64,000 nt of DNA. Source: Halapricum salinum. GTDB lineage: Archaea > Halobacteriota > Halobacteria > Halobacteriales > Haloarculaceae. The stretch spans positions 3,216,887 to 3,280,886 of the forward strand of contig NZ_CP031310.1 in NCBI RefSeq assembly GCF_004799665.1, in the 5' to 3' direction. Position numbers and translations under genes: made by a program. Shown one piece after another: positions 1 to 64,000 of this stretch (the stretch's first letter is position 1; each line of letters begins with the position of its first letter). Below the pieces are notes generated by a model, which was not told the DNA's origin, searched no databases, and saw only the letters and a list, made by a program, of their open reading frames with translations.

Positions 1-165
1 CAGATCGACGAGCGTCTCGTCGAACTGCTCAACCGCTTTGTCGGCTTCCTGTTCGAGTCGCTCCCGGACGTTGCCGTCTGCTTCGGTTCCGGCCTCGTCT
101 TCGGTGTCCGTCTCAGTGACGACCTCGACCTCCTCGCTGTCGTCCGCTGTGTCCTCTGGAGACAT
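1..165 (-). CDS. N-terminal part of an acidic protein, cut by the window edge
   Basis: Reading back from an ATG at 165 gives 55 open codons that leave the window. The visible part is almost all Asp/Glu/Thr (starting MSPEDTADDSEEVEVV) and then becomes a charged helix (NVRERLEQEADKAVEQFDE). It lies just downstream of pabA on the same strand with a 52-base gap, so it may be co-transcribed. In some haloarchaea a similar acidic leader precedes a winged-helix domain, but that domain would be outside the window. No function is assigned. Confidence 0.55.
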   Translation of the reverse strand, partial: MSPEDTADDSEEVEVVTETDTEDEAGTEADGNVRERLEQEADKAVEQFDETLVDL

Positions 166-217
166 ACGTCGTTTCTACGAGGACAAAAGCCATTCTGGGG
201 TAAAAACCCTTGCCCCG

Positions 218-823
218 CTACGGACTGAGGAACGACGCTAGCATCTCCTTGCCGTGCTCGGTCAGGATACTCTCGGGGTGGAACTGCACGCCGACGTGTG
301 GCAGCGAGTCGTGACGGACGCCCATCACGACCGACCGCTCGTCGTCGGTGTGGGCCGTCTCGATCAAACAGTCCGGAAGTGACCCACGCTCGACCGCAAG
401 CGAGTGATACCGCCCGACTTCGAATCCATCGGGGAGGTTCGCGAACACGCCGCGTCCGTCGTGAGTGATCGCCGACGGCTTGCCGTGGACTACCTCGGGC
501 GCGTGACCGACGGGTGCGCCGTGGACGGCACACAACGCCTGGTGTCCCAGACACACTCCGAGCGTCGGGATCGACAACGACTCGAAGATCGGCATCGAGA
601 CGCCCGCGTCCCGGGGATGGCCCGGCCCGGGAGAGACGACGATAGCGTCGGGATCGAGTGCGCGAACCCCGTCGAGATCGATCGCGTCGTTGCGGCGGAC
701 GATCACCTCGCCGTCGACGCCCCCCAGCCACTGGTCGGTCGTCACGATTTCGCCAACGTACTGGACGAGGTTGTACGCAAAGGAGTCGTAGTTGTCGACG
801 ACCAGCACTGTCGGGTCAGTCAT
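218..823 (-). CDS. pabA: Glutamine amidotransferase subunit of aminodeoxychorismate/anthranilate synthase
   Basis: A 201-residue class I glutamine amidotransferase that releases ammonia from glutamine for the partner chorismate-aminating subunit. It begins with [16 protein letters not shown]. The nucleophile motif is [10 protein letters not shown], and the His-Glu pair sits in [13 protein letters not shown] near the C-terminus. All the usual family residues are present and the length is normal for a free-standing PabA/TrpG. Its start overlaps the 3' end of the synthase subunit gene by 4 bases, so the two are translationally coupled. PabA and TrpG cannot be told apart by this sequence. The absence of other trp genes nearby favours the folate branch, so the symbol is provisional. 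Confidence 0.9.
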
Positions 824-2364
824 CGCTTCTCACCGTCGCTGGCGGACTGTGAGCTGGCTGCGTCTTCGATCGAGAGATCGGTTCCGCCGTCGAGTGCGGT
901 GTCGACCGCGTTGATCAACGCCCGGCCCTTGTCGAGCGTCTCCAGGTACTCGCGTTCGGGGATCGAGTCGTGGACGATCCCAGCGCCGACACGCAGATGA
1001 TACTCCGACCCGTAGCGGACGAGCGTCCGGATGACGATGTTCAGCGTCGCCCGCTCGTCGAACCCGAAGAGGCCGATCGAGCCGGTGTAGGGACCGCGCC
1101 GAGTAGATTCGACCTCGTCGATGATCTCCATCGTCCGGGGCTTGGGCGCGCCGGTGATCGTCCCGCCCGGAAAGACGGCGGCGACGGCGTCGGCGAGGTC
1201 GTGTTCGTCCCGCAGTCGTCCTTCGACCAGCGAGACGAGGTGCATCACCTCGCTGTACCGATCTACTCGGCGGTACTCGCTGACGTCGACGCTGCCGTAC
1301 TCGCTGACCTTGCCGAGATCGTTCCGTTCGAGGTCGACCAGCATCGCGTGCTCGGCTCGCTCTTTCTCGTCGCCGGTCAGTTCCGCTGCAAGCGTCGCGT
1401 CTGTTTCTGGATCCTCTCCGCGCGGCCGCGTGCCGGCGATCGGTTCTGTCTCCAGGTGGTCACCCTCACGGTGCAGGAGGAGTTCCGGACTCGCACTCAC
1501 GAGATCGACGCCCGGAAACTCTACCAGGGCGGAGTATGGAGCCGGATTCACGTCACGAAGTGCGTCGAAGACAGCCACCGGATGCACAGCGGCCGGAGCA
1601 GTCAATCGATGCGAGATGTTCGCCTGAAAGGTATCGCCGTCGCGGATGTACTGCTTGACCCGGCGGACCCGGTCGGCGAAAGCCGCCTCCCCGCAGTCGC
1701 TCTCGAAGGTCGCTTCCGTGCGTTCGGCCGGCGGCGAGCCGACCGACCGATCGCCCTCGACCACCGCACTTGCGAGGTCCAGCGCGCGTTCTCGGCCGTG
1801 TTCGTAAGCCGATAGGGGGTCTTCGAAGCCTCGCTCACCGTTGCCGGACTGCCCGTCGACGTCCCCGAGACGCGGGCAGGCAGTGACGTGCAGCGTCGTC
1901 GCTCCATCGCGTGGCTCCTCCCAGGCTGCGAGTCGGTCGTAGATACCGAGTTGCAGCCACGGGAGGTCGCGGTCGCTGGTGGCGCTCTCAGGGAGGTGCT
2001 CGATCTCGCGAGCAGCGTCGTAGGAGAGCCAGCCGATCGCTCCACAGGGGTAGGGGACCGAACAATCCCCACGGACGAGTGTCTCCCGGGCAACGACGGA
2101 ATCGAGCGTGGCCAACGCACCTTCCTCGGGGTCGGCCGCGACCAGCGAGACGGGGTCGACACCGAAGTATCCCCAACCGGGCTGGCCGCCGGTCGTCCCC
2201 AGGTAGATCCCGCCACTGCCGTCTCCGTGGCGCGCTCGCCGATACGCTTCGAAGGGATCGTCGACGGTCACTTCCACTTCGACCGGGATTCGAACGCCAG
2301 GTGGGGCGCTAGACGCGATCGCCAGGAAGGATTCGCGGTCGGTCACCAGCCGCGGGTCGCTCAT
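820..2364 (-). CDS. pabB: Aminodeoxychorismate synthase component I (chorismate-binding)
   Basis: A 514-residue chorismate-utilising enzyme that aminates chorismate, using ammonia supplied by the adjacent amidotransferase, toward 4-aminobenzoate. The C-terminal catalytic half carries the family signatures [48 protein letters not shown] and GPYTGSIG. At the position where E. coli PabB has the reactive Lys (PIKGT) this protein has Ala (PIAGT), as in TrpE and in some PabB proteins. The sequence alone therefore does not exclude anthranilate synthase. The ATG at 2364 is preceded by a short AT-rich stretch, and no downstream Met fits better. It is the first gene of a pabB-pabA operon. Confidence 0.85.
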
Positions 2365-2434
2365 TAGCTACTGCCAGCGGGTGCGGGTGTTTGTAGGTTA
2401 CGAGTCCGGCAACGAGCCGATGGCTGCTGAGGAA

Positions 2435-3013
2435 TCAGCGGTGTCTGGCGCGGTCGATCCAGTTCTGCAGTCGTGTCTCGGAGATCCCCGTTTCCTCCGA
2501 GAGCGACTCGGCGTCGCCGGTCGCCAGGTCGGCGACTGTCTCGACGCCCGCTTCAGAAAGACGCTCAGCGTAGGCCGACCCGATACCCTTGATCACGTCG
2601 GTCGGTTCGTCGGTCCCGAGATCGGATTCGGAGGCAGCCGGATCGTCGGCAGCTTCCGCCTCGGATTCATCAGCGGCTTCGTCTTCGGAGCCTTCAGTGG
2701 CTTCCTCCGCAGAGTCTTCCGTGACTTCCCCCTCGGATTCTCCGGTGGCGTGCTCGCTCTCGGAGCCGCCGGTCGTCTCGGGTTCCGTGTCGGTCCCTTT
2801 CACGGCGTCTTCCGTCTCCGTCGAGGGTTCACGTTCGACGGTCACGTTCGTCCCCTGCTGTTGGCCGGCCGCGGGCTCTTGGGCCTGTTCCTGTGGTGGC
2901 TGGCCTTGCTGGGGCTGGCCCTGCTGGTACTGTCCCTGCGGTGGCTGCTGCCGGCGTGAACCGCCGATCCCGAGCGCGGATTTGATCCGGCTGAGTATAT
3001 CCGACAATCCCAT
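2435..3013 (-). CDS. Acidic low-complexity protein with C-terminal helix-hairpin-helix
   Basis: A 192-residue protein of three parts. The N-terminus is a short amphipathic segment (MGLSDILSRIKSALGIGG). Then comes a Gln/Pro/Gly-rich tract (about residues 20-55) and a long Glu/Ser/Thr/Asp-rich linker (about 60-135). The C-terminal 55 residues (DVIKGIGSAYAERLSEAGV onward) form a helix-hairpin-helix of the kind that binds DNA non-specifically or mediates protein contacts. It sits between pabB and aroE with short gaps and has no obvious link to either. The linker explains the many open antisense frames here. Function unknown. Confidence 0.75.
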   Translation of the reverse strand: MGLSDILSRIKSALGIGGSRRQQPPQGQYQQGQPQQGQPPQEQAQEPAAGQQQGTNVTVEREPSTETEDAVKGTDTEPETTGGSESEHATGESEGEVTEDSAEEATEGSEDEAADESEAEAADDPAASESDLGTDEPTDVIKGIGSAYAERLSEAGVETVADLATGDAESLSEETGISETRLQNWIDRARHR

Positions 3014-3038
3014 ACCCGCCTGTTCTATCCGGTCTCAC

Positions 3039-3836
3039 TTAAAGCCGGGCGCGAAGCGCTTCGTTCATCTCGCCGACAGGTGCGTCCCGACCCGTCCAGA
3101 TCTCGAAGGCTTCGACGCCCTGGAACAGCAGCATCCACGCCCCGTCGACGGTCGTCGCGCCCGCGGCCGCAGCCTCCCGCAATAGCCGCGTCTCGATCGG
3201 CGAATAGACCGCGTCGAGGACGGCCAGCTCTCCGTGGAGCGCGTCTGCCGGGACCGGGGATCGGTCTTCGTCCATGCCGACGCTGGTAGCGTTGACGAGC
3301 ACGTCGGCGTCCGCGAGAAGATCGGCGAGATCGTCTAGTCCGTGACCGCTCGCGCCCGGCACGTCCGACGCGAGATCGTGGGCCGTCTCGACGGTTCGAT
3401 TGGCGATCTCGACGGTCATCCCTTCGTCTGCCAACCCGAACGCTATCGCCCGGCCCGCGCCGCCGGCACCGACGACGACAGCCGTTCCCTCGAGGCTGAC
3501 GTCGTGTCTCCGCAGTGCGCGCACCGCCCCGACGGCGTCGGTGTTGTATCCGACAGGCCCGGAATCAGTGAAATCGATCGTGTTCACAGCGCCGATTCGA
3601 GCGGCCAGGTCGTCCGTCTCGACAACTTCGAGAACGTCCTGTTTGAACGGAATCGTCACGTTCAAGCCCGAGATTCCGAGTGTTTCGGCCGCTTCGACGG
3701 CCGCCGCTCCGGCGTCAGCCCCGGGATCGAAGGTCACGTATCGAGCCTCCATCGCCAACGCTGCGTACGCGGCCTCGTGCATCGGCGGCGACAGTGAGTG
3801 TTCGACCGGGTGTCCGAGAAGTCCGTAGACGTCCAT
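3039..3836 (-). CDS. aroE: Shikimate dehydrogenase
   Basis: A 265-residue NADP-dependent enzyme that reduces 3-dehydroshikimate to shikimate in the chorismate pathway, which also feeds the pabA/pabB products. The N-terminus [20 protein letters not shown] holds the substrate-binding SLSP motif. The catalytic Lys/Asp region is [12 protein letters not shown] with NTID and NTDAVGA. The nucleotide-binding loop is [13 protein letters not shown]. The frame stays open far upstream, but that part is Arg-rich and non-homologous. The ATG at 3836 gives the normal family start and length. Confidence 0.95.
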
Positions 3837-3997
3837 GTCTTGGCGGTCGACAGCGATCCCGATAAGCGTTCTCGAATCTGCGTCCCGACCGCACGTGCCG
3901 CCGTGCTCACGGTCATCGCTAGAACTCCTGATCGTCGCCGCGAAGCCAACCACTGCGATTCGCAAGCTTTTCGACCGGAGGTACGGACACTCCTGTA

Positions 3998-5392
3998 GTG
4001 AGTCGACTCCGTCATCCACTCGTCCAGGTTGCAGTGGCATTTTCTCTGACTGCACCGTGGGTGTTCGTCTACGCTTCGGGCACCCATCTCGGGAACGGAG
4101 TGACCGTGCTGGTGAGCGGCCTCGCGGTCCTCGGCGCGTCGTTCCTGCTCGCATGGGGGGCAGAGACCGCCGAGAAAGACGTCCCGAGAGCGTTCGCCAT
4201 CGCCGTCCTCGCAGTTCTGGCAGTCGCGCCCGAGTACGCCGTCGACGCCCTCTACGCATGGAACGCCGGGGCCGGCGGCGCGTCGACCGACGCCTGCGCA
4301 CAGTTCACGGCCGCTCAGATCGAGAACGCCGCCGAGGGCACGACTGCAGCCGCCTGTCACGACGCCAATCTCGCTGTCGCCAACATGACGGGGGCCAACC
4401 GGATCCTGATCGGGCTCGGCTGGGCTGGAATCGCCTTCTACACGGTCTGGCAAGCCACGAAGACGAACGACCCCGCCGTCGAGAAACGCCCAGGACGGCT
4501 GGCCGACGCCGTCACGATCGATCGGAGTCTCTCGACGGAGATTGCCTTCCTGTTCGTCGCAACTGTCTTCGCGTTCGCCGTCCCGCTGGCGGGCGGGATC
4601 GGCGTCATCGACACGATCCTGCTCGTCGGGCTCTACGTGGCCTACATCGGGATCATCATTCGGGGGGACGTCGAAGAAGCCGAAGAGCACGTCGGCGTCC
4701 CGGCGTACTTCCAGCGCAAGCGCCGACCCATCCGGATCGCGGTCGTCCTGGGCCTCTTTGCGTACTCCGGGCTGATGATCTTCACGGCGGTCGAGCCGTT
4801 CGCCCACGGCCTCGAGGAGATCGGCCTCCAGTACGGCGTCCCCGAGTTCTTCATGATCCAGTGGATCGCGCCGCTGGCGAGTGAATCACCGGAGCTGATC
4901 GTCGTCGCCGTCCTCGTCAACAAGGCGCGCTCGACCGCCGGGTTCAACGCCCTGATCTCCTCGAAGCTCAACCAGTGGACGCTGCTGATCGGGACCATCG
5001 CCGTCGTCTACTCCATCGCGTTCGGGGCTGTCGGGACGCTGCCCTTCGACGAAAAACAGACTGCCGAGATCTGGATCACCGCCGCCCAATCGTTCTTCGC
5101 GCTGTCGATCCTGATCAACTTCGAGATCTCGACCCGCGAGGCGCTTGCGCTCTTCGTACTCTTCATCTCGCAGGTCGCTACAGAGTTCCTCCTCTTGCGC
5201 GTGCTGTCGATCGCGAACCCGGAGGCGCTGAGCATCGACCTGCTGTACGCCTATACCGCGCTGTACCTCCTTCTGGGGACAGCGATCCTCTATCGGCGGC
5301 GTGGTGCTCTCAGCGAAGTGTTCACGCGAGCAGGGAACGCGGCTCGAACGGCCGTCGGTCGCGAGCCAGTCGCTGTCGAGGGTGCTGATTGA
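3998..5392 (+). CDS. Sodium/calcium exchanger family membrane transporter
   Basis: A 464-residue integral membrane antiporter of the CaCA superfamily, with about eleven hydrophobic helices and two homologous halves. The ion-binding alpha repeats are recognisable as [13 protein letters not shown] in the first half and [15 protein letters not shown] in the second; the acidic residue after Pro in each is the expected cation ligand. The cytoplasmic loop between the halves is short (around [12 protein letters not shown]). Substrate is not determinable from sequence: Na+/Ca2+ or H+/cation exchange are both possible. The start is a GTG. The stop overlaps the ATG of the deacylase gene (TGATG), indicating coupling. 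Confidence 0.85.
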
Positions 5393-6735
5393 TGCTCGCG
5401 ATCGTCGTCTCTCGCGCGGACGGCGCCTCCGTCCACATCGGCGAGCACCTCCGCGACCTCGAAGACTGGTCGGTCGACCGCGACGACTCCCGGAGCGACG
5501 CCCAGGGCGGTGGTGACATCTGGCGACTCCCCGACGTGGAACTTCGCGAATTCGACACGCCGCATCTCGAACTCGAAGACACCGCCGAGGCCTTCGACGA
5601 CCCGGATCTGCTCGTGTTCGCCTCGAAACACGCCGGCGACACCGGCAGGCTGTTGACCGCCCATCACACTGGCAACTTCGGCCCTGCCGAATACGGTGGC
5701 GCGGATCACGCGCTTGCGCGGGCCTGTCCCGCCGCCCACAGGCGTGTCGTCCAGGCGCTCGGCGAACACGCGCCAGACGACTACGAGATCGGTATGGAGT
5801 GTACCCACCACGGGCCGACCGAGGTGGGCGTGCCGTCGATGTTCGTCGAAGTCGGCAGCGCACGGCCACAGTGGGACGACCCCGACGCGGCCCGCGCAGT
5901 CGCGAAGGCGATCCTCGATCTCCGTGGCGTCTCACCCGACGCCCCTCGCGAAGACGGAACCCGCCGGCACCTCGTCGGGTTCGGCGGCGGTCACTACGTC
6001 CCGCGGTTCGAACGGATCGTCCGCGAGACCGACTGGGCCGTCGGCCACATCGCGGCCGACTGGTGTCTCGACGCGATGGGCGACCCCGCAGTCCACCGCG
6101 AGGTGATCCGGGCCACTTTCGAGGAGAGCGCGGCGGATTTCGCCCTCTTGGCCGACGAGCGACCCGGCCTGCGAGACGTTCTCGACGACCTCGGATTTCG
6201 AGTGGTCGACGAGACGTTCCTCAGGGAGACGACCGGCGTCTCCCTGGACGTGGTCGAGCGCGTCGAAGACGCCCTCGGTTCGGTCGAATCTGGAACGCGA
6301 TTGGGCGAACATGCGGCGGATTTCGAGGGCGGTATCGAGATCGTGTCCCTTCCAGGAGCGCTTCGCGAACAGGTGCAGGGCATCGACCAGAACGAGGCCC
6401 GAACCGCGGTCGAGTGCCATACAGTCGGGTTCGAGACCGAAGCGTCGGGGACCAGACTGGGCGAACGCGTCGTAGTCGCGGACTCATCGGAGCGCCGTGC
6501 GATCATCGAGACGTTCGCGACGATTCTCGAATCGAAGTACGACGAAGTCGAAATCGAAGACGACACCGTCGTCGCTCACGAGACGGCGTTCGTCCCAGAG
6601 AAGGCCCGCGCACTCGGGATCTCCGAAGGGCCGACCTTCGGAAAGCTATCCGCCGGCCAGTCGGTCGAGGTCGGCGGGCGGACGATCCCGCCCGAAGCCG
6701 TCCACGAACAACGAGTCCACCGATTTCCGATCTGA
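5392..6735 (+). CDS. dtdA: D-aminoacyl-tRNA deacylase (archaeal type)
   Basis: A 447-residue cytoplasmic editing enzyme of the archaeal DTD2 type that hydrolyses D-amino acids from mischarged tRNA. Family signatures are LAIVVSRADGASVHIGEHL at the start, ECTHHGPTEVGVPSMFVEVGS around residues 140-160 (the conserved HHGPT metal/active-site segment) and GFGGGHYVPRFERI. Haloarchaeal members carry a C-terminal extension beyond the roughly 270-residue core of thermophile enzymes, as here (about 170 residues, acidic). The ATG at 5392 overlaps the stop of the exchanger gene; a TTG one codon earlier is less likely. Confidence 0.92.
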   Translation: MLAIVVSRADGASVHIGEHLRDLEDWSVDRDDSRSDAQGGGDIWRLPDVELREFDTPHLELEDTAEAFDDPDLLVFASKHAGDTGRLLTAHHTGNFGPAEYGGADHALARACPAAHRRVVQALGEHAPDDYEIGMECTHHGPTEVGVPSMFVEVGSARPQWDDPDAARAVAKAILDLRGVSPDAPREDGTRRHLVGFGGGHYVPRFERIVRETDWAVGHIAADWCLDAMGDPAVHREVIRATFEESAADFALLADERPGLRDVLDDLGFRVVDETFLRETTGVSLDVVERVEDALGSVESGTRLGEHAADFEGGIEIVSLPGALREQVQGIDQNEARTAVECHTVGFETEASGTRLGERVVVADSSERRAIIETFATILESKYDEVEIEDDTVVAHETAFVPEKARALGISEGPTFGKLSAGQSVEVGGRTIPPEAVHEQRVHRFPI

Positions 6736-6907
6736 CCCGCCACTGTTTCGTTTCCAGATTCTTTGATAATCTCCAGGAAACGTTTTGATCGCGAAAGCGC
6801 CGCGATATACGTCGTTCGACGTTTCTTTCGCCGCGTCGAATCGTCAGCCAAGCGTCAGACGAAGGGGCAAAGAATAATAACGGTGGCTCTGCAACGACGT
6901 TTTAAAT

Positions 6908-8065
6908 ATGGACTCGATTATCGACGACGCCATGGAGGAAGCCGAGCAACAACGGGAGGAGCCGGCGTCCCAGGACGTCAGCGACCACGACGGGGCGTCT
7001 CAGGACGTCTCGACGTCGGGGCAGATGACAGACGATGAACTCGCCGACGTCGTCAAAGACCTCGAAACGAAGATCACCGTCGTCGGGTGTGGTGGTGCCG
7101 GCGGCAACACCGTGACACGGATGATGGAAGAGGGCATCCACGGTGCGAAACTGGTGGCCGCCAACACCGACGCCCAGCACCTCGCCGACGAGGTCAAGGC
7201 CGACACGAAGATCCTGATCGGGCGCAAGCGGACGGGAGGCCGCGGCGCCGGATCGGTCCCCAAGATCGGCGAGGAAGCGGCACAGGAGAACATCGAAGAT
7301 ATCCAGCAGTCCATCGACGGCTCGGACATGGTGTTCGTCACCGCAGGACTGGGCGGCGGCACTGGGACCGGCTCCGCGCCAGTCATCGCGCAGGCCGCAC
7401 AGGAGCAGGGTGCCCTCACGATCTCTATCGTCACGATCCCCTTTACTGCCGAAGGTGAGCGCCGGCGCGCGAACGCTGACGCCGGTCTCGAACGCCTGCG
7501 TGCAGTCTCAGATACCGTCATCGTCGTGCCCAACGACCGCTTGCTCGACTACGCGCCCAGCATGCCGCTGCAGGACGCGTTCAAGATCTGCGATCGAGTC
7601 CTCATGCGCTCGGTCAAAGGCATGACCGAACTCATCACCAAGCCCGGCCTCGTCAACGTCGACTTCGCCGACGTTCGGACGATCATGGAGAACGGCGGCG
7701 TCGCCATGATCGGGCTGGGCGAGTCCGACAGCGAGAACAAGGCCCAGGATTCGATTCGCTCGGCGCTGCGCTCGCCGCTGCTCGACGTCGAGTTCGACGG
7801 TGCGAACAGTGCTCTCGTGAACGTCGTCGGTGGCCCGGACATGTCTATCGAAGAGGCTGAAGGCGTCGTCGAGGAGATTTACGATCGGATCGACCCCGAC
7901 GCCCGGATCATCTGGGGCGCGAGCGTCGATCCGGAGTTCGAGGGCAAGATGGAGACGATGATCGTCGTCACGGGCGTCGAGAGCCCACAGATATACGGCA
8001 AGAGTGAAGCCGAAGAAGAGCGCTCGGCCCAGCAGCTCGGCGACGACATCGACTACGTCGAGTAG
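6908..8065 (+). CDS. ftsZ1: Cell division GTPase FtsZ1
   Basis: A 385-residue tubulin-superfamily GTPase that polymerises into the mid-cell ring. An acidic N-terminal tail of about 50 residues precedes the GTPase fold. Visible nucleotide-site elements are [24 protein letters not shown], the tubulin signature [13 protein letters not shown] (residues 149-161) and the T7 synergy loop [11 protein letters not shown] that completes the neighbour's active site. The start [13 protein letters not shown] and the linkage to secE-nusG match haloarchaeal FtsZ1, the scaffold paralogue, rather than FtsZ2. An AT-rich box (aataata, about 6874-6880) lies near -30 of the ATG, consistent with a leaderless mRNA. 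Confidence 0.96.
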
Positions 8066-8130
8066 CGGACCTCGTTGTTCTGATTCGACTGCTGACCAGC
8101 TTTTATTGAGCAGCCATCGGAAGTACCAGT

Positions 8131-9414
8131 ATGGGCATCGGTCGCCGGTCGTATCTCGCCCGTCTCGGCGTTCTCGTCGGCGGCGCTGTCGGGAGCGCGA
8201 GCGCTGGGTGCGTGGGTATCGACTCTGAACGACCGCCGTCTGTAACCACCGTCGTCGAAGACTGGCGCCGAACGTTTTCGCCGTCTCGATACGAAGGTCA
8301 CGACGGAATAGGCAGACTGGCTGCAACCGACGACGGATCACTGGCCGTCGCCGGTCTGACGCGGACGAGAGACGACGAGGGTCACGTGCGCCACGTCCCG
8401 TGGATTCGCGGATTCGATAGCGAGGGGAGGAGCCAGTGGGAATACTACGTCCCGTCGACAACAGCCGGTTCGAACGCGGACGAGACTGGTGAGACAGCAC
8501 CGAGCCAGCTTCCGTTCGGTCTCTCGACGTACGACGGAGACTTCGTCGTCGGCATCGCCACGGTGGGCCCCGAGGGACGGGTAACTGATCCGACCCTCGT
8601 CAGACTCGGACCGGACGGTTCCGAGCGGTGGACAAACACGTTCGCTGCCGCGAACGTCGGTCAGTTCGCGATCGCCTCGCGCGAGGGAGGAGGCTCGCGG
8701 ATCATCGTCCCGTCGACCGAGCCTCGGGGTGATGACCGAGTGTCTCTGAATACAGTCGGACTGGCCGATCCGTCCACGAGGCGAGTAGTGCTCGACACCG
8801 AGTTGCTCGGCTCGGTCCACCTGCTCCAGTCGGCGGGTCCCGAGAGACTCGCGCTGCTCGGAGCGGCTGCGGGTGAGCGCGAGTCGTTGGTGCGTGCCGA
8901 CGTGCGCCCCGAGGGGCGGGTAGTCCGGGAATTGACGATCGGCTCGGATCTGGAGACTGCCAACCCGAAGCCCGTCCTGTCGGAAGACGGCTCTGTGGTA
9001 GCGATCAATTCGACGACTCCGACCTTCACAGCCTGGGCCGACGTCGTCACGCTGACCGACGGGTCGATCGTACACCATCTCGACTTCCGGGGCTGGGAAG
9101 TGGTCGACATCACGCAGTCCGACCCGTTCGCGCCACCCGGAGGATTCCTCCTGACGATGCGAAACGCCGGCGAGAACGAGGGCGAACCACCGGGAGCGCT
9201 CTTCGTCGCCGTCGATGGCGACGGAGAGGTCCGATGGCACTACGACGGTCTCGGGCAGGACACGGCGATCGGCCCGGGTATCGGCGACGCGGTCGTGGTT
9301 GGGGAGCATCTATTTGTCGGTGGTACCGCTCCGGAGGGCGACGACAGCGATCGACGCGGGAGACTCGTCAGATACTCGCCTGGCCCCGGCCAGACGACCA
9401 CGGAGTCAGACTAG
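8131..9414 (+). CDS. Tat-exported lipoprotein with beta-propeller-like repeats
   Basis: A 427-residue predicted cell-surface lipoprotein. The N-terminus has a twin-arginine motif (RRSYLARLGVLVG) and a lipobox SAGC around residue 30, so it is probably lipid-anchored after Tat export. The mature part has repeated short units such as RLAATDDGSLAVAGLTR, RLGPDGSERWTNTFAA and VDGDGEVRWHYDGLG, typical of PQQ-like or delta-60-like beta-propellers. The ligand is unknown. It is inserted between ftsZ1 and secE, which are often close neighbours in haloarchaea, and has no obvious functional relation to either. Start chosen at the ATG that begins the Tat signal. Confidence 0.75.
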   Translation: MGIGRRSYLARLGVLVGGAVGSASAGCVGIDSERPPSVTTVVEDWRRTFSPSRYEGHDGIGRLAATDDGSLAVAGLTRTRDDEGHVRHVPWIRGFDSEGRSQWEYYVPSTTAGSNADETGETAPSQLPFGLSTYDGDFVVGIATVGPEGRVTDPTLVRLGPDGSERWTNTFAAANVGQFAIASREGGGSRIIVPSTEPRGDDRVSLNTVGLADPSTRRVVLDTELLGSVHLLQSAGPERLALLGAAAGERESLVRADVRPEGRVVRELTIGSDLETANPKPVLSEDGSVVAINSTTPTFTAWADVVTLTDGSIVHHLDFRGWEVVDITQSDPFAPPGGFLLTMRNAGENEGEPPGALFVAVDGDGEVRWHYDGLGQDTAIGPGIGDAVVVGEHLFVGGTAPEGDDSDRRGRLVRYSPGPGQTTTESD

Positions 9415-9521
9415 CATCCTCGGGAGGACAGTCAGACTGGCGACGGTCTCCGAGCGCGATGCCGGCCGACTGTCGAAGCAGCATCAATAGATAGAAAAGC
9501 ACTGACGAGCAACCACGAGAT

Positions 9522-9695
9522 ATGCACCTACCCACCGATCTCTCGTCGTACGTCCGCGTACTCAAACTCGCGAGTACGCCGTCGTGGGAGGAGTTCTCCC
9601 AGATCGCGAAGATCGCCGGCGCAGGCATTCTCCTCGTCGGGTTGCTCGGCTTTCTCATCTTCGCACTGATGTCGTTCGTCCCGGGTGGTCCCTGA
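9522..9695 (+). CDS. secE: Protein translocase subunit SecE
   Basis: A 57-residue single-span membrane protein, the SecE/Sec61-gamma subunit that clamps the SecY channel. Translation gives [20 protein letters not shown] and then a basic/amphipathic helix ([13 protein letters not shown]). A C-terminal hydrophobic helix follows ([18 protein letters not shown]). The amphipathic helix followed by one C-terminal span is the standard archaeal SecE layout. The stop overlaps the ATG of nusG (TGATG), giving the universally conserved secE-nusG pair. An A-rich stretch ATAGATAGAAAAG lies 35-20 bases upstream of the ATG. Confidence 0.93.
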
Positions 9696-10132
9696 TGGGC
9701 ATCTTCGCCGTCAAGACCACCGCGAGTCAGGAGCGCACCGTCGCAGACATGATCATGAACCGTGAAGAGTCGGAGATCCACGCCGCACTCGCGCCGGACT
9801 CGCTGACCTCCTACGTCATGGTAGAGGCAGATAACGCGGCCGTCTTCGATCGTATTCTCGACGAAATCCCGCACGCCAACGGCGTCGTCCCCGGCGAGTC
9901 CTCGATCACCGAAGTCGAGCACTTCCTCTCGCCGAAACCCGACGTCGAGGGGATCGCCGAAGGTGACATCGTCGAGCTCATCGCCGGCCCGTTCAAGGGC
10001 GAGAAAGCGCAGGTCCAGCGCATCGACGAAGGCAAGGATCAGGTCACCGTCGAGCTCTATGAAGCGACGGTTCCGATCCCTGTCACGGTTCGTGGCGACC
10101 AGATCCGAGTCCTGGACTCTGAAGAGCGATAG
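9695..10132 (+). CDS. nusG: Transcription elongation factor Spt5 (NusG family)
   Basis: A 145-residue archaeal Spt5 consisting of an NGN domain ([20 protein letters not shown] to about residue 85) and a KOW domain ([19 protein letters not shown] to the end). It binds the RNA polymerase clamp with Spt4 to increase processivity. The frame stays open upstream, but that segment is an Arg-rich shadow of secE. The ATG at 9695, overlapping the secE stop, gives the family-standard start and length. Confidence 0.95.
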
Positions 10133-10134
10133 GA

Positions 10135-10180
10135 CTGCGACGAGCAGCGCGAGTCGCAGCGTTTTGGTCCAGCTTTTTCG
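10135..10180 (+). terminator. Hairpin plus T-tracts after nusG
   Basis: Three bases after the nusG stop there is a perfect 7-bp inverted repeat (CTGCGAC at 10135-10141, GTCGCAG at 10153-10159, 11-base loop). T4 follows at 10162-10165 and T5 at about 10174-10178. T-tracts are the main archaeal termination signal. The convergent gene ends at 10207, so the site could serve both strands. Confidence 0.5.
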
Positions 10181-10206
10181 AGGAGCGGTAATTCGCTGCT
10201 TTTCAC

Positions 10207-11238
10207 CTACTCGCGGTGACCCCAGCGCTTTCCGTCCTCGGCATAGCGCGCGTCGACGATCCGATTGAACTGCCCGTCCGACAGCGAAATGTCGACCGCG
10301 CCGACGTTCTCTTCGAGTTGCTCGGGCGTTCGCGCGCCGACGATCGGCACACAGGTAAAGTCGGGCTGTTCGATCAGCCAGCGGAGCGCGACCTGTGCGG
10401 GCGTCGCGTCGAGTTCCTCACCCACTGCCCGCAGTTCGTCGAGGACGTGCCACCCGCGTTCGGAGAGATAGTAGTCCTCGAAGCGATCGTCCAGCGTTCC
10501 GCGAGATCCTTCAGGACCCTCGAACTTCGTCGGGTCGTCCTCGTCGACGCGCTCGTACTTGCCCGTCAAGAATCCACCCGCCAGCGGCGAGTAGGGACAG
10601 ACCGCCATGTCCTGGTCGGTACAGACGTCGAGATAGTCCGTCACGTCGTCGCGATAGCCCGCGTGAAAGAGCGGCTGAGTCACGTCGAACCGCTCCAGGC
10701 CCTCGACGTCCGATTTCCAGAGTGCCTTCGTGAGTTGCCACGCGGCCATCGTCGAGGCTCCGAGGTAGTTGACTGTGCCCTCGCGAACCAGATCGTCGAG
10801 CGTCCGTAGCGTCTCTTCGATCGGTGTGTCCTCGTCCCAGCGGTGGATGTAGTAGAGATCGAGGTAGTCCGTCCCGAGCCTATCGAGCGTCCCCTCGATC
10901 TGGGTGCGGATGTGCTTGCGACCGAGTCCGCGGTCGTTCGGACCGGGCTCGCCCCACCCGTCGAAGGGGAAATATACCTTCGAAGCGATCACGTAGTCAT
11001 CGCGGTCGCGCGAGTCGAGCCACTCGCCGATGTACTCCTCGCTGGTGCCGTGGGGCGTCCCGTAGACGTTCGCTGTATCGATAAAGTTGATCCCGTGTTC
11101 GGCGGCCGCATCGAGCAGTTCGTGGGCCTCCTCACGGCCGGTCTCGACGACGCCGCCTGTCTCCCGACCGAAGCGCCAGGTGCCGAAACACAACTGTGAG
11201 ACGCGCGTGCCTGTCGAACCGAGTGTCGTATACTCCAT
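10207..11238 (-). CDS. Aldo/keto reductase
   Basis: A 343-residue NADPH-dependent oxidoreductase with the AKR TIM-barrel fold. The catalytic tetrad is visible: Asp and Tyr in INFIDTANVYGTPHGTSEE, Lys in YVIASKVYF and His in DLYYIHRWDEDTPIEETL. The C-terminal cofactor-binding loop is CVPIVGARTPEQLEENV. The start MEYTTLGSTGTRVSQLCFG is typical of the family and places it near the YajO/Tas-like group. The physiological carbonyl substrate cannot be deduced. It is convergent with nusG and not in an evident operon. Confidence 0.92.
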   Translation of the reverse strand: MEYTTLGSTGTRVSQLCFGTWRFGRETGGVVETGREEAHELLDAAAEHGINFIDTANVYGTPHGTSEEYIGEWLDSRDRDDYVIASKVYFPFDGWGEPGPNDRGLGRKHIRTQIEGTLDRLGTDYLDLYYIHRWDEDTPIEETLRTLDDLVREGTVNYLGASTMAAWQLTKALWKSDVEGLERFDVTQPLFHAGYRDDVTDYLDVCTDQDMAVCPYSPLAGGFLTGKYERVDEDDPTKFEGPEGSRGTLDDRFEDYYLSERGWHVLDELRAVGEELDATPAQVALRWLIEQPDFTCVPIVGARTPEQLEENVGAVDISLSDGQFNRIVDARYAEDGKRWGHRE

Positions 11239-11367
11239 GGCCGGACCTACGTCCGCCAGAAGATATAGCTTGCCGGAGTTTACGGGAGCACGGGAACCCG
11301 GATGCGGCAGTTGACGCGCGCTGGCTCGCGTTGTGCGGTCGCTTGCGACCGATGTGAAGTGGTGGCC

Positions 11368-12003
11368 TTAGGCAATATCCCGACTCGTATCGACCGTCAC
11401 TGACTGGCCGAGATTCAGCCCGAGGACGCGGTCGTCGTCGGCCAGCGTGAGGCCGCTGGCTTTCGGGACCTCGAGTTCGTGGGTGATCTCGCTCCCCTCG
11501 CGTCGACAGCGGAGCCGCCAGACGAAATCGGCCGCCGAGAGCGTGAACTTGCGGTTGGAAGAGATCTCGGCACTGTCGAGGCAATGAATAATACCGATGC
11601 TTTCGGTCTCTTGCAACCGTGAGGCGAAGTCGTTGAGGAAGGTCACCAGCGACTGGCGATCGGCGGCTTCTTCGAGCGGGTCGAAGGCATCGACGATGAC
11701 GTCTTCACGTTCGTCCAGCGCTTCCATCCCCGCCAGGATCTCGACGAGGGCACCGTCGGTCCCGACGTGTCGGATGTCGTCTATCTGTGGATCGGTCAAT
11801 AGACGGTCGAGTTCGTTCTCGACTGCTGAGACGGTTCTGATCGTCGTGAAGTACAGCGAGGGACGGACGTGCACGCCAGCGTGGAGCAGCGGCCCGACCT
11901 GCGCGTCAGGCGGCGAAGTCAACACGACGAGCGAGCCAGCTGGAATGCCACCGCCGAGCGTCCGGTCGACCGCACGAATCCCCGTCGAGAGCGTCATTAG
12001 CAT
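11368..12003 (-). CDS. RecA/RAD55-like protein lacking a P-loop
   Basis: A 211-residue protein with the fold of KaiC/RAD55 single-domain proteins. It begins STGIRAVDRTLGGGIPAGSLVVLTS, which matches the family entry into the Walker A loop. The next residues are PPDAQVGPLL instead of GxxxxGKT, so the P-loop Lys is absent. A Walker B-like stretch EDVIVDAFDPLEE follows. Such proteins are common in haloarchaea and are thought to be signalling or scaffold proteins rather than recombinases. ATP hydrolysis is unlikely. Two Met codons (12003, 11997) could start it. Confidence 0.8.
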   Translation of the reverse strand: MLMTLSTGIRAVDRTLGGGIPAGSLVVLTSPPDAQVGPLLHAGVHVRPSLYFTTIRTVSAVENELDRLLTDPQIDDIRHVGTDGALVEILAGMEALDEREDVIVDAFDPLEEAADRQSLVTFLNDFASRLQETESIGIIHCLDSAEISSNRKFTLSAADFVWRLRCRREGSEITHELEVPKASGLTLADDDRVLGLNLGQSVTVDTSRDIA

Positions 12004-12039
12004 GTAACACGAGAGAACGTGGCATATACTCTGTGCTCC

Positions 12040-12288
12040 TCAATACTCAGTCTGCGTCTCATCCTCGATAGATTGCTCGATCGACTGCAACGTCGTGAGA
12101 ATCTTCCAGAGCACCAGCAGGTGAGCAACGCCGAGGGCGAGTAGGGGATCGACCGGGAGCGATATCCAGGGATCGCTCCCACTCCCGGCGGCAACAATCA
12201 ACAGGAGGACGCCGATCACCAGCCACGGGACGACCACTCTTCGGGAGAGATACGACCTGAACGATCGCTCTCGGTGCGATTGTGACAT
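12040..12288 (-). CDS. Small two-span membrane protein
   Basis: An 82-residue hypothetical protein starting MSQSHRERSFRSYLSRRVV. It has a basic N-terminus and two hydrophobic helices (VPWLVIGVLLLIVAAGSG and PLLALGVAHLLVLWKILTTL) joined by a short polar loop. The tail is acidic (SIEQSIEDETQTEY). The positive-inside rule puts both termini in the cytoplasm. A longer open frame upstream is Arg/Ser-rich antisense-like sequence and was dropped. It sits alone between the RecA-like gene and aCPSF1. No function is assigned. Confidence 0.65.
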   Translation of the reverse strand: MSQSHRERSFRSYLSRRVVVPWLVIGVLLLIVAAGSGSDPWISLPVDPLLALGVAHLLVLWKILTTLQSIEQSIEDETQTEY

Positions 12289-12325
12289 ACTATCTGCTGC
12301 AGGTCCAGAGAATAAAAGCGCTGCG

Positions 12326-14248
12326 TCAGACGAATCGGAACGTTTCGAGGTTCTTCGGCGCGAACGTCCGCATGTTGTACTCGTGGTAGAGCGCCGAGGA
12401 CAGATCCTGTGCCGAAGACTCGTCACCGTGGACACAGAGGACTTTCTCCGGGCGGGGATTCATGGTCTTGACGAAGTTCTCCAGGCCCTGGCGGTCGGCG
12501 TGCCCGGAGAACCCATCCACAGTTTCGACGTCCATGTGCATCTTCATCGTGTTGCGCCCGCGACCGCCGCCGTTGCCGACGGGAATCTCGTTCCAGCCGT
12601 TCTGAATGCGACGGCCGAGCGTCCCCTGGGCCTGGTAGCCGACGAAGACGAGTTTCGAATCCGACTCGGGGCCGAGGTGTTCGAGCCAGGACATGATCGG
12701 CCCGCCAGTGACCATCCCCGACGTCGAGAGGATGATACACTGATCGCCGTCGGCGACTTCCTGGCGCTCATCTTCACCGCCGTCGATGTGGTTGAACTGG
12801 TCGGAGAGGAATGGGTTCTTGTCCTCGTGGAAGATTCGATCGCGGAGGTCGTCACGGAGATACTCGGGGTAGGTCGTGTGGATCGCGGTCGCCTCCCAGA
12901 TCATCCCGTCGAGGTGGACCGGCATCTCCGGGATGTCGCCGTTTCGCATCGCCTCTTCGAGGACGAGCATGATCTCCTGGGACCGCCCGACAGCGAACGC
13001 CGGGATCAGGACTTTTCCGCCTTTCTCGTAGGTGTCGTTGATGACTTCCGTGAGTTTTCGCTCGGAGTCTTCCTGGTCGGTCTGGTAGTCGTTGCGCCCG
13101 CCGTACGTGGATTCGAGGATTAGCGTCTCGACGCGCGGGAACTCGTTGACTGCGCCGTTGAATAGCCGCGTATCCTCGTAGTGGATGTCGCCCGAGAAGG
13201 CGACGTTGTACAGGCCGTCGCCGATGTGAAAGTGCGCGATAGAGGAGCCGAGGATGTGGCCCGCGTTGTGCAGCGTGAGTTTGATGTCCGGCGAGATGTC
13301 CGTGACGTCGCCGTACTCGATCGGGATACAGTGTTTGATCGCCTCGCGCACCATCTCGGACTCGTAGGGTGGAGCGCGCCCTTCCTTGGCCGCGACGTCG
13401 AGATAGTCCAGCGTGAGCAGTCCCATCAGATCGCGCGTCGGCTCCGTGCAGTAGATGGGGCCGTCGTATCCGTATTTGAACAGGAGGGGAATGAGCGCCG
13501 AGTGGTCGAGGTGAGCGTGCGTCAGGACAACGGCGTCGAGCGAACTCGCACCGGAGCCGAGCGCTTCGGGCACCTGTAGATACGGCACTTCGCCTTCGGC
13601 TCCTGGCTTGTCACCACAGTCGATCAGCACTCTGGTTTCGGGCGTCGAGACGATGAACGCGGCCCGGCCGACCTCTCGGCAGCACCCCAGGGTCGTGACC
13701 CGGACCCACTCGTCGTCGGACATCTCTTCGCGGTGGATCTGTCGACCGATCCGTTCGAGGATGTCCCGCCGTTCGTCCCGCTCTTGCTTGAGGAAGTTCC
13801 GGACGTTCTGGACCGTCGAAGATTCGATCGGGGGCGTCCGAACGACTTCGGGGGTCCAGCCGACTTCCTGGGTGATCTCGCGCATCGTCGACCCGTGACG
13901 CCCGATCACCAGTCCGGGTTTCTCGGCTTCGATGACGACCTCGCCGGTGTCTGCGTGAAAATCGAGGTCGGTGACGCCGGCCTCTTCGGGCACGACGTCC
14001 ATGATCTGCTCGCGGGCGTCGTCCGGCCGCGAGAGCACGTCCGGGTCCGGACGCACGGTGATTCGCTTTCGTAGCTTCGAGGCGAGTCGCCGGACGAGGT
14101 CGCCGTCCTGGGCGAACTGTTTCGGGTCCCGCGTGTAGATGACCAGTTCCGGTCCCTCGTAGGTGACGTCCGAGATGGAGATCCCGGCAGGGACTTCGTT
14201 TCGTATCGTTGCCTCAATCTCGTCGAGTTTCTGCTCTACTTTACTCAT
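12326..14248 (-). CDS. Ribonuclease aCPSF1 (KH, metallo-beta-lactamase, beta-CASP)
   Basis: A 640-residue archaeal homologue of the CPSF-73 nuclease, implicated in 3'-end formation and transcription termination. Two KH-like RNA-binding domains occupy about residues 1-140 ([14 protein letters not shown] contains the GxxG loop). The metallo-beta-lactamase core has [15 protein letters not shown] for zinc binding. Further metal and beta-CASP motifs are [14 protein letters not shown]-like sequence (read here as [13 protein letters not shown]), SGHADRQGL and [13 protein letters not shown] near the C-terminus. Length and order match the archaeal family. A TATA-like box (GATAATATTG, 14321-14330) lies about 75 bases upstream of the ATG. 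Confidence 0.95.
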
Positions 14249-14428
14249 ACGTTCAAAGAGCTGCCTGCAGCGGCCACGGCGACCACCGCGGAGGTGGCCG
14301 AGTAGTGCTCACTGCTGTCGGATAATATTGTCATAGTCTCTCTGTCGGCGTGGATTGCCACTCCGGACGGCTCACACTGATCGTGAGTGTCCGGAAAACC
14401 GATCTATACCAGCGTGTAAACCCTTCGG

Positions 14429-14438
14429 ATTATAAAAG
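14429..14438 (+). promoter_or_regulatory. TATA-like box upstream of the gene at 14480
   Basis: ATTATAAAAG lies 42-51 bases before the ATG at 14480, in an otherwise GC-rich divergent gap. The spacing would give an mRNA leader of about 15-20 bases. Confidence 0.45.
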
Positions 14439-14479
14439 TCTTCGCAAAACCCTACCGGGAGCAGCGAGTACGGGCCACT

Positions 14480-14974
14480 ATGAACCTCACTCCGGAGACG
14501 GTTGCGGCCCAGGCTGACTGGGTTCACGACCGTCACTCGACCGTCGTCCCGCTCGTCAACGACGTCCGTTCGGATCTCGGGACTGCCTTCGAAACGACCG
14601 TGGATCCCATCGTCGACCAGCAGTACCACCGGGCGGTCGACACCGTCTTTCGCGACGGTGACCGTGCGGTCAACGTCGCTGCACTCGTCGCGATCCTGCG
14701 TGATCTCGATGTCGTCGACGATTATCCCGGATTCGTCGTCGACGAACTGCTCGCCCGGGAACTCGCTGCGATGATCGCCGGCAAGCAACCCCTTCGACTG
14801 CTCGCAGAAGCGACGTTCCACTACGCGGATGTCGCTCACCACGGGAGTGACGACGAGGGGGCCGGGCTGGACGACCTCGACGCTGCACTCGCTGCCGGCG
14901 TGCAGACGCGGCTTCCGGGGTGGGACTGGCGAGAGGATCCGAGTCCGTTCGGGGTCGAGAGCAGCGAGATGTGA
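14480..14974 (+). CDS. Conserved-looking haloarchaeal protein of unknown function
   Basis: A 164-residue, mostly alpha-helical, acidic soluble protein without signal peptide or membrane segment. It begins MNLTPETVAAQADWVHDRHS and contains helices such as VAALVAILRDLDVVDDYPGF and LLAEATFHYADVAHHG. Several His and Asp residues are spaced along helices, but no catalytic signature is recognisable. Codon use is like the neighbours, and the open frame has its own TATA-like box. It is divergent from aCPSF1. Confidence 0.65.
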   Translation: MNLTPETVAAQADWVHDRHSTVVPLVNDVRSDLGTAFETTVDPIVDQQYHRAVDTVFRDGDRAVNVAALVAILRDLDVVDDYPGFVVDELLARELAAMIAGKQPLRLLAEATFHYADVAHHGSDDEGAGLDDLDAALAAGVQTRLPGWDWREDPSPFGVESSEM

Positions 14975-15028
14975 ACCGTTCTCTCACCTTCGACACGTTT
15001 AGTAGTGGCCTCGGCGACGGTTCGGATA

Positions 15029-15088
15029 ATGAGCGACGACGATCAGGAACTCGGTATCACACTTCGACTGCAACCGTGCACCAGCTGA
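15029..15088 (+). pseudogene. Ghost of a proS start (5' remnant)
   Basis: A 19-codon frame reads MSDDDQELGITLRLQPCTS and then stops. Its first 11 residues match the start of the intact proS 162 bases downstream (MTDQELGIT), with three base differences over the 21 bases covering QELGITx. Homology ends exactly after GIT. A TTTAGTAG box at 14998-15005 sits at about -27 of this ATG, so the remnant seems to keep a leaderless promoter. I read it as the broken-off 5' end of an older or duplicate proS. Confidence 0.55.
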
Positions 15089-15132
15089 AACCAGTCCTGT
15101 TCGTCGCCTCAGATTCGTCTTGGATCGTTCCA

Positions 15133-15140
15133 ATATATAA
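15133..15140 (+). promoter_or_regulatory. TATA box for proS
   Basis: ATATATAA lies about 54 bases upstream of the proS ATG, within GC-rich DNA. It would give a leader of roughly 25-30 bases, different from the leaderless arrangement of the upstream remnant. Confidence 0.5.
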
Positions 15141-15190
15141 ACCTCCGACAGGGAGAGAACCATAGACGGTAGAGGTCCCTAAATCTAGAA

Positions 15191-16642
15191 ATGACAGACC
15201 AAGAACTCGGCATCACAAAGAGCAAAGAGCACCAGACAGGTGAATGGTACGCGGAATTGGTAACCAAGGCCGGCCTCGCCGACTACGCCCCCATGGGTGG
15301 ATTCATCGTCACTCGGCCCCGCGGGTACGCTATCTGGGAGCGCCTCCAGAACCACCTCGATTCGTGGTTCAAGGACACGGGCGTCCAGAACGCCTACTTC
15401 CCGATGTTCATCCCCGAGAGCTATCTGGAAAAGGAGAAAGACATCGTGGAGGGCTTCGACCCCGAGGTCGCGTGGGTGACCCACGGCGGCTACGAGGAGC
15501 TCGAAGAACGGCTCGCCGTCCGCCCAACCAGCGAGTCGATCATCACGCCGTTCATGGCCCAGTGGGTCCGCAGCCACCGCGATCTCCCGCTGCGGCTCAA
15601 CCAGTGGTGCTCGGTCGTCCGGTGGGAAGCGACGGAAACCAAGCCGTTCTTCCGGACCAAGGAGTTCCTCTGGCAGGAGGGCCACACCGCCCACCACGAC
15701 GAAGACGACGCCTTCGAGGAGACAATGACCCGGCTGGAGCAATACGAACGCCTCTACGAGGACGTGCTGGCGATGCCTGCCCTCACTGGCCGCAAGCCGC
15801 CCCACGACAAGTTCCCCGGCGCGCACACGACGACGACCGTCGAGACGCTGATGCCCGACGGCAAGTCCGTCCAGGCCGCGACCTCGCACTATCTCGGCAC
15901 CTCCTTCGCGGAGGCCTACGACGTGACCTATGTCGACGAGGACGAGGAGGAGCAATTGGCCCACACGACTTCCTGGGGGCTGTCCTGGCGGGCGCTGGGG
16001 GCGCTGTTCATGACCCACAGCGACGACCAGGGACTCGTGCTCCCGCCGACGGTCGCGCCCACGCAGGTCGTCATCGTCCCGATCTGGGACGAGGAGAGTC
16101 AGGACGAGGTGCTGGAGTACGCTGCCGACCTCGCTGCCGAACTCGACGAGGCAAACGTCCGTGTCGAACTCGACGACCGGGACAACCGCAATCCCGGCTT
16201 CAAGTACAACGAACACGAACTCGAAGGGGTCCCCCTTCGGATCGAGATCGGCTCCTACGAGGTCGAGGACGAGGAAGCGACGCTGGTCCACCGGCCCGAT
16301 GGCGAAGAGGCGACGGTCGACCGCGAGGGAATCGCCGCGACTGTCGAGGAGCACCTCGACACCATCTACGCGAAGCTCTACGCCGAGGCCGAGGAGACAC
16401 TCGAAGGGGAGATTCGGGAGGCCGACTCACGCGAGGAGATCCTCGGAACGATCGGCCAGCATGGTGGCTACGTCAAGTGCGGCTGGTGTGGCGACGAAGC
16501 GTGTGAGGACCCCATCAAGGACGCTATCGCCGCCGAGATCGTGATGGTGCCGCTCGACCGCGACGAGGAACCAGTCCACGACGACTGTGCGATCTGTGGC
16601 GAGGACGCCGAAGAAACGGCGTACTTTGCGAAGTCGTACTGA
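15191..16642 (+). CDS. proS: Prolyl-tRNA synthetase
   Basis: A 483-residue class II synthetase of the archaeal/eukaryotic (ProS3) type that charges tRNA-Pro. Motif 1 region is YAPMGGFIVTRPRGYAIWE. Motif 2 region is LRLNQWCSVVRWE followed by FFRTKEFLWQEGHTAH. Motif 3 region is TSWGLSWRALGALFMTHSDD. The anticodon-binding domain follows, and then the C-terminal zinc-binding domain with CGWCGDEACED and CAICGED and the typical C-terminal Tyr. The enzyme looks intact. The gene is bracketed by a 5' remnant and an exact 54-bp copy of its 3' end. It lies at the left boundary of the accessory island. Confidence 0.95.
   Translation: MTDQELGITKSKEHQTGEWYAELVTKAGLADYAPMGGFIVTRPRGYAIWERLQNHLDSWFKDTGVQNAYFPMFIPESYLEKEKDIVEGFDPEVAWVTHGGYEELEERLAVRPTSESIITPFMAQWVRSHRDLPLRLNQWCSVVRWEATETKPFFRTKEFLWQEGHTAHHDEDDAFEETMTRLEQYERLYEDVLAMPALTGRKPPHDKFPGAHTTTTVETLMPDGKSVQAATSHYLGTSFAEAYDVTYVDEDEEEQLAHTTSWGLSWRALGALFMTHSDDQGLVLPPTVAPTQVVIVPIWDEESQDEVLEYAADLAAELDEANVRVELDDRDNRNPGFKYNEHELEGVPLRIEIGSYEVEDEEATLVHRPDGEEATVDREGIAATVEEHLDTIYAKLYAEAEETLEGEIREADSREEILGTIGQHGGYVKCGWCGDEACEDPIKDAIAAEIVMVPLDRDEEPVHDDCAICGEDAEETAYFAKSY
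16589..16642 (+). repeat. 54-bp direct repeat, copy 1 (3' end of proS)
   Basis: The last 54 bases of proS, from GCGATCTGTGGC to the TGA stop, are repeated without mismatch at 16777-16830. Sequence identity stops on both sides of the unit. The right edge coincides with the stop codon. Confidence 0.9.
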
Positions 16643-16648
16643 GACTGT

Positions 16649-16668
16649 ACGGCGACTGGTCGCCGTTT
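16649..16668 (+). terminator. Hairpin and short T-run after proS
   Basis: A perfect 8-bp inverted repeat (ACGGCGAC, 2-base loop, GTCGCCGT) begins 6 bases after the proS stop and ends in TTT. It is absent after the second copy of the proS 3' end. Possible terminator. Confidence 0.4.
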
Positions 16669-16776
16669 CATCGCGACGACCGAAGGGAGTCGCGGATTTT
16701 CATCGACGTTTTGCGATGAGTGGTTCCCGCAGGGCCGACGGCCCGAGGAAACCCGAGGAGTAAAAGGTCGGAGTGG

Positions 16777-16830
16777 GCGATCTGTGGCGAGGACGCCGAA
16801 GAAACGGCGTACTTTGCGAAGTCGTACTGA
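16777..16830 (+). repeat. 54-bp direct repeat, copy 2 (orphan proS 3' end)
   Basis: This is an exact copy of the proS terminal 54 bases including the stop, encoding the CGEDAEETAYFAKSY tail, 134 bases after the first copy ends and 319 bases before the integrase stop. It could be an attachment-site duplication left by integration at the proS 3' end, or the tail of a replaced proS allele. Confidence 0.85.
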
Positions 16831-17149
16831 CCGTTTCTGACCGGAGATCTGACGATCTTTTCTATGTCGTCGCGCAATCAGGCGGTTTTTGTTGCGTATG
16901 AAACACCTGCTCGTTCGGAGTCTGTCCTGGCATTTTGTATAGCTGTATGTAATTTATAGATTCGAAGTGAGACAGCCGACTTCCTTTCAGTTGGTAGCAA
17001 AATCGCCGGTGACGAGAGAGATCGCCCAAGAACACTCGAAATCGACTGGCGATACTTCAGCAATCGATCTCGGTGTCCATGGAGAATCGAGCGTCGGCGC
17101 GTTGGGACCACATTGAGAACGCTCGCAAGTATAGGAAAATTCGCACTCG

Positions 17150-18196
17150 CTATACGCCAAGTCGGTAGATATGCCGTTCGTACACCTGACGCACCCGATC
17201 TCCCCAGTCGTGGGTGTAGGTGTCGATAATGTCCTGGGCGACGTCGCCGCGGAGGTACTTGACGATCCCGCGATCGCCCGTTCGATCGCGAAGGTGAGTG
17301 GTGAAAAAGTGCCGGAAGTAGTGGGGCGTGACGTTGTTTGCGGCCCCAGCACCGTCGTGATACCAGCCGTGCTCTCTGGCGTGTAGTTCGACAGTGTGAT
17401 GAACCATATTCGTCGTGATTCGCCGGCCCCAGTTGTCACGAGTGCCCGTGAACAGGGGTTTCGCAGGCGAGACAGGATCGGGTCGAACGGCAAGCCATCG
17501 CCGGAGGACGCGTGCCAGTTCGTCGTCGATCGGAATCACAGTATCGCGCTGGCGTTTGTTCGACGCCTCTCGCGTCTCGTGGTTGGTCTGATCGCCACGA
17601 GAAGGCTCGGCAGCGACGTACAGTGAATCGGGACGCCCGTCGAGTTGGGGCCGAACTGTGACGTCCGACCGTGGGTCGTCGGCGAGATGGAGATCGCGCT
17701 GGTCGAGATTACACAGCTCGCCGGCCCGGATTCCGGTCTTCAACAGCGTCACGATGGCAGCCCGATCCAGCGGATGGCCGATAGTCTCGACGAACGACCG
17801 CATCTCGGGGATAGAGACGTCACGACGAGCTGGATCAGTTTCGATAGTCTCACTCATCTCCTCGACGACGAGTCCCATCGGATTCGATTCGAACGCACCG
17901 ACCTGCGTCATGTACGCGTAAAATCGGTGGAGATACGACGCGTACGTCGCGACTGTGCTGTCGCCGACATCCCCGCGAAGCGAGTGGACGTACGCCATAC
18001 AATCGCGGTGAGTCGCTTCAGAGAGGCTCAGCGACGCGTCATTCCCGTCCACGTCTCTCTGGAGGAACTGTTCGAAGTCGTCCAAGACGCGCTCGTAGGC
18101 GGCTCGTGTCCGATCGCTCTTGCCCTGATACGCAAGGTCCTGGAGGAAGTATTCGATCGGCTCCTCGACCGCTTCGTCGGTGTCTGCTACACTCAT
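17150..18196 (-). CDS. Tyrosine recombinase / integrase
   Basis: A 348-residue XerC/D-like site-specific recombinase. The N-terminal SAM-like core-binding domain spans about residues 10-105 (YQGKSDRTRAAYERVLDDFEQFL). The catalytic domain has the first Arg in KTGIRAGELCNLDQRDL, His-x-x-Arg in HYFRHFFTTHLRD, a second His in IDTYTHDWGD and a candidate nucleophilic Tyr in the final segment VYERHIYRLGV. All key residues are present, so it may be active. It overlaps the upstream gene by 4 bases, with which it forms an operon. It lies at the edge of the accessory island and next to the proS 3'-end repeat, a natural place for an att site. Confidence 0.9.
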   Translation of the reverse strand: MSVADTDEAVEEPIEYFLQDLAYQGKSDRTRAAYERVLDDFEQFLQRDVDGNDASLSLSEATHRDCMAYVHSLRGDVGDSTVATYASYLHRFYAYMTQVGAFESNPMGLVVEEMSETIETDPARRDVSIPEMRSFVETIGHPLDRAAIVTLLKTGIRAGELCNLDQRDLHLADDPRSDVTVRPQLDGRPDSLYVAAEPSRGDQTNHETREASNKRQRDTVIPIDDELARVLRRWLAVRPDPVSPAKPLFTGTRDNWGRRITTNMVHHTVELHAREHGWYHDGAGAANNVTPHYFRHFFTTHLRDRTGDRGIVKYLRGDVAQDIIDTYTHDWGDRVRQVYERHIYRLGV

Positions 18197-18594
18197 TCTT
18201 CCACCAGCGTGTATCCCCCGTGACGGCCGCTGTAGCGGACGCGATTCTCGTCCTGGAGATCAGCAAGCGTGTCTTCGAGTCGGTCCTCTATTCGGTCGGT
18301 CAACGCTTCGAGCAGTTCGTCCCAGTCGAGATGCTGGTCTGTTTCGAGAACAGCCATGACACGCTCTCGGAGGTCTCCACCCGAGCCCTCCGTGTCGTCG
18401 TCCGGCTGTGCTTCGGCCGTGTCTGGCGGCGCATCGAGGAATCCACGTCGCCCCGCCTGAACCATCGCCTTGACGTACTCGCTCTGACTCATCCCGAGCT
18501 GGTCGGCGTGTTCCTGCCACTGTTCTTTCTGATAGGCCGGAAGATACGTCTTCACAGTCACCCGCGACGTGTCGACCTCACCATCGGCAACCAT
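18193..18594 (-). CDS. DUF5805-like integrase partner protein
   Basis: A 133-residue acidic protein. The N-terminal half (RVTVKTYLPAYQKEQWQEH, LGMSQSEYVKAMVQAGRRGF) looks like a ribbon-helix-helix-type DNA-binding unit. The C-terminal half (ELLEALTDRIEDRLEDTLADL to GRHGGYTLVEE) resembles a winged helix. Small proteins of this layout, which I associate with DUF5805, sit directly upstream of haloarchaeal integrases and may act as excision or regulatory factors (inference). Start taken at the Met of MVADGEVD. Two in-frame ATGs at 18624/18621 are alternatives but overlap an AT-rich promoter-like element. The stop overlaps the integrase ATG. Confidence 0.72.
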   Translation of the reverse strand: MVADGEVDTSRVTVKTYLPAYQKEQWQEHADQLGMSQSEYVKAMVQAGRRGFLDAPPDTAEAQPDDDTEGSGGDLRERVMAVLETDQHLDWDELLEALTDRIEDRLEDTLADLQDENRVRYSGRHGGYTLVEE

Positions 18595-18623
18595 GGTCGA
18601 CCGCTGAACCCCCACCCTCATCA

Positions 18624-18680
18624 ATTTATCCCTAGATTCGGTGATAAAGTCCCTTATTTGTGTTCGTGGTGCCCTATTTG
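18624..18680 (-). promoter_or_regulatory. Promoter and paired direct repeats upstream of the integrase operon
   Basis: On the minus strand this stretch holds two near-identical boxes, CAAATAGGG (18672-18680) and CAAATAAGGG (18651-18660), spaced about two helical turns. AT-rich elements ACTTTATC and GGGATAAATT follow, either of which could be the TATA box. Paired boxes next to a TATA element suggest a self-regulatory operator. Confidence 0.4.
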
Positions 18681-19455
18681 GGCGCTATACTGGTTGAAAA
18701 GGACAATTAAACATCAGGATGGGTGGGTATTGGGGCTATATTCACATCTAAAATACTAACCCTCTAGTTTACATCACGCTGGATGGGGGGTGAGCCAATC
18801 TGGCCCTCGGTCGTCCCGAATCTAGAACGGTGTTTTCTCACCTTCTACCCCAGGGGTTGAGTACAGAAAACGGGGTCACAAACAATATGCATTTTTGACA
18901 GTTGTGCCACCGCGACGGCCAGAATTAGTCCTCTCCAGAAGGACGGAATTTTGCAAACAAAAAATGAATTTTGATTTCTAACTCATAAACTAAATAATGC
19001 TATACACGTCTCGTTTGTTCGGCAACCGACGAAAAGACAAAATACTGATATTTGCAGCGTCCTCCCGGGTGGGAGGTCGAGCGTCCTGAAGACACCGAGA
19101 GTCTCGAGTAGAGAACAACGAACAGAGGGTCTGCTGATTCCGATAGTCGGGTACGTGTCGCGAAATACGTGAGGGTAGGACAGGCCACTGAACGGAATTC
19201 CACAGGTGATCGTATTCAGGAGCACATCGGAACCACTACGCTTCGGGGTCCGAATCGACGATAGCGACGCGTTCACGGCTTCACCTTCCAAAGCGATCTG
19301 CAGTCACGTGTAAGGTTACAGAACAGAGTGGTACCGATCGATCCGATTTGACTCGTATCCGGTCCCCATCGTGCTGCGGCACGTAGGTTCTGTCCTCGAA
19401 CTTCGAACACATCGACCGGAACGTACTTTCGGCCACCCACTGTCGGCTTTTCACG
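18681..19455 (+). other. Low-GC stretch without credible genes
   Basis: About 775 bases, clearly more AT-rich than the core genome (for example the run around 18945-19000). Open frames here, such as one on the minus strand at 18983-19291, have ordinary base-like composition, no acidic bias and no recognisable domain. I read it as decayed or foreign DNA between the integrase module and the broken methyltransferase. Confidence 0.55.
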
Positions 19456-20359
19456 ATGACACCCAGGCCCGATCCAGCCCCGTTGGAGGGGATCGAACAA
19501 TTGTATGCCGAGTATCGCCCCGGCTACACCAGGGACGTGTACACCTACCTCACTGCCCGGTTGAACTCGATGACACAGCTCGCGTCCTCGACCTGGGGAG
19601 TGGTACTGGTCAGATCGCTGTTCCGATGGCACAGTATGTCGACTGCGTGGTCGCGATGGACCCCATCGAGGCGATGATCGAAGAAGGGCGTCGTCGCGCT
19701 GGGAACGTCCCCGTCACGAACGTCGAGTGGATGTGCGGTTCGGACGCAGATGTCGAAGCCAAACTCGGGCCGATCCATCTGACCACGATCGGCCGGGCGT
19801 TCCACTGGATGGATCAAGCGGAGACTCTCGAACGCCTCCGAGGTGTCACTGAAAACGGGGGCAGTGTGGCGATTCTCGACGATCCCGAATGGCTTACTCA
19901 GGGCCAAGTACTCCCGCAGAGTGCCGTGTACAACGTCGCCAGGGGGATTTTTTCGAAGATATTCCCGGACGGAACGACCAGTCAGAAATCGAATACGAGG
20001 ATCCGTGGGACGAACTACTGAGAGAGTGTGGATACTCCGCTGTCGAAAGGAGATCGTTCGAGCACTGTCGCGAGTGGACGGTCGAATCTATCGTCGGCTA
20101 CGTGTTCACGTTGTCGTTTTCTCCGTCGTCTCTCGCCAGTGACGAGCTGGAGGCGTTCGCGGAGGTCGTCCGCGAGCGACTCTCTGAGCTGGGCAGCGAA
20201 CCCTTCCACATGAAGCGACAATATCGGTCATTAGTGGCCGAGAGTGACAGCGACTTCGTGTCTCGTAACACACTCGTCCTGATCGTCGATACCCAGATGC
20301 GATCGTGCTTGTATAGGTGTCCCAAAGAGCAAACTGGAGCGCACTGTTTGAGACAGTAG
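19456..20359 (+). pseudogene. SAM-dependent methyltransferase, broken by two frameshifts
   Basis: Three frames join into one class I methyltransferase of about 300 residues. Frame one gives PLEGIEQLYAEYRPGYTRDV (from 19456). Frame two gives RVLDLGSGTGQIAVPMAQYV, the SAM-binding motif I, then AMDPIEAMIEEGRRRAG and IGRAFHWMDQAETLERLRGV. Frame three gives RQGDFFEDIPGRNDQSEIEY to about residue 300, ending at 20359. The first shift lies near 19565-19590. The second is at a G5-A-T6 homopolymer near 19946-19958. Sequencing error cannot be excluded, but two shifts in a low-GC, gene-poor stretch fit decay. The methyl acceptor is unknown. Confidence 0.75.
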
Positions 20360-20562
20360 TCAACGAGTGGAGCCCCCGATCTATAGTTACACCGCATCGT
20401 CGATTGCCACCGACTTCCGGGTATTTTCTGTCCCCTATTGTTCAGTTTCCCTGATAACCGTCTCTGCTATCCAACTCATGAATTATATATCGCTATATCA
20501 AATTCGGATCGCGATACCTCGCTATGAGACGGCTGAAAAACAAACGAAAACGGGTCTGACCT

Positions 20563-21153
20563 TCAGATCGACCGTACACTCAGTGCGTGAGCGGTCGCAC
20601 ACGCAGCGAAGGCCACGAGCACCACAAGGAGCATTGCTTGAGTGATTTGTGTCGACGTGGAGCCGGACACGTACGTGCCTGCGAGGGCAACGGTTCCGAG
20701 AGCGACGATCGCTGCATAGTACCCATACCAGGGTCGACCAGGCACGTGTTGACCGAGATATGGTTTCAGTTGTTCGGCGCTTTCTCTCAGTTCCATCACC
20801 CCCCTCGATTTGTTGAACGAGATGATTCCCATGTCGTCCAGCTTTGGAAGGTGGCACTGATAGAGTGCGACGTAGACTCGCTTTCGCTCGTCGTACGTAA
20901 TCTCCTGGATCGACTTGTCGTTTTCTTCAGCAGCGATACGCTCGGCAACATCACTGAGTTCTGTTCGGCCGTCTTGGGCCTCCAGATACTTGATAACTCG
21001 CCGACGTCGTTCGTTCTTCAGTGCTTCGAAGATGACGTCGACAGTCAATTCTTCGGTCGTTTCCTGATCGTCCTGGCCGAGTGGGTGAGCTGTCTCTGGA
21101 ACCGACACTGGTGGTGTCGTCGACGATGCGTCAGTCGTCGCAGTCTCACTCAT
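20563..21153 (-). CDS. DUF7344-type winged-helix protein with membrane anchor
   Basis: A 196-residue protein. After a Thr/Ser/Pro-rich leader comes the winged-helix segment VDVIFEALKNERRRRVIKYL, then LSDVAERIAAEEND and RKRVYVALYQCHLPKLDDMG. This is the pattern of the haloarchaeal DUF7344 family. The C-terminus has two hydrophobic helices (YYAAIVALGTVALAGTYV and AMLLVVLVAFAACATAHAL). A membrane-tethered DNA-binding regulator is likely (inference). The ATG at 21153 was chosen over one 21 bases upstream because the extra residues are basic and unlike the family. It is one of four related genes bracketing the fibre locus. Confidence 0.8.
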   Translation of the reverse strand: MSETATTDASSTTPPVSVPETAHPLGQDDQETTEELTVDVIFEALKNERRRRVIKYLEAQDGRTELSDVAERIAAEENDKSIQEITYDERKRVYVALYQCHLPKLDDMGIISFNKSRGVMELRESAEQLKPYLGQHVPGRPWYGYYAAIVALGTVALAGTYVSGSTSTQITQAMLLVVLVAFAACATAHALSVRSI

Positions 21154-21709
21154 GGGCCGCCACCTCGACAGCACGCCGTCGACGGTCAGGTCTATCGATG
21201 CCGGCTTTCCCCAGTGTACCGGAATGTGTCATGGTATCTACCGCCCCCATCCTATGAGGCGGTCTGAAGTTCACGCCCACCGATGCTGTAGCAAGTGGAT
21301 GAATAGCCAACGCTCTTATTAGTGTGTGTCAATCTCTCACTACCAGGGATAAGCACACAATACGCACGCACCCACCGCGAGTAAGAGTCGATTTAAGATC
21401 AGCTATCGCTACATCATGTTCCTACCCCTCAGTATCGTATCTTCCCCACGCACTGCCCGGTCGAGTGTGCTTTCAAGGGGGCTGCCTCGAGGATTATCCG
21501 TCGCTGGATCATTCATCGAACATGATTTGTCGGATCTACGAGAGAGTGGTCTGCGACCGATCGCCTCGAAGGTCTGCTGGTATAGCTGGAATAACCGAGA
21601 GGTAGGCGGCCAACGAGCTGGGTATGCTGATCGTAACAAAGTATGATCGGAACGCTAGTCTCAACCAGGTAACCCAGTACGGTTCGATCGAGTGGGTGCG
21701 GTATTACGA
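21154..21709 (+). other. Divergent intergenic region between two DUF7344 genes
   Basis: About 555 bases of mixed, fairly low-GC sequence. Short open frames on both strands lack acidic bias or domains. It must hold the promoters of both flanking regulators, but I see no convincing TATA box at the expected distance from either ATG. Confidence 0.5.
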
Positions 21710-22252
21710 ATGAGTGACTCAGATCAGGAACTTTCACGCAACGAAATCTTCGACCTCCTGAGCAACAGCCGACGTCGATACGTGCTATCGTACCTCACGA
21801 ACAATCCCGACGAGGTGACATTGCAGGACCTCTCTCGACAGATTGCGGCCTCGGAGAACGACTGTGACGTCGAAGACGTTACCCAGAAACAGCAAAAGCG
21901 GATATACGTCTCCCTCTATCAGACTCATATCCCACGCCTGAGTGAGGCAGGGGTACTCTCGCACGACGATTCGACTGGGCATCTCACGCTTCAGCGACGG
22001 GCAAACGAAATCGTGCCCTACCTCGAACGTGACAACACGACGCGGCGACCGTGGCACTGGTACTATCTCGCCGTCGTCGGGGCCAGTACCGTCGCATTCG
22101 TCGTGACCGTCTTGGACGCCGGCCCATTCGCCACCGTCAGCGACACGCTGGTCGTGATCGGAATCATTCTCGCATTTGCTTTGCTTACCATCGCCAAGAT
22201 ATACAGTCAGCGGTCAGTCGTTCGAAAACCACCTGGCCCACGCCGCCAGTAA
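21710..22252 (+). CDS. DUF7344-type winged-helix protein with membrane anchor
   Basis: A 180-residue homologue of the preceding regulator in divergent orientation. The DNA-binding part reads RNEIFDLLSNSRRRYVLSYL, then LQDLSRQIAASENDCDVEDV and QQKRIYVSLYQTHIPRLSEAG. Two C-terminal hydrophobic helices follow (WYYLAVVGASTVAFVVTVL and LVVIGIILAFALLTIAKIY). The start is the ATG of MSDSDQELS. Its 3' end overlaps the convergent STT3-like gene by 46 bases. Its position at the 3' end of the fibre operon suggests it may regulate that operon, though this is inference from position only. Confidence 0.8.
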   Translation: MSDSDQELSRNEIFDLLSNSRRRYVLSYLTNNPDEVTLQDLSRQIAASENDCDVEDVTQKQQKRIYVSLYQTHIPRLSEAGVLSHDDSTGHLTLQRRANEIVPYLERDNTTRRPWHWYYLAVVGASTVAFVVTVLDAGPFATVSDTLVVIGIILAFALLTIAKIYSQRSVVRKPPGPRRQ

Positions 22253-24354
22253 TCGACAGTGACTGTCTCGCCGGCGTCTATCGCGCTCTCTGGAACTCGA
22301 ACCGTCGTCTCACCGACCTCGTATCGGCCAGAATACGGCACTACGACCTCGAAGTTGCCGTCCTCGTCGGCTTCGATCCGACGTTCGTACGTGAAAGATG
22401 CGCCCGGTATCGATACCCGCGTAGTTAGCTCGATCGTCTGTCTGGCCGTAGCCACGCCCGTGAGCGTCGCTCCCTGGACGAGTTGGTAGACTTTCGGTCG
22501 TCCTGTATCTCCGACGTAGATCGCTCGATAGTGTTCGACACCGTCGACCCGTCCCGTCCGCGAGCCGTAGGTCTCGAAGAGTCGTTCGTACATCGAAGCT
22601 GCGTGCAAGTCTGAACTGAGATAATCAACGACGACGAACCCGACGCGGTCGTCGAGTCGTTCGTACCACTCACCTGGCTCGGAGGCCAGCAAGAAACGTA
22701 GATAGTTCTCGCGCGCAAATCGATAGGATCGAGCGTGGCCGTTGACCAAGTAGTTGTAGAACCGATTGTCGCCCCAGCGTGAGAAGACGTAATTCTCGGG
22801 CCAGGCGAGACGCTGTTGGTCGGCGTATGCTCCGAGCCAGTTGGCGGCGCGATACATCGACGGACGAACACGGACCCGCGAGTGCAGGGCTGCAGCATTG
22901 ACGGCCGGAAAGGCGACGAACGTCAGCGAGAGAGCACCGGTAGCCAGGAACCGACGACGGTCCGGAACGGCGAGAGAGGACGCCGATCGTCGCCCTCGAT
23001 CTGACGTGAGCGGCTGTCTCTCGACCGGGAGGGGTTGGAGATCCGCGATCTGGGTGAGAATCCAGACGAGCCCGTAACCACCGACGACCGCAACAAACGG
23101 GGCCAGTTCTCCCACGAATCGCCGTTGCACGAGCGCGAGCATGAGGAAGTAACAGACGTAAACGTCGAGGAGCAGCCACCCGATCGAGGGCTGTCGATAG
23201 CTTTGCCAGAGCGTCCACACGACCACGGGGAGCCCGATCGCACCAGCGAAGCCGAGCATGATTATCGGTCCGAGAACCGGACCGAACCCACCGCCGAGTG
23301 CCGTCGTCTCGGCGATGGTCGTCGACACGAACAATCGATCGAAACCAGCGTCGAGTGCGCCCGCGAACAGTGTCGACCGAGTCACAACGAAGGCGATAGC
23401 GACGACCCCGACGACTTCGAGAAGGAGAAGGGTGAGCGAACGACGGCCGTACTGCCGAACGATCGATGCGGCCGCGTAGAGGGCAATCGCCCCGAAAAAC
23501 AGGGCCAACGGGGTGGCGGCAGTTGCTGTCGATTGCCACCCCAGCCCGAGATGACCAAGGAGTGTCAACCCTGTCGCGGCTGCCAAACCTGTGACGACCG
23601 GGACGAGCCGAGACAGACAGTCGTCTCTGAGGAGAACCGGACCAGCGACGGCGATAGCGACTGCGAGGGGGACCAGCAGCAACGGACCAGCCTCCCACGC
23701 GAGCGTCTGAGCGGCAACCGACAGGCCGAGCAGGGCCGAGAACCACCATCGTCGGCGATCACCCTCGGGGGTCGTTACGGCACCGATCAGTCCGTAGAAC
23801 GTGAGTGTCAACCAGAGGTAATCGAACGCGTGATGGTCTGCGAATCCCAGGCCCGTCCGCAAGGCGTGTCCAGGGACGACTGCGAACAGTGCGAGTCCCG
23901 CGATTGCAACTCGCGCGTCCCCACTCACTCGCTTCCCGATCGCATAGACGACGACGCCACTCACTACCGCGGAAACGGGTGGATAAACCGCCAGGATCAC
24001 TCCGACAGCGGCGTCGCCCCCACCGAAGAGTGCCGCGATGAAGCCGAGGACGGCCACCAGTAACGGTTCACCACTTCCGATGTTCGAGTACGCGTCGACG
24101 GAGAACGGGGACGCCAATCGGGCAGTGATCGATTCTACTAGTGTCCGGTAGGCCCAGGGATCGTTGCCCGTCAGAATGACGTCCTCACCCCGAAAGACGT
24201 TCGGAAACGGCAGGAGCCGTACCAGTGCGACCATCGAGAGACCGGCTCCGACGACGAGCCACTCCGGGAGGACACGTTCACCTGCCAGGGATCGACTGGT
24301 ATCGGTTTCAGCGTCCGGATCTCGATTCATATCACTCAGTGAGATACTCGTCAC
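22207..24354 (-). CDS. STT3/AglB-like membrane protein without the WWDYG motif
   Basis: A 715-residue GT-C-fold protein related to archaeal oligosaccharyltransferases, which move lipid-linked glycans to Asn of exported proteins. About 12 helices span residues 30-490. The first external loop has VILTGNDPWAYR (Asp65, the DxD-like metal site) and a later loop GLGFADHHAFDYLW. The QRRF motif near 410 also fits. After the last helix, which starts RRRFLATGALSLTFVAF, the soluble domain has FSRWGDNRFYNYLVNG where true AglB has WWDYG. A beta-sandwich-like C-terminus follows. Acceptor recognition may therefore differ, or the protein may be inactive. It overlaps the zinc-ribbon gene by 4 bases, so it belongs to the signal-peptidase operon. 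Confidence 0.75.
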   Translation of the reverse strand: MTSISLSDMNRDPDAETDTSRSLAGERVLPEWLVVGAGLSMVALVRLLPFPNVFRGEDVILTGNDPWAYRTLVESITARLASPFSVDAYSNIGSGEPLLVAVLGFIAALFGGGDAAVGVILAVYPPVSAVVSGVVVYAIGKRVSGDARVAIAGLALFAVVPGHALRTGLGFADHHAFDYLWLTLTFYGLIGAVTTPEGDRRRWWFSALLGLSVAAQTLAWEAGPLLLVPLAVAIAVAGPVLLRDDCLSRLVPVVTGLAAATGLTLLGHLGLGWQSTATAATPLALFFGAIALYAAASIVRQYGRRSLTLLLLEVVGVVAIAFVVTRSTLFAGALDAGFDRLFVSTTIAETTALGGGFGPVLGPIIMLGFAGAIGLPVVVWTLWQSYRQPSIGWLLLDVYVCYFLMLALVQRRFVGELAPFVAVVGGYGLVWILTQIADLQPLPVERQPLTSDRGRRSASSLAVPDRRRFLATGALSLTFVAFPAVNAAALHSRVRVRPSMYRAANWLGAYADQQRLAWPENYVFSRWGDNRFYNYLVNGHARSYRFARENYLRFLLASEPGEWYERLDDRVGFVVVDYLSSDLHAASMYERLFETYGSRTGRVDGVEHYRAIYVGDTGRPKVYQLVQGATLTGVATARQTIELTTRVSIPGASFTYERRIEADEDGNFEVVVPYSGRYEVGETTVRVPESAIDAGETVTVDYWRRGPGGFRTTDR

Positions 24355-25226
24355 AGACTGGCCTGTAGCTCACTCGTCAGCTCGACTTCGAAGACACGAG
24401 CACCACAGACGTCACAACTGACTGCAGCGACGTCTACCGTTCGACAACACGATTCGACAGCTTCCTGCTCGACTGTCACTGACTGCCCACAGGCTGGACA
24501 CTGTTCGACGAACATGCGAAGCGCGTTCAGAATGCGACTCCGGTTCAGCACGTGCATCGACGACCACGATTCGTGGAAACCAGACAGCGTCCGATCAGCA
24601 GCGATATCCGCGACGATAGCCGCGGTCGACTCCCACTGGCCAGCCTGGTGTCCATCGATTCTGAGTACCGCAGCCTCGCCGTAGGTGGACAGTGATAGTC
24701 GATCCGGGTCCTCGACGTCGAGCAGGCTCGCGATTGTCGTCTCGTCGACCTGCCGTTCGTCCATCGTTTCGATTCGTGCGTGCCACTCCCGACCGAACGA
24801 AGGTTCGAGACAGAGGTCGTCCACGCGGGGACACGCAGAGAGGACGCCAAGTCGCTGGAGGGAATCTTCGACGTCCAGGAGTTCGATCTCGTCGGCATCC
24901 GAGGGAGTCGACGGCGTCTTCTCGAACCACGCGAGGACTGGCTCTGGGAGGTATCGCTTCGTCAGCGTCGGCGTGTACGGAATCAGGTAGCCGCGTAGAT
25001 AGATCGCCATCGAACCGACGAGGACGACGACGAACCCGAGACCGACCGCCGACGCTAGCGTACTCCCGCCGAACAAGAGTCCGAGCGCTATCGCCACGGC
25101 GAGTGAAACGGTGAGAACTCCGTTCACGATCGTACAGGGCACACAGCGATTGTCACCAACGTATTCGGGTTGGCGAAATCGGTCGACGATCGAACCGCCG
25201 ACGTTCAGCAGCGACGACGAACCCAT
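24351..25226 (-). CDS. Membrane protein with CxxC pair and C-terminal zinc ribbon
   Basis: A 291-residue unknown. Near the N-terminus is NRCVPCTIVNG (Cys28/Cys31). Two hydrophobic helices follow (VLTVSLAVAIALGLLFGG and ASAVGLGFVVVLVGSMAIYL), then a long acidic soluble region. The C-terminus has a zinc-ribbon-like set: CPACGQ, CCRTV and CDVCGA. The CxxC beside a membrane helix recalls thiol-redox proteins, but no thioredoxin fold is evident. The ATG at 25226 lies one base after the peptidase stop, and its stop overlaps the STT3-like start. It is therefore fixed in a peptidase/unknown/STT3 operon and probably acts on the same secreted clients (inference). Confidence 0.7.
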   Translation of the reverse strand: MGSSSLLNVGGSIVDRFRQPEYVGDNRCVPCTIVNGVLTVSLAVAIALGLLFGGSTLASAVGLGFVVVLVGSMAIYLRGYLIPYTPTLTKRYLPEPVLAWFEKTPSTPSDADEIELLDVEDSLQRLGVLSACPRVDDLCLEPSFGREWHARIETMDERQVDETTIASLLDVEDPDRLSLSTYGEAAVLRIDGHQAGQWESTAAIVADIAADRTLSGFHESWSSMHVLNRSRILNALRMFVEQCPACGQSVTVEQEAVESCCRTVDVAAVSCDVCGARVFEVELTSELQASL

Positions 25227-25227
25227 T

Positions 25228-26025
25228 TCACAGTTCCCCCCGTTCGACGTCGTCTTCGGACTCTCTGTCTTCCATCTCGTCGAATGCGATCCACTCTTGA
25301 AAGTCCGCGCCCGACGCTGCAGCGTTGGAATCATCTTCGATTGGCCTGTCGGCAGTCTCCGACCAGTTCTCCTCGAAGACGGAGCTCACCGCTACAGACG
25401 AGAGTTCGAAATCGACCACAGTGGCTTCGTCGTCGCTGGAGATTTCAGGAGCCGTCTCGTCATTCGGAGTCGATCGTTCGCCATGGTCTTCGGCATCTTC
25501 GTCGGGTCGCGATCCGAAGTACGCCACAGCGAGTTCCCACGATTCGCTCACGATCAATAGTGAGAGCGGCGTCAACACGAAGAAGATGATCCCCAGGTCA
25601 GTCTGCAAGAACGTGATCAGGACCCCGATTAGCGGAACCGAAAACAGCACTTCACCGACGTAGGCACGGGGTGGGACCAGATATGGATCTGGCTCCTCGT
25701 TGGCGATACCTTGCGTCTGAAAGAGTGTCTGATTGTCTTCTTCGACGATGTCGACGACCTTGTGCGTCGTCGTCCCTGTGCTGTCTGGAGTGTGATACGT
25801 TATCGTGTCGTTGATCTGGACGTGGTCAGGCGAATTCTGGTGGACGAAAACGACGTCACCGGAGTGGAATTCCGGCATCATACTGTTCGAGAGGACCACG
25901 TAGCCGCCGTAGAACGGGACGAACTGACCGATCACGTACAGCAGCAGTGGAATTACGACGATGAGGACAAGACAGATGGCGATTATCTGCACGACCCGCC
26001 GGCCCGACGGTCGCTCGATCGTCAT
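25228..26025 (-). CDS. SipW-like signal peptidase I
   Basis: A 265-residue membrane serine protease of the archaeal/Sec11/SipW type. Helix 1 is residues 11-33. The nucleophile Ser48 lies in VLSNSMMPEFHSGDVVFV, and the general base His88 in TTTHKVVDIVEED. The next box reads TQGIANEEPDPYLVP. Family members usually have GDAN, so the first acidic residue is Ile107 here, while Asp113 is kept. A second helix pair (LIGVLITFL, GIIFFVLTPLSLLIV) and an unusual acidic tail of about 100 residues follow. It is embedded among TasA-like genes, as sipW is beside tasA in Bacillus, which points to those proteins as substrates. Confidence 0.88.
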   Translation of the reverse strand: MTIERPSGRRVVQIIAICLVLIVVIPLLLYVIGQFVPFYGGYVVLSNSMMPEFHSGDVVFVHQNSPDHVQINDTITYHTPDSTGTTTHKVVDIVEEDNQTLFQTQGIANEEPDPYLVPPRAYVGEVLFSVPLIGVLITFLQTDLGIIFFVLTPLSLLIVSESWELAVAYFGSRPDEDAEDHGERSTPNDETAPEISSDDEATVVDFELSSVAVSSVFEENWSETADRPIEDDSNAAASGADFQEWIAFDEMEDRESEDDVERGEL

Positions 26026-26089
26026 GGCGTTGCCCCACTCTGATAGTGTTCATCGAACGATGCAGGAAGCCGGGTATCGAATGCGTACT

Positions 26090-26404
26090 TCATGGTCGAT
26101 GGTATCGTGGTTCTGCAGCGGCCGGAGTCTCGACGACTCCAGACAGGAGTTTCATCGTACAGTCCTGATCGGAATTGCCGACACCACAGGATCCGTCGGA
26201 ATTGCCCCCGGAATCCGTGTTTCCGGCCGAGGCGAGGACGTCGTTGGTGACGGTGTTTCCGGCACCGAACTCCGAGTCAGTCTCCAATGATATGCTCGAA
26301 CGCTCGGCGTCCTGGAAGGCGCCGAAAGTGAAGCCACTGCCGAAGAGGACGACGACTGCGAGCGTCAGCGCGAGGAGTTTCAGCGACTCCGACCGAACCA
26401 TCAC
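26090..26404 (-). CDS. Small secreted protein with SipW-type leader
   Basis: A 104-residue protein with a basic start (MVRSESLK), one hydrophobic stretch (LLALTLAVVVLFGSGFTFGAF) and then FQDAERSSISLETDSEFGAG. This resembles the leader and first mature strand of TasA/CalY-type proteins. The mature part is short, with CGVGNSDQDC forming a possible disulphide. It could be a minor or initiating subunit (inference). Two adjacent ATGs can start it. It overlaps the upstream gene by 4 bases and precedes the signal peptidase by 64 bases. Confidence 0.65.
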   Translation of the reverse strand: MMVRSESLKLLALTLAVVVLFGSGFTFGAFQDAERSSISLETDSEFGAGNTVTNDVLASAGNTDSGGNSDGSCGVGNSDQDCTMKLLSGVVETPAAAEPRYHRP

Positions 26405-27636
26405 TGTTCACCCCCGCACGTGTTCTCACAGACTGCTTCCCAGGTCTCCTCACCGAATTCGAACTTCACGCCACACCCGCTCGGGTCCTCCTCTGATGGA
26501 TTCGGGCATGGATCTCTGGGGCACTGTCCGTACGCTGTCGCGTCCTGGCCACCGTCCCAGAGCCGTTTAGAATCGTAGTACGGATTGGTCGGCGTATCAT
26601 CGCTGGCACTGTTGACGTGGACGCTTCCGGCAGTTTCCTGGCCGGCGTAGTGAAAGTTTTCGAAGAACTTGCCCTGGCTGGAGCCGTAATACAGTACTAT
26701 CCACTCCGGTGGCACGTCGCTACTCCAGTCGAGTTTGAATGGATTCCCGTCGGTGTCGTAGTACGGCGTGAACCTGACGTCTCCAGGCGCAATGGTTCCG
26801 TCTTCGATACAGAACGCGACGAAACTGATCTCCTGAAACTCACACGGCGGACAGTCCTCGGTACAGTCGACGGAGCAGTCGTCTTCCCACCCCGGTGGTC
26901 GCGTTGGATCGGGGTCGTGTCGCCACTGCTCGGCGAACAGATCGACGTCGATCGTCAGTGAATCGCCGGTGATGCACGGATCGACGATCGAGAACTCGAA
27001 TCCGAGACAGCAGGTGTCTCCTGGCTGGAGTGGGGCAGGTTCCTCGGTGGTCGGATCCCGGTCGAGAAGCACCCCCTCCCGAAGCGTCGTCAGGACGTCA
27101 CAGAGGCGACCGGACGCGATCACCCGGCCGGAATCGACGACGCCATCACACTGCTCGTCGTACCAGACCGTCAGTTCGATGCCGCGCTCGAGGCCACACC
27201 CGTCTTCGGGACAGCTCGTGCGCAACCACAGCCAGGCCGGATTGTCAGAGAGTGCACAGCGGAGCGTCGCCTGCTGTGTCCCCCCGTTCGAGAGATCATC
27301 GAGGGAGAGTGATGCAGAATCGGCGTTCGGATCACAGGTCTCGCCTGGCTGTTCCAAACAGGTCGTCAGATCGAGCTCACCCGCCTGGACGACGTTCGGT
27401 TCGAGTGAGCCCCACGATTCCAGATCCCAGAACCCGCCGGACGGAGACCCGGAGCTTGAACTCGGGAGCGGCCCGGTCGTGGTCGACGTTTCGTCACCGT
27501 CGAACGCGACAGCGAGTGCCCCACCTCCAATCGCGCCTAGCCCCCCGATTGTTCCGAGCCCGGAGAGGATCGTTCGGCGAGAGACACGCTCTCGACGCCC
27601 ACCTTCTGTATCCCCGTCGCCGTTATCTGCTGGCAC
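26401..27636 (-). CDS. Cys-rich TasA/CalY-like secreted protein with Tat-type leader
   Basis: A 411-residue exported protein. The leader RRERVSRRTILSGLGTIGGL has a twin-arginine and glycine-rich core. The mature start EPNVVQAGELDLTTCLEQPG has the (N)xxxAGxLDL motif of TasA/camelysin subunits. A strand IELTVWYDEQCDG aligns with LQVVIWYDDGDN of the other paralogues. At least 18 Cys occur, in clusters such as CCLGFEF and DCTEDCPPCEF, suggesting disulphide stabilisation. A C-terminal extension (about residues 275-411) is extra to the scaffold and not recognised. It is the first gene of the operon running to the STT3-like gene. Confidence 0.72.
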   Translation of the reverse strand: MPADNGDGDTEGGRRERVSRRTILSGLGTIGGLGAIGGGALAVAFDGDETSTTTGPLPSSSSGSPSGGFWDLESWGSLEPNVVQAGELDLTTCLEQPGETCDPNADSASLSLDDLSNGGTQQATLRCALSDNPAWLWLRTSCPEDGCGLERGIELTVWYDEQCDGVVDSGRVIASGRLCDVLTTLREGVLLDRDPTTEEPAPLQPGDTCCLGFEFSIVDPCITGDSLTIDVDLFAEQWRHDPDPTRPPGWEDDCSVDCTEDCPPCEFQEISFVAFCIEDGTIAPGDVRFTPYYDTDGNPFKLDWSSDVPPEWIVLYYGSSQGKFFENFHYAGQETAGSVHVNSASDDTPTNPYYDSKRLWDGGQDATAYGQCPRDPCPNPSEEDPSGCGVKFEFGEETWEAVCENTCGGEQ

Positions 27637-27759
27637 TGAAATTTCCTCCGTTGAATCGCCGGCCGTGTCCAGTCATGCGTCGCACGCCCCCGTAAGTACT
27701 CGTTGGTTTACACAGCTCTATGACCTGTTTAGGAGGTCTTTACTCCCCTCCTGGACGTC

Positions 27760-28506
27760 TCAGTTCGAACATGATTCAGCCCGAAATCCGATCTGGAAGT
27801 CGACGCTGTCTGTCTGTGCGAGTACCGGATCGGTCGTTCCAGGATCGAACGACCACTCGATGCCGATGCAGAGTTGTTCATCCTGGCCGACACAGGAGTC
27901 ACCGTCTACGCCGGGTGTCGCGTCGAGCGGCGTCCAGGTCGAGAGCACGTCGGCGACATCGGCGAGCGATCCCGCTGCCACCAGTGTCTCACCGGGATCG
28001 AAATCCCCGTCACAGCGACCAGCAAACTCCGTATCACCGATCATGATGCCAACGTCGTACCAGACGCGTAGCTGGATGAGGTTCTGTAGCTCTCCCTGGT
28101 CGACACTCGTATCTCCAGCCATCTGCTCGGGTTCGGTGATACCGTTCTCGTCGTACGAACTGACTGGGGCGACCAGCTGCATCGAGAGCTGAGCGGCGTC
28201 GAGAGTACTCTGCTCGCCGAGGGCGAGTCCGAAGTGCAGTCGGCCCGAATCCCCTGGCAGCACGTTCCGAAGGTCGACGAGCGGCCCGTTCACGTCGACG
28301 GGCGAGGCCTGGTCCTCGAGTTTCGTGTCGTTGTACCACTCCGCCCAGTTCACGAGGAGTTCGACATCCGATTGCTGGACGAGAAACTGCTGATTGTGGT
28401 CGACTTCCCCCGAGTCGATCGTGAGATACGCACCAGTCGTCGCCACGACAGCACCGAAGCTCCCCGTCGCGAGAAACCGTCGTCGTGAGAGGTCGTTCAG
28501 ATTCAT
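27760..28506 (-). CDS. TasA/CalY-like secreted protein with Tat-type leader
   Basis: A 248-residue exported protein. Its leader is LSRRRFLATGSFGAVVATTG. The mature part shares landmarks with the larger paralogues: NGITEPEQ, LIQLRVWYDVG, CIGIEWSFDPG and the terminal QTDSVDFQIGFRAESCSN. It lacks the WDEEKFGN start motif and has fewer Cys than the preceding gene. A single beta-sandwich domain of about 200 residues is likely. It is transcribed in the same direction as its neighbours but separated by gaps of 123 and 312 bases, so it may have its own promoter. Confidence 0.7.
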   Translation of the reverse strand: MNLNDLSRRRFLATGSFGAVVATTGAYLTIDSGEVDHNQQFLVQQSDVELLVNWAEWYNDTKLEDQASPVDVNGPLVDLRNVLPGDSGRLHFGLALGEQSTLDAAQLSMQLVAPVSSYDENGITEPEQMAGDTSVDQGELQNLIQLRVWYDVGIMIGDTEFAGRCDGDFDPGETLVAAGSLADVADVLSTWTPLDATPGVDGDSCVGQDEQLCIGIEWSFDPGTTDPVLAQTDSVDFQIGFRAESCSN

Positions 28507-28818
28507 GGCTGGTCAATAGCGTCGTCGTGAATCGGTCGCCACCGGCTCGTCGATTCTCGTAAGGATATACCAAGAGTGTCCATAGTTATCCGCCGATTAC
28601 AGCGGTGACAACCACCGGAAGACAATCGATACCCAATCGATCGGTTCGAAGTGATTCTGGGAACGTCTCCATAGCTACGCCGATCGATCGCACTGCCGGG
28701 TCGTGGTTCCGATGTGTTCGTATCCACACACTCTCCGGCGTCGAACGGAACGATCGCGCGGTCGAAGTTGACGCCGAGTCCAAGGGCGAGGACCACGGAC
28801 TCGGGCCTTCCCGGCGAC
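28507..28818 (-). other. Intergenic gap with likely promoter for the gene at 27760-28506
   Basis: 312 bases without a convincing gene. On the minus strand GGTATATCC (28563-28571) lies about 60 bases before the ATG at 28506, the best TATA candidate, implying a leader of about 30 bases. The far half, towards 28818, is GC-rich and featureless. Confidence 0.4.
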
Positions 28819-30747
28819 TCACTCTGGTGTCGGAGTATCACCACCCGGTGACTGGGCGTTGTTCTCGGCGTCTGCTTCGCCGAGCGTGCCGGCCATCGGT
28901 GCACCGTCGTTGCCGACGTTGTGACGGCACTGGATGGCGTCGAAGCCGAACTGGAACGCCAGCCGGTCGGTCTGGATCACGTTGTCGTTGACGCCGGGAA
29001 TGTCCGTGGGCACCCAGCACAGAACTCCAATATACTCGGTGTCGGAGTTCTGATAACAGTAGGTTCCCTGGAAGTCCGTCGCGACGCTCCCAGCGAGCGA
29101 GTCCTGGGCGTTGAACAGGACGTCCGTGCCGTCCATCTCCGCGACAGTGCCAGCGAAGACCGCCGCGTCGGTATCGACGATGTCGCTGGGCTGTTGGGCC
29201 ATCCCGATCTCCATGACGTAGTCTTCTTTCGTCGCGTCGTCGAGTTCGTCGTCTGGCGAGTCCTCCGTCCCGTCGGGCAGTTCGGTCTCGCCGGTCCAGA
29301 TCTCACCGGGGATGTTGTCCCCGTCGTCGTACCAGATGACGCAGTTCATCACGTCGTCGAGTTCGCCGTCGTCGGTCTCTTCGGCGGGCGGGACGGTCGA
29401 GAAGCTTTCTCCCTCTATCAAGACCCAGGAGTCCAGCGAGTTATCGCTCGCGTCGGCGATGGCGAGCTTCAGCGTGTTCGTCTCACCGGGATTGACCTGT
29501 CCACTAACATCCAGGACGACGGTGAGTCCGTCCATCTGGGTGTCCAGACTGCCGTCGGTGTTGTCGATGTAGAGGTCCGAGTTCTCTCCGTTGTTGATCG
29601 AGTTGATCGTCACTGGCTGCGTCCCGTCAGTCGGATCGTCGACCGTCGCGACGTTCGTCCCGTTGACGAAGAACCCGAACACGTCCTCGAAGTTGGACCC
29701 GACGAACTCGTTGTACTCCTCGGAGCCGAAGACGTAGCTGAAGAACACCTCTTCGGCGTCGTTCGGGACTTCGAACTCGATCTCGAGGATGCACTGGTCG
29801 TACATCCCGAAGCTCGAGAGCGACGCGAGGTCCGGGTCGTCTGCCGGCTCTGTATCGACTGAATTTACGGTCAGGTTTGTATCGTCGTTCGGGCCTTCGA
29901 CGTCGAACGCGTACCCGGAGCTGAGGATGATTCCCTCGTCGATTCCGATCGCGTCTGCGCCGTCGGTGAACGTCCCTGCAGATTGTTCAGCACCCTGATA
30001 GGTGACGTTGGTGACCGTGATATCACCCGCACCAGAGACCAGCGTGTCAGCCAGATCCTGTGGCGTCAGACTCCCGGCGAGCGTGTCGGTGACTGTCGGA
30101 CTGGCGGCCGCAGCACTGCCGGTCGCCGCACCGAGGCCGACGAGCCCCGCAGCACCGAGAGCCGCACCCTTGAACACCTGTCGTGCCGAGAGGGTGCTGT
30201 CGTCCTCCTCGTCCTGCAGGCGCCGCCTGAGCGCGTCACCCAGAAGGCCTGCTGCCCCGAGACCGAGTCCCGCAGCGTACGGATCGCCGTCGGACTGGTC
30301 GGGCGTGTGGCCGTTGACCTTGTCCTCGGGTTCGGTGATCCCGTTGTCTTCGTCGGCGTGTTCCTGATAGTGCCACCCCAGGAACGCGGGGTTGCCGTAG
30401 ACGTGCGCCGACAGGGTCGCTTCCATGACGTCGCCGGGTTTGACGTCCGTCAGGTCGATGATCGGTCCTGGCTGGTCGACCATATCCGGTTCGCCGTCTT
30501 CGTTCGTGTCGCTGATCGCGATCAGCTCGTCGGTGCTGTCGATCCAGTCGTAGTACCGAACTTCCCAGTCGACGCCCAGATCCAGCTCGCCACCCTGCAG
30601 GACGTTCGGATCGGACTCGTTGCCGAACTTCTCTTCGTCCCACAGCAGCGACGTCGTCGTCGCGCCGCCGATGAGACCGGCGCCGCCCATGACTCCCAGA
30701 CCGCCGAGGATCTTGCGCCGTGAGAGTCCGTTGCTGTCGTCAGTCAT
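28819..30747 (-). CDS. TasA-like surface protein with inserted choice-of-anchor-L domain
   Basis: A 642-residue exported protein. The leader LSRRKILGGLGVMGGAGLIG is followed by TTSLLWDEEKFGN and VLQGGELDLGVDW, the scaffold start. The scaffold runs to about residue 154 (NGHTPDQSDG) and resumes near 460 with GELDDVMNCVIWYDDGDN. It ends IPGVNDNVIQTDRLAFQFGF and QCRHNVGNDG. The insert (about 155-457) begins with an Arg-containing hydrophobic stretch (SARQVFKGAALGAAGLVGLG to SAAAAS) that looks like a former signal peptide. It continues as a choice-of-anchor-L domain (FGSEEYNEFVGSNFEDVFGF). The function is probably adhesion or display on a fibre. The start overlaps the vWA paralogue's stop by 8 bases. 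Confidence 0.78.
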   Translation of the reverse strand: MTDDSNGLSRRKILGGLGVMGGAGLIGGATTTSLLWDEEKFGNESDPNVLQGGELDLGVDWEVRYYDWIDSTDELIAISDTNEDGEPDMVDQPGPIIDLTDVKPGDVMEATLSAHVYGNPAFLGWHYQEHADEDNGITEPEDKVNGHTPDQSDGDPYAAGLGLGAAGLLGDALRRRLQDEEDDSTLSARQVFKGAALGAAGLVGLGAATGSAAAASPTVTDTLAGSLTPQDLADTLVSGAGDITVTNVTYQGAEQSAGTFTDGADAIGIDEGIILSSGYAFDVEGPNDDTNLTVNSVDTEPADDPDLASLSSFGMYDQCILEIEFEVPNDAEEVFFSYVFGSEEYNEFVGSNFEDVFGFFVNGTNVATVDDPTDGTQPVTINSINNGENSDLYIDNTDGSLDTQMDGLTVVLDVSGQVNPGETNTLKLAIADASDNSLDSWVLIEGESFSTVPPAEETDDGELDDVMNCVIWYDDGDNIPGEIWTGETELPDGTEDSPDDELDDATKEDYVMEIGMAQQPSDIVDTDAAVFAGTVAEMDGTDVLFNAQDSLAGSVATDFQGTYCYQNSDTEYIGVLCWVPTDIPGVNDNVIQTDRLAFQFGFDAIQCRHNVGNDGAPMAGTLGEADAENNAQSPGGDTPTPE

Positions 30748-32674
30748 CGTTGGCGTAGTGCTGAGCGTTGTTTTCGGCGTCGGCTCCCGGGAGCGTCTGG
30801 ACCGGCATTCCGTCCTCGTTGGTGTTGTGGCGACACTGGACGGCCTCGAAGCTCACCTGGAACTCCAGCCGGTCGGTCTGGACGATGTTGTCGTTGACGC
30901 CCGGGATGTCGTAGGGGAGCCACCACTCCATCGCGACACAGCCGGTGTTCGACGGCGCCTGACAGTACTGGCCGAACTGCTCGGCGGCAGCGATGCCAGT
31001 CGCGTCCGGTCTGAGGAGCACGCAGTCTTCGAGACCGTTCCAGTCGCCCTCTTGCTGTCCGCCGATCAGTTCGTTGATCGGCATCGGGCCAGCGATGATC
31101 TCTTCGCCACCGGCGGAGCTACAGACCACTGTCTGGACCGTCTCGATGGCATCTCCGAGTTCGCTGTAGTTGGCTGCGAACAGCGGGTTGAGACCCTCAG
31201 TCGCCAGGGCGTTGGCGTAGTCGACGTCGTCACCGCTCGGATCGGCGTTGACGATCACTGGCAGAATGTCGACACTGTCCAGTTGTGCGTCGTCGGCGGT
31301 CTGCTGTGCCTCTGCCAGAGTCGTCTCACCGGGTTTGCCGTCAGTGAAGACGACGATGAGCTTGCGGACCTCTCCCGGGAATGCGGCGTTCCCACTGGGA
31401 TCGATTCCCTCTTTGCCGCTGCTCGCGCTGACGAACGCGTCGGGCAGCAACGCGCGGTGAGCCCGCTCGATGCCGGCCGGGACCGCCGTCCCACCGTCCT
31501 CCGTGTACGGGCGCTCGGCCTCGTACTCGTTTCCGCCGGTGTTGTTGACGGGGTCTTCGGTGACGAAGTCGGGACTGAAGTCCGTGTCCGGCCCAAAGAG
31601 GTTCTTGAGGTCCTCGTAGTCGGCCGCAGTGTTGCCATCGTCGTCGCCGGCGTTCGCGGCCGTGAGCGCGCGGTCGAGGTTGGCGTCGAGACCGCCGTCG
31701 TCGAAGCCGACCTGCGTGCCGTCGTCGTCGTCGCCGTCGTCGAGGTTGTCCAGGTGGTGCAGGTTGACCGCCGTGCTCACGCTTCCGACCTCGATGTTTC
31801 CACCGCCACAGCTGGCGATCTCCGAAAGAAGGTCGACGTCCGAGCCGAGCGCCGGGTGATCACCCATGTGGGCCTTGATCGCTTCGAGGCGGGTGTTGTC
31901 CCCGGCCTGGTTCGCGTCACCGGGATTGTCGTCGACGTCGGGCGTGCCGGAGAACGGCTCCCCCATCGACTCGGAGACGTCGGTCACGAACATGACCTCG
32001 ATCTCCCCGCCCTGATGGAGATTGTCGCAGTTGCGGTCGTAGAACAGCTTGGCCTGGATGTGGTCTCCCAGGTCGCCGCCCTCGGTGCCGTCAGACTCGT
32101 CGGGCGTGTGGCCGTTGACTTTGTCTTCGGGTTCGGTCAGCCCGTTGTCTACATCTGCGTGGACTTCCCCACACATCGAGACGAATCCGGGGTTGCCGAA
32201 GAGGTGGTAACTGAACGTCACCTCACCGAAGTCGCCCGGTTTGACGTCTTCGAGTGTGACGACCGGGTCGGGCTGGTCGTTCGGGCTATCTGGCCCGGCT
32301 TCTTCTTTGACGAGGTCCTGTTCTTCGATAATCGTGTCCAGCCAGAGAGCGTTGAAGTCTTCCTGGGGGACGGCGATCATCGGATTGTTCGGGGGGAGGT
32401 AGGCCTCTCCTTCCTGCAGGTCATCGAGACTGTCGATACGCCGGACGTCGTACTCTGTCTCCGCACCGAGCCAGTCGACGTAGTGTTCTTCCCAGTCGAC
32501 CGCGAGGTCGAGTGCACCGGCCTGCAAGACGTTGGGATTCGACGCGTTGCCGAACTTCTCTTCGTCCCACAGCAGCGACGTCGTCGCTGCACCACCGAAC
32601 GCGCCGGCCGCACCGATGGTGCCGAGCCCACCGAGTAGCTTCCTGCGCGAAAGGTTTGATTTGTCGTCGCTCAT
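30740..32674 (-). CDS. TasA-like surface protein with inserted von Willebrand A domain
   Basis: A 644-residue exported protein with the same scaffold ends as its neighbours: LSRRKLLGGLGTIGAAGAFG, SLLWDEEKFGN, VLQAGALDLAVDW at the start and IPGVNDNIVQTDRLEFQVSF near the end. After the strand IQAKLFYDRNCDNLHQGGE the scaffold is interrupted by a vWA domain (about residues 225-518). The metal-ion-dependent adhesion site is intact: DVSES at 232-236 and FTDGKPG at 443-449. This gives a metal-dependent ligand-binding head (inference: adhesion). The insertion lies just after the strand that follows the insertion point in the choice-of-anchor-L paralogue. It lies between the other two paralogues, 20 bases after the plain one. 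Confidence 0.8.
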   Translation of the reverse strand: MSDDKSNLSRRKLLGGLGTIGAAGAFGGAATTSLLWDEEKFGNASNPNVLQAGALDLAVDWEEHYVDWLGAETEYDVRRIDSLDDLQEGEAYLPPNNPMIAVPQEDFNALWLDTIIEEQDLVKEEAGPDSPNDQPDPVVTLEDVKPGDFGEVTFSYHLFGNPGFVSMCGEVHADVDNGLTEPEDKVNGHTPDESDGTEGGDLGDHIQAKLFYDRNCDNLHQGGEIEVMFVTDVSESMGEPFSGTPDVDDNPGDANQAGDNTRLEAIKAHMGDHPALGSDVDLLSEIASCGGGNIEVGSVSTAVNLHHLDNLDDGDDDDGTQVGFDDGGLDANLDRALTAANAGDDDGNTAADYEDLKNLFGPDTDFSPDFVTEDPVNNTGGNEYEAERPYTEDGGTAVPAGIERAHRALLPDAFVSASSGKEGIDPSGNAAFPGEVRKLIVVFTDGKPGETTLAEAQQTADDAQLDSVDILPVIVNADPSGDDVDYANALATEGLNPLFAANYSELGDAIETVQTVVCSSAGGEEIIAGPMPINELIGGQQEGDWNGLEDCVLLRPDATGIAAAEQFGQYCQAPSNTGCVAMEWWLPYDIPGVNDNIVQTDRLEFQVSFEAVQCRHNTNEDGMPVQTLPGADAENNAQHYANDD

Positions 32675-32694
32675 TGTCCTATCCCGTCACCCCG

Positions 32695-33720
32695 TTAGGT
32701 CGGGTCCGGGGTAGTCGTGCCACCCTCGGGCGAGTTCGCGTTGTTCTCGGCGTCGGCGTCCGCGATGGTGTCGTCCATCGGGAGACCGTCGTTGCCGACG
32801 TTGTGGCGGCACTGGATGGCGTCGAAGCCGAACTGGAACTCCAGGCGGTCGGTCTGGACGATGTTGTCGTTGACCCCGGGGATGTCCGTCGGCAGCCACA
32901 CCAGTACCGCGATGTATTCTGTGACCGAGTTCTGGTAACACGCGGTGTCGGGGAACTCTTCGGCGACGGCTCCCGAGTTCGAATCGCGGGCGTCGAAGCG
33001 AACGTTCGCCCCGTCGAGACCGGCCAGGTTGCCGGCGTAGACGACTGGGTCTGCCCCACCGAAGGCATCGGCTGCGCTCTGTATGGAAGCGACGTCCATC
33101 ACGTACTCTTCTTCATCGATAACGAGTTCATCTCCCTCATTACCGTCTCCATCGGTAATATCCGGGAGTACCTCGTCCGGGAGGTTGTCGCCGTCGTCGT
33201 ACCAGATGACGACCTGCAAGTACTCGTCGAGGTCCCCGTCTTCCGTCCCGTCGGACTGGTCTGGGTCGTGGCCGTTGACCTTGTCCTCTGGTTCGGTGAT
33301 TCCGTTGTCGGTGTCGGCGTGCTCCTCGTAGTGCCATCCCAGGAACGCGGGGTTCCCGAAGATGTGCGCACTCTGGGTGACCTCGAGCACGTCGCCGGGC
33401 TTGACGTCCTGGAGATTGATGATGGGCCCTGGCTGGTCGACGAGGTTCGGGCCCTCTTCGACGACGACTGCCGGGTCCTCGACGTCGTTACTGCTGAACG
33501 TCGGGTTGTCGATCCAGTTGTAGTACGTCCCTTCCCAGTCGACTTTGAGATCCAGTTCCCCTGCCTGCAACACGTTCGGGTTGTCCGCGTTACCGAATTT
33601 TTCTTCGTCCCACAGCAGCGAGGTCGTCGCTGCGCCACCGAGCGCCCCGGCGCCGCCGATAACGGCGGCTGTGCCGAGGAGCTTTCGTCGTGAAAGCGGT
33701 AGTTTGCTATCTTCTGACAT
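32695..33720 (-). CDS. TasA-like surface protein, plain scaffold
   Basis: A 341-residue exported protein that shows the scaffold without insert. It has LSRRKLLGTAAVIGGAGALG (twin Arg at 11-12), then SLLWDEEKFGN and VLQAGELDLKVDW (51-63), VKPGDVLEVTQSAHIFGNPAF, NGITEPEDKVNGHDPDQSDG and the strand LQVVIWYDDGDN (168-179). It ends with CYQNSVTEYIAVLVWLP and IPGVNDNIVQTDRLEFQFGF. Its simplicity and first position make it the best candidate for the main filament subunit (inference). The ATG at 33720 starts the normal leader; a Met 27 bases upstream is less likely. Confidence 0.78.
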   Translation of the reverse strand: MSEDSKLPLSRRKLLGTAAVIGGAGALGGAATTSLLWDEEKFGNADNPNVLQAGELDLKVDWEGTYYNWIDNPTFSSNDVEDPAVVVEEGPNLVDQPGPIINLQDVKPGDVLEVTQSAHIFGNPAFLGWHYEEHADTDNGITEPEDKVNGHDPDQSDGTEDGDLDEYLQVVIWYDDGDNLPDEVLPDITDGDGNEGDELVIDEEEYVMDVASIQSAADAFGGADPVVYAGNLAGLDGANVRFDARDSNSGAVAEEFPDTACYQNSVTEYIAVLVWLPTDIPGVNDNIVQTDRLEFQFGFDAIQCRHNVGNDGLPMDDTIADADAENNANSPEGGTTTPDPT

Positions 33721-34065
33721 TGTCTTTCCTCGATTGTTGACGGTCACGGTGGGCCCCCACTATCCCAGGCGCCACCCCGCGACCTGTGAAAACAATGCAC
33801 AATGACTTCCGTAGTTGTAAACTGCCTATCAAATTTAGCCTGGCCGAGTCGAGGCTTACGACGGCCGTTCGACCGGGTTCTGGCGTGGTAAACGAATGTT
33901 ACGGACCTGTCTCGACAACCGATAGCCTCGCAAGTGAACGCGTCTGATACGAGTTCGAAGACCACTGCGTAGGGGCAGTTTCTCGGTCTTCAGTCGCAGG
34001 TAGACGGTTTCTACCGAGAGTAGTCAGTGGCAAACTAAGTGACTCCCACGGCAGTATTACGCTCA
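33721..34065 (+). promoter_or_regulatory. Divergent control region of the surface-protein operon and a DUF7344 gene
   Basis: 345 bases with no gene. For the minus-strand operon there are AT-rich elements (AAATTTGATAGG-like sequence near 33820-33840 and AGTTTACAAC near 33815) that would leave a leader of about 80-100 bases. For the plus-strand regulator, CAAACTAAG (34031-34039) lies at about -30 of the ATG at 34066. The divergent arrangement suits control of the operon by the regulator. Confidence 0.4.
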
Positions 34066-34644
34066 ATGCCACGGATCGGTTCAGCGCGCTGGACCTCGCT
34101 CCCGTCCATCCGGTCTCGCTCAGAGGCCCTCTCCAGAGAGACGGTGTTCGAGATGCTGAAGAACACCCGGCGGCGGTACGTATTTCACATCCTCAGCCAG
34201 CGAGCCGAGCCGATCACACTGGCGGCGCTGAGCGAGGAGGTGGCTGCCCTGGAATACGATACCGAAGTCGAGGACCTGGACGGCGATCAACGCCAGCGAA
34301 TCTACGTCTCACTCCGGCAGACACATCTGCCGCGGCTCGACGAGGCGAACGTCGTCGACTTCGACGCCGAGGCGAATACGGTCGCACTGGCCGAGAACGC
34401 GTCCGACCTGCAGGTATATCTCGAGACAGTCCCGGACGACGATATCCTCTGGGCACAATTCTATCTCGGGCTGGCGGGGGTCGGCGTCGGACTCCTCCTG
34501 TTTCTCTGGCTCGGCGTCCCGCCCCTTTCGACGTACCCCACACTCGTCGGGACCGTCATGCTTGCCGTCCTCGGTGGGTCGGCAGTCGTCCACCATCGCC
34601 ATCTCCAGCGACGGCGGCTCGGAACGGGTGAGTCACCGATATGA
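34066..34644 (+). CDS. DUF7344-type winged-helix protein with membrane anchor
   Basis: A 192-residue homologue of the two regulators near 21 kb. Its core is SRETVFEMLKNTRRRYVFHI, LAALSEEVAALEYDTEVEDL and RQRIYVSLRQTHLPRLDEAN. Two C-terminal helices follow (YLGLAGVGVGLLLFLWLG and LVGTVMLAVLGGSAVV) and a His/Arg-rich end. It is divergent from the surface-protein operon with a shared 345-base control region. A GTG 27 bases upstream is an alternative start. Probably a membrane-bound transcription regulator (inference). Confidence 0.8.
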   Translation: MPRIGSARWTSLPSIRSRSEALSRETVFEMLKNTRRRYVFHILSQRAEPITLAALSEEVAALEYDTEVEDLDGDQRQRIYVSLRQTHLPRLDEANVVDFDAEANTVALAENASDLQVYLETVPDDDILWAQFYLGLAGVGVGLLLFLWLGVPPLSTYPTLVGTVMLAVLGGSAVVHHRHLQRRRLGTGESPI

Positions 34645-34675
34645 CCGCAGCACATGACCACGACTCCGGGGGTGG

Positions 34676-35758
34676 GTGATCGTGGCCCAGAGCGTCCCCG
34701 ATGGCCACGCCGACGACGAGACGGACGTCGAGACGGACAGCGTCGTCTCGCGAGACGACCTATTCGAGATGCTCGGTAACGACCGACGGCGTCGTGCGCT
34801 GGAGATCGTCATGGAGCGCGAGGGCGGTGTATCCGTTACCGAACTCGTCGAAGAAGTCGCCGCGCAGGAATACGACAAACCGGTCGATGAACTCAGTCGA
34901 TCCGAACGGAAAGCTGTCTATACGGCAGTCGTCCAGCGACACTTGCCGAAACTCGAGGATCGCGGTCTCATCGCACGCGATCACGAGGCCGGTGAAGTGG
35001 TTCCATCGGAGACGCTCGTGGACCTGAACATCTACTTCGAGATTTCCGGCGACGGTCGGTTCCCGTTCAGCGTCTACTACGTCGGACTCTCGGGACTGGG
35101 AATCGTCCTGCTACTGGCTGCTTCGTTCGGCCTCGAGCCGGTCGATGCGTTCTCGCCTGTGACCTGGTTGTCAATCACACTGGGAATACTCGGCGTGACA
35201 GCGCTGGTTCACCTCCACCGGATGCGACGGATGCGTGTCGACCCGACGGGGAGCGAGGATGTCGAGAAGGAAACAGACGATCGAGTCGTGCTGTCGGTGT
35301 TGGCGTCGGGAATCGCAGCGACTGCCGGCGGCCTCGTCGGGGGGGCAGCGATGTGGGTAATCCTCCACCACGTCATGTTCTTCACTCCGGTGATCATGGC
35401 CGTCTACGGGTTCGAGACGAGTGACCCCACGATCCTCGCCCACCTCGGTCACAGTCTCGTCTTCGCGGCGGTGTTCGCTGCACTACTCACCCGAGAGCAG
35501 TTTCGGCTCGTCTCACAGACGGTCGGGGAGACAGTCGCGCTGGGGATGCTGTACGGTGTCGGCCTCTGGTTCGTGGCCGAAGGGGTCGTCGTTCCGGCCA
35601 TCTCGGGCGTGGTGCTGGCGACGCAGTTCGAGGTCTTCGGAGTCGACGTGCTCTATCTGCCACTGGACGGGCTCTCAGCCCACGTGATATTCGGGGCACT
35701 GCTCGGCGGCGTCTACACGTACACGCGCCAGAGGCTCGAAGGATCGATCGAGGGCTAG
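34676..35758 (+). CDS. DUF7344-type winged-helix protein with multi-span membrane domain
   Basis: A 360-residue regulator-like protein 31 bases after the previous one. The winged-helix region is SRDDLFEMLGNDRRRRALEI, VTELVEEVAAQEYD and RKAVYTAVVQRHLPKLEDRG. Instead of the usual two helices it has two and then, after a charged linker, about four more (VLSVLASGIAATAGGLVGGA, LGHSLVFAAVFAALL, LGMLYGVGLWFVAEGVVVP, VIFGALLGGVYTY). The extra membrane domain may be a sensor. The start is a GTG; exact position uncertain. The stop overlaps the convergent protease gene by 4 bases. Confidence 0.75.
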   Translation: MIVAQSVPDGHADDETDVETDSVVSRDDLFEMLGNDRRRRALEIVMEREGGVSVTELVEEVAAQEYDKPVDELSRSERKAVYTAVVQRHLPKLEDRGLIARDHEAGEVVPSETLVDLNIYFEISGDGRFPFSVYYVGLSGLGIVLLLAASFGLEPVDAFSPVTWLSITLGILGVTALVHLHRMRRMRVDPTGSEDVEKETDDRVVLSVLASGIAATAGGLVGGAAMWVILHHVMFFTPVIMAVYGFETSDPTILAHLGHSLVFAAVFAALLTREQFRLVSQTVGETVALGMLYGVGLWFVAEGVVVPAISGVVLATQFEVFGVDVLYLPLDGLSAHVIFGALLGGVYTYTRQRLEGSIEG

Positions 35759-38460
35759 CCCGTGAATTCGACCTGACTTCCGGTATCGACCTGTCCGTCC
35801 GAGCTCTCTGCGACTGCCTGGTAGACGTAGGTCGTACCGTAGCTGTCGTAGAAGTTCTCGCTGAAGGCTCCGGTCGAACGTCGCGTCTGGGTGTCGGTCG
35901 TTTCGAGCGTCGAGGACTTCGCTCCCTTCTCCCAGTACTCGAAATACACAGTCGCGGAACTTGCGCCACCGAGATTCGAGACGGAACCATTCAGAGTAGC
36001 ACGGAGCCAGGTTTGCTCGACAGACCCCGTCTCGACGGTCAGTCCGCCACTACTCTCGCGCTCGGTACTGAACGCGACCGCCGATCCGGTGTCTGAGTCG
36101 CCATCACTTGCGTCGGCAACAGCCCGGAATTCGTAGTCCGTCCCTGTGCTGAGGCCCGACAGAGTCTCACTGAACGAGCCGGTGGAGGACAGCGTCTGGC
36201 TTGTCGTCGTTTCCCAGGTAGCGGTTCCGCGTTGTCGATACTGGAAGTAACATTCAGCCGACGTCGCGCCGCCGAGGTCAGTCAGCGATCCCGCGAGTGT
36301 CGCCGAGGACTCCGAAACGCTCGATATCGAGCCGGTCGAGACGACGACAGACGTGTCCTGTGAATCAGTCGTGAACGAAACAGTCGAACCGGTGTCCGAA
36401 TCGCCGTCGCTAGCGTCGGCAATCGCCCGGAACTCGTAGTCTGTCCCCGAGCTGAGATCCGATAGATCCTCAGTGAACGACCCGGTTGAATCGAGAGTTT
36501 GTCCCGGCGTCGTGGCCCAGCTATCGGCGCCGCTCTGACGGTACTGGAAGTAACATTCGGCAGAACTCGCGCCGCCAAGATCGGTGACCGAACCGGACAG
36601 TGTTGCTGCCGAGCTGGAGACACTCGAGATCGACCCCGTCGAGACGACGACAGTCGTGTCTTCCTGGTCAGTGCTGAACGAGGTAGCAGAACTGGTCGCC
36701 GAGTCACCGTCACTGGCGTCGACAACGGCCCGGAACTCGTAGGAAGTATCTGATTCGAGGGCCGTCACGTCGGCACTGAACGAACCGGTCGAGGTACGAG
36801 GTGTCGAGGTCGTCGTATTCCAGGTTGACCCACCACTCTGTCGATACTGGAAGTAACATTCGGCAGAACTCGCACCGCCGAGGTCGTCGAGCGATCCGTT
36901 CAGCGTCACAGTCGTCGTACCGAGGTTGGTGGTACCTGCAGTGCTGACGGCGAGCGTCGCCGTCGACTCGGTCGTGAACTCGACTGTGCCGCCGTCTTTC
37001 CAGGCACCGTCCGAGGCCTCACCACGCGCTGCGTAGACGTACGTCGTGCCCGAAGCGAGATCGGTCGCCTTCTCGCTGTACGAGCCGGTGCTGTCGAGAG
37101 AGTCCAGACCGACGAAGGTCGACGTCGAGGACTGACTCCCCTTCTCCCAGAGTTTGAAGTAACAGCCGGCACTGTCGGCGCCGTCGAGTGATTCGAGGTA
37201 TCCGTTGAGCGTTGCCTGATCGGTCGTGACGTTCGTCGGTTGGTCGGTCTGCATCGTGAATTCAGAAGTCTGTGTGTCGTCGAGTGCTGCGTCGACATCT
37301 AATAATCCGCTTCCCTGTTCGGTCGAGGAGAGGCCGATGTCTTCGGCCGTCGAGTTGAGTCGGTCGCGCGCTTCTGTCGCCGTGTACCCATTGGCCACCA
37401 AGAGCCCAGCCGCACCCGCGACGTGTGGCGTGGCCATCGACGTGCCGGACTTGTACACCGTTCCGCCTGGGATGGTCGACCGAATGGACGCGCCAGGTGC
37501 GGCGATCTCGACCTCTATCCCGGTCGACGAGAAGCTCGCCAGGTTGTCGTCTGAATCAGTCGCCGATACGGCGATCACTTCAGAATATGCGGCCGGGTAT
37601 TTAACACAATCCTGACACGGGCCGGCGTTCCCGGCTGCGGCGACGAGCAAGACGTCCCGCTGGGTGGCATACTGGACCGCGTCGTAAATGGCACTGGAAC
37701 CGGAACTCGCGCCGAGACTCATACTCGCAACGTCCCAGCCCTGGTCGGCGACGTACGTGATCGCGCTGGCGACGTCGGAGTAGTTGCCGTAGCCACTGCA
37801 GCCGAGCACTTTGACTGCGTGAAGGGTCGCGTTCGTGGCTACACCGACGACACCGGTTTCGTTATCGATGGCATCAGCGATGCCCGCACAGTGTGACCCG
37901 TGGTCGTTGTCGTCGTCCCACGGCTCGATGCACGAATTGCCGTTCGTCGTACTGCAATCGCTGTCGTCAGGGTGGGTTCCGCAGCGGACAAATGCTTTCC
38001 CGGCTCCGAGGTTCCCCTGGAGATCGGGATGGTCACTGTCGATACCCGAGTCGATGATAGCGATGTGAGCACCGTCACCGGTCGCGCCGTCATCGTGGGC
38101 GACATCTGCGTCGACGCGGTCGACGCCCCATGGGAGACTCTCGCCGAGTGCCTCCACGAGACCATCTCGTTCGACATATCTGACGTCCGGTCGATTCTCC
38201 AGCGCCTGGGCGGCTGCCTCCGAAAATCGGCCAGCCACCGCTTTCCCACGCGAACCGAAGTCGAGCTCTCGCTTCACAGCGTCTGCTTTCGAAGTAACTG
38301 CACTCGCTGAGAAGCCCGGTTTCGTCCCGACGATATAGCGGTCGTTGCCGCCTGACCGCGACGACGCACCGGCGCGCCCAGCGACCGAGCCGGCCGCCAG
38401 ACCAACGCCGAGATGCTGAAGGATTCCACGCCGACTTATTCGTTCTGTTCCATCTGACAT
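35755..38460 (-). CDS. Secreted subtilisin-like protease (halolysin type) with five C-terminal repeats
   Basis: A 901-residue exported serine protease. The Tat leader is RISRRGILQHLGVGLAAGSV. A propeptide (about 38-105, DRYIVGTKPGFSASAV) is followed by an S8 domain with Asp137 (IIDSGIDSDHPDL), His187 (DHGSHCAG), oxyanion Asn278 (AAAGNAG) and Ser341 (SGTSMATPHVAGA), all intact. The C-terminal 500 residues are five repeats. Tat export is normal for halolysins, which fold before export. Being in the island beside surface proteins, it may mature or shed them (inference). It stands alone on its strand with a 460-base upstream gap. Confidence 0.92.
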   Translation of the reverse strand: MSDGTERISRRGILQHLGVGLAAGSVAGRAGASSRSGGNDRYIVGTKPGFSASAVTSKADAVKRELDFGSRGKAVAGRFSEAAAQALENRPDVRYVERDGLVEALGESLPWGVDRVDADVAHDDGATGDGAHIAIIDSGIDSDHPDLQGNLGAGKAFVRCGTHPDDSDCSTTNGNSCIEPWDDDNDHGSHCAGIADAIDNETGVVGVATNATLHAVKVLGCSGYGNYSDVASAITYVADQGWDVASMSLGASSGSSAIYDAVQYATQRDVLLVAAAGNAGPCQDCVKYPAAYSEVIAVSATDSDDNLASFSSTGIEVEIAAPGASIRSTIPGGTVYKSGTSMATPHVAGAAGLLVANGYTATEARDRLNSTAEDIGLSSTEQGSGLLDVDAALDDTQTSEFTMQTDQPTNVTTDQATLNGYLESLDGADSAGCYFKLWEKGSQSSTSTFVGLDSLDSTGSYSEKATDLASGTTYVYAARGEASDGAWKDGGTVEFTTESTATLAVSTAGTTNLGTTTVTLNGSLDDLGGASSAECYFQYRQSGGSTWNTTTSTPRTSTGSFSADVTALESDTSYEFRAVVDASDGDSATSSATSFSTDQEDTTVVVSTGSISSVSSSAATLSGSVTDLGGASSAECYFQYRQSGADSWATTPGQTLDSTGSFTEDLSDLSSGTDYEFRAIADASDGDSDTGSTVSFTTDSQDTSVVVSTGSISSVSESSATLAGSLTDLGGATSAECYFQYRQRGTATWETTTSQTLSSTGSFSETLSGLSTGTDYEFRAVADASDGDSDTGSAVAFSTERESSGGLTVETGSVEQTWLRATLNGSVSNLGGASSATVYFEYWEKGAKSSTLETTDTQTRRSTGAFSENFYDSYGTTYVYQAVAESSDGQVDTGSQVEFTG
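35758..37251 (-). repeat. Five tandem repeats of about 95-100 codons in the protease gene
   Basis: Each encoded unit has the pattern xATLNGxLxDLGGASSAECYFQ, STGSFSxxxxxLxSGTxYEF and RAVADASDGDSDTGSxVxFST. Units 2-4 are most alike; units 1 and 5 use FKLWEKG or FEYWEKG in place of FQYRQSG. The fold is probably FN3/Ig-like. Confidence 0.85.
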
Positions 38461-38920
38461 CGTGTCTGGAGAGAGGTCCGATTTTCGGAGTCTTAAGCCT
38501 TGAGAACCAATTATCAGGGTTAGTAACGTACAATTCTGATGGAAATTATGTCGGTGATTCGGGATGGTGTTTTCCCTCCGAGTAAGGAGAGATTACCGAA
38601 GACTGCAGTAGCGAGGTCGGGAGTAAAAAGTGGTTGTTTCAGGCACACCTATTGAAGCTGTCATAGATTTCCGTGCAATGATCACTATCAAATGTTGTTT
38701 TTCCAATCAATTCGAGCATGGAGGTTCAAATCTCGTATTCTCCTCCAACAGCGATCCGACAACACGCAACCAGATATATACGTAAAGATATAATTACTGG
38801 CGAAGTTGGATCCCTGTAGTGCATCTTTTCCTGGCTAGAAATTTTCAGTATCCAGTTCAGTGTGGGTAGACATCGAACGGCCCTATCGAAACAGCAACCT
38901 GGTCCGGGATCGTGGGTGAC
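38461..38920 (+). other. Low-GC intergenic stretch upstream of the protease gene
   Basis: About 460 bases with no credible gene on either strand. AT-rich runs at 38560-38850 presumably include the protease promoter. A short segment at 38729-38756 superficially resembles a tRNA 3' end but does not fold as one. Confidence 0.5.
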
Positions 38921-39097
38921 TCACTCGGAGCGGTCCACCGCAGTGATCTCCACACCGAGATCGAACCGTCCATCGACGTCGATATCCCACCCACCTTCGA
39001 CATCGACATCTCCATCTACTGCGCGATTCAATAGTGCCGTCAGCTCTGCCTCGAATTCTCTGACAGTCATCTGTTCGTCGGCGTCACAGTCCGTCAT
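38921..39097 (-). CDS. Small acidic protein of 58 residues
   Basis: An ATG at 39097 opens a 58-codon frame starting MTDCDADEQMTVREFEAELT. It continues ALLNRAVDGDVDVEGGWDID and ends LGVEITAVDRSE. Asp/Glu content and codon choice are typical of haloarchaeal genes, while the opposite frame is Ser/Thr-rich and shadow-like. The arrangement of one helix and then a beta hairpin (VEGGWDIDVDGRFDLGVEIT) suggests a tiny folded domain. Function unknown. Confidence 0.6.
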   Translation of the reverse strand: MTDCDADEQMTVREFEAELTALLNRAVDGDVDVEGGWDIDVDGRFDLGVEITAVDRSE

Positions 39098-39187
39098 CAG
39101 GTTGTCTCCAGTTGGACTGTAGAGAAGTTTGCGAGACGGTCATTAATTGGGGGATAGTGACAGATACAGAACTCCCACTACTTTAAA

Positions 39188-39499
39188 TCACCTGTTTATC
39201 TGCCATCGGAAAATCTCGTCCTCAGGCGTGGGCTGAACTGATAGCCCGAACTCGCATCGATAGTCGATCCGGTCCAGGGTGTCCTCGTCGGTTGTCTCTC
39301 TCGAAAAGATCGAAAGGGATGGACCGTGGGGGTGGGAGCACACGGGGAAAACACCCTTTCCGTACTTTCCACGCGGAAAGCAGTTCACATTACAGACTCG
39401 GCCAGATTCAGTTCGATCATTGGACCTCCAAGTGAATGAGAACAGGTTGGGATTCACTGACCAGAACTGATTGTCCGAAAACTGGCGAATACAGATCAC
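39188..39499 (-). CDS. Doubtful 103-codon frame upstream of nothing recognised
   Basis: A GTG at 39499 opens 103 codons in a low-GC stretch. The C-terminal half (SIFSRETTDEDTLDRIDYRC, FGLSVQPTPEDEIFRW) looks somewhat protein-like. The N-terminal half is Asn/Phe/Arg-rich and atypical. Five Cys/His residues occur around VCNVNCF and VCSHPH. It lies 3 bases downstream of the Bat-type regulator gene's stop. I list it only as a possibility; otherwise 39098-39502 is empty. Confidence 0.25.
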   Translation of the reverse strand: MICIRQFSDNQFWSVNPNLFSFTWRSNDRTESGRVCNVNCFPRGKYGKGVFPVCSHPHGPSLSIFSRETTDEDTLDRIDYRCEFGLSVQPTPEDEIFRWQINR

Positions 39500-39502
39500 G
39501 CC

Positions 39503-40216
39503 TCACTGCCCAGTGAGCTGTAGGCGATCCTTCGTGTCACCCTCGGTGAGAAACGACTGGCTGAGCGTCTTCATCGCGCGCCGAATCCGTGCCGAGACTG
39601 CCTGGTCCGAGATACCGAGTTCGTCTGCTAGCTCGACCAGGGTTGTCCGTCGCGGAACGTCGAAATACCCCTTCTCTAGAGCGAGTTCGATCGTTTCGTG
39701 CTGGCGTGGACTCAACAACTCCGTCGGCATCTGTCTGGCCTGGCTACTGACGACTCGATCGATGGACAGAGAGACGTTCTGGTCTGCACATTCCCGCTGG
39801 AACCGACTCACTGCGTCGTGTGAGTCAAACTGAAGCCGGAAATCCCACTGCTCGGCTGTGCCTCTGATCTGAACGACATTGATATCGGTGTTGCACAGAC
39901 AGCCCAGGAACCCCTCCAGCTCGTCGACCCATTCGATTCGATAGAGCCCTTTTTTGTCGTCGAGCTGGACTCTATGTGCCGCTTCCACATTCGAAGTATT
40001 CTTCAACAGGCGCTCGAACAATGGCTGTTCACAAGTATACGCCCAGAGATACGGTTCTGCACTCTCCCCGACTGGTACTGACCGATCGAAGTGAACTCTG
40101 ACGTCTCGCAAGTTCGACAGGGACTGGCCAAGGTCGAACTCGAGGCTCTGTACGGTCAGGTCAGTCAAAACGACCATGTCTCGGTCACCCACACCGACGA
40201 CTGACAATCCACCCAT
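39503..40216 (-). CDS. Bacterio-opsin-activator (Bat)-type HTH regulator
   Basis: A 237-residue haloarchaeal transcription regulator. The C-terminal HTH-10 domain is clear: LLSPRQHETIELALEKGYFD, VPRRTTLVELADELGISDQ, then AVSARIRRAMKTLSQSFL. The N-terminal 150 residues resemble the sensor-like module paired with this HTH in Bat paralogues (EYRIEW-type strand seen as KKGLYRIEWVDELEGF). No PAS or GAF domain is present. The start is probably the ATG at 40216, with one at 40177 as alternative. A TATA-like GATTTATAATC lies near 40281-40291. Target genes are unknown; it could control neighbours in the island. Confidence 0.82.
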   Translation of the reverse strand: MGGLSVVGVGDRDMVVLTDLTVQSLEFDLGQSLSNLRDVRVHFDRSVPVGESAEPYLWAYTCEQPLFERLLKNTSNVEAAHRVQLDDKKGLYRIEWVDELEGFLGCLCNTDINVVQIRGTAEQWDFRLQFDSHDAVSRFQRECADQNVSLSIDRVVSSQARQMPTELLSPRQHETIELALEKGYFDVPRRTTLVELADELGISDQAVSARIRRAMKTLSQSFLTEGDTKDRLQLTGQ

Positions 40217-40482
40217 TGACCCATCCGTCTCGAATGTCGTCTGCTCCCCCAGGCATCGTACTAATGTAGATGAACGTGAATGATTATAAATCTATCAATC
40301 TGACAAGTACCTGAATTTTACCCCGAGAGACAGTACTGGGACGGAAACGCAATCGCTCCCCGATTGGTGGTCTGGTGTGACTCGGCCCACGCATCATAGC
40401 TACGATAGGCAAAAACACCTTGGAAAATCATCCTCCAGAACGATTCCGTGTTCGAGTCATAGATGCTATCAGGTGTTTCTCG

Positions 40483-41034
40483 ATGCGAGAATACAAGCGG
40501 CCCGACCTCGAATTGTACGTTCGCTCTCTTGGCCCTGACGTGGCCACGGAGGACCGAGAGGCGGTCATCGAACGATTGCAACGGCTCGACGGCGAGGACG
40601 CCATCGGTTCCTACCGGGTGCGCATCTACGGGAGCGGACTGCTCCCGAAAAGCGCGTCAGCGCGGACCGGGGTCGGGATGAAACTCTCGCATCGTCTCTT
40701 CGTTCTCAAACAGTGGGCAGCCGTCAACGACGGTGACCACAGACACTTCGTGGTGACCAGAGACAGGGAGGTCGGTACTGGTCCGCGGACACACTCGTAC
40801 GTCTTTCCCCAGATGGTTCTTCTGGAGTACGACTCGACACGACTACAGTTCGGAACGCCGTTCGAGAAGGCAAATCGTCGTTATACCATCGAGGAACACC
40901 TCGACGCGCTAGACCCCGGTTCCCGGACTGTCCTCCCAGCCAGACAGACCGCTGTGGGAATCGAAGACCCGGTTCGAACGGGACAGCGAAACGTGCCAGT
41001 CGATCAGCGATCCCCCAGCCCCCAGCGACCGTGA
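40483..41034 (+). CDS. Haloarchaeal protein of unknown function
   Basis: A 183-residue soluble protein beginning MREYKRPDLELYVRSLGPDV. The pattern of PDLxLYVRSL, then EAVIERLQRLDGEDAIGSY, a central FVVTRDREVGTGPRTHSYVF segment and a closing His-containing helix (TIEEHLDALDPG) recalls a family I believe is widespread in haloarchaea but without known role. An earlier Met at 40420 adds 21 residues that do not resemble that start. It is followed by a tail rich in Arg/Pro/Gln. It is divergent from the Bat-type regulator. Confidence 0.6.
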   Translation: MREYKRPDLELYVRSLGPDVATEDREAVIERLQRLDGEDAIGSYRVRIYGSGLLPKSASARTGVGMKLSHRLFVLKQWAAVNDGDHRHFVVTRDREVGTGPRTHSYVFPQMVLLEYDSTRLQFGTPFEKANRRYTIEEHLDALDPGSRTVLPARQTAVGIEDPVRTGQRNVPVDQRSPSPQRP

Positions 41035-41124
41035 ACAGAGACGGATCGGAGCAGGCCCATCAGCAGCTCGACAGCAGTGCGTAGCCTGACTGGACCAGTG
41101 AACGATCCTGTGACGCCGTGTTCT

Positions 41125-43239
41125 CTACGCCAGTTCGGCTTCGATAACCGAACGCAACTCGGCCACGGAGGTCGCAGAGACACGAAGCGACTCCGTGCCA
41201 GCATCGACCGAGAGCGCACCGGTGTCGTCGGACACACCGAGTTCCGAGACGGGTGCGGCATCCTCGAAAGCTGCCCGGACTGCGTCGGGATCGGTTGTCT
41301 CGATAACGACTCGTCCGGGCTGCTCATCGAACAGAGTCGATGGATCGTCGACTGAAACGGCGGCGCCTGCGTCCTCGGTGAGCATCTCCGCGAGCGCGAC
41401 CGCGAGACCGCCGTGACTCACGTCGTGCGTGGCGTGCGTACTCTCGAAGTCCGCGACCGTCGCAATCGTCTCGATCAGTTCGCCGGGGTTGGTCGGGAGT
41501 TCGGGGAACCGATCGCTGCCACCGAGGCGAGCGAGCAGTTCCGAGCCACCGAGTGCAGGCTCGTCGTCGGTGCCCCCGACGATCAGGAGCGTTCCCTCAC
41601 CCGAGAGGGCCATCGGCGGGGCATCGTAGCCGTCTTTCGTGCCGACCATCGCGAGCGTCGGTGTGGGCGGAATGGGGCCCGAAACTGAATCGTTGTATAG
41701 CGAGACGTTCCCGCCGACGACCGGAACGCCGATGGCTCTACACATGTCGGCGAGGCCGTCGACGATCCCTTTGAAGCCGCCGTAGACGTCGGGCTTCTCC
41801 GGGTTGCCACCGTTGAGACAGTCGACGGCAGCCAGCGGCGTCGCCCCCTTGGCCGCGATGTTCGTCGCGTTCTCCAGGCCGACGGCCTGTGCGCCCTGAT
41901 ACGGTGCGGCGGTGGTCCAGTTCGGATCGGCTCCCGAAGAGATCGCGAGCCCCTGCTCCGCTTCTCGGATGGCCAGGAGTGCCGCGTCGTCGCCTGGTGG
42001 TGTGGCCGTCCGGACCTGGACCTCGTGGTCGTACTGCCGATACACCCAGCGTTTGCTCGCGGTGTTGGGCGCGCCGACGACCGTCTCGAACGCGTCATCG
42101 AGGTCGTACTCGGGCACGTCTTTCTTCGGCTCCGGGGGTTCGACGTGTTCGAGGTCGTTCATCGGTGCACCCTCCCCGAGGAACTCGGCGTCAGCGTCGA
42201 CAACCGTCTCACCTTCGAACGTGCAGTGATAGTTGCCATCGGTGACCTCGCCGATGACCGAAGCCTGCATCTCGTAGCGCTCGGCGATCTCTTGCACTCG
42301 CTCGACGTTCTCCGGCGTGACCTCGTAGACCATTCGCTCCTGTGACTCACTGAGCAGAATCTCCGTCCCGTTCATCCCCGGCTCGCGCTGGTGAACCTTC
42401 GAGAGTTCGATATCGGCACCGAGACCGCCCTTGGCGACCAGTTCCGAGGAGGCACCACCGAGCCCGGCCGCGCCGAGGTCGCGGGCGGACTCGATCATAT
42501 CCTCGTCGATCAGTTGCTCGTTGGCCTCGATCAACAGTTTCTCGCTATATGGATCGCCGACCTGGACCGCCGGTCGATCCTCGGTCTCGGCATCCTCAGC
42601 GAGATCTTCGCTCGCGAACGAGGCCCCACCCATGCCGTCGCGGCCAGTCTCGCGACCGAACAGGACGAGTTTGTTTCCGGGTTGCTGGGCCTCAGCCGTC
42701 ACGAGCCGGTCAGCGTTCGTCAGGCCGACGCAGGCGACGTTCACGAGCGGATTGCCCTCGTAGTCGTCGTGGAAGGCGACGCTGCCCGCGACGGTCGGTA
42801 CGCCGATGCAGTTGCCGTAGTGGCTGATCCCCTCGACGACACCCTCGAACAGATAGCGGGAGTGTTCGCGGTCGAAGTCCCCGAAGTAGAGACTGTCGGC
42901 GAGACCGATCGGGTAGGCCCCCATCGAGAGGATGTCCCGGACGATGCCGCCGACGCCCGTAGCCGCGCCGTCGAAGGGGTCGACGTAGCTGGGATGATTG
43001 TGGCTTTCGATCCCCATCGCGATGTAGGTGTCTTCATCGAGTGCGACCACACCAGCGTCGTCGCCGGGTGGGATAACAACGTTCTCGCCGTCGGTCTCGA
43101 ACGCGCCAAGCAGGGGCCTGGACGAACGGTACGCGCAGTGTTCGCTCCAGAGGTTCTCGAACAGGGCCGTCTCGGCCTGTGTGGGTTCGCGCCCGAGATG
43201 CTCTGAGACGATCTCGTGGTCGGAATCGCTGAGGCTCAT
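41125..43239 (-). CDS. purL: Phosphoribosylformylglycinamidine synthase subunit PurL
   Basis: A 704-residue ATP-dependent enzyme of de novo purine synthesis that converts FGAR to FGAM using ammonia from PurQ. The first ATP-binding half has [36 protein letters not shown] and [20 protein letters not shown]. The second half has [27 protein letters not shown] and [18 protein letters not shown]. Length matches the small (subunit-type) PurL. It marks the return to core genome after the island. No purS or purQ is adjacent. Confidence 0.96.
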
Positions 43240-43337
43240 TACCGGGTTCTCGCGCAGGCGCGCTCAAAGCGCTTTCCATCACGAGATGCGACCGGGTGCA
43301 TGCGCCGGCTGGCGGTCGTGAATCTCGCAGGCGTCTA

Positions 43338-44114
43338 TCACTCCGTCTCGAGAACGCGCCGGGCGACCGCCTGAGCGACCTGTTGATCCCTGTAGATTCC
43401 CGGAGCGGTGGCGACGACGGCTCGTTTGACAGTCCCGTCGAATGCGCGAACTCGAAACTCGGTTTCGGGGGCGGGATCACCATCTTCGAACAGCTTCCTG
43501 AACCTCCCCAGGGCCTCGTCGCGGTCGTCTTCGACCAGTAATTCGGGCATCGTGACGCCGTCGAGTGCGGTCGCATCGGCCACTTCGAGAAAGTCCAGGG
43601 CCGCGTCGTTGACGTAGGCAATCGAGCCACTCTCTTTGAACAACATGACCGGGACTGGGGCGGTATCGATGAGGTTGTGATAGCGTTCGTCCGCCGCAGC
43701 GGCCGCCGACTGGGCACGCTGGCGATCGACGACGTTCTTGATCCGGTTGGCCAGGACCTCGTACTGGTCGGTCGTCGCCTCTTTCTGGAGGTAGTCGTCG
43801 ACGCCTGCGGAGATGGCGTCGCTGGCAATCTCTTCGCTCCCCTTGCCAGTGTAGAGGATGAACGGCAGATCGGGATACTCCTTGCGGAGCGAGCGGAGAA
43901 ATTCCAGGCCGTCTTTGTCGGGCATGTCGTAATCACTGACGACACAGTCGACGCCGTCCTGGCGAACGTACTCGATGCCTGACGCGGCGTCGGTCGCCGT
44001 CTCGACGTCGAGCCAGCCGTGTCTGTGTTCGAGAAACTCGGCGACGACCTCACAGAGCCCCGGCTCGTCGTCGACGTGGAGGACAGTGACCGAATCAGAC
44101 TGATATGCCGTCAT
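43338..44114 (-). CDS. Response regulator with C-terminal PAS domain
   Basis: A 258-residue cytoplasmic signalling protein. Residues 1-125 are a receiver: acidic pocket HVDDEPGL, phospho-acceptor Asp in VVSDYDMPDKDGLEFL, Thr in FILYTGKGSEE and Lys in YLQKEATTD. Residues 140-255 are a PAS domain (YHNLIDTAPVPVMLFKESGS onward). There is no kinase or DNA-binding domain, so output must come through partners. This architecture is common in haloarchaeal phosphorelays. The cognate kinase is not adjacent. Confidence 0.88.
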   Translation of the reverse strand: MTAYQSDSVTVLHVDDEPGLCEVVAEFLEHRHGWLDVETATDAASGIEYVRQDGVDCVVSDYDMPDKDGLEFLRSLRKEYPDLPFILYTGKGSEEIASDAISAGVDDYLQKEATTDQYEVLANRIKNVVDRQRAQSAAAAADERYHNLIDTAPVPVMLFKESGSIAYVNDAALDFLEVADATALDGVTMPELLVEDDRDEALGRFRKLFEDGDPAPETEFRVRAFDGTVKRAVVATAPGIYRDQQVAQAVARRVLETE

Positions 44115-44160
44115 CTACCTAGCGGCCAATGAGTCGCCGGGAATAAATCATCTTGGGCGT

Positions 44161-44718
44161 TCAGAACGGTAACTCGGTCCCACGCTCGGTCGACACCTCA
44201 CCGTCTTCGTCGGTGCCGAGTCCGAGATCGTGGCGGACATCACCCGTCTCGACGAAGTGTTCTTCGAGCGCCTGGAGTCGTTGATTGACCAGCGCACTCT
44301 CGTTGAGCATCTCGTCGACACGCACCTTCACACAGTCGAATTCGTGAGCGTCACGCTCGCCGTTGAACGCCCGGAACGCGCCCACGGCCAGTGAATCCCC
44401 CTGCGGGCAGAACTCCGTGGTCGGCGTGAACTCCGCCAGGAGTATCGAGGGATCATCCGGGTCGCGGGCGTACCGGAACCCAGCGTCGGGGTGGCGCGTA
44501 TCTCTATTGAGCTTCGCGAGATTGTATCCGAAGGTGACGTCGTAGACGCCGCGTTCTTCGAACACCTCGCGGGCCATCCGATGGACTGCGATGTGGTCGT
44601 CGCCGGTCAGTATTTCGACGTCGTTCAGAAACGATCCGGGTTCGGGGAGGTGTTCGGGGACGAACGTGTCCTGTTCGTCGAAGGTGTCGCCACCACCCAG
44701 TGAGGGGATGCCTGGCAT
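44161..44718 (-). CDS. Conserved haloarchaeal protein of unknown function
   Basis: A 185-residue acidic soluble protein. The N-terminus MPGIPSLGGGDTFDEQDTFV is followed by a core with LTGDDHIAVHRMAREVFEER and VYDVTFGYNLAKLNRDTRHP. Next come a CPQGDSLAVGAFRAF segment and FDCVKVRVDEMLNESALVNQ. The spacing of CPQG and C in EFDC resembles a metal or thiol site, but no family motif is secured. No signal peptide or membrane segment. It lies 46 bases downstream of the response regulator on the same strand. Confidence 0.65.
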   Translation of the reverse strand: MPGIPSLGGGDTFDEQDTFVPEHLPEPGSFLNDVEILTGDDHIAVHRMAREVFEERGVYDVTFGYNLAKLNRDTRHPDAGFRYARDPDDPSILLAEFTPTTEFCPQGDSLAVGAFRAFNGERDAHEFDCVKVRVDEMLNESALVNQRLQALEEHFVETGDVRHDLGLGTDEDGEVSTERGTELPF

Positions 44719-44790
44719 GTGCGGTGGTTCGGACTCCCCCTCCCTCAGCGTGGTCCCGAATATGTTCGCCGCGGTGAATCAATCGATCCG

Positions 44791-45264
44791 TCACTCGACG
44801 ACGACAGCGCCTTTCATTCCCTGGAACTCGTGCGGATTACACTTGTAGAGATAGACACCGCTCTGTTCGAACGTGTGGTCGTAAGTGTGGCCCTCCTCGG
44901 CCGTGAGACTCGAATTGAGCGGTCCTCCACCCTGGGAGGCAACGTTGTGGGCGTTCCCACGGCCGGTCCACCTCCAGGTCACGGTCGTTCCAGTCGACAC
45001 CGTGATCGCCGGCGGCCCGAACGCGTAATAGCTCCCGTTCCCCTGCACACCGACCGTCACTTCGATTTCGTCTCTACCTGTGAGATCGACCATCGTCCCG
45101 TCGAAGTTCGACGAAGCCGAAACGTAGTCGCTGACTTCCTCGGGTGCCGAGACGGATTCGGCCTCGTAAGTCGTCCGGTTCACGTCGCCGCCGCCACAGC
45201 CGGCTAGCGCTACACCTGCCGAACCGCCGAGTGCCGCGAGGTATCGGCGTCGCGAGAGTGTCAT
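44791..45264 (-). CDS. Halocyanin-type blue copper lipoprotein
   Basis: A 157-residue plastocyanin-like electron carrier held at the outer face of the membrane. The leader has twin Arg (SRRRYLAALGGSAG) and lipobox LAGC, with the lipid-modified Cys about residue 23. Copper ligands are all present: His in GNAHNVASQGG, then Cys, His and Met in YKCNPHEFQGMKG. The domain is close to halocyanin in spacing. The ATG at 45264 begins the leader; the longer upstream frame is not coding. Divergent from the small membrane protein gene. Confidence 0.92.
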   Translation of the reverse strand: MTLSRRRYLAALGGSAGVALAGCGGGDVNRTTYEAESVSAPEEVSDYVSASSNFDGTMVDLTGRDEIEVTVGVQGNGSYYAFGPPAITVSTGTTVTWRWTGRGNAHNVASQGGGPLNSSLTAEEGHTYDHTFEQSGVYLYKCNPHEFQGMKGAVVVE

Positions 45265-45384
45265 CACCCGGAATCTGGGGACTGGCGATAAAAGCCGCTG
45301 TCGATATTCCCGACAGGTGAGAACCGACTGGGTCGGAAGGACGAGTGCGAAACATCGATAGTGACCCGCGTTCGACGGGGTAGT

Positions 45385-45612
45385 ATGACACGAACCAGCA
45401 ACCTCGATCACGCGTTTCTCGCCAAGACCGGATTCTTGCTCGGACTCGGGCTGTTCGCGTTCGGCGTCGGTGGTGAACTACTCGGCCACTCCGTATTCCA
45501 GAATCTCCCCGCCTGGGAGTACACGCTGTTCAGCTACTCCGAAGTGGCTGGTCTCGTGATCGGCTTCTTCTCGCCGTGGGTCTTCGGCGTGGCGCTGCCC
45601 CTCCTCGAATAG
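45385..45612 (+). CDS. Small two-span membrane protein
   Basis: A 75-residue protein starting MTRTSNLDHAFLAKTGFLLG. Two hydrophobic helices (AKTGFLLGLGLFAFGVGGEL and YSEVAGLVIGFFSPWVFGVA) are joined by a loop with WEYTLFSY. It resembles small haloarchaeal membrane proteins that I associate with DUF7860. Codon use is normal for the genome. Function unknown. It is divergent from halocyanin and convergent with tyrS. Confidence 0.7.
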   Translation: MTRTSNLDHAFLAKTGFLLGLGLFAFGVGGELLGHSVFQNLPAWEYTLFSYSEVAGLVIGFFSPWVFGVALPLLE

Positions 45613-45634
45613 CACGCTCGGTCTACCGGCAGCC

Positions 45635-46672
45635 TCAGTCGTACTTCTCGGGGTAGGCTTTCGCCAGTAGCTCGGGCTCGTCGTCTAGCCTGGATCGGAT
45701 CGGGTCGATGACTTCGGAGATGTACTCGCCGGCCGCGTTCTTCAGGTCCTGGGGGTGGAGGTCTTCACTCATGAAGTCGTCTTCGAGTTCGTCGTAGCTC
45801 TCGTAGACGAGGTCGCCCCCGTACTGCTCGGGGCGCTCGACCACGAAGTCCTCTCCACGCTCCTCGAGGATCGGGAAGACGAGATAGCGGACGTATTCGA
45901 GGACGCCGTTGTCCTCGACCTCGCCCATCGGGCAGTAGGCGTCGTTCAGTTTGTCCTGAACGGCGTCGGGCGAGTCGTTGAGATTGACCTTCGAGGATTC
46001 CTTGGAGGCGCTCATCTTCCCACCCGAGAGCCCAGACAGCAGGGGCGCGAAGATACAGATCGGGGCTTCGCCACCGTGATCGGGCAGAATCTCCCGAGAG
46101 AGCATGTAAATACCGCGCTGGTCGACCCCGCCGTAGGCGATGTCGGCGTCGAGGGCGTCGACGTCCAGGGTCTGCATGAGCGGGTAGAGTAGCCCGCCGA
46201 GTTTCGGTGAGTCGGATTCACGAACGACCTCGCTCGCGGCACGCTTGGCCCGGGAAATAGTCGTCTCGGCAGCCATCCGCAACAGTTCCAGAGAGTAATC
46301 CTCGTCGAGTTCGAAATCGCTGCCCCGGACGAACTCGATCTGTTCGGGATCGGCCCCCGCAGCCTCGATCATCGCCCGGATCGTCGTCTCGTAATAGCGC
46401 GAGCGGGCTTCGAGCAGGTCGAAGGGACTCTTCTCGTCGTCCAGGTGTGCGTGGAGGTCGGCGATGAGAACCGTCACGTCCAGGCCAGCCTGGATGAAGT
46501 CGGCGAGCTTGCGCATCGTCGTGAAGTGGCCGATGTGCATCTCGCCGGTCGGGGCGTAGCCGATGTAGGCGCTGGGCTGGTCGCGGTCGGCCAGTCGCTC
46601 ACGTAGCTCTTCGTCGGTGACGACCTCCTGGGTGTGGCGGGTCGTCAGGTCCACACGCGCGTCCGTGTCCAT
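45635..46672 (-). CDS. tyrS: Tyrosyl-tRNA synthetase
   Basis: A 345-residue class I synthetase of archaeal type. The HIGH motif is in APTGEMHIGHFTTMRKL and the KMSKS-like motif is GGKMSASKES. The tyrosine pocket has YIGYAP at the start and the central YPLMQTLDVDALDADIAYGG and VDQRGIYML, where TrpRS would differ. The compact length without an S4 domain is normal for archaea. It is essential for translation and stands alone on the minus strand. Confidence 0.94.
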   Translation of the reverse strand: MDTDARVDLTTRHTQEVVTDEELRERLADRDQPSAYIGYAPTGEMHIGHFTTMRKLADFIQAGLDVTVLIADLHAHLDDEKSPFDLLEARSRYYETTIRAMIEAAGADPEQIEFVRGSDFELDEDYSLELLRMAAETTISRAKRAASEVVRESDSPKLGGLLYPLMQTLDVDALDADIAYGGVDQRGIYMLSREILPDHGGEAPICIFAPLLSGLSGGKMSASKESSKVNLNDSPDAVQDKLNDAYCPMGEVEDNGVLEYVRYLVFPILEERGEDFVVERPEQYGGDLVYESYDELEDDFMSEDLHPQDLKNAAGEYISEVIDPIRSRLDDEPELLAKAYPEKYD

Positions 46673-46752
46673 ACCACAACGTTGCCCCGGCGGCGGGTAA
46701 AACGGTTGTTACTCCGGCCGGAGACCGACACGAGTCCTTTCGGCCGGGTGAT

Positions 46753-48138
46753 CTACCAGGCGAGCGCTTCGGCCAGGTCGTCTCTGAAGTCTTTGACCTG
46801 GGTGTAGCGCTTGCCCGGATCCGTCGCCATCGCCTTCGAGACGGCCTCGTTGAGACGATCGGGAACGTCGACGACCGAACTCGGCGGCTTGGGCGGACCC
46901 GAGCGGATCGCCTCGGGCAGCGAACTCGCGCTCTCGAAGGGGTCGCGGCGGGTGATCGCGTAATAGGCCAGTGCACCCAGGCGATAGATCGGCGTTCGAT
47001 CGGTCCGGCCACCGTCGAGTTCCTCGGGCGCGCTGTAGTGACCCACGGGCGTCTCTCCGAGGGAGCGTTCGACCTGATTCGTCAGGCCCCAGTCGGCGAG
47101 TTCACCGCTCCAGCCGCGACTGACCGCGCGGACCTGGACGTTGTCCGGTTCGGCTCCGCGGAGCGGCACGTCGTACAGCGTCGCTGTCTCGTAGGCGCCA
47201 GCGATGTCGTCTGCGATGTCGACCCGCGTCCGCAGACCGAACTCGTCGATCTGTTCACGGAGGGGCGCCTCTCCGGCGTCGAACGCGACCCAGGGCGAGG
47301 GGCCGATCCCATCGTCGTGAACGGTCGCGACGTGGTTGTTGTCCGCGATGGTCTTCCAGTTCTCGACGACGTCCAGGAACGCGTCGACGACGTCGCGGTC
47401 GTCACAGAGTTCGGGGTCGAGGGCCACGATAGCGGCCTCACCACCGTCGTCCCAGCCAGCACGATACCGGCGAAGCGGGCCTTCCGTCGGGACGACCTCG
47501 ACGTCGGTCAGGTCGGGAACCGCAGCGGCCAGCGCACTCGCGGGCGTCGTCCCGGAGGTGACGCCATCGCTGTCTGCCTCGTCGGCGAGTGGTCCGGTCT
47601 CGTCCTCGACGATCTTCTCGCGGTCGAATCTGACCCCGGAGGAGTCGATCTCGTTACGGACGAACCGATGGTCGATCGTCCGCCGCTTCGTCCCATCAGG
47701 ATCGTACAGATCGAGGTGTTTGAAGTCGTAGGTCTGTTGGACCTCCCGGCCGTAGCGGGCCGCAAGTTCCTGATCGTCGGTCGCGTAAAACGGGACGTCG
47801 CCCACCTTCGGAAGGATGACCCACGTCTCGGTCATGGCGTCGTAGCGGACGTCCAGGTGTTCGAAATCCGGGTTCCAGTACATCGTCCGGACGCTCGCGT
47901 CGCTATCCCAGCGCAACAGGCAGGGATGGCCGCGCTCGTCCATCCGGCGTTTGCCGGCCCGGAGGGCGTCCATCTGTGTGTCGTGGACGGAATAGGTCTC
48001 GCCGTCACGCCGCCCGGTGTTGTATGCTTCGAGGATCCAGTGAGCCCCGCCTTCGATGATCTCCAGCGGCGGCCGGTTCGGCGGTGGCTCGAACGTCTTG
48101 GGTTCGGACGGAGCCGGCGGATCAGCGCGGGGCGACAT
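46753..48138 (-). CDS. DUF2188-like domain joined to a kinase-like domain lacking catalytic motifs
   Basis: A 461-residue cytoplasmic protein. Residues about 30-90 (GGAHWILEAYNTGRRDGETY, DALRAGKRRMDERG) resemble DUF2188. A middle region follows with MYWNPDFEHLDVRYD. The C-terminal 260 residues have a protein-kinase-like layout. The segment LADWGLTNQVERS stands where DFG would be, SAPEELDGGRTDRTPIYRLG matches the APE motif and helix F, and KAMATDPGKRYTQVKDFRDD fits the helix I Arg region. The catalytic-loop HRD is not visible, so it is probably a pseudokinase. The start is the Met of MSPRADPP. Confidence 0.7.
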   Translation of the reverse strand: MSPRADPPAPSEPKTFEPPPNRPPLEIIEGGAHWILEAYNTGRRDGETYSVHDTQMDALRAGKRRMDERGHPCLLRWDSDASVRTMYWNPDFEHLDVRYDAMTETWVILPKVGDVPFYATDDQELAARYGREVQQTYDFKHLDLYDPDGTKRRTIDHRFVRNEIDSSGVRFDREKIVEDETGPLADEADSDGVTSGTTPASALAAAVPDLTDVEVVPTEGPLRRYRAGWDDGGEAAIVALDPELCDDRDVVDAFLDVVENWKTIADNNHVATVHDDGIGPSPWVAFDAGEAPLREQIDEFGLRTRVDIADDIAGAYETATLYDVPLRGAEPDNVQVRAVSRGWSGELADWGLTNQVERSLGETPVGHYSAPEELDGGRTDRTPIYRLGALAYYAITRRDPFESASSLPEAIRSGPPKPPSSVVDVPDRLNEAVSKAMATDPGKRYTQVKDFRDDLAEALAW

Positions 48139-48250
48139 CGGAGTATCTGAGCTTTGTCTTGGATCGGCAAGTAGGTTGCCCACCCCGCCCACGTGGTGAG
48201 ATCTCCGTGAACAGTTAAGCCGCTTCCAGAGAGTGTGCTAGACGAGAGCA

Positions 48251-48688
48251 ATGTACGATCACATCCTGCTCCCGACGGACGGCTCTGCTGAGATGGACGC
48301 CGTGATCGAGCACGCAGTCTCGCTGGCGGCCGTCCACGGCGCGGAGATCCACGCCCTGTACGCACTCGATACAGCCGCGTTCGGCGCGCTCCCGATGGAA
48401 ACCTCGGCGGACGCGATGGCGTCGATGCTCGAAGAAGAGGGTGAGGCAGCACTCGAGGCCGTCGAGACCGCTGCCGGAGACGACGTCCCCGTCTCACGCG
48501 AGGTCGTCGACGGGTCACCGAGTCGACGTATCGTCCAGTACGCCCGCGAGCAGCCGATCGACGTGATCGTGATGGGGACCCATGGCCGCGGGGGGCTCGA
48601 TCGACTCCTGCTCGGCAGCGTCGCGGAGCGAGTGGTCAGGACCTCGCCGGTTCCGGTGCTCACCGTCCGCGTCACCGACGAAGAGTAA
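48251..48688 (+). CDS. Universal stress protein (UspA family)
   Basis: A 145-residue single-domain Usp. It begins MYDHILLPTDGSAEMDAVIE. The ATP-binding motif G-2x-G-9x-G-S is complete in GTHGRGGLDRLLLGSVAERV, so it belongs to the nucleotide-binding subgroup. It is divergent from the kinase-like gene. Its client process is not evident. Confidence 0.92.
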   Translation: MYDHILLPTDGSAEMDAVIEHAVSLAAVHGAEIHALYALDTAAFGALPMETSADAMASMLEEEGEAALEAVETAAGDDVPVSREVVDGSPSRRIVQYAREQPIDVIVMGTHGRGGLDRLLLGSVAERVVRTSPVPVLTVRVTDEE

Positions 48689-48708
48689 TCGCGTCTCTCG
48701 TGGGTCGA

Positions 48709-49641
48709 TCAGTCGTCGACGGGGCGCAAGTGCTCACAATCGCCGGCTGTGACGGTGCGTCGGCCGCGCCCCGTCTCGATGACGAGCGTCCCCGGGAACG
48801 CGACGTCGACCGCTTCGCCGACGATGGTCTCCGACTGTGTCTCGACGCGGACGCGCCGACCGAGCGTCAGTGAGTGATCCGTCCAGGCCTCGAGCACCGA
48901 ATCGGGCGCTCCCAGACGGTCGTCGAGTCCGTCGAGCAGCGCCTGGGTCAGCGTCCGTCGATCGACGTCACCGACGAGCGCCCGGAGGCTGGTCGCACCT
49001 GCCGGCAGCGCCTCGGGATCGACGTTCGCGTTCAGACCGATCCCGACGATCAGCCAGTCGATCCGGTCGTGTTCGCCCGCCATCTCCGTGAGGATCCCGG
49101 CGAGTTTTCGTTCGTCTTCGCCCACCAGCACGTCGTTTGGCCATTTGATCCCGGCCTCGACGCCGACGGTCTCGACCGCCTCGACGACGGCGACGGCAGC
49201 TGCGAGCGTAGCGATCGGCGCGTGGGCCGGTGGGAGGTCGGGACTGCCCAGTAGACTGCACCAGATTCCCCCGCTCGGCGAGGCCCACGCGCGGTCGAGC
49301 CGACCTCGACCGCCGGTCTGTTCGTCCGCGAGGACGACGACGTCCCTGTCCCCGGCCTCGGCACGCTCGCGAGCTCTGGCGTTCGTGCTCGGGATCGACT
49401 CGTGGAATTCGATCTCGTAGGGGGCCTCGAGTCCGTACTCGACCGCCAGGCCGCCGAACTCCGGGCTCGACGCGAGCGCGTAGCCCGCCTCCCTGCTCTC
49501 GATATCGAATCCAGCCTCTCGGAGGGCTTCGACGTGCTTCCAGACTGCAGTCCGGGAGATGTCCAGATCGGCGGCCATCTCGGGGCCCGACACAGGCCCC
49601 GACGCGAGCGCGTCCAGCACCGCCCGACGTGTCTCCTGCAT
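48709..49641 (-). CDS. birA: Biotin--protein ligase with N-terminal HTH (BirA)
   Basis: A 310-residue bifunctional protein. Residues 1-60 are a winged helix (VLDALASGPVSGPEMAADLD, ISRTAVWKHVEALREAGFDI). The ligase domain follows, with the biotinyl-AMP loop GGRGRLDRAWASPSGGIWCS and the active Lys motif IKWPNDVLVGEDERKLAGIL. A C-terminal SH3-like domain closes it. It attaches biotin to carboxylase carrier proteins and may also repress biotin uptake genes. It lies 35 bases downstream of rbcL on the same strand. Confidence 0.93.
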   Translation of the reverse strand: MQETRRAVLDALASGPVSGPEMAADLDISRTAVWKHVEALREAGFDIESREAGYALASSPEFGGLAVEYGLEAPYEIEFHESIPSTNARARERAEAGDRDVVVLADEQTGGRGRLDRAWASPSGGIWCSLLGSPDLPPAHAPIATLAAAVAVVEAVETVGVEAGIKWPNDVLVGEDERKLAGILTEMAGEHDRIDWLIVGIGLNANVDPEALPAGATSLRALVGDVDRRTLTQALLDGLDDRLGAPDSVLEAWTDHSLTLGRRVRVETQSETIVGEAVDVAFPGTLVIETGRGRRTVTAGDCEHLRPVDD

Positions 49642-49676
49642 GGCCGGCCATACGCCCGGCCGGACAAAAATACCGG

Positions 49677-50924
49677 CTACCGCGTGCCCTGAGTTCCCCA
49701 GCGATCCAGCGCCGTCGCCAGTTCGGGCGAGTCCTCGGCCGCGGCCGACAGCGACCGTCCCTCGACAGTCGCGTCGATCGCCGCCCGGAAGGCTTTCGCG
49801 CCGGCGTGGCTCCCGTCGGGGTGACCGTGAATACCGCCACCGACCTGGACGGCGAGGTTCGTCCCGAGCGCGTCGAGCAAGTCCGGGACCAGCCCCGGAT
49901 GGAGGCCGCCCGAGGCGACCGGGAGGACGTCGGTCAGGCCGTGCAAATCACTCGTGAGCCACTCGTTGATGCCCGCCGTATCTTCGTTTTCGAGTTTGCC
50001 CAATCCTGCGGTCCCGGTGTGGAGCTGGTCGACGCCACAGAGTCGTGCGATCTGGGCGAGCACGCGCATCGAAACGCCGTGGTTCGGGACGCGGTCGAAC
50101 GCGGCGTGCATCGCGCGGTGGGCGTGGATCGCCAAGCCATGTCTCTCACAGCGGTCCCGTACTTGCTCGACCATCCCCCAGCCGGCGGTGATCACGTCGA
50201 CCATGACGTACTCACAGCCGTGTTCGGCCGCCAGATCGACCCGTTCGAGCATCTCGGGTCCGGGGCCGGTGACGTTGACCAGATAGCTCTTTTTCTCGCC
50301 CGTCTCGTCCTCGGCACGATCGCGCATCGCGAGGCTCTCAGTGAGGCGATCCTCGTAGGAGTTGAAGCCCTGGTCGGTGAGGTTCTCGTCGTCTTTCAGC
50401 AGGTCGACGCCGCCGGTCCAGATCTCGTAGCCGATCCGGGCGTGCTGGTCGGTCGAGAGTCCGACCTTCGGTTTCGGGACGCTGGCAGTGATCGGCCGTT
50501 CGCCCGCGTCGAAGAGCTCCGCGCGGACCGACGAACCGAACTGCGGACCTGGGAAGCTCCTTGCCAACGACTCGGGCCACTCACAGTCCAGCAGGCGGAT
50601 ACGATCGACCGCTTTCATGCCCATGATATTCCCGGCGATACACGAGAGGACCTGTGCCATGCTCCCGGGTTCGAACAGGGCGTCGGGGTAGGCGACGCGC
50701 ACTCGCCCCTCGGAGACGTCGAACGCCCGCGCGCTCAGATCGGTGATCGTCCCTTCGACCTGGAGTTCGGCCCAGGTTCCGTTCGAACTCTCGGAGGCGA
50801 CCCGGCCCGCGACGGCGTCCACGTCGAGTCCGTCGGCTGGCTCGACGGCGAACTCACAGACGAGATCGTCCGCTGCTGGGTCGTAGTCCCGATCGAGAAA
50901 GTCCGCGTAGCTGATGCCGGCCAT
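49677..50924 (-). CDS. rbcL: RuBisCO large subunit, archaeal type III
   Basis: A 415-residue enzyme that converts ribulose-1,5-bisphosphate and CO2 to two 3-phosphoglycerates. In archaea it works in AMP/nucleoside salvage rather than the Calvin cycle. Key residues: Lys in TASVPKPKVGLS, the carbamylated Lys and metal ligands in GGVDLLKDDENL, His in IHAHRAMHAAF, the phosphate site HTGTAGLGKLENED, SGGLHPG and VQVGGGIHGHPDG. Loop 6 is the GKLE segment. All catalytic residues are intact. The partner enzyme, ribose-1,5-bisphosphate isomerase, lies 4 kb away. A leaderless-type TATA box precedes the ATG. Confidence 0.96.
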   Translation of the reverse strand: MAGISYADFLDRDYDPAADDLVCEFAVEPADGLDVDAVAGRVASESSNGTWAELQVEGTITDLSARAFDVSEGRVRVAYPDALFEPGSMAQVLSCIAGNIMGMKAVDRIRLLDCEWPESLARSFPGPQFGSSVRAELFDAGERPITASVPKPKVGLSTDQHARIGYEIWTGGVDLLKDDENLTDQGFNSYEDRLTESLAMRDRAEDETGEKKSYLVNVTGPGPEMLERVDLAAEHGCEYVMVDVITAGWGMVEQVRDRCERHGLAIHAHRAMHAAFDRVPNHGVSMRVLAQIARLCGVDQLHTGTAGLGKLENEDTAGINEWLTSDLHGLTDVLPVASGGLHPGLVPDLLDALGTNLAVQVGGGIHGHPDGSHAGAKAFRAAIDATVEGRSLSAAAEDSPELATALDRWGTQGTR

Positions 50925-50947
50925 ACTTCCATGGTAGGGCGTGACAT

Positions 50948-50958
50948 CCTATAAAGTA
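50948..50958 (-). promoter_or_regulatory. TATA box of rbcL
   Basis: On the minus strand TACTTTATAGG is centred about 29 bases upstream of the rbcL ATG, the spacing expected for a leaderless haloarchaeal transcript. It sits just before the stop of the DUF4380-like gene. Confidence 0.6.
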
Positions 50959-50959
50959 C

Positions 50960-51856
50960 CTAGTCGAGATCGGACGCCAGCGCGGCGGCCGCCTCGCCGT
51001 CGTCCGGTTGATCAACGTCTTCGAAGAGGTGCCAGCGTTCGGTGTGCGTGGTCGTCTCGCCGGGGTCGAGTTCGACAAGCGGGCCGAGGGTTTCGAGTTC
51101 GAGCAGCGGATCGATCATGAACACCTCGACGGATGCGCCGCGGTCGGGGTAGGTCGCCGTCGAATCGTACTCGAAAGTCTTGACGAAGGCCGTGCCGTCG
51201 AGGACGTACGCGGTCCAGCCGTCGAAGACGTTCGCGCCGATCTTCAACTCTTGCCCCTCGTCGTGGTCGACGAGGACGTGGTCGTCCACGTAGAGAAGGC
51301 GGTCGTCGCTCGGGTCGGTGCTCGGCCAGAAGACGAGCGACCTGTCCGGGAGGAGTTCGCTCGGATCGCCGTCCGGGAACGGAACGACGGCAGTCCCCTC
51401 GGGCTTGCAGACCGAGATGGCCCAGGGAGCGAGTTCGACACTCCAGAGCCCCTCGTTGGTCAGTTCGTGCGTGACTTCCACGACCGGCTCGTAGGGGATC
51501 ATCTCGATCTCGATCGTCTTCCGAATGTTCGTCTCCTCTTCGACTGGCTGGACCAGCCGACAGCCTCGGTCGGTGATCTCGTACTCGACAGGGTCGTTGT
51601 CGGGCTGGTACGTCCGAGGGTGGGCCTCCGGGCTGTGCCAGAGGCGGTGCCCGCCGTAGACCTCCCACTCGGTGCTCTCGGTCGTCCCCACCACGTTCCG
51701 GTCGTGGAAGAAGATATTCTCCCCGTCGACCGGCCGTAAGTCGACGACGCGTGGCCCGACGTCGGTCGTGGCGACGAGTTCGAGGTGGCCGTTGCTGACC
51801 TGTATACAGTGCTCCCAACCGCGATACGTGATCTCTTCGACCTGAATTGCTGACAT
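50960..51856 (-). CDS. DUF4380-like / aldose-epimerase-fold protein
   Basis: A 298-residue soluble protein with the galactose-mutarotase beta-sandwich pattern. Landmarks are GHLELVATTDVGPRVVDLRP, WEVYGGHRLWHSPEAHPRTY with the candidate catalytic His, EVTHELTNEG and LAPWAISVCKPEGTAV. The GGHRLWHSPE box is characteristic of what I know as DUF4380. A sugar or sugar-phosphate isomerising or binding role is plausible but not shown. It lies directly upstream of rbcL on the same strand (36-base gap containing the rbcL TATA box). Confidence 0.75.
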   Translation of the reverse strand: MSAIQVEEITYRGWEHCIQVSNGHLELVATTDVGPRVVDLRPVDGENIFFHDRNVVGTTESTEWEVYGGHRLWHSPEAHPRTYQPDNDPVEYEITDRGCRLVQPVEEETNIRKTIEIEMIPYEPVVEVTHELTNEGLWSVELAPWAISVCKPEGTAVVPFPDGDPSELLPDRSLVFWPSTDPSDDRLLYVDDHVLVDHDEGQELKIGANVFDGWTAYVLDGTAFVKTFEYDSTATYPDRGASVEVFMIDPLLELETLGPLVELDPGETTTHTERWHLFEDVDQPDDGEAAAALASDLD

Positions 51857-51969
51857 AGATCGTCTCCGGTCTGTCTACAGATTTCGAGTGTCCGCTTGGT
51901 CGTACTGACGCGCTACTGGCCTAATAAAACCCGAGGACAGTCAGTAGGCGTCGCGCCCCGCGCCGCCGC

Positions 51970-52914
51970 TCACGTCACCGACTGTGCCTGCTGGGCTGGT
52001 TCGGGTCGCCCGTCGATCGGTGCGTCTTCGAACACGTCGGGACAGAGCTCTCTGAGCTCCCGATACCGACGGCGGATCGTCTCGGGACAGACGTCACCGG
52101 CAGCGGCCGCCGCAGTCTGTGAGCACGACGACTCATCTTGGAGTCGAGAAACGGTGTAGCAGGCACTGGCGGCCAACCCACTGGGATCGCGCCCGCTGTG
52201 CAGATTCTCGTCGATGGCCGCCTCGAGCAGTCGTCGTGCCCGTCGTTGCTCGCACTCGTTCAGACCGAGTTCGCTGCAGACTTCGGGCAGATATGCTTCG
52301 ACTGTCGGCGGGTGGACGGCCAGGCCGAGTTCACGTTGGAGGTGCCTGGCGTCGCGGGTGAGACGACGCCGTGACTCAGCACTCGCCGTCGCGATTTCGT
52401 CCAACCGCCGGTGAACGTCCGACCGCCGGACGGCGAGATAGACCGTCGCCGCCGCGACCGACTCACAGGCCCGGCCGTAGAGCAGTCGCTCTTCGACGGC
52501 CCGTCGAAAGATCGTCGCTGCTACCGTCTCGACCCGATTGCCGACTTCCAGGTCGCCGCTCAGGCGCTCGATCTCGGCGATCCCGACCCGCCGGGAGTCG
52601 CCGATCGCGTCGCTCGCGATCCGTCGCTGCCACCGCCGCTGCCGACGCAATCGCCGGCGTTTCGAGCGGCCGATTCGTCTGCGTCGACTGTCTCGTGAGC
52701 AGTCACCGATGTACGTCGAGAGGCGGTGCTCTGGCCGTTGCGGTGGTCCGCGACCGCTGATCGAACGCGCCACGCTGGGGGATCGCTGCGACCGCACTGG
52801 GACGAGCAGTCCACACTCTCGACATCGAGGCTCGCTCGTCGTTCGTTGCACGATCCGGCTACTGCACTCCGGACAGTGATCGATTCCATGCCTGTGTTGG
52901 GAGGGTCTTTTCAT
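51970..52914 (-). CDS. Divergent transcription factor B (TFB) paralogue
   Basis: A 314-residue TFIIB-like protein. It has a zinc ribbon (CPECSSR and CRECG), a very Arg-rich linker (about residues 70-100) and two cyclin repeats. Repeat one is GDLEVGNRVETVAATIFRRA, ACESVAAATVYLAVRRSDV. Repeat two is LNECEQRRARRLLEAAIDEN, DPSGLAASACYTVSRLQDES. It ends in an HTH-like ETIRRRYRELRELC. The segment that in ordinary TFBs carries the B-reader (around GPEWR) is shortened and unlike the consensus. It is likely a specialised TFB for a subset of promoters (inference). Start at the Met of MKRPSQHRHG. Confidence 0.85.
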   Translation of the reverse strand: MKRPSQHRHGIDHCPECSSRIVQRTTSEPRCRECGLLVPVRSQRSPSVARSISGRGPPQRPEHRLSTYIGDCSRDSRRRRIGRSKRRRLRRQRRWQRRIASDAIGDSRRVGIAEIERLSGDLEVGNRVETVAATIFRRAVEERLLYGRACESVAAATVYLAVRRSDVHRRLDEIATASAESRRRLTRDARHLQRELGLAVHPPTVEAYLPEVCSELGLNECEQRRARRLLEAAIDENLHSGRDPSGLAASACYTVSRLQDESSCSQTAAAAAGDVCPETIRRRYRELRELCPDVFEDAPIDGRPEPAQQAQSVT

Positions 52915-53098
52915 CGTGTCCACCTGTGTCGCTGGACTGGGCGGGCGACAGCAGGAGCTATCGACCATACGGAGTCCACGGGGACCAACCTGGGACTCTC
53001 GCCAGCCCGAACGAACAGATAATAATCTCCTCCACTATTGTATAAACCTACCGAATAATCTGTGAAATATTGGGGCAGGTCGTGAAGCGACGGCGTGA

Positions 53099-54121
53099 TC
53101 ACTCGACGCGGTCAGGATCGGCAGACGGTGTGTCACCGGCGGGTGAGTCGCCGGGGGGCGAGGTTCCGGACCGCATCGAGACAGGCAACTCGCCGCTGGT
53201 CTCGTCGAAGACGACGTGTGAGTGGGGATACGCGATCTCGACGTCGGCGTCGTCCAGGCGGTCCCAGATCGCAGTCTGGACGTTCGATCGCGCAGCCAGC
53301 AGCTTGTACGGCTCTTTGAGCCAGTATCTGAGTGTCAGTCGAACCCCATGATCGCCGAAGTCGTTGATGTAGCAGGTCGGACCGGCAGGGTATCGCGCTG
53401 CCCCGACGCGGATCGAGGGGCCGCCAGTGATGACGTTATCGACGTCTCGCGCTGCGTCTTCGATGAGGCGTCGGGCTTGTGCGAGGTCGCCCTCGTAGGT
53501 GACGACGATGTCGAGTGTCTGACGAGTTCGCATGTCTTCGGCCGAGTAGTTGACGACGTCACGATCGCGGATGGTCCCGTTCGGGATGACGACGAACGTA
53601 TTGTCGAGTGTGAATATTTTCGTGTATCGGAGCGTGATGTCTTCGACGAACCCTCGCTGGCCAGTGTCGACGATCTCGATCATGTCACCGATCTCGAAGG
53701 GCTGGTCGGCCAGCAGGAAGATCCCGCTGATGAAGCTCCCGACGATCGGCGCGAGCACGACACCGAGCACCGCCGTGAAGACGGTGACAGAGAGCGCGAT
53801 CTGGCTGAGTTGGAGACCGTAGATCCGGAGGATGGCGAAAAAGCCGATCAGGTAGACGCCGCCTTTGAGCCCCCGAATCGTCATGCGTGTGAGACTCGGC
53901 CGGTCGGACCGACGGGCGATCCGCCGCCCGAGAAGTCGAACGAGTAATCGCGCGACGACGTAGGCGAGAACGACGACGAGCACGACTTGCAGGAGATCGA
54001 CCGCCCACGGTGGCACGAACGCTTCGACGCGGTCGAGGACGTCGTCGACGGTCACGGTGGCGAGGGGCGACGGCCCGATGGCTCCCTGGGCAAGCGATTC
54101 GACGACGCCTCCTCCGGCCAT
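53099..54121 (-). CDS. MscS-family mechanosensitive channel
   Basis: A 340-residue membrane channel that releases osmolytes on hypo-osmotic shock. Three helices are visible: about residues 35-65, 88-110 and the pore helix IVGSFISGIFLLADQPFEIG. The beta domain follows (GDMIEIVDTGQRGFVEDITL, TFVVIPNGTIRDRDVVNYS) and an alpha/beta C-terminus ending in an acidic tail. Pore helix glycines are present. It stands alone and is divergent from the PAC2-family gene. Confidence 0.92.
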   Translation of the reverse strand: MAGGGVVESLAQGAIGPSPLATVTVDDVLDRVEAFVPPWAVDLLQVVLVVVLAYVVARLLVRLLGRRIARRSDRPSLTRMTIRGLKGGVYLIGFFAILRIYGLQLSQIALSVTVFTAVLGVVLAPIVGSFISGIFLLADQPFEIGDMIEIVDTGQRGFVEDITLRYTKIFTLDNTFVVIPNGTIRDRDVVNYSAEDMRTRQTLDIVVTYEGDLAQARRLIEDAARDVDNVITGGPSIRVGAARYPAGPTCYINDFGDHGVRLTLRYWLKEPYKLLAARSNVQTAIWDRLDDADVEIAYPHSHVVFDETSGELPVSMRSGTSPPGDSPAGDTPSADPDRVE

Positions 54122-54206
54122 GAGCGTGGGGACACCCGGGGCATAAAAAAGGATTGCGCCACGCCGAGCGACGGGTTACAAGATGTCGGTGGCTGTAGCA
54201 GTCAGT

Positions 54207-54941
54207 ATGGCAAGCGAGACACCGACGTTCGACGTCCACTACGACGGCGAGTCGAAACCGGTCCTGCTGGCGGGATTCGCTGAATACGGCCTGGCCGGGC
54301 TGACGGCAGTCGATTACCTGGTCGAGCAACTCGATCTCCAACCACAGGGACACGTTCGGGCCGAGGGGCTCCCCTCGATCACGCCGTTCGAATCGGGGAC
54401 ACCACGCCATCACTCTCGGCTGTTCACCAGTCCCGAGACGGACGCGATCGTCCTCGTGGGCGAGCTTCCTGTCCCGGAGTTCGTCGCCGAGGCGTTCGCC
54501 GATAGCCTCTTCGAGTGGACTGACCGGGACGGTATCGAAGAGATCGGACTCTGCTCGGGCGTCCCGTTCGCCCACGGTCCCGACGACCACAAACCATTCT
54601 ACGTCGCGACCGAGTCTTATCAGCGTCAGCGGCTGACCGACACCGACCTGACACCGATGCACGGCGGCTACCTCGATGGCCTCAACGGCAGCGTCATGAT
54701 GCGCGGGCTCACGAGCGAACGACCGACCTGTCTGTTCACGACCCCGGCGCACGCTCAATCACCCGACGCCGAGGCGGCACTCCGGTTGCTGGACGCCGTC
54801 GTCCGGGTGTACGACCTCGAACTGGATACCGCGCCGCTGGAGACGTTCGCTGGTGAGGTCTCGAAATACTACACCGAACTGGCCCAGCGCGTCGAACGGA
54901 AAGGCGACGAACAGTTCCCCGACGACCGCATGTATATGTGA
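54207..54941 (+). CDS. PAC2-family protein (proteasome assembly chaperone-like)
   Basis: A 244-residue soluble protein of the PAC2 fold found in archaeal and actinobacterial proteasome-associated proteins. It begins PTFDVHYDGESKPVLLAGFA and has GLAGLTAVDYLVEQLDL, VLVGELPVPEFVAEAF and GLTSERPTCLFTTPAHAQSP. A direct chaperone role in this organism is inferred from family only. Start chosen at the ATG of MASETPTF; an ATG 24 bases upstream adds a hydrophobic stretch not seen in the family. Confidence 0.85.
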   Translation: MASETPTFDVHYDGESKPVLLAGFAEYGLAGLTAVDYLVEQLDLQPQGHVRAEGLPSITPFESGTPRHHSRLFTSPETDAIVLVGELPVPEFVAEAFADSLFEWTDRDGIEEIGLCSGVPFAHGPDDHKPFYVATESYQRQRLTDTDLTPMHGGYLDGLNGSVMMRGLTSERPTCLFTTPAHAQSPDAEAALRLLDAVVRVYDLELDTAPLETFAGEVSKYYTELAQRVERKGDEQFPDDRMYM

Positions 54942-54954
54942 CTTCGAGTCGGAA

Positions 54955-55812
54955 TCACTCGCCGTATCGCTTGATCCCGTCGTCGGTGACGATCGAATCC
55001 AGCAGTTCGACCGGCGTGGCGTCGTAGTTCGGGTTCTCGACGACGAACCCTTCCGCGGGCTCGCGCATGACTTCGCTCACGGATCGGAACTCGTTTTCGA
55101 ACTGGAAGCCGCCCTCGGGCATCTTCGCGCTCGCCCCGACGGCCGTGACGGGGACGCCGACGTCGGACGCCGTCGCGGTGATCGGGTAGGTCCCGATCCG
55201 GTTGTAGAGGTTTCCGTCGACGACGCTGTCCATCCCGACGAGCACGCGGTCACACTCCGAGAGGAAGTAGCCACAGGCGCTGTCGACGATCAGGTGAGGG
55301 TCGATCTCGGGAATCTCGGCGAGCCGGCGGGCAGTTTTACGGCCCAGATACCGCGGTCGGGCCTCCGTGATGTAGACCGTCAGTTCGTAGTCCTTCTGGG
55401 CGGCGAGTTCGAGCGTGCGGAGAATCGTCGTCGAGTAGTCGTGCGTCAACAGGGTCATCCCGTCCTCGAGGAAGGTCAGCGCCGTCTCGGCGGCCTCCTG
55501 TTTGGCCGACTCGACGGTGTCGATGACGTCGGTGATCACGGTGTCGGTGAGTTCCTGAGCCTCCGCGACGGTCGCGGGGTCGGCGTCGGTGACGGTGTCG
55601 ACGATCTGTCGCTGAGTCTTGTACAGCGAGGCGTGAGAGGGTTTGGCTCGCCGGAGCGCGCTGCTGTTGCGTTCGAGCGCGCGGACGTACTCCTCGACGG
55701 TCGGGAAGTCGTCGTCGAGCAGTGACCGGAGGGCGTCGGCGGCTTTGACCGCGACGACGGAGGAGCTATGGGTCTGCATCTCCTCGATCTCCTCGATAGT
55801 CTGGTCGATCAT
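54955..55812 (-). CDS. Ribose-1,5-bisphosphate isomerase
   Basis: A 285-residue member of the eIF2B-alpha/MtnA-related family (e2b2) that converts ribose-1,5-bisphosphate to ribulose-1,5-bisphosphate, the substrate of RuBisCO. The N-terminal helical region (MIDQTIEEIEEMQTHSSSVV, AADALRSLLDDDFPTVEEYV) precedes the Rossmann-like half with LLTHDYSTTILRTLE, VYITEARPRYLGRKTA and the catalytic Asp region VLVGMDSVVDGNLYNRIGTY. With rbcL it gives two of the three AMP-salvage enzymes. Start at the Met of MIDQTIE. Generic eIF2B-type annotation is possible, but the RuBisCO context supports this assignment. Confidence 0.88.
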   Translation of the reverse strand: MIDQTIEEIEEMQTHSSSVVAVKAADALRSLLDDDFPTVEEYVRALERNSSALRRAKPSHASLYKTQRQIVDTVTDADPATVAEAQELTDTVITDVIDTVESAKQEAAETALTFLEDGMTLLTHDYSTTILRTLELAAQKDYELTVYITEARPRYLGRKTARRLAEIPEIDPHLIVDSACGYFLSECDRVLVGMDSVVDGNLYNRIGTYPITATASDVGVPVTAVGASAKMPEGGFQFENEFRSVSEVMREPAEGFVVENPNYDATPVELLDSIVTDDGIKRYGE

Positions 55813-55859
55813 ACCACACCCATCGGTGCTTCCGTCCAAAGGCTTTCTGCATTGCCTCG

Positions 55860-56504
55860 CTATCGGGGAGACGCGTCGAGATCCCGACACAGCGTCTGGA
55901 TCGACTCCTCGGCCCCGTCGAGAACGTGCGATCCATGCGAGACGAGTACGCGCTCGACATCGATCTCCCGGAGACGCGCGACGCTTCGACGAGCCGCGGC
56001 GTCGTCGGTGTTAAAGCGCGCTTCGATGACCGCGAGCGGTCCCGACCAGTTCTCGGACGCGGCGAACACGGAGTCGCTGGCGACGACCGTATCGCCCGCG
56101 AGCAACACGTCGCCCGCCCGGTAGGCCATGTTTCCGGGTGTATGCCCGGGTGTCGCGATCGCTTCGATCCCCCACCGCTGGTCCCCGTCCTCGAGCGTGA
56201 CATCAGGCTCGATTCCGACCTCCCGTAGCGCGGCGGCGTCTCCTGCGGGAATCGCGACGTCGACGTCGAGTTCCCGGCGGATCGTCGGGACCGCGCCGTA
56301 GTGGTCGACGTGTGCGTGTTCGACCAGCACGACGTCGACATCGTGGGTTCGGGCGACATCGAGCACCGCTTCGGCTATCGATTCGTCGCCGCCACCGACG
56401 AGCACGGTCGTCTCGCCCTCGACGACGTGGACCGACAGCGGTTCGACGTACTCGCCGTACGACCACTCGATGGCGTGCGTGCTGATCCCGGGTGCGACCT
56501 CCAT
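55860..56504 (-). CDS. Metallo-beta-lactamase-fold hydrolase
   Basis: A 214-residue soluble metallohydrolase. The zinc motif HxHxDH is in VEHAHVDHYGAVP. Other ligands are in TPGHTPGNMAYRAGD and LAGDTVVASDSVFA, with a terminal His in VLVSHGSHVLDGAE. The substrate is unknown; glyoxalase II-like and other small thioester hydrolases are possible. The start MEVAPGISTHAIEWSYGEYV is taken at 56504. The longer frame upstream is Arg/Pro-rich and non-coding. Confidence 0.88.
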   Translation of the reverse strand: MEVAPGISTHAIEWSYGEYVEPLSVHVVEGETTVLVGGGDESIAEAVLDVARTHDVDVVLVEHAHVDHYGAVPTIRRELDVDVAIPAGDAAALREVGIEPDVTLEDGDQRWGIEAIATPGHTPGNMAYRAGDVLLAGDTVVASDSVFAASENWSGPLAVIEARFNTDDAAARRSVARLREIDVERVLVSHGSHVLDGAEESIQTLCRDLDASPR

Positions 56505-56603
56505 ACCGAGACTGACGGCGAGCGGCCAGTTGGTCGTTTCGCCCGACTGCCACGGCGCTCCGATCGATCGGTTCGTCCGAACCCTGACATCACTGTGAGT
56601 AGT

Positions 56604-57014
56604 ATGGGGTGTGTGCCCAGGATCGAACGTATCGCCGAGAACCGACGGCTCGTCGTCGAGCGCGAGATGGACGCGCCCGCCGAGGCGGTATGGGACGTCT
56701 TGCGGGATACGACGCTGTGGCCACGGTGGGGACCGTCTGTCACCGCCGTCGAGTGTGACCGTCGATACATCGAGCGCGGGACGACAGGCCGCGTCCGCCT
56801 GCCAGGTGGCGTGTGGATTCCCTTCGAGATCACGACGTGCGAGAACTACCGCTGGACCTGGACCGTCTCGCGCATACCGGCCACTGGACACAGTGTCGAA
56901 CCGCTCACCGAGCGGCGCTGTGTCGCAGCCTTCGACGTCCCGCTCGTCGCGGCCGGCTACCTGCCCGTCTGCCGGCGTGCGCTCTCTCGAATCGCCGCAC
57001 TCGCCGGGACCTGA
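56604..57014 (+). CDS. SRPBCC-family (START-like) protein
   Basis: A 136-residue protein with the helix-grip fold pattern. It has RRLVVEREMDAPAEAVWDVL, TLWPRWGPSVTAVECDRRYI, then strands GTTGRVRLPGGVWIPFEITT and YRWTWTVSRIPATGHSVEPL and a C-terminal helix CRRALSRIAALAG. The cavity of such proteins binds hydrophobic ligands. Ligand unknown. It is divergent from the metallo-hydrolase and convergent with the sensor kinase. The ATG at 56604 gives the normal start. Confidence 0.82.
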   Translation: MGCVPRIERIAENRRLVVEREMDAPAEAVWDVLRDTTLWPRWGPSVTAVECDRRYIERGTTGRVRLPGGVWIPFEITTCENYRWTWTVSRIPATGHSVEPLTERRCVAAFDVPLVAAGYLPVCRRALSRIAALAGT

Positions 57015-57037
57015 TCACTCCGCTCGCCGAGACCTGA

Positions 57038-58831
57038 TCACTCGACGTCGATCTCGAACCGTGCACCGCCGCTGTCGGACTCGGCCAGTGCGATGTCCCA
57101 GCCGTGGGCGTCGACGATCATCGACACGATCGCCAGACCGAGACCCGTCCCTGATTCGTCGGTCGTGTAGCCCTCGACGAAGACGCTTTCACGTTCGTCT
57201 TCGGGGATTCCGGGGCCGTCGTCCTCGACGAAGAATCCGTCGGCGGTCAGGCCGAGCCGGACCGTCACCGTGCTCGAATCGGCCGGCCCGCCGTCGGCGA
57301 CCGTGTCGGGACTGACACCCGATCCCTGGGCGGCGTTCGCGTGCTCGATCGCGTTGCGAAAAAGGTTCTCGAACACCTGCTGGAGTCTGCTCGCGTCGGC
57401 CTCGACGGTCACGTCCTCGGAGACGTCCAGATCCAGGCTCGCCCCCGCAGTCTCGACGGACTCCCAGGCTGCCGTGGCGGCTTCGGTAATCGAGACGGGT
57501 TCGGTTTCGTCGACGGTCCGACCCTGGCGGGCGAGCTGGAGGACGTCGCTGATGATGTGCTCGATCCGGTCGTGGGCCCGCATGGCCGCTTCGAGCCGCG
57601 CGGTCTCGCCGGTCTCGTAGGCGTACTCGACGTGACCCGTCGCGACGGTCAGGGGATTGCGCAGGTCGTGGCTGACGATGGTCGCGAACTCCTCCAGGTT
57701 CTCGTTTTGGCGTTTGAGTTTCAGCGTCTGGGCTTCCAGTCGCTGTTGCTGGCGCTGTTTTTCCGTCACGTCGTGGATGATCGCGACGCGACCGCTGACG
57801 TCGTCGCCTCTGCCGTCGAGATTCGAGATGACGATATCGTAACACCGTCGCTCGCCGTCGGGAGACTGGACCCAGACGCCGTCGAATCGCCCCTCGCGGA
57901 TGTCGGGCCCGAGAAACGGGAGGTCTTCAGCCTCGAAAACGTCCTGATCGAGGATCGAGTCGATCCGCTCGCCGACGATCCGGTCGTCGGTCGCGCCGAG
58001 CATGCGCCGCGCCACCGGGTTCAGGTCGACGATCCGGTTGTTCGCGTCGAGAACGACTACGCCGCTGCCCATCTCCTCGATGACGGCGTCGCGGGCGATC
58101 GGCCCCAGATCCTCGAATCGATCGCCGAACAGCCCGTAGACGCGCTCGATCGGGAGGAGCGCCAGAAACGTGTCGTCGTACAGGACCAGTCCCGAGATCA
58201 CGCCGAGGCCGACGAACGACAGCGGCCCCAGCGCCGTGTTCGGGAACGGGCTGAGGCCCGCGACACTGGCGACGTGGCCAGCGAGCAGGACGCTTCCGAT
58301 CAACACGAACAGGAACGTCCGCTGGCGGTAGACGTTCCGAGATCGCTGCAGTTTGCCGACCAACAGTACAGTACCGGCCGACTGGGCCAGATAGCCGTAG
58401 GCGATCAGCGACACATACAGCGGGCCCGGCGCGAACGTCAGCGATCCGATCGACGCGCCGTCAGGAGACAGGTATGCCGACGGACGAACGACACCCCCGA
58501 GAAACAGCACAATCGGGATCGCCCACAGGATGGTCGACCGCCGCCTCGTCAACCATCCGTCACGGCCGGTGTAGATCGCACCGAAGTGCGTCCAGCAGAC
58601 GGCACTCACGACTGCTCCGCCGGTCGCAATGTAGGCGGCACTGACAGCCCCGCCGTCGCCCTGGATCACGAGCGCGGCGGCGTCACCGACTCCCCACAGG
58701 CCGATTCCCAGCGTCGAAACTGCGAGATACGTCGCTCCCGTTCGGGGTCTGTGTTGCCAGATCGCGTAGCTGACGACCAGCGCCATCACGGTCACGATGG
58801 CGAGGGTGACGACGATCGCCTGGGGCGACAT
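57038..58831 (-). CDS. Membrane histidine kinase with 7TM-type sensor and PAS domain
   Basis: A 597-residue sensor kinase. Residues 1-225 hold seven hydrophobic helices, like the 7TM N-terminal module of haloarchaeal kinases. A PAS domain follows (EEMGSGVVVLDANNRIVDLN onward). The dimerisation domain has the phospho-acceptor His in EEFATIVSHDLRNPLTVATG. The ATPase has the N box QVFENLFRNAIEHANAA, G1 FVEDDGPGIPEDERE and G2 TDESGTGLGLAIV. All catalytic boxes are intact. No response regulator is adjacent. The signal is unknown but likely sensed at the membrane. Confidence 0.92.
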   Translation of the reverse strand: MSPQAIVVTLAIVTVMALVVSYAIWQHRPRTGATYLAVSTLGIGLWGVGDAAALVIQGDGGAVSAAYIATGGAVVSAVCWTHFGAIYTGRDGWLTRRRSTILWAIPIVLFLGGVVRPSAYLSPDGASIGSLTFAPGPLYVSLIAYGYLAQSAGTVLLVGKLQRSRNVYRQRTFLFVLIGSVLLAGHVASVAGLSPFPNTALGPLSFVGLGVISGLVLYDDTFLALLPIERVYGLFGDRFEDLGPIARDAVIEEMGSGVVVLDANNRIVDLNPVARRMLGATDDRIVGERIDSILDQDVFEAEDLPFLGPDIREGRFDGVWVQSPDGERRCYDIVISNLDGRGDDVSGRVAIIHDVTEKQRQQQRLEAQTLKLKRQNENLEEFATIVSHDLRNPLTVATGHVEYAYETGETARLEAAMRAHDRIEHIISDVLQLARQGRTVDETEPVSITEAATAAWESVETAGASLDLDVSEDVTVEADASRLQQVFENLFRNAIEHANAAQGSGVSPDTVADGGPADSSTVTVRLGLTADGFFVEDDGPGIPEDERESVFVEGYTTDESGTGLGLAIVSMIVDAHGWDIALAESDSGGARFEIDVE

Positions 58832-58966
58832 CTACCGTTCGTATTACCTGTACTCGGTAAAACCAATATCGGCCAAGTATAGCGATTGATAACCGGCAAT
58901 TCGTCGACGATCTCGACCGTGGGACGGACCCGAGCCGTTTTGGATCGTCCGACCGACAGCGTTCGT

Positions 58967-60058
58967 ATGGACGATCGAATCTACCAGCACGCGGAGACGC
59001 TGGTCGACTGGAGCGCGCGGATCGAACGCGGCGACGACGTGGTGATGACTGTTGCAGAGGGTGCACACGACCTCGCGACGGCGACCGCAGAAGTGCTCGG
59101 TGAACGGGGTGCAAACCTCGTGACACTCTATCAGTCAGGCGAGATCGGACGGGCGTATCTGACGGGCCACGACGGCAAGTTCGACACAGACTCCGAACAC
59201 GAACTCGCGCTGTACGAGAACGCAGACAGTGTCCTGATCCTCGGTGGCGAGTGGAACACGGCTGCCATGGCAGACGTCCCGGGCGAGCGACAGAGCGCGT
59301 ACAGTCGCTCCCGGCAAGCGATTCGCGAGGCCCGGATGGACACTGACTGGGTCTCGACGGTTCATCCCACGCGAGCGCTGGCCCAGCAGGCGGGGATGAG
59401 CCTGCCTGCGTACGAGGATTTCGTCTACGACGCCGTCCTTCGAGACTGGGAATCACTCGCCGGGGAGATGGCCCAGTTGAAATCGATTCTGGACGACAGC
59501 AGCGAGGTTCGGATCGTCGCCGACGGCACGGACCTCACGATGTCCATCGAGGGTCGAACGGCCGTCAACAGCGCCGCGTCAGTCGAGTACGACTCGCACA
59601 ATCTCCCGAGTGGCGAAGTGTTCACCGCGCCCGAGGCGACTGCGGGGCACGTCACCTTCGACGTGCCGATGACGATTCGGGGCCAGCGCGTCAGAGACGT
59701 CCGGCTGGAGTTCGAAGGCGGAGAGGTTGTCGACTACAGCGCCGCGATGGGCGAGTCGGTGATCGGCGAGGTGCTGGACACTGACGACGGCGCCAAACGC
59801 CTGGGCGAACTCGGGGTCGGGATGAATCGCGGGATCGACCGGCCGACGGACTCGATCCTCTTCGACGAGAAGATGGCCGAAACCGTGCACCTGGCGCTCG
59901 GCCGGGCGTACGACTCGTGTCTCCCGGAAGGCGAGTCGGGCAACGACAGCGCCGTCCACGTCGATTTGATCACGAACATGGACGATGGATCGCGGTTCGA
60001 AGTCGACGGCGAGGTGGTCCAGCGAGACGGGAAATTCAGGTGGGAGGACGGATTCTAG
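58967..60058 (+). CDS. M29-type metallo-aminopeptidase (AmpS-like)
   Basis: A 363-residue cytoplasmic peptidase of the M29/thermophilic aminopeptidase family. It begins MDDRIYQHAETLVDWSARIE. Metal-binding residues expected for the family are seen in NLPSGEVFTAPEATAGHVTF (Glu in SGEVFTAPE) and GELGVGMNRGIDRP. Further ones lie in KMAETVHLALGRAYDSC and in the terminal SAVHVDLITNMDDGSRFEVD. It probably removes N-terminal residues from peptides. The start was chosen at the ATG at 58967, after a non-homologous upstream extension. Confidence 0.88.
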   Translation: MDDRIYQHAETLVDWSARIERGDDVVMTVAEGAHDLATATAEVLGERGANLVTLYQSGEIGRAYLTGHDGKFDTDSEHELALYENADSVLILGGEWNTAAMADVPGERQSAYSRSRQAIREARMDTDWVSTVHPTRALAQQAGMSLPAYEDFVYDAVLRDWESLAGEMAQLKSILDDSSEVRIVADGTDLTMSIEGRTAVNSAASVEYDSHNLPSGEVFTAPEATAGHVTFDVPMTIRGQRVRDVRLEFEGGEVVDYSAAMGESVIGEVLDTDDGAKRLGELGVGMNRGIDRPTDSILFDEKMAETVHLALGRAYDSCLPEGESGNDSAVHVDLITNMDDGSRFEVDGEVVQRDGKFRWEDGF

Positions 60059-60097
60059 ACCCGTCCATTCATACCCACCGAGCGCGGAGAGATCACT

Positions 60098-60826
60098 ATG
60101 CGGTACGAGGACCAGGGTCTGGACGAGTCCCACACTGACGACGAGCGGTGGGTCAGCGCCGGGCCAGGTGACGGAGCCCTCCCACGGACAGAAGCCGTCA
60201 AAGACGAACGCGTCCGCCGGTGGGACATCGCGACGCCGAGCGCAACCCAGATCGGTCGCGCACAGAGTGCAGACGAGGAGTTGCCCGAGCGACTCCGCCG
60301 GCTCCACGACGAACAGCACCCCGCCATGCAGGGCCACAGCGAGCGGATGCACAGACTCGACAAGATCCGGATCACCCACGCCATCTGCTCGCGGCTGGAT
60401 CTGACGCGGTGGGAGCGCGACCGCGTCCTCGGGATCATGGCCGAACTCGACCTGACGGCGTTCGGGAGCCAGCGTGCCATTCCAACTGTTGCGCTGGTCG
60501 TCGTCAGCCACGTCGTCGACCGCGAGCGACAACATCAGTTGGGCCTGGACGACAGCGAGCGTCTCGCAGCGCTCTCTGCGGACAGCATGGAACGGCTCTA
60601 CGAGTTGTTCGATCCGATCACCGACGACGACACCTATCAGGACTTTCTCGACGAGCAAGACCTGACGACGACCAACATCAATCGTCTCAAGCGCGTGCTG
60701 AAAACACAACTCGAAGAACAGGAGCTGGAGGGTGCAGTCCTCGGACGCTCGCCGTTCCGGGACCCGAACCTGCCGGCGGTCGAGGGTGGGACTGCCGACG
60801 AGCGCGAAGAGGCAGCCGACTCCTGA
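60098..60826 (+). CDS. Haloarchaeal RNA polymerase subunit epsilon-like protein
   Basis: A 242-residue acidic protein matching the halobacterial protein described as DNA-directed RNA polymerase subunit epsilon. It has the signature RRWDIATPSATQIGRAQSAD, LPERLRRLHDEQHPAMQGHS, then LDKIRITHAICSRLDLTRWE, LTAFGSQRAIPTVALVVVSH, and the end VLGRSPFRDPNLPAVEGG. The alpha-helical middle resembles a cyclin/TFB-like fold. A structural or regulatory polymerase role rests on family naming. It follows the aminopeptidase by 39 bases and is convergent with the Tm-1-like operon. Confidence 0.82.
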   Translation: MRYEDQGLDESHTDDERWVSAGPGDGALPRTEAVKDERVRRWDIATPSATQIGRAQSADEELPERLRRLHDEQHPAMQGHSERMHRLDKIRITHAICSRLDLTRWERDRVLGIMAELDLTAFGSQRAIPTVALVVVSHVVDRERQHQLGLDDSERLAALSADSMERLYELFDPITDDDTYQDFLDEQDLTTTNINRLKRVLKTQLEEQELEGAVLGRSPFRDPNLPAVEGGTADEREEAADS

Positions 60827-60851
60827 GGCCGGTTCGCGCACGGCCGTCAGA

Positions 60852-62078
60852 TCACTCCGGACTACGACCCGCCGTCTGCATGAACTCGTGGAGTTTCTCG
60901 GCCATCGCCCTCGCGAACGCCTCGTCGTTGATCGGAGCGTCCATCTCGACCATCTCGACGACATCCGTATCCACGTGGTCGGCCAGTGCATCGAACAACG
61001 CCTGATCGGCTTTCGGGTCGTAGAAGTCCTCGCCTTCGACGTCGATCATCGAGACGCCGCCCAGCGGGAGATAGAGCGCTGTCGGGCCACTCGAAGCGTT
61101 CAGTTTCTGGGCGATGACCTCGCCTAACTCGGCGTTCTCCGCGACGGTCGTGCGCATCAGCGTCACCTGCGGGTTGTGGACGTGGAACAGCCGACCCTCG
61201 AATTCCTCGGGGACGGAATCACGCGGCCCGAAGTTGACCATGTCGAGCGCGCCAGTCGAGACGACCTGCGGCGTCCCTGTTTCTGCCGCCGCGTCCAGCC
61301 GGTCGGGACCGGCGTTGAGGACGCCGCCGACGAGTTCGTCGGCCCACTCGGTCGTCGTCACGTCCAGCACGCCGTCGATGACGCCCTGGCGGATCAGATT
61401 CTCCATCGCCCGGCCGCCGGTCCCGGTCGCGTGGAAGACGATGGTCTCGTAGCCACGGTCTTCGAGGTACTCGCGGGCCGTCTGGACGCAGGGAGTGGTC
61501 ACGCCGAACATCGTGATTCCGACGGTCGGTCGCTCCTCGACCTCGACATCGGGTTCGTTCGAGACCATCCCGACCATCGCGAGGGCGGCGTTGGCGATGA
61601 CCTTCCGTGAGAGTTGATTGAGACCCTCGATGTCGGCGACGGAGTACATCATCGTCACGTCTGTCGCCCCGACGTAGGGCTCGACGTCGCCCGAGGCCAT
61701 CGTCGAGACCATCAGTTTCGGGACGCCGACCGGGAGCGCGCGCATCGCCGTCGTCGCGATCGAGGTGTTGCCCGATCCGCCCAGCCCGAGAACGCCATCC
61801 ACGTCTCCGGACTCGTGCATCTGCTTGACGATAGCGGCCGCACCCTCACCCATCGCTTCCATGGCTTCGCCGCGGTCGGCCTCCTCTCTGAGGTGTCCGA
61901 GCGTCGTGTCGGCGGCCTCGGCGACCTCGCTAGCGCTCGTGTCGGGTTCGAACTCCGGGTCGCCCACGACGCCCGTATCGATCACGTGAACCGCGACGCC
62001 CTCCGCTTCGAGGACATCCCGAGCGAAGCCGATCTCCTCGCCTTTCGTATCGAGTGTGCCGACGATGACGACGGTCAT
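60852..62078 (-). CDS. Tm-1-like ATP-binding protein (UPF0261)
   Basis: A 408-residue protein homologous to the N-terminal half of the plant Tm-1 resistance protein. It begins MTVVIVGTLDTKGEEIGFAR. It has VDGVLGLGGSGNTSIATTAM, a phosphate-binding loop likely for ATP, and VPKLMVSTMASGDVEPYVGA. The later half has TVGITMFGVTTPCVQTARE and VFHATGTGGRAMENLIRQGV. The natural reaction of microbial members is not established. It overlaps the cupin gene by 4 bases. It is followed in the operon order TIM barrel-cupin-Tm-1, the split form of the Tm-1 two-domain plan. Confidence 0.9.
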   Translation of the reverse strand: MTVVIVGTLDTKGEEIGFARDVLEAEGVAVHVIDTGVVGDPEFEPDTSASEVAEAADTTLGHLREEADRGEAMEAMGEGAAAIVKQMHESGDVDGVLGLGGSGNTSIATTAMRALPVGVPKLMVSTMASGDVEPYVGATDVTMMYSVADIEGLNQLSRKVIANAALAMVGMVSNEPDVEVEERPTVGITMFGVTTPCVQTAREYLEDRGYETIVFHATGTGGRAMENLIRQGVIDGVLDVTTTEWADELVGGVLNAGPDRLDAAAETGTPQVVSTGALDMVNFGPRDSVPEEFEGRLFHVHNPQVTLMRTTVAENAELGEVIAQKLNASSGPTALYLPLGGVSMIDVEGEDFYDPKADQALFDALADHVDTDVVEMVEMDAPINDEAFARAMAEKLHEFMQTAGRSPE

Positions 62079-62503
62079 GGTCCCTCCACGTTCTCCGGCG
62101 TCGGGAGTTTCCCTGGTGGGACGATTTCACACTCCGGGAGATCCCGGAGAACGTCCTCAGGACCAGGCGGGGAGTAGACTGCGAGCAGCAGGAGCGGTTC
62201 CCAGCCCGTGTTGACTGTGCCGTGTTCGACGCCTTCGGGGACGAAGACCATCTCGCCGGCCTCGATATCGCGGGTCTGCTCGGCGACTTCCTGCTCGCCC
62301 TCGCCGCGGATGACGTAGAGAATCTCGTCGCTGTCGGGGTGCGTGTGGCGTTCGTGGCCCTTCCCGGGTTCGAGTTTGACCACGCCAGCACTGAATCGTT
62401 CGCCGCCAGTGACGGCAGGCGTACTCAACCATTTCAGGACGCCCCAGTCGAACACCTGACTCTCGACGTCGTCCGGTTCGACGAAATACTCGTGGTCGAC
62501 CAT
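62075..62503 (-). CDS. Cupin-domain protein
   Basis: A 142-residue single-cupin protein. Motif 1 reads GHERHTHPDSDEILYVIRGE, with the three His/Glu metal ligands. Motif 2 is FVPEGVEHGTVNTGWEPLLL, with the last His. The motifs are close to the consensus, so it is probably metal-binding. Such proteins bind small acids or sugars or act as sensors. It is sandwiched between the PEP-hydrolase-like and Tm-1-like genes with 1-base and 4-base junctions, so it must share their substrate or pathway (inference). Confidence 0.9.
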   Translation of the reverse strand: MVDHEYFVEPDDVESQVFDWGVLKWLSTPAVTGGERFSAGVVKLEPGKGHERHTHPDSDEILYVIRGEGEQEVAEQTRDIEAGEMVFVPEGVEHGTVNTGWEPLLLLAVYSPPGPEDVLRDLPECEIVPPGKLPTPENVEGP

Positions 62504-62504
62504 C

Positions 62505-63338
62505 TCAGAACTCGATCTCCTTGAACTCCCGCGCCTGGTTCTGGATGGCCTCCTCTGTCGGGAGGCGTTCGATGCTGGACGCTCCGAAGAACCCGACGAC
62601 GCCCTCGGTGTTGTTCAGGACGTACTCGGCGTCCTCCGGCCAGGCGATGGGGCCGCCGTGGCAGATTACGAGGACGTCGTCGTCGACGTCCTTGGCCGCG
62701 TCGTGATGGGCCTGGACGCGCTCGGCAGCGGTCTCGAGGTCGAGGGAGGTCTCGGCACCGATGTCACCCGAGGTCGTGAGGCCCATGTGCGAGACGATCA
62801 CGTCCGCGCCGGCCTCGGCCATATCCCGAGCCTGCTGTTCCGTGAATACGTACGGGCAGGTCAGCATGCCCTGATCTGCGGCCTCGCGGATCATCTCGAC
62901 CTCCTTGTCGTAACCCATCCCCGTCTCTTCGAGGTTCTGTCTGAATCCAGAGTCCGCGTCGATCAATCCGACAGTGGGGAAGTTCTGGACGCCCGAGAAT
63001 CCCCGGCGCTTGAGGTCCTCGATGAAAACGTCCATCTCTCGGAACGGATCTGTGCCGTTGACGCCCGCCAGAACGGGTGTGTCCTCGACGACCGGGATGA
63101 CCTCGTGCCCCATCTCGACGACGATCTCGTTGGCGTCGCCGTACGGGAGCAACCCTGCGAGCGATCCGCGACCGTTCATGCGGTAGCGCCCAGAGTTGTA
63201 GATGATCAGCAAGTCGACGCCACCGCGTTCGGCGAACTTCGCCGAGATACCAGTACCCGCGCCCGCGCCGATGACCGGTTCTCCGCTCTCTACTGTCTCG
63301 TGCAGTCGGTCCAGCGACTCTTGTCGTTCAAATTTCAT
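62505..63338 (-). CDS. Phosphoenolpyruvate-hydrolase-like TIM-barrel protein
   Basis: A 277-residue TIM barrel related to phosphoenolpyruvate hydrolase and to the C-terminal half of Tm-1. It contains [40 protein letters not shown] and [12 protein letters not shown]. Later come [37 protein letters not shown] and [14 protein letters not shown]. These are the family signatures. The reaction is not proven for archaeal members. It is the first gene of a three-gene operon. Start at the Met of [10 protein letters not shown], with AT-rich promoter DNA just upstream (63345-63400). Confidence 0.9.
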
Positions 63339-63621
63339 AGTGCATGTCGTACTATCGCACAGAATCGTGATCAATATTTTGATAACTACTATGCATTGAA
63401 ACTATCGGTTGGATGAGCGAACTCGTAGCTACCAGCCAATTTATAAAAGATGGCCGAACGTATTCGGGGACCTTCCCGGGCAGTTAGAAGGCGCTCACGG
63501 GCCTAAAGCGGTGGATGACTGTGATCGGAATGTGAGCGTCGCAAACCGGTCTCAGGAACCATGGCCGATGGGGCGAGAGAGTGCCCTGTCGGGTTCGTGA
63601 GACTGGCCGACGGTGATAGTC
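63339..63621 (+). promoter_or_regulatory. Divergent promoter gap at the right edge
   Basis: 283 bases without a gene. The segment 63355-63395 (AATATTTTGATAACTAC-type sequence) is AT-rich and probably carries the minus-strand operon promoter. CAATTTATAAAAG (63438-63450) is a good plus-strand TATA box, but about 175 bases before the ATG at 63622. Confidence 0.45.
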
Positions 63622-64000
63622 ATGAACAGGAAGACACTGGTCATACTCGCGGTGGTGATCGCGGTTCTACTGCCGATGTGGTTCGTCGCGCTACACGGCG
63701 AACCGCCTTCAGAAGAAATCGCGATCGACCAGAGCGTCTCGGAGATGCGCCCGCTGGAGGGCGTGCTAGACACGCCGCGGACTCATGTGGCGACAGTCAC
63801 GGCCACGCGCAGGTCCGGCCGAGCATCTACACGGACGTGCGTGCGCAGATGCGCCGCCGAGATTACGCCAAGGCGCTCGCGACCGTCGACGGATTGACGG
63901 CGGTCGCCAGTCTCGCCGCACCGCTGGCGGGCCTCCAGCGGGTCTTCGAACGGGAGTATACGGGTCCGGTGTTCGGTGACGGCGTCCCACTGGTCGACGC
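63622..64000 (+). pseudogene. Membrane-anchored protein, apparently frameshifted, incomplete at window end
   Basis: From ATG 63622 the frame reads MNRKTLVILAVVIAVLLPMW, one hydrophobic helix, then EEIAIDQSVSEMRPLEGVLD. Near 63775-63790 good coding character moves to the next frame. That frame continues CGDSHGHAQVRPSIYTDVRA, YAKALATVDGLTAVASLAAP and FEREYTGPVFGDGVPLVD and runs off the window. The first frame instead becomes Arg-rich and stops at 63897. A +/-1 shift, real or from sequencing, is the simplest reading. No family recognised. Confidence 0.45.

Follow-up and report, generated by a model that had tools for sequence, protein, structure and literature searches.

We identified in Halapricum salinum a gene array that probably makes a TasA-type extracellular filament, whose subunits would be exported by the Tat route, processed by a SipW-like signal peptidase and varied through a modular insertion loop; the case for polymerisation comes from TasA and AbpA. 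The array lies within the 64,000-nucleotide stretch analysed here (the window), which belongs to a genome of a single 3.45-Mb contig. Among the open reading frames of the window, nine minus-strand genes spanning 22207-33747 make up the array and fall into two same-strand runs separated by a 313-bp gap (Table 1). The first run holds T350, T644 and T642; the second proceeds from T248 through T411, a small secreted protein, the signal peptidase and a zinc-ribbon membrane protein to an STT3-like protein. Neighbours within both runs overlap or sit 21-124 bp apart. Every gene listed in the initial annotation was recovered at the same coordinates, on the minus strand and in two runs. Two minor corrections concern gene bounds: T411 runs into the small gene, and the longest open reading frame probably places the start of the zinc-ribbon gene (25334) too far upstream. 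Of the four to five subunits said to carry the (N)xxxAGxLDL motif, T350, T644, T642 and T411 do so, and T248 has the TasA fold without the motif.

Table 1. Genes of the array and of its flanks, with positions in the window
Feature	Position	Strand	Basis
T350, TasA-like subunit, minimal form, Tat-type signal	32695..33747	-	Structure match to TasA (Z 10.2); Foldseek; TIGR01409
T644, TasA-like subunit with inserted von Willebrand A domain (MIDAS-like DVSES)	30740..32674	-	Identity to T350; weak Pfam VWA match; insert mapping (large inserts at profile positions 172-177)
T642, TasA-like subunit with inserted choice-of-anchor L domain and a buried signal-like stretch ahead of the domain	28819..30747	-	Identity to T350; NF038133 (E 1.1e-64); TIGR02811 (aa 180-221)
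T248, TasA-fold accessory subunit without AGxLDL segment	27760..28506	-	TasA Z 9.1, AbpA pilus Z 6.7; in 15/29 arrays
T411, divergent accessory subunit, Tat-type signal and AGELDL	26401..27636	-	Conserved family alignment; in 18/29 arrays
Small secreted protein, Sec-type signal	26090..26404	-	4-bp overlap with T411; sequence
SipW-like archaeal/ER-type signal peptidase I	25228..26025	-	TIGR02228; NF046067; conserved residues
Membrane zinc-ribbon protein	24351..25334, likely start near 25226	-	Weak zinc-ribbon matches
STT3-like AglB paralogue without WWDYG	22207..24354	-	PF02516 and PF18079 over cut-off; TIGR04154 under cut-off; motifs; clade
DUF7344 putative winged-helix regulator	20563..21174	-	PF24035 (1.3e-28)
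DUF7344 putative regulator, convergent with STT3-like gene	21692..22252	+	PF24035 (1.9e-27)
DUF7344 putative regulator, divergent from array	34039..34644	+	PF24035 match
DUF7344 fused to membrane domain	34676..35758	+	PF24035 (2.6e-21)

Both fold and sequence show the subunits of the window to be homologues of TasA. AlphaFold models of T350 and of T248, the more divergent of the two, were of medium confidence (mean pLDDT 66.6 and 71.7), with the donor segment poorly modelled. For both models the three best structural matches were the three TasA entries, scoring about 2-3 Z units above unrelated jelly-rolls. The best TasA match had a Z score of 10.2 for T350 (143 residues, rmsd 3.2) and 9.1 for T248 (146 residues, rmsd 3.3), and the top Foldseek match of T350 was the TasA fibre (E 1.8e-4). 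The predicted folds thus match TasA and not unrelated folds, as had been proposed from the letters alone. By sequence, a single-protein Pfam scan of the window's subunits gave no match to TasA or camelysin, and a PDB search with a profile of haloarchaeal members alone (A1) did not recover TasA. A phylum-wide family profile (A5), which includes compact relatives from the window's own genome and non-haloarchaeal members of the phylum, aligned through its positions 48-240 to residues 12-205 of TasA 5of1 (E 0.0013), covering the whole length of TasA, and matched no other credible PDB sequence. Homology to TasA is therefore detectable only with relatives and the phylum-wide profile.

Family members scanned against curated models gave a similar picture. 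Camelysin (PF12389) was matched by 39 of 43 members, several of them over the curated cut-off, and the SipW-dependent signal model TIGR04088 by 40 of 43 at E 0.1 and by 17 of 18 in another set. Several of the members scanned singly exceeded the curated cut-off of TIGR04088; T350 itself did not match this model. The TasA model NF046066 matched 6 of the 18 members (best 1.2e-8). T350 is 51% identical to T644 and 59% identical to T642, far above its identity to subunits from other genomes (38% at most), indicating that the set grew by local duplication.

Alignment to the family model revealed inserts of at least 50 residues in 56 of 104 subunits, and 80 of the 103 such inserts fall at one hot spot, profile positions 170-179, right after one strand. 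Split matches in the genome profile search break at the same place. This alignment, which may place an insert one strand off, as happened for T642, replaced a count based on HMM domain splits that detected only 4 of the 104 and was an under-count. The initial annotation had not noted the hot spot. The domain-bearing subunits of the initial annotation are borne out by the von Willebrand A (vWA) domain of T644 and the choice-of-anchor L domain of T642. The insert of T642 starts like a signal peptide, as though an entire secreted protein had been taken up.

Tat-type signals are a further feature that the initial annotation had left out. Of 82 haloarchaeal subunits, 81 have RR where a Tat signal would carry it, and T350 scores over the cut-off of the Tat-signal model TIGR01409. 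Ordinary hydrophobic signals of Sec type, without RR, occur in the relatives L236, L237 and L238, of which L236 and L237 are close full-length relatives from non-haloarchaeal genomes and L238 is a more distant one. The simplest reading of these signals is that the haloarchaeal lineage switched the TasA-like family to Tat. Export by this route would mean that folded, self-complemented monomers cross the membrane and that strands are exchanged afterwards. Monomeric TasA is stable through self-complementation, and its donor-strand chemistry has been described (PMC9674648).

The signal peptidase passed the cut-off of TIGR02228 (archaeal signal peptidase I; 88 bits against 51.85) and matched the SipW model NF046067 at 2e-19, below the NCBIfam cut-off for the SipW equivalog (69.8 bits against 190). 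Its Ser-His-Asp residues are kept, as SxSMxP, THR/K and PD in an alignment of about 20 homologues. Among the clear homologues, only the window's peptidase has Ile in place of the first Asp of the GDxN box; the second Asp is kept. The whole 3.45-Mb genome has four TIGR02228 matches, three of them over the cut-off. In 20 of 29 loci a signal peptidase lies no more than 3 kb from where the array ends, and several of the remaining loci are truncated at the edge of the sequence retrieved. With so few such genes in the genome, linkage of the peptidase to the arrays is far above chance. The match to the SipW model and the position near many arrays support the earlier proposal of a dedicated SipW-like peptidase.

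The array is found again in the 29 haloarchaeal loci that we examined, as a set of several TasA-like subunits with a DUF7344 regulator, two accessory families and a signal peptidase, and 124 of 125 core genes there lie on their array's strand. Linkage in relatives, on which the initial annotation had staked its reading, is thus conserved. Among these 29 arrays the T248 family is present in 15 and the T411 family in 18, and in many arrays an analogous secreted protein comes after the peptidase. Of 195 haloarchaeal genomes searched with the family profile, 61 have homologues, as do 53 of the 143 good genomes, and the subunit family extends to other orders of the phylum. Its presence is patchy: the array is missing from many haloarchaea, among them three of the six genomes from this genus, and is therefore not essential.

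Genes of the DUF7344 family, not remarked on in the initial annotation, accompany the array. The window's genome has five, four of which flank this locus, and a divergent DUF7344 gene is found at 26 of the 29 arrays. DUF7344 is likely to be a regulator family of such loci.

The STT3-like protein shares the STT3 and AglB_L1 domains with AglB. Alignment with true AglB showed that it retains NDP, DHH and IxE, which we take to be the metal-binding and catalytic positions of AglB. It lacks WWDYG, at whose position the window's copy has RWGDN, and also the segment that follows. This loss is common to the whole STT3-like family, which forms a separate clade, whereas four true AglBs of the genus have WWDYG. 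Besides a true AglB elsewhere in the genome, which has WWDYG and passes the TIGR04154 cut-off, the window's genome has three STT3-like paralogues including the array copy. The array copy scores 145.6 bits against the TIGR04154 (AglB) cut-off of 450, and with this score, the absence of WWDYG and a true AglB elsewhere we rejected its identification as AglB. The STT3-like family occurs in 114 of 195 genomes, often beside a gene of 430-480 aa, which in L228 encodes a bacterial-type sugar transferase.

The STT3-like and zinc-ribbon genes might be unrelated neighbours whose operon-like order is accidental, and we regard this as rather unlikely. Such an accident would fit the absence of the STT3-like gene from the arrays of 27 of 29 relatives, as well as the wide spread of the zinc-ribbon family, which is present in 165 of 195 genomes, many of them lacking arrays. 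Six array-linked STT3-like copies (window, G003, G047, G355, G411 and G413), from several genera, nevertheless form one clade (SH-aLRT 98; in an earlier tree, 96/99 for the copies of the window, G003 and G047), and those of G355, G411 and G413 were found by similarity, their array linkage being seen only afterwards. By comparison, 80 further STT3-like loci, all from named species, had no TasA-type array in their flanks. The zinc-ribbon gene also adjoins the STT3-like gene repeatedly, directly before it in the window and directly after it in L228 and L229; zinc-ribbon genes adjoin 8 of the 29 other arrays. As judged from phylogeny and gene order, one branch of STT3-like proteins is tied to TasA-type arrays in a minority of lineages and is not a core part of them.

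No N-glycosylation sequon occurs in T350, and the subunits of STT3-linked and unlinked arrays have equal sequon densities (7.23 and 7.25 per 1000 residues), so sequon counts were rejected as a sign of subunit glycosylation. The suggestion that the STT3-like protein decorates the filament is weakened by these counts, by its absence from most arrays and by its lack of WWDYG. We tentatively entertain, as a possibility below even odds, that this WWDYG-less, catalytically equipped lineage is a dedicated glycosyltransferase of a Tat-exported TasA-type filament, acting at a non-classical acceptor site.

Turning to the subunits themselves, they could be secreted proteins of the camelysin or TasA kind that form no filament and remain single, whether as monomers or attached to the cell surface, acting as enzymes or adhesins. 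The name of PF12389, camelysin metallo-endopeptidase, and the stability of the self-complemented TasA monomer (PMC9674648) would suit this reading; we consider it improbable, given that no metalloprotease motif was noticed and that tandem paralogues, a conserved FxD...AGxLDL N-terminus and TasA-fold accessories together follow the pattern by which major and minor pilins are known. A sheath, S-layer adjunct or matrix coat, with the inserted domains decorating a layer and no discrete fibres, would accord with highly acidic, multi-domain secreted subunits encoded several per locus, but is very improbable, the closest solved relatives (TasA 8aur and AbpA 7ueg) being filaments.

We favour a TasA-type filament, which would be built as follows. 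Subunits would fold and self-complement in the cytoplasm and leave as folded proteins by the Tat route, after which the local SipW-like peptidase would cut them and free the N-terminal donor strand (the F/LxD...AGxLDL segment). Outside the cell, the subunits would polymerise through donor-strand exchange in the manner of TasA from Bacillus and AbpA from Pyrobaculum. Minimal subunits like T350 may form the shaft, with vWA- and anchor-domain subunits as displayed adhesive subunits and T248 and T411 starting, capping or anchoring the fibre. DUF7344 proteins would control expression, and in the minority of lineages that have it the STT3-like protein may glycosylate an acceptor that is not the classical sequon.

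The closest known system is tapA-sipW-tasA of Bacillus subtilis, which is alike in subunit fold, full-length sequence similarity, the SipW-type processing segment, a dedicated peptidase and accessory subunits. It differs in that the haloarchaeal signals are Tat-type, whereas that of Bacillus TasA is Sec-type, and in that the haloarchaeal array has several paralogous subunits, large domains in one loop, DUF7344 regulators and, in some lineages, zinc-ribbon and STT3-like genes. No TapA was recognised in the array, where T248 and T411 are candidate nucleators by position and fold only. AbpA (7ueg) of the bundling pili of Pyrobaculum calidifontis may belong to the same fold class, the structure searches giving matches weaker than those to TasA (Z 6.7 for T248; Foldseek E 0.0067 for T350). 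The thread filament of Sulfolobus (Saci_0406, 7pnb) shares beta-rich secreted subunits and signal peptidase I, but the structural match is marginal (Foldseek E 0.14) and threads use the Sec route and isopeptide bonds. Glycosylation of the threads by AglB has been proposed (PMC9715654). Databases already label such haloarchaeal proteins 'SipW-dependent-type signal peptide-containing', and a search for TasA or SipW in haloarchaea, which omitted most subscription journals, found no paper on such a filament; as far as we checked, the kind of protein is known and the system is undescribed.

Overall these results would extend TasA-type fibres to a broad set of haloarchaea. The array-linked copies draw attention to a branch of STT3-like enzymes that is unstudied, and the filament fold, whose natural insertion loop takes up whole domains, may be useful for display engineering. 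The locus also raises a testable question, namely whether a donor-strand fibre can be made from subunits that are already folded at Tat export.

The genome holds two other loci with a SipW-like peptidase besides the array. The compact second operon comes near the classical sipW-tasA operon in size; both of its TasA-like proteins are about 200 aa with Tat-type signals, and a similar operon is found at L239. The third peptidase adjoins four secreted proteins, all with a GAFTSVSA-like signal end, and its locus also holds the genome's sole remaining gene for DUF7344, a putative winged-helix regulator, outside the array flanks. Loci for SipW-type secretion may have DUF7344 proteins as their family of regulators. 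The two non-haloarchaeal arrays each have two SipW-like peptidases, and their signals are Sec-type.

Coordinates of features in the window, the genome (G000) and fetched loci (L numbers)
Feature	Coordinates	Remark
Tyrosine recombinase and small partner gene	17150-18624	upstream of array
Tat-type subtilase, 901 aa	35755-38460	adjoins array
Second operon, two TasA-like genes then SipW-like peptidase	G000:C1:2655340-2657250	L234:5341-7250
Third SipW-like peptidase locus	L235:4387-14887	G000:C1 near 300-309 kb
TasA-like array, non-haloarchaeal	L236:6752-11589	same phylum
TasA-like array, non-haloarchaeal	L237:5496-10317	same phylum

GC content falls on either side of the array locus, at 18-22 kb and again at 38-40 kb; together with the recombinase and its partner gene, this makes the locus look as if it were an island. 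The adjoining subtilase carries several fibronectin-like repeats at its C-terminus, and a subtilase likewise adjoins the array at L033. Buried in the TasA-like subunit T642 (28819-30747), at about aa 180-222 and ahead of its choice-of-anchor L domain, is a signal-peptide-like stretch, which looks like the trace of a whole secreted protein captured within a pilin-like gene. The T642 insert had a single weak match (E 2e-11, in G124) among 144 other genomes searched.

Haloarchaeal STT3-like genes commonly neighbour a gene of 430-480 aa (L075, L078, L084, L085, L228, L230, L231), which in L228 encodes a bacterial-type sugar transferase (PF02397). This pairing suggests a second surface glycan pathway.

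What the first reader, a model, noticed from the sequence alone, without database searches (positions are those of the whole stretch)
28819..33720. Three paralogues on one scaffold carry different inserted domains
The plain copy (32695-33720) shows an unbroken scaffold. The middle copy has a vWA domain inserted (about 31123-32002). The left copy has a choice-of-anchor-L domain (about 29379-30285). The inserts fall on opposite sides of the same strand (IWYDDGDN/LFYDRNCDN). This suggests an edge loop that tolerates large heads, so one fibre could display different binding modules.
Basis: seen in the sequence. Interest (0 to 1): 0.8.

Follow-up and report, generated by a model that had tools for sequence, protein, structure and literature searches.

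The report
Archaeal fibre proteins with swappable heads
A salt-loving archaeon carries a small gene family built on a TasA-like (biofilm-fibre) protein fold into whose surface loops whole extra domains have been inserted, and relatives show that several loops act as sockets for different modules.

Summary
Three adjacent minus-strand genes (33720-28819) share one scaffold: a plain copy, one with a vWA domain (31100-32014) after the strand LFYDRNCDN, and one with an insert containing a choice-of-anchor-L domain (29386-30282) before the equivalent strand. The genes at 27760 and 26401 are further paralogues.

The scaffold model's best PDB matches are all TasA (VIA-align Z 8.8-9.0; next unrelated fold 6.8). 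A SipW-like signal peptidase gene lies beside the cluster.

In 231 aligned family members, the interval after the strand holds more than 100 residues in 128, mostly vWA. The loop before the strand is rarely used (2 of 231). Two scaffold intervals never hold more than 100. The anchor-L domain sits before the strand in four proteins and after it in a fifth.

Four of eight before-strand inserts also carry an internal Tat-signal-like segment, two with an intact twin arginine.

Best reading: TasA-like (donor-strand) fibre subunits that display interchangeable modules. Fold and insertion sites are supported by computation; polymerisation and binding are inferred. New variant of a known kind.

The parts
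32695..33720 (-). plain scaffold subunit, 341 aa, Tat-like N-terminus (LSRRKLLG), TasA-like jelly roll without large insert
   Evidence: model pLDDT 65, best PDB matches TasA (8aur, 5of2, 5of1)
30740..32674 (-). scaffold subunit with vWA domain inserted after the IWYDD-type strand, 644 aa
31100..32014 (-). inserted vWA domain (model residues 221-525), DxSxS at residues 232-236, T396 and D445 of the metal site
   Evidence: Z 20.6 to the vWF domain of pilus-tip protein Mfa5, 6tnj; invariant D232 S234 S236, nearly invariant T396 D445
32039..32056 (-). scaffold strand before the vWA (model residues 207-212, within AKLFYD)
31079..31099 (-). scaffold strand after the vWA (model residues 526-532, within EEIIAGPM)
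28819..30747 (-). scaffold subunit with large insert before the strand VIWYDDGDN, 642 aa; overlaps the stop of the vWA copy by 8 bases
29386..30282 (-). whole insert of the left copy (residues 156-454)
29401..30054 (-). choice-of-anchor L domain (residues 232-449)
   Evidence: NF038133 E 1.1e-64, 217.8 bits, cut-off 27
30220..30279 (-). first hydrophobic stretch YAAGLGLGAAGLLGDALRRR (residues 157-176), weak MYXO-CTERM-like match below cut-off
   Evidence: TIGR03901 E 0.009, 16.4 bits against cut-off 20
30085..30210 (-). internal Tat-signal-like stretch (residues 180-221), twin arginine replaced by Ala-Arg
   Evidence: TIGR02811 E 1.8e-5, below its cut-off, residues 180-221; relatives L132 and L220 keep RR
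29314..29367 (-). scaffold strand block GELDDVMNCVIWYDDGDN after the left insert (residues 461-478)
27760..28506 (-). minimal paralogue, 248 aa
   Evidence: scaffold profile E 1.4e-26
26401..27636 (-). fifth paralogue, 411 aa; scaffold match ends at residue 249 and a C-terminal module follows
   Evidence: scaffold profile E 3.7e-24
25228..26025 (-). SipW-like signal peptidase I
   Evidence: TIGR02228 88 bits (cut-off 51.85); NF046067 SipW 69.8 bits (cut-off 190)
34039..34644 (+). DUF7344 gene, divergent from the fibre cluster; homologues in 74 of 80 related loci
34676..35758 (+). second DUF7344 gene

Best explanation
The cluster encodes subunits of a TasA-like extracellular filament. Each subunit has a signal peptide with a twin-arginine motif and a TasA-type jelly roll, and the signal is probably removed by the neighbouring SipW-like peptidase. 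Subunits would then join by passing their new N-terminal strand into the next subunit, as TasA does. Loops that stick out of the jelly roll serve as sockets into which whole domains have been inserted. In this genome one subunit is plain, one carries a vWA with an intact metal site after strand C2, one carries an anchor-L module before that strand, and one has a C-terminal module. The plain or minimal copies would make the shaft and the loaded copies would decorate or cap it. SHOWN BY COMPUTATION HERE: shared scaffold, TasA-like fold, insert positions, use of the same sockets in relatives, linked SipW-like gene. INFERRED: export route, cleavage, polymerisation, mixing of copies in one fibre, and adhesion by the modules.
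For: Fold: Foldseek rank 1 is the TasA fibre 8aur (E 1.4e-3, prob 1.00). VIA-align ranks 1-3 are TasA, Z 9.0, 8.9 and 8.8 over 152-174 residues; the next unrelated fold is 6.8; archaeal bundling pili 7ueg 5.5. A sequence profile alone matches 8aur and 5of1 along the chain at E 0.016-0.02. The vWA sits between retained strands 207-212 and 526-532, and its nearest solved folds include pilus adhesins (Mfa5, SpaC, PitA, PilB). Family survey: 135 of 391 haloarchaeal genomes match the plain copy. Of 231 aligned members, 128 have over 100 residues between strand C2 and block E1 and 73 have over 60 after the scaffold; the intervals B-C1 and E1-E2 never exceed 31 and 62. Of 80 loci, 71 have two or more architecture types and 66 have a vWA copy. 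Sockets are reused: anchor-L before the strand in 4 proteins and after it in L118; a second domain family before the strand in L128, L132, L220 and L225. SipW-like homologue in 71 of 80 loci, against 2 in the whole own genome, the other also close to weak scaffold matches.
Against: Model confidence is only moderate (pLDDT 65 and 70). The curated TasA and camelysin models do not match the window's proteins. No filament, donor-strand exchange or binding has been shown for this family in anything I could read. The three window copies are more like each other than like any relative, so they could be functionally redundant. The window's vWA has no close relative in 145 genomes searched, so conservation of its binding site beyond the metal residues is untested.
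Confidence: 0.62

Rival explanations
1. Fixed division of labour rather than interchangeable decoration: the plain copy is the shaft, the vWA copy is the tip adhesin, and the left copy, with its two hydrophobic stretches, is the base that holds the fibre to the cell.
For: vWA copies are near-universal in the clusters (66 of 80 loci by the DxSxS rule), as expected of a required part. The nearest vWA folds include pilus-tip proteins. Half of the before-strand inserts carry hydrophobic stretches (4 of 8).
Against: Some loci have two vWA copies (for example L071 and L090), and the before-strand copies are rare (2 of 231). Nothing here places any copy in a fibre. Four of eight before-strand inserts lack the hydrophobic stretches.
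Confidence: 0.3
2. The proteins are individual secreted or surface-bound binding proteins that share a TasA-type carrier domain but do not polymerise.
For: A shared fold shows no function (warning). The copies are large and diverse, and the minimal scaffold also occurs outside haloarchaea as ORFs of about 250 aa (G490 and G528).
Against: Conserved linkage to a SipW-like peptidase in 71 of 80 loci, multi-copy clusters with plain members, and the SipW-type signal model in 56 of 59 relatives scanned match the TasA/CalY arrangement.
Confidence: 0.22
3. The inserts are old fusions by gene conversion without functional meaning, or an assembly artefact.
For: The insert types do not follow the scaffold tree.
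Against: Independent genomes repeat the same architectures. vWA metal-site residues are kept: DxSxS within the first 60 residues in 95 of 104 members of the vWA cluster. GC content and third-position GC of inserts and scaffold are alike. The own genome is one contig, 99.98% complete.
Confidence: 0.03

Closest known systems
TasA / camelysin (CalY) biofilm fibres with SipW
   Same: TasA jelly roll is the best PDB match; SipW-like peptidase gene linked; N-terminal segment of the SipW-dependent type in relatives (TIGR04088, 56 of 59). PMC9674648 (passages read) shows TasA joining by an N-terminal donor strand.
   Different: No such inserted domains in TasA or CalY in the passages I read. The window proteins miss the curated TasA and camelysin models. 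The signal has a twin-arginine motif (LSRRK).
Archaeal bundling pili of Pyrobaculum (7ueg)
   Same: Archaeal relative of TasA fibres (cited in PMC10151520, passages read); listed by VIA-align at Z 5.5.
   Different: Weaker match than TasA, and no inserted modules as far as seen; the original paper is not held.
Haloarchaeal Tat-fimbriae (tafi; TafA, TafC, TafE)
   Same: Haloarchaeal fimbriae exported by Tat, seen only through the citing paper PMC12687288 (passages read). TafC ends in a LamG-like module, as does family member L068. DUF7344 genes stand next to TafC in three loci.
   Different: The scaffold profile finds nothing at E 1 or better in three TafC loci. The TafA matches in the three relatives listed one by one cover only model positions 2-28, the signal peptide.
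Modular pilins and vWA pilus adhesins (PilB of S. sanguinis, Mfa5, SpaC)
   Same: Idea of a pilin carrying a vWA head for adhesion; PilB abstract start seen in a listing (PMC8179133). Nearest vWA folds.
   Different: Type IV, type V or sortase pili (partly recalled), not TasA-like scaffolds.
Choice-of-anchor L domain proteins (NF038133)
   Same: Domain scores 217.8 bits against a cut-off of 27.
   Different: Here the domain lies inside another fold instead of next to a C-terminal anchor (the usual setting is recalled, not tested).

Membership tests
TasA / camelysin family | TasA-type jelly-roll fold | tested here: met
   8aur rank 1 in Foldseek; 5of2, 5of1 and 8aur ranks 1-3 in VIA-align, Z 8.8-9.0
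TasA / camelysin family | match above cut-off to the curated sequence models (PF12389, NF046066) | tested here: not met
   no match of the window's proteins at E 1 or better. Of 10 relatives, 6 match PF12389 at E 0.01 or better and one passes its cut-off (L134, 23.0 against 22.5). NF046066 matches 4 of 59 relatives at best E 0.021. So 'TasA-like', not filed as TasA/camelysin.
TasA / camelysin family | linked SipW-type signal peptidase | tested here: met
   25228-26025, TIGR02228 above cut-off, NF046067 below cut-off; homologue in 71 of 80 related loci
TasA / camelysin family | SipW-dependent-type signal peptide (TIGR04088) | tested here: inconclusive
   56 of 59 relatives match at E 10 or better, but the window's three copies do not at E 1 or better
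TasA / camelysin family | polymerisation by donor-strand exchange | not testable with these tools
   no multimer prediction or experiment available
Haloarchaeal Tat-fimbriae (tafi) | TafA homology over the mature protein | tested here: not met
   scaffold profile silent in three TafC loci; TafA model over its cut-off in 7 of 97 genomes, not in this cluster
Haloarchaeal Tat-fimbriae (tafi) | twin-arginine signal peptide | tested here: met
   sequence (LSRRK) in all three copies; TIGR01409 17.6 bits against cut-off 16.7 for the plain copy, 15.3 (below) for the middle copy, not listed for the left copy. Export route itself not tested.
vWA domain | vWA fold | tested here: met
   Z 20.6 to 6tnj over 188 residues
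vWA domain | metal site DxSxS, T, D | tested here: met
   D232, S234, S236 invariant (rows were chosen for DxSxS, so that part is partly by construction); T396 and D445 in at least 90%. Without that choice: DxSxS in 95 of 104.
choice-of-anchor L domain | NF038133 above cut-off | tested here: met
   217.8 bits against 27

The most novel reading that the evidence does not exclude
The before-strand insert arrived as a whole Tat-exported protein, signal peptide included, and the captured signal still works in some relatives. In L132 and L220, where the twin arginine is intact, the subunit would be threaded or held at the membrane by a hairpin in the middle of its beta-sandwich, or be cut there into two halves that stay together. 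This would make it a fibre base anchored through a loop instead of a terminus. In the window's copy the twin arginine has decayed to Ala-Arg.
Probability: 0.13. Interest if true: 0.8.

Novelty: new variant of a known kind. Interest (0 to 1): 0.6.

Why it matters
If the subunits do polymerise, haloarchaea have a TasA-like fibre that can be fitted with different heads at several fixed sockets, comparable to modular type IV pilins but on an unrelated scaffold. It would give a ready explanation of how one simple filament serves adhesion to different targets. It would also offer a natural map of positions in a donor-strand fibre that accept 200-350-residue insertions. The captured internal Tat-like signal is an unusual trace of how a complete secreted protein can be built into a loop.

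Tried and rejected
Tried without result: the search for related loci with the single plain protein found no relative in genome contigs; an alignment query did. MAFFT on the three whole proteins misplaces the inserts, so borders come from phmmer pieces, block matching and the models. The block matcher put block D of the window's vWA copy on the wrong side of its insert (score 0.0); the model decides. The label 'vWA' for L118 is an artefact of a loose motif; L118 carries anchor-L. Hydropathy does not prove a membrane hairpin: internal 17-residue stretches with Kyte-Doolittle mean 1.25 or more occur in 71 of 231 members, and the window's stretches reach 1.51 and 1.25. An attempt to set the inserts apart by base composition showed no difference. 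Tat-fimbriae were considered as the family and rejected on sequence. The VIA list for the vWA copy is filled by vWA chains, so its scaffold was not tested there. Sialoadhesin matches of the scaffold profile (E 0.002) cover 49 positions around KPGD and were taken as chance. I did not model the left copy, having used the two structure jobs on the plain and vWA copies.

Rows dropped: 29 of 260 family ORFs failed the block thresholds; 143 of 336 in the named set; 15 of 275 phmmer hits lay above E 1e-5. For the vWA model 68 of 78 filtered homologues were used, and for the plain model 15 of the 18 short ones plus all 49 of the C-terminal type.
Full report
WHAT IS THERE. The window is haloarchaeal. 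It is a single-contig genome. One genome of its own genus (G257) has a contig of 241,273 bases, the length of a Halapricum hydrolyticum contig, so Halapricum is the likely genus; this is an inference. On the minus strand lie, in order, a plain scaffold gene (33720-32695), a vWA-bearing gene (32674-30740), an anchor-L-bearing gene (30747-28819, overlapping its neighbour by 8 bases), a 248-aa gene (28506-27760), a 411-aa gene (27636-26401), a 104-aa gene, a SipW-like signal peptidase (26025-25228), a zinc-ribbon-like gene and an AglB/STT3-type gene. A scaffold profile matches the first five (E 1e-74 to 4e-24).

INSERT BORDERS. The plain copy matches the left copy in two blocks that leave left residues 156-454 unmatched. 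These begin with two hydrophobic stretches and continue with the choice-of-anchor L domain (residues 232-449). The next scaffold residues are GELDDVMNCVIWYDDGDN. In the middle copy the same strand comes first (GDLGDHIQAKLFYDRNCDN), then the vWA, then GGEEIIAG. The model of the middle copy has scaffold strand 207-212, a vWA fold over 221-525 and scaffold strand 526-532.

THE SCAFFOLD. The plain model (pLDDT 65, pTM 0.65, 65 sequences) has strands 56-68, 85-88, 100-104, 110-122, 125-137, 169-175, 207-212, 266-275 and 292-303. Foldseek's first PDB match is the TasA fibre. VIA-align puts three TasA entries first at Z 8.8-9.0, above the next unrelated fold at 6.8, with archaeal bundling pili at 5.5. 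A profile of the family reaches TasA by sequence at E 0.016-0.02, along the chain but with low alignment confidence. TasA monomers join through an N-terminal strand, and a loop at residues 174-177 lies farthest from the fibre axis and mediates bundling (PMC9674648, passages). In the weak alignment that loop falls after block D, in the interval I call L4.

SOCKETS. Using eight ungapped blocks I measured the spacing in 231 of 260 family ORFs from 80 related loci plus the window. L1, before the KPGD block, exceeds 60 residues in 136. The interval after KPGD never exceeds 31. L2, before the IWYDD strand, exceeds 60 in 2 of 231 (the window's left copy and L075). The interval from the strand to block E1 exceeds 100 in 128. 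E1-E2 exceeds 60 in 2 and never 100. The C-terminal tail exceeds 60 in 73. Where block D is confidently placed (180 of 231), 88 have more than 100 residues before it (L3), 14 after it (L4) and none both. A second, named set, partly of the same genomes, gives the same picture: 193 of 336 aligned; L2 over 60 in 3, C2-E1 over 100 in 120, tail over 60 in 56.

WHAT SITS IN THE SOCKETS. The after-strand inserts form one main BLAST cluster of 102 (108 with six tails). With the window's vWA and one other, 104 sequences were aligned, and 95 have DxSxS in the first 60 residues; several of the rest look like beta-propellers by eye. A second cluster of 20 has another domain. Choice-of-anchor L occurs in 7 of 391 genomes, and in 5 of them inside this scaffold: before the strand in G000 (window), G097, G232 and G172, after it in G233 (L118). 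L132, L128, L220 and L225 carry a different domain before the strand, in L225 followed by further material. So the before-strand loop takes two domain families and the anchor-L family uses two loops.

DESCENT. On a scaffold tree of 237 sequences the window's three copies form one clade (support 1.0) with left and plain as sisters (0.989). The other before-strand proteins lie elsewhere, in at least two further places. In the anchor-L domain tree the three other before-strand domains group together (96-100), with the window's and the after-strand one outside. Loop and domain history therefore do not coincide, which points to repeated insertion or exchange. The window's vWA has no match at E 1e-5 in the other 144 of 145 genomes searched, so whether it is an old, diverged family vWA or a separate insertion is open.

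THE CAPTURED SIGNAL. Before its folded domain, the left insert has YAAGLGLGAAGLLGDALRRR and then STLSARQVFKGAALGAAGLVGLGAATGSAAAA. The second stretch is the part of the whole protein that best matches a Tat-signal model (residues 180-221, E 1.8e-5, below cut-off). Relatives L120, L132 and L220 have a comparable pair; L132 and L220 keep a twin arginine (SRRSAVRKGA, DRRSALRKGA). Cut out alone, the L132 stretch matches the Tat model only weakly (E 0.075) and the L120 stretch not at all. A search with the L132 stretch found, besides two before-strand proteins, two other proteins in which the match covers a twin-arginine stretch near the N-terminus (L222, L223). The remaining four of eight before-strand inserts (L121, L122, L128, L225) lack the pair. 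I read it as the signal peptide of a donor protein, carried in with it. Whether it still acts is unknown. Hydropathy alone does not argue for a membrane hairpin.

CONTEXT. A homologue of the window's SipW-like gene is present in 71 of 80 loci, and DUF7344 homologues in 74 of 80. The own genome has only two SipW-like matches; the second, near 2,656,700, lies within about 2 kb of weak scaffold matches. Of the 80 locus entries with aligned members (window included), 71 have at least two architecture types and 66 a DxSxS-bearing copy. In a phylum sample of 392 genomes, 55 match the scaffold and 18 of these lie outside the class, some with ORFs of about 250 aa.

KNOWN OR NEW. TasA homologues are known in archaea (PMC10151520, passages). 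Haloarchaeal Tat-fimbriae are in print (seen only through PMC12687288), but their TafC loci lack this scaffold. Modular vWA pilins are known for type IV pili (PMC8179133, listing only). My searches for TasA-like proteins with inserted vWA or anchor-L heads in haloarchaea listed no such report, in a library that lacks most subscription papers. I therefore rate it a new variant of a known kind.

Noticed in passing
26401-27636: Fifth paralogue; its scaffold match ends at residue 249 and the rest (ISFVAFCIEDG...) resembles by eye the C-terminal module of L047:7247-8923.
   Followed up: partly
26090-26404: 104-aa gene with a SipW-type-looking start (FGAFQDAERSS), overlapping its neighbour by 4 bases; no homologue at E 1e-5 in 80 related loci.
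   Followed up: partly
24351-25334: Conserved gene with a C-terminal zinc-ribbon-like pattern; homologues in 45 of 80 related loci, function unknown.
   Followed up: partly
22207-24354: AglB/STT3-type oligosaccharyltransferase paralogue, far below the cut-off of the archaeosortase-associated model, beside the fibre genes here and in only 4 of 80 loci.
   Followed up: partly
20563-21174, 21692-22252, 34039-34644, 34676-35758: Four DUF7344 genes flank the cluster; candidates for its regulators.
   Followed up: partly
35755-38460: Subtilase with several C-terminal fibronectin-III-like repeats next to the cluster; a homologue in 1 of 80 loci.
   Followed up: no
L132:4977-6734, L165:10835-12721, L139:9902-11752: Inserts at the vWA socket that look by eye like a beta-propeller (repeated Y.VD..TG motifs); no Pfam match to the insert in the two scanned.
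   Followed up: no
L049:7213-8769 and 19 others (cluster 5): A domain with the motif VKGGP in the after-strand interval, of unknown family.
   Followed up: no
L068:9075-10691: Scaffold with a C-terminal LamG domain that also matches fimbrial TafC (E 1.4e-9, below cut-off), a possible domain-level link to Tat-fimbriae.
   Followed up: partly
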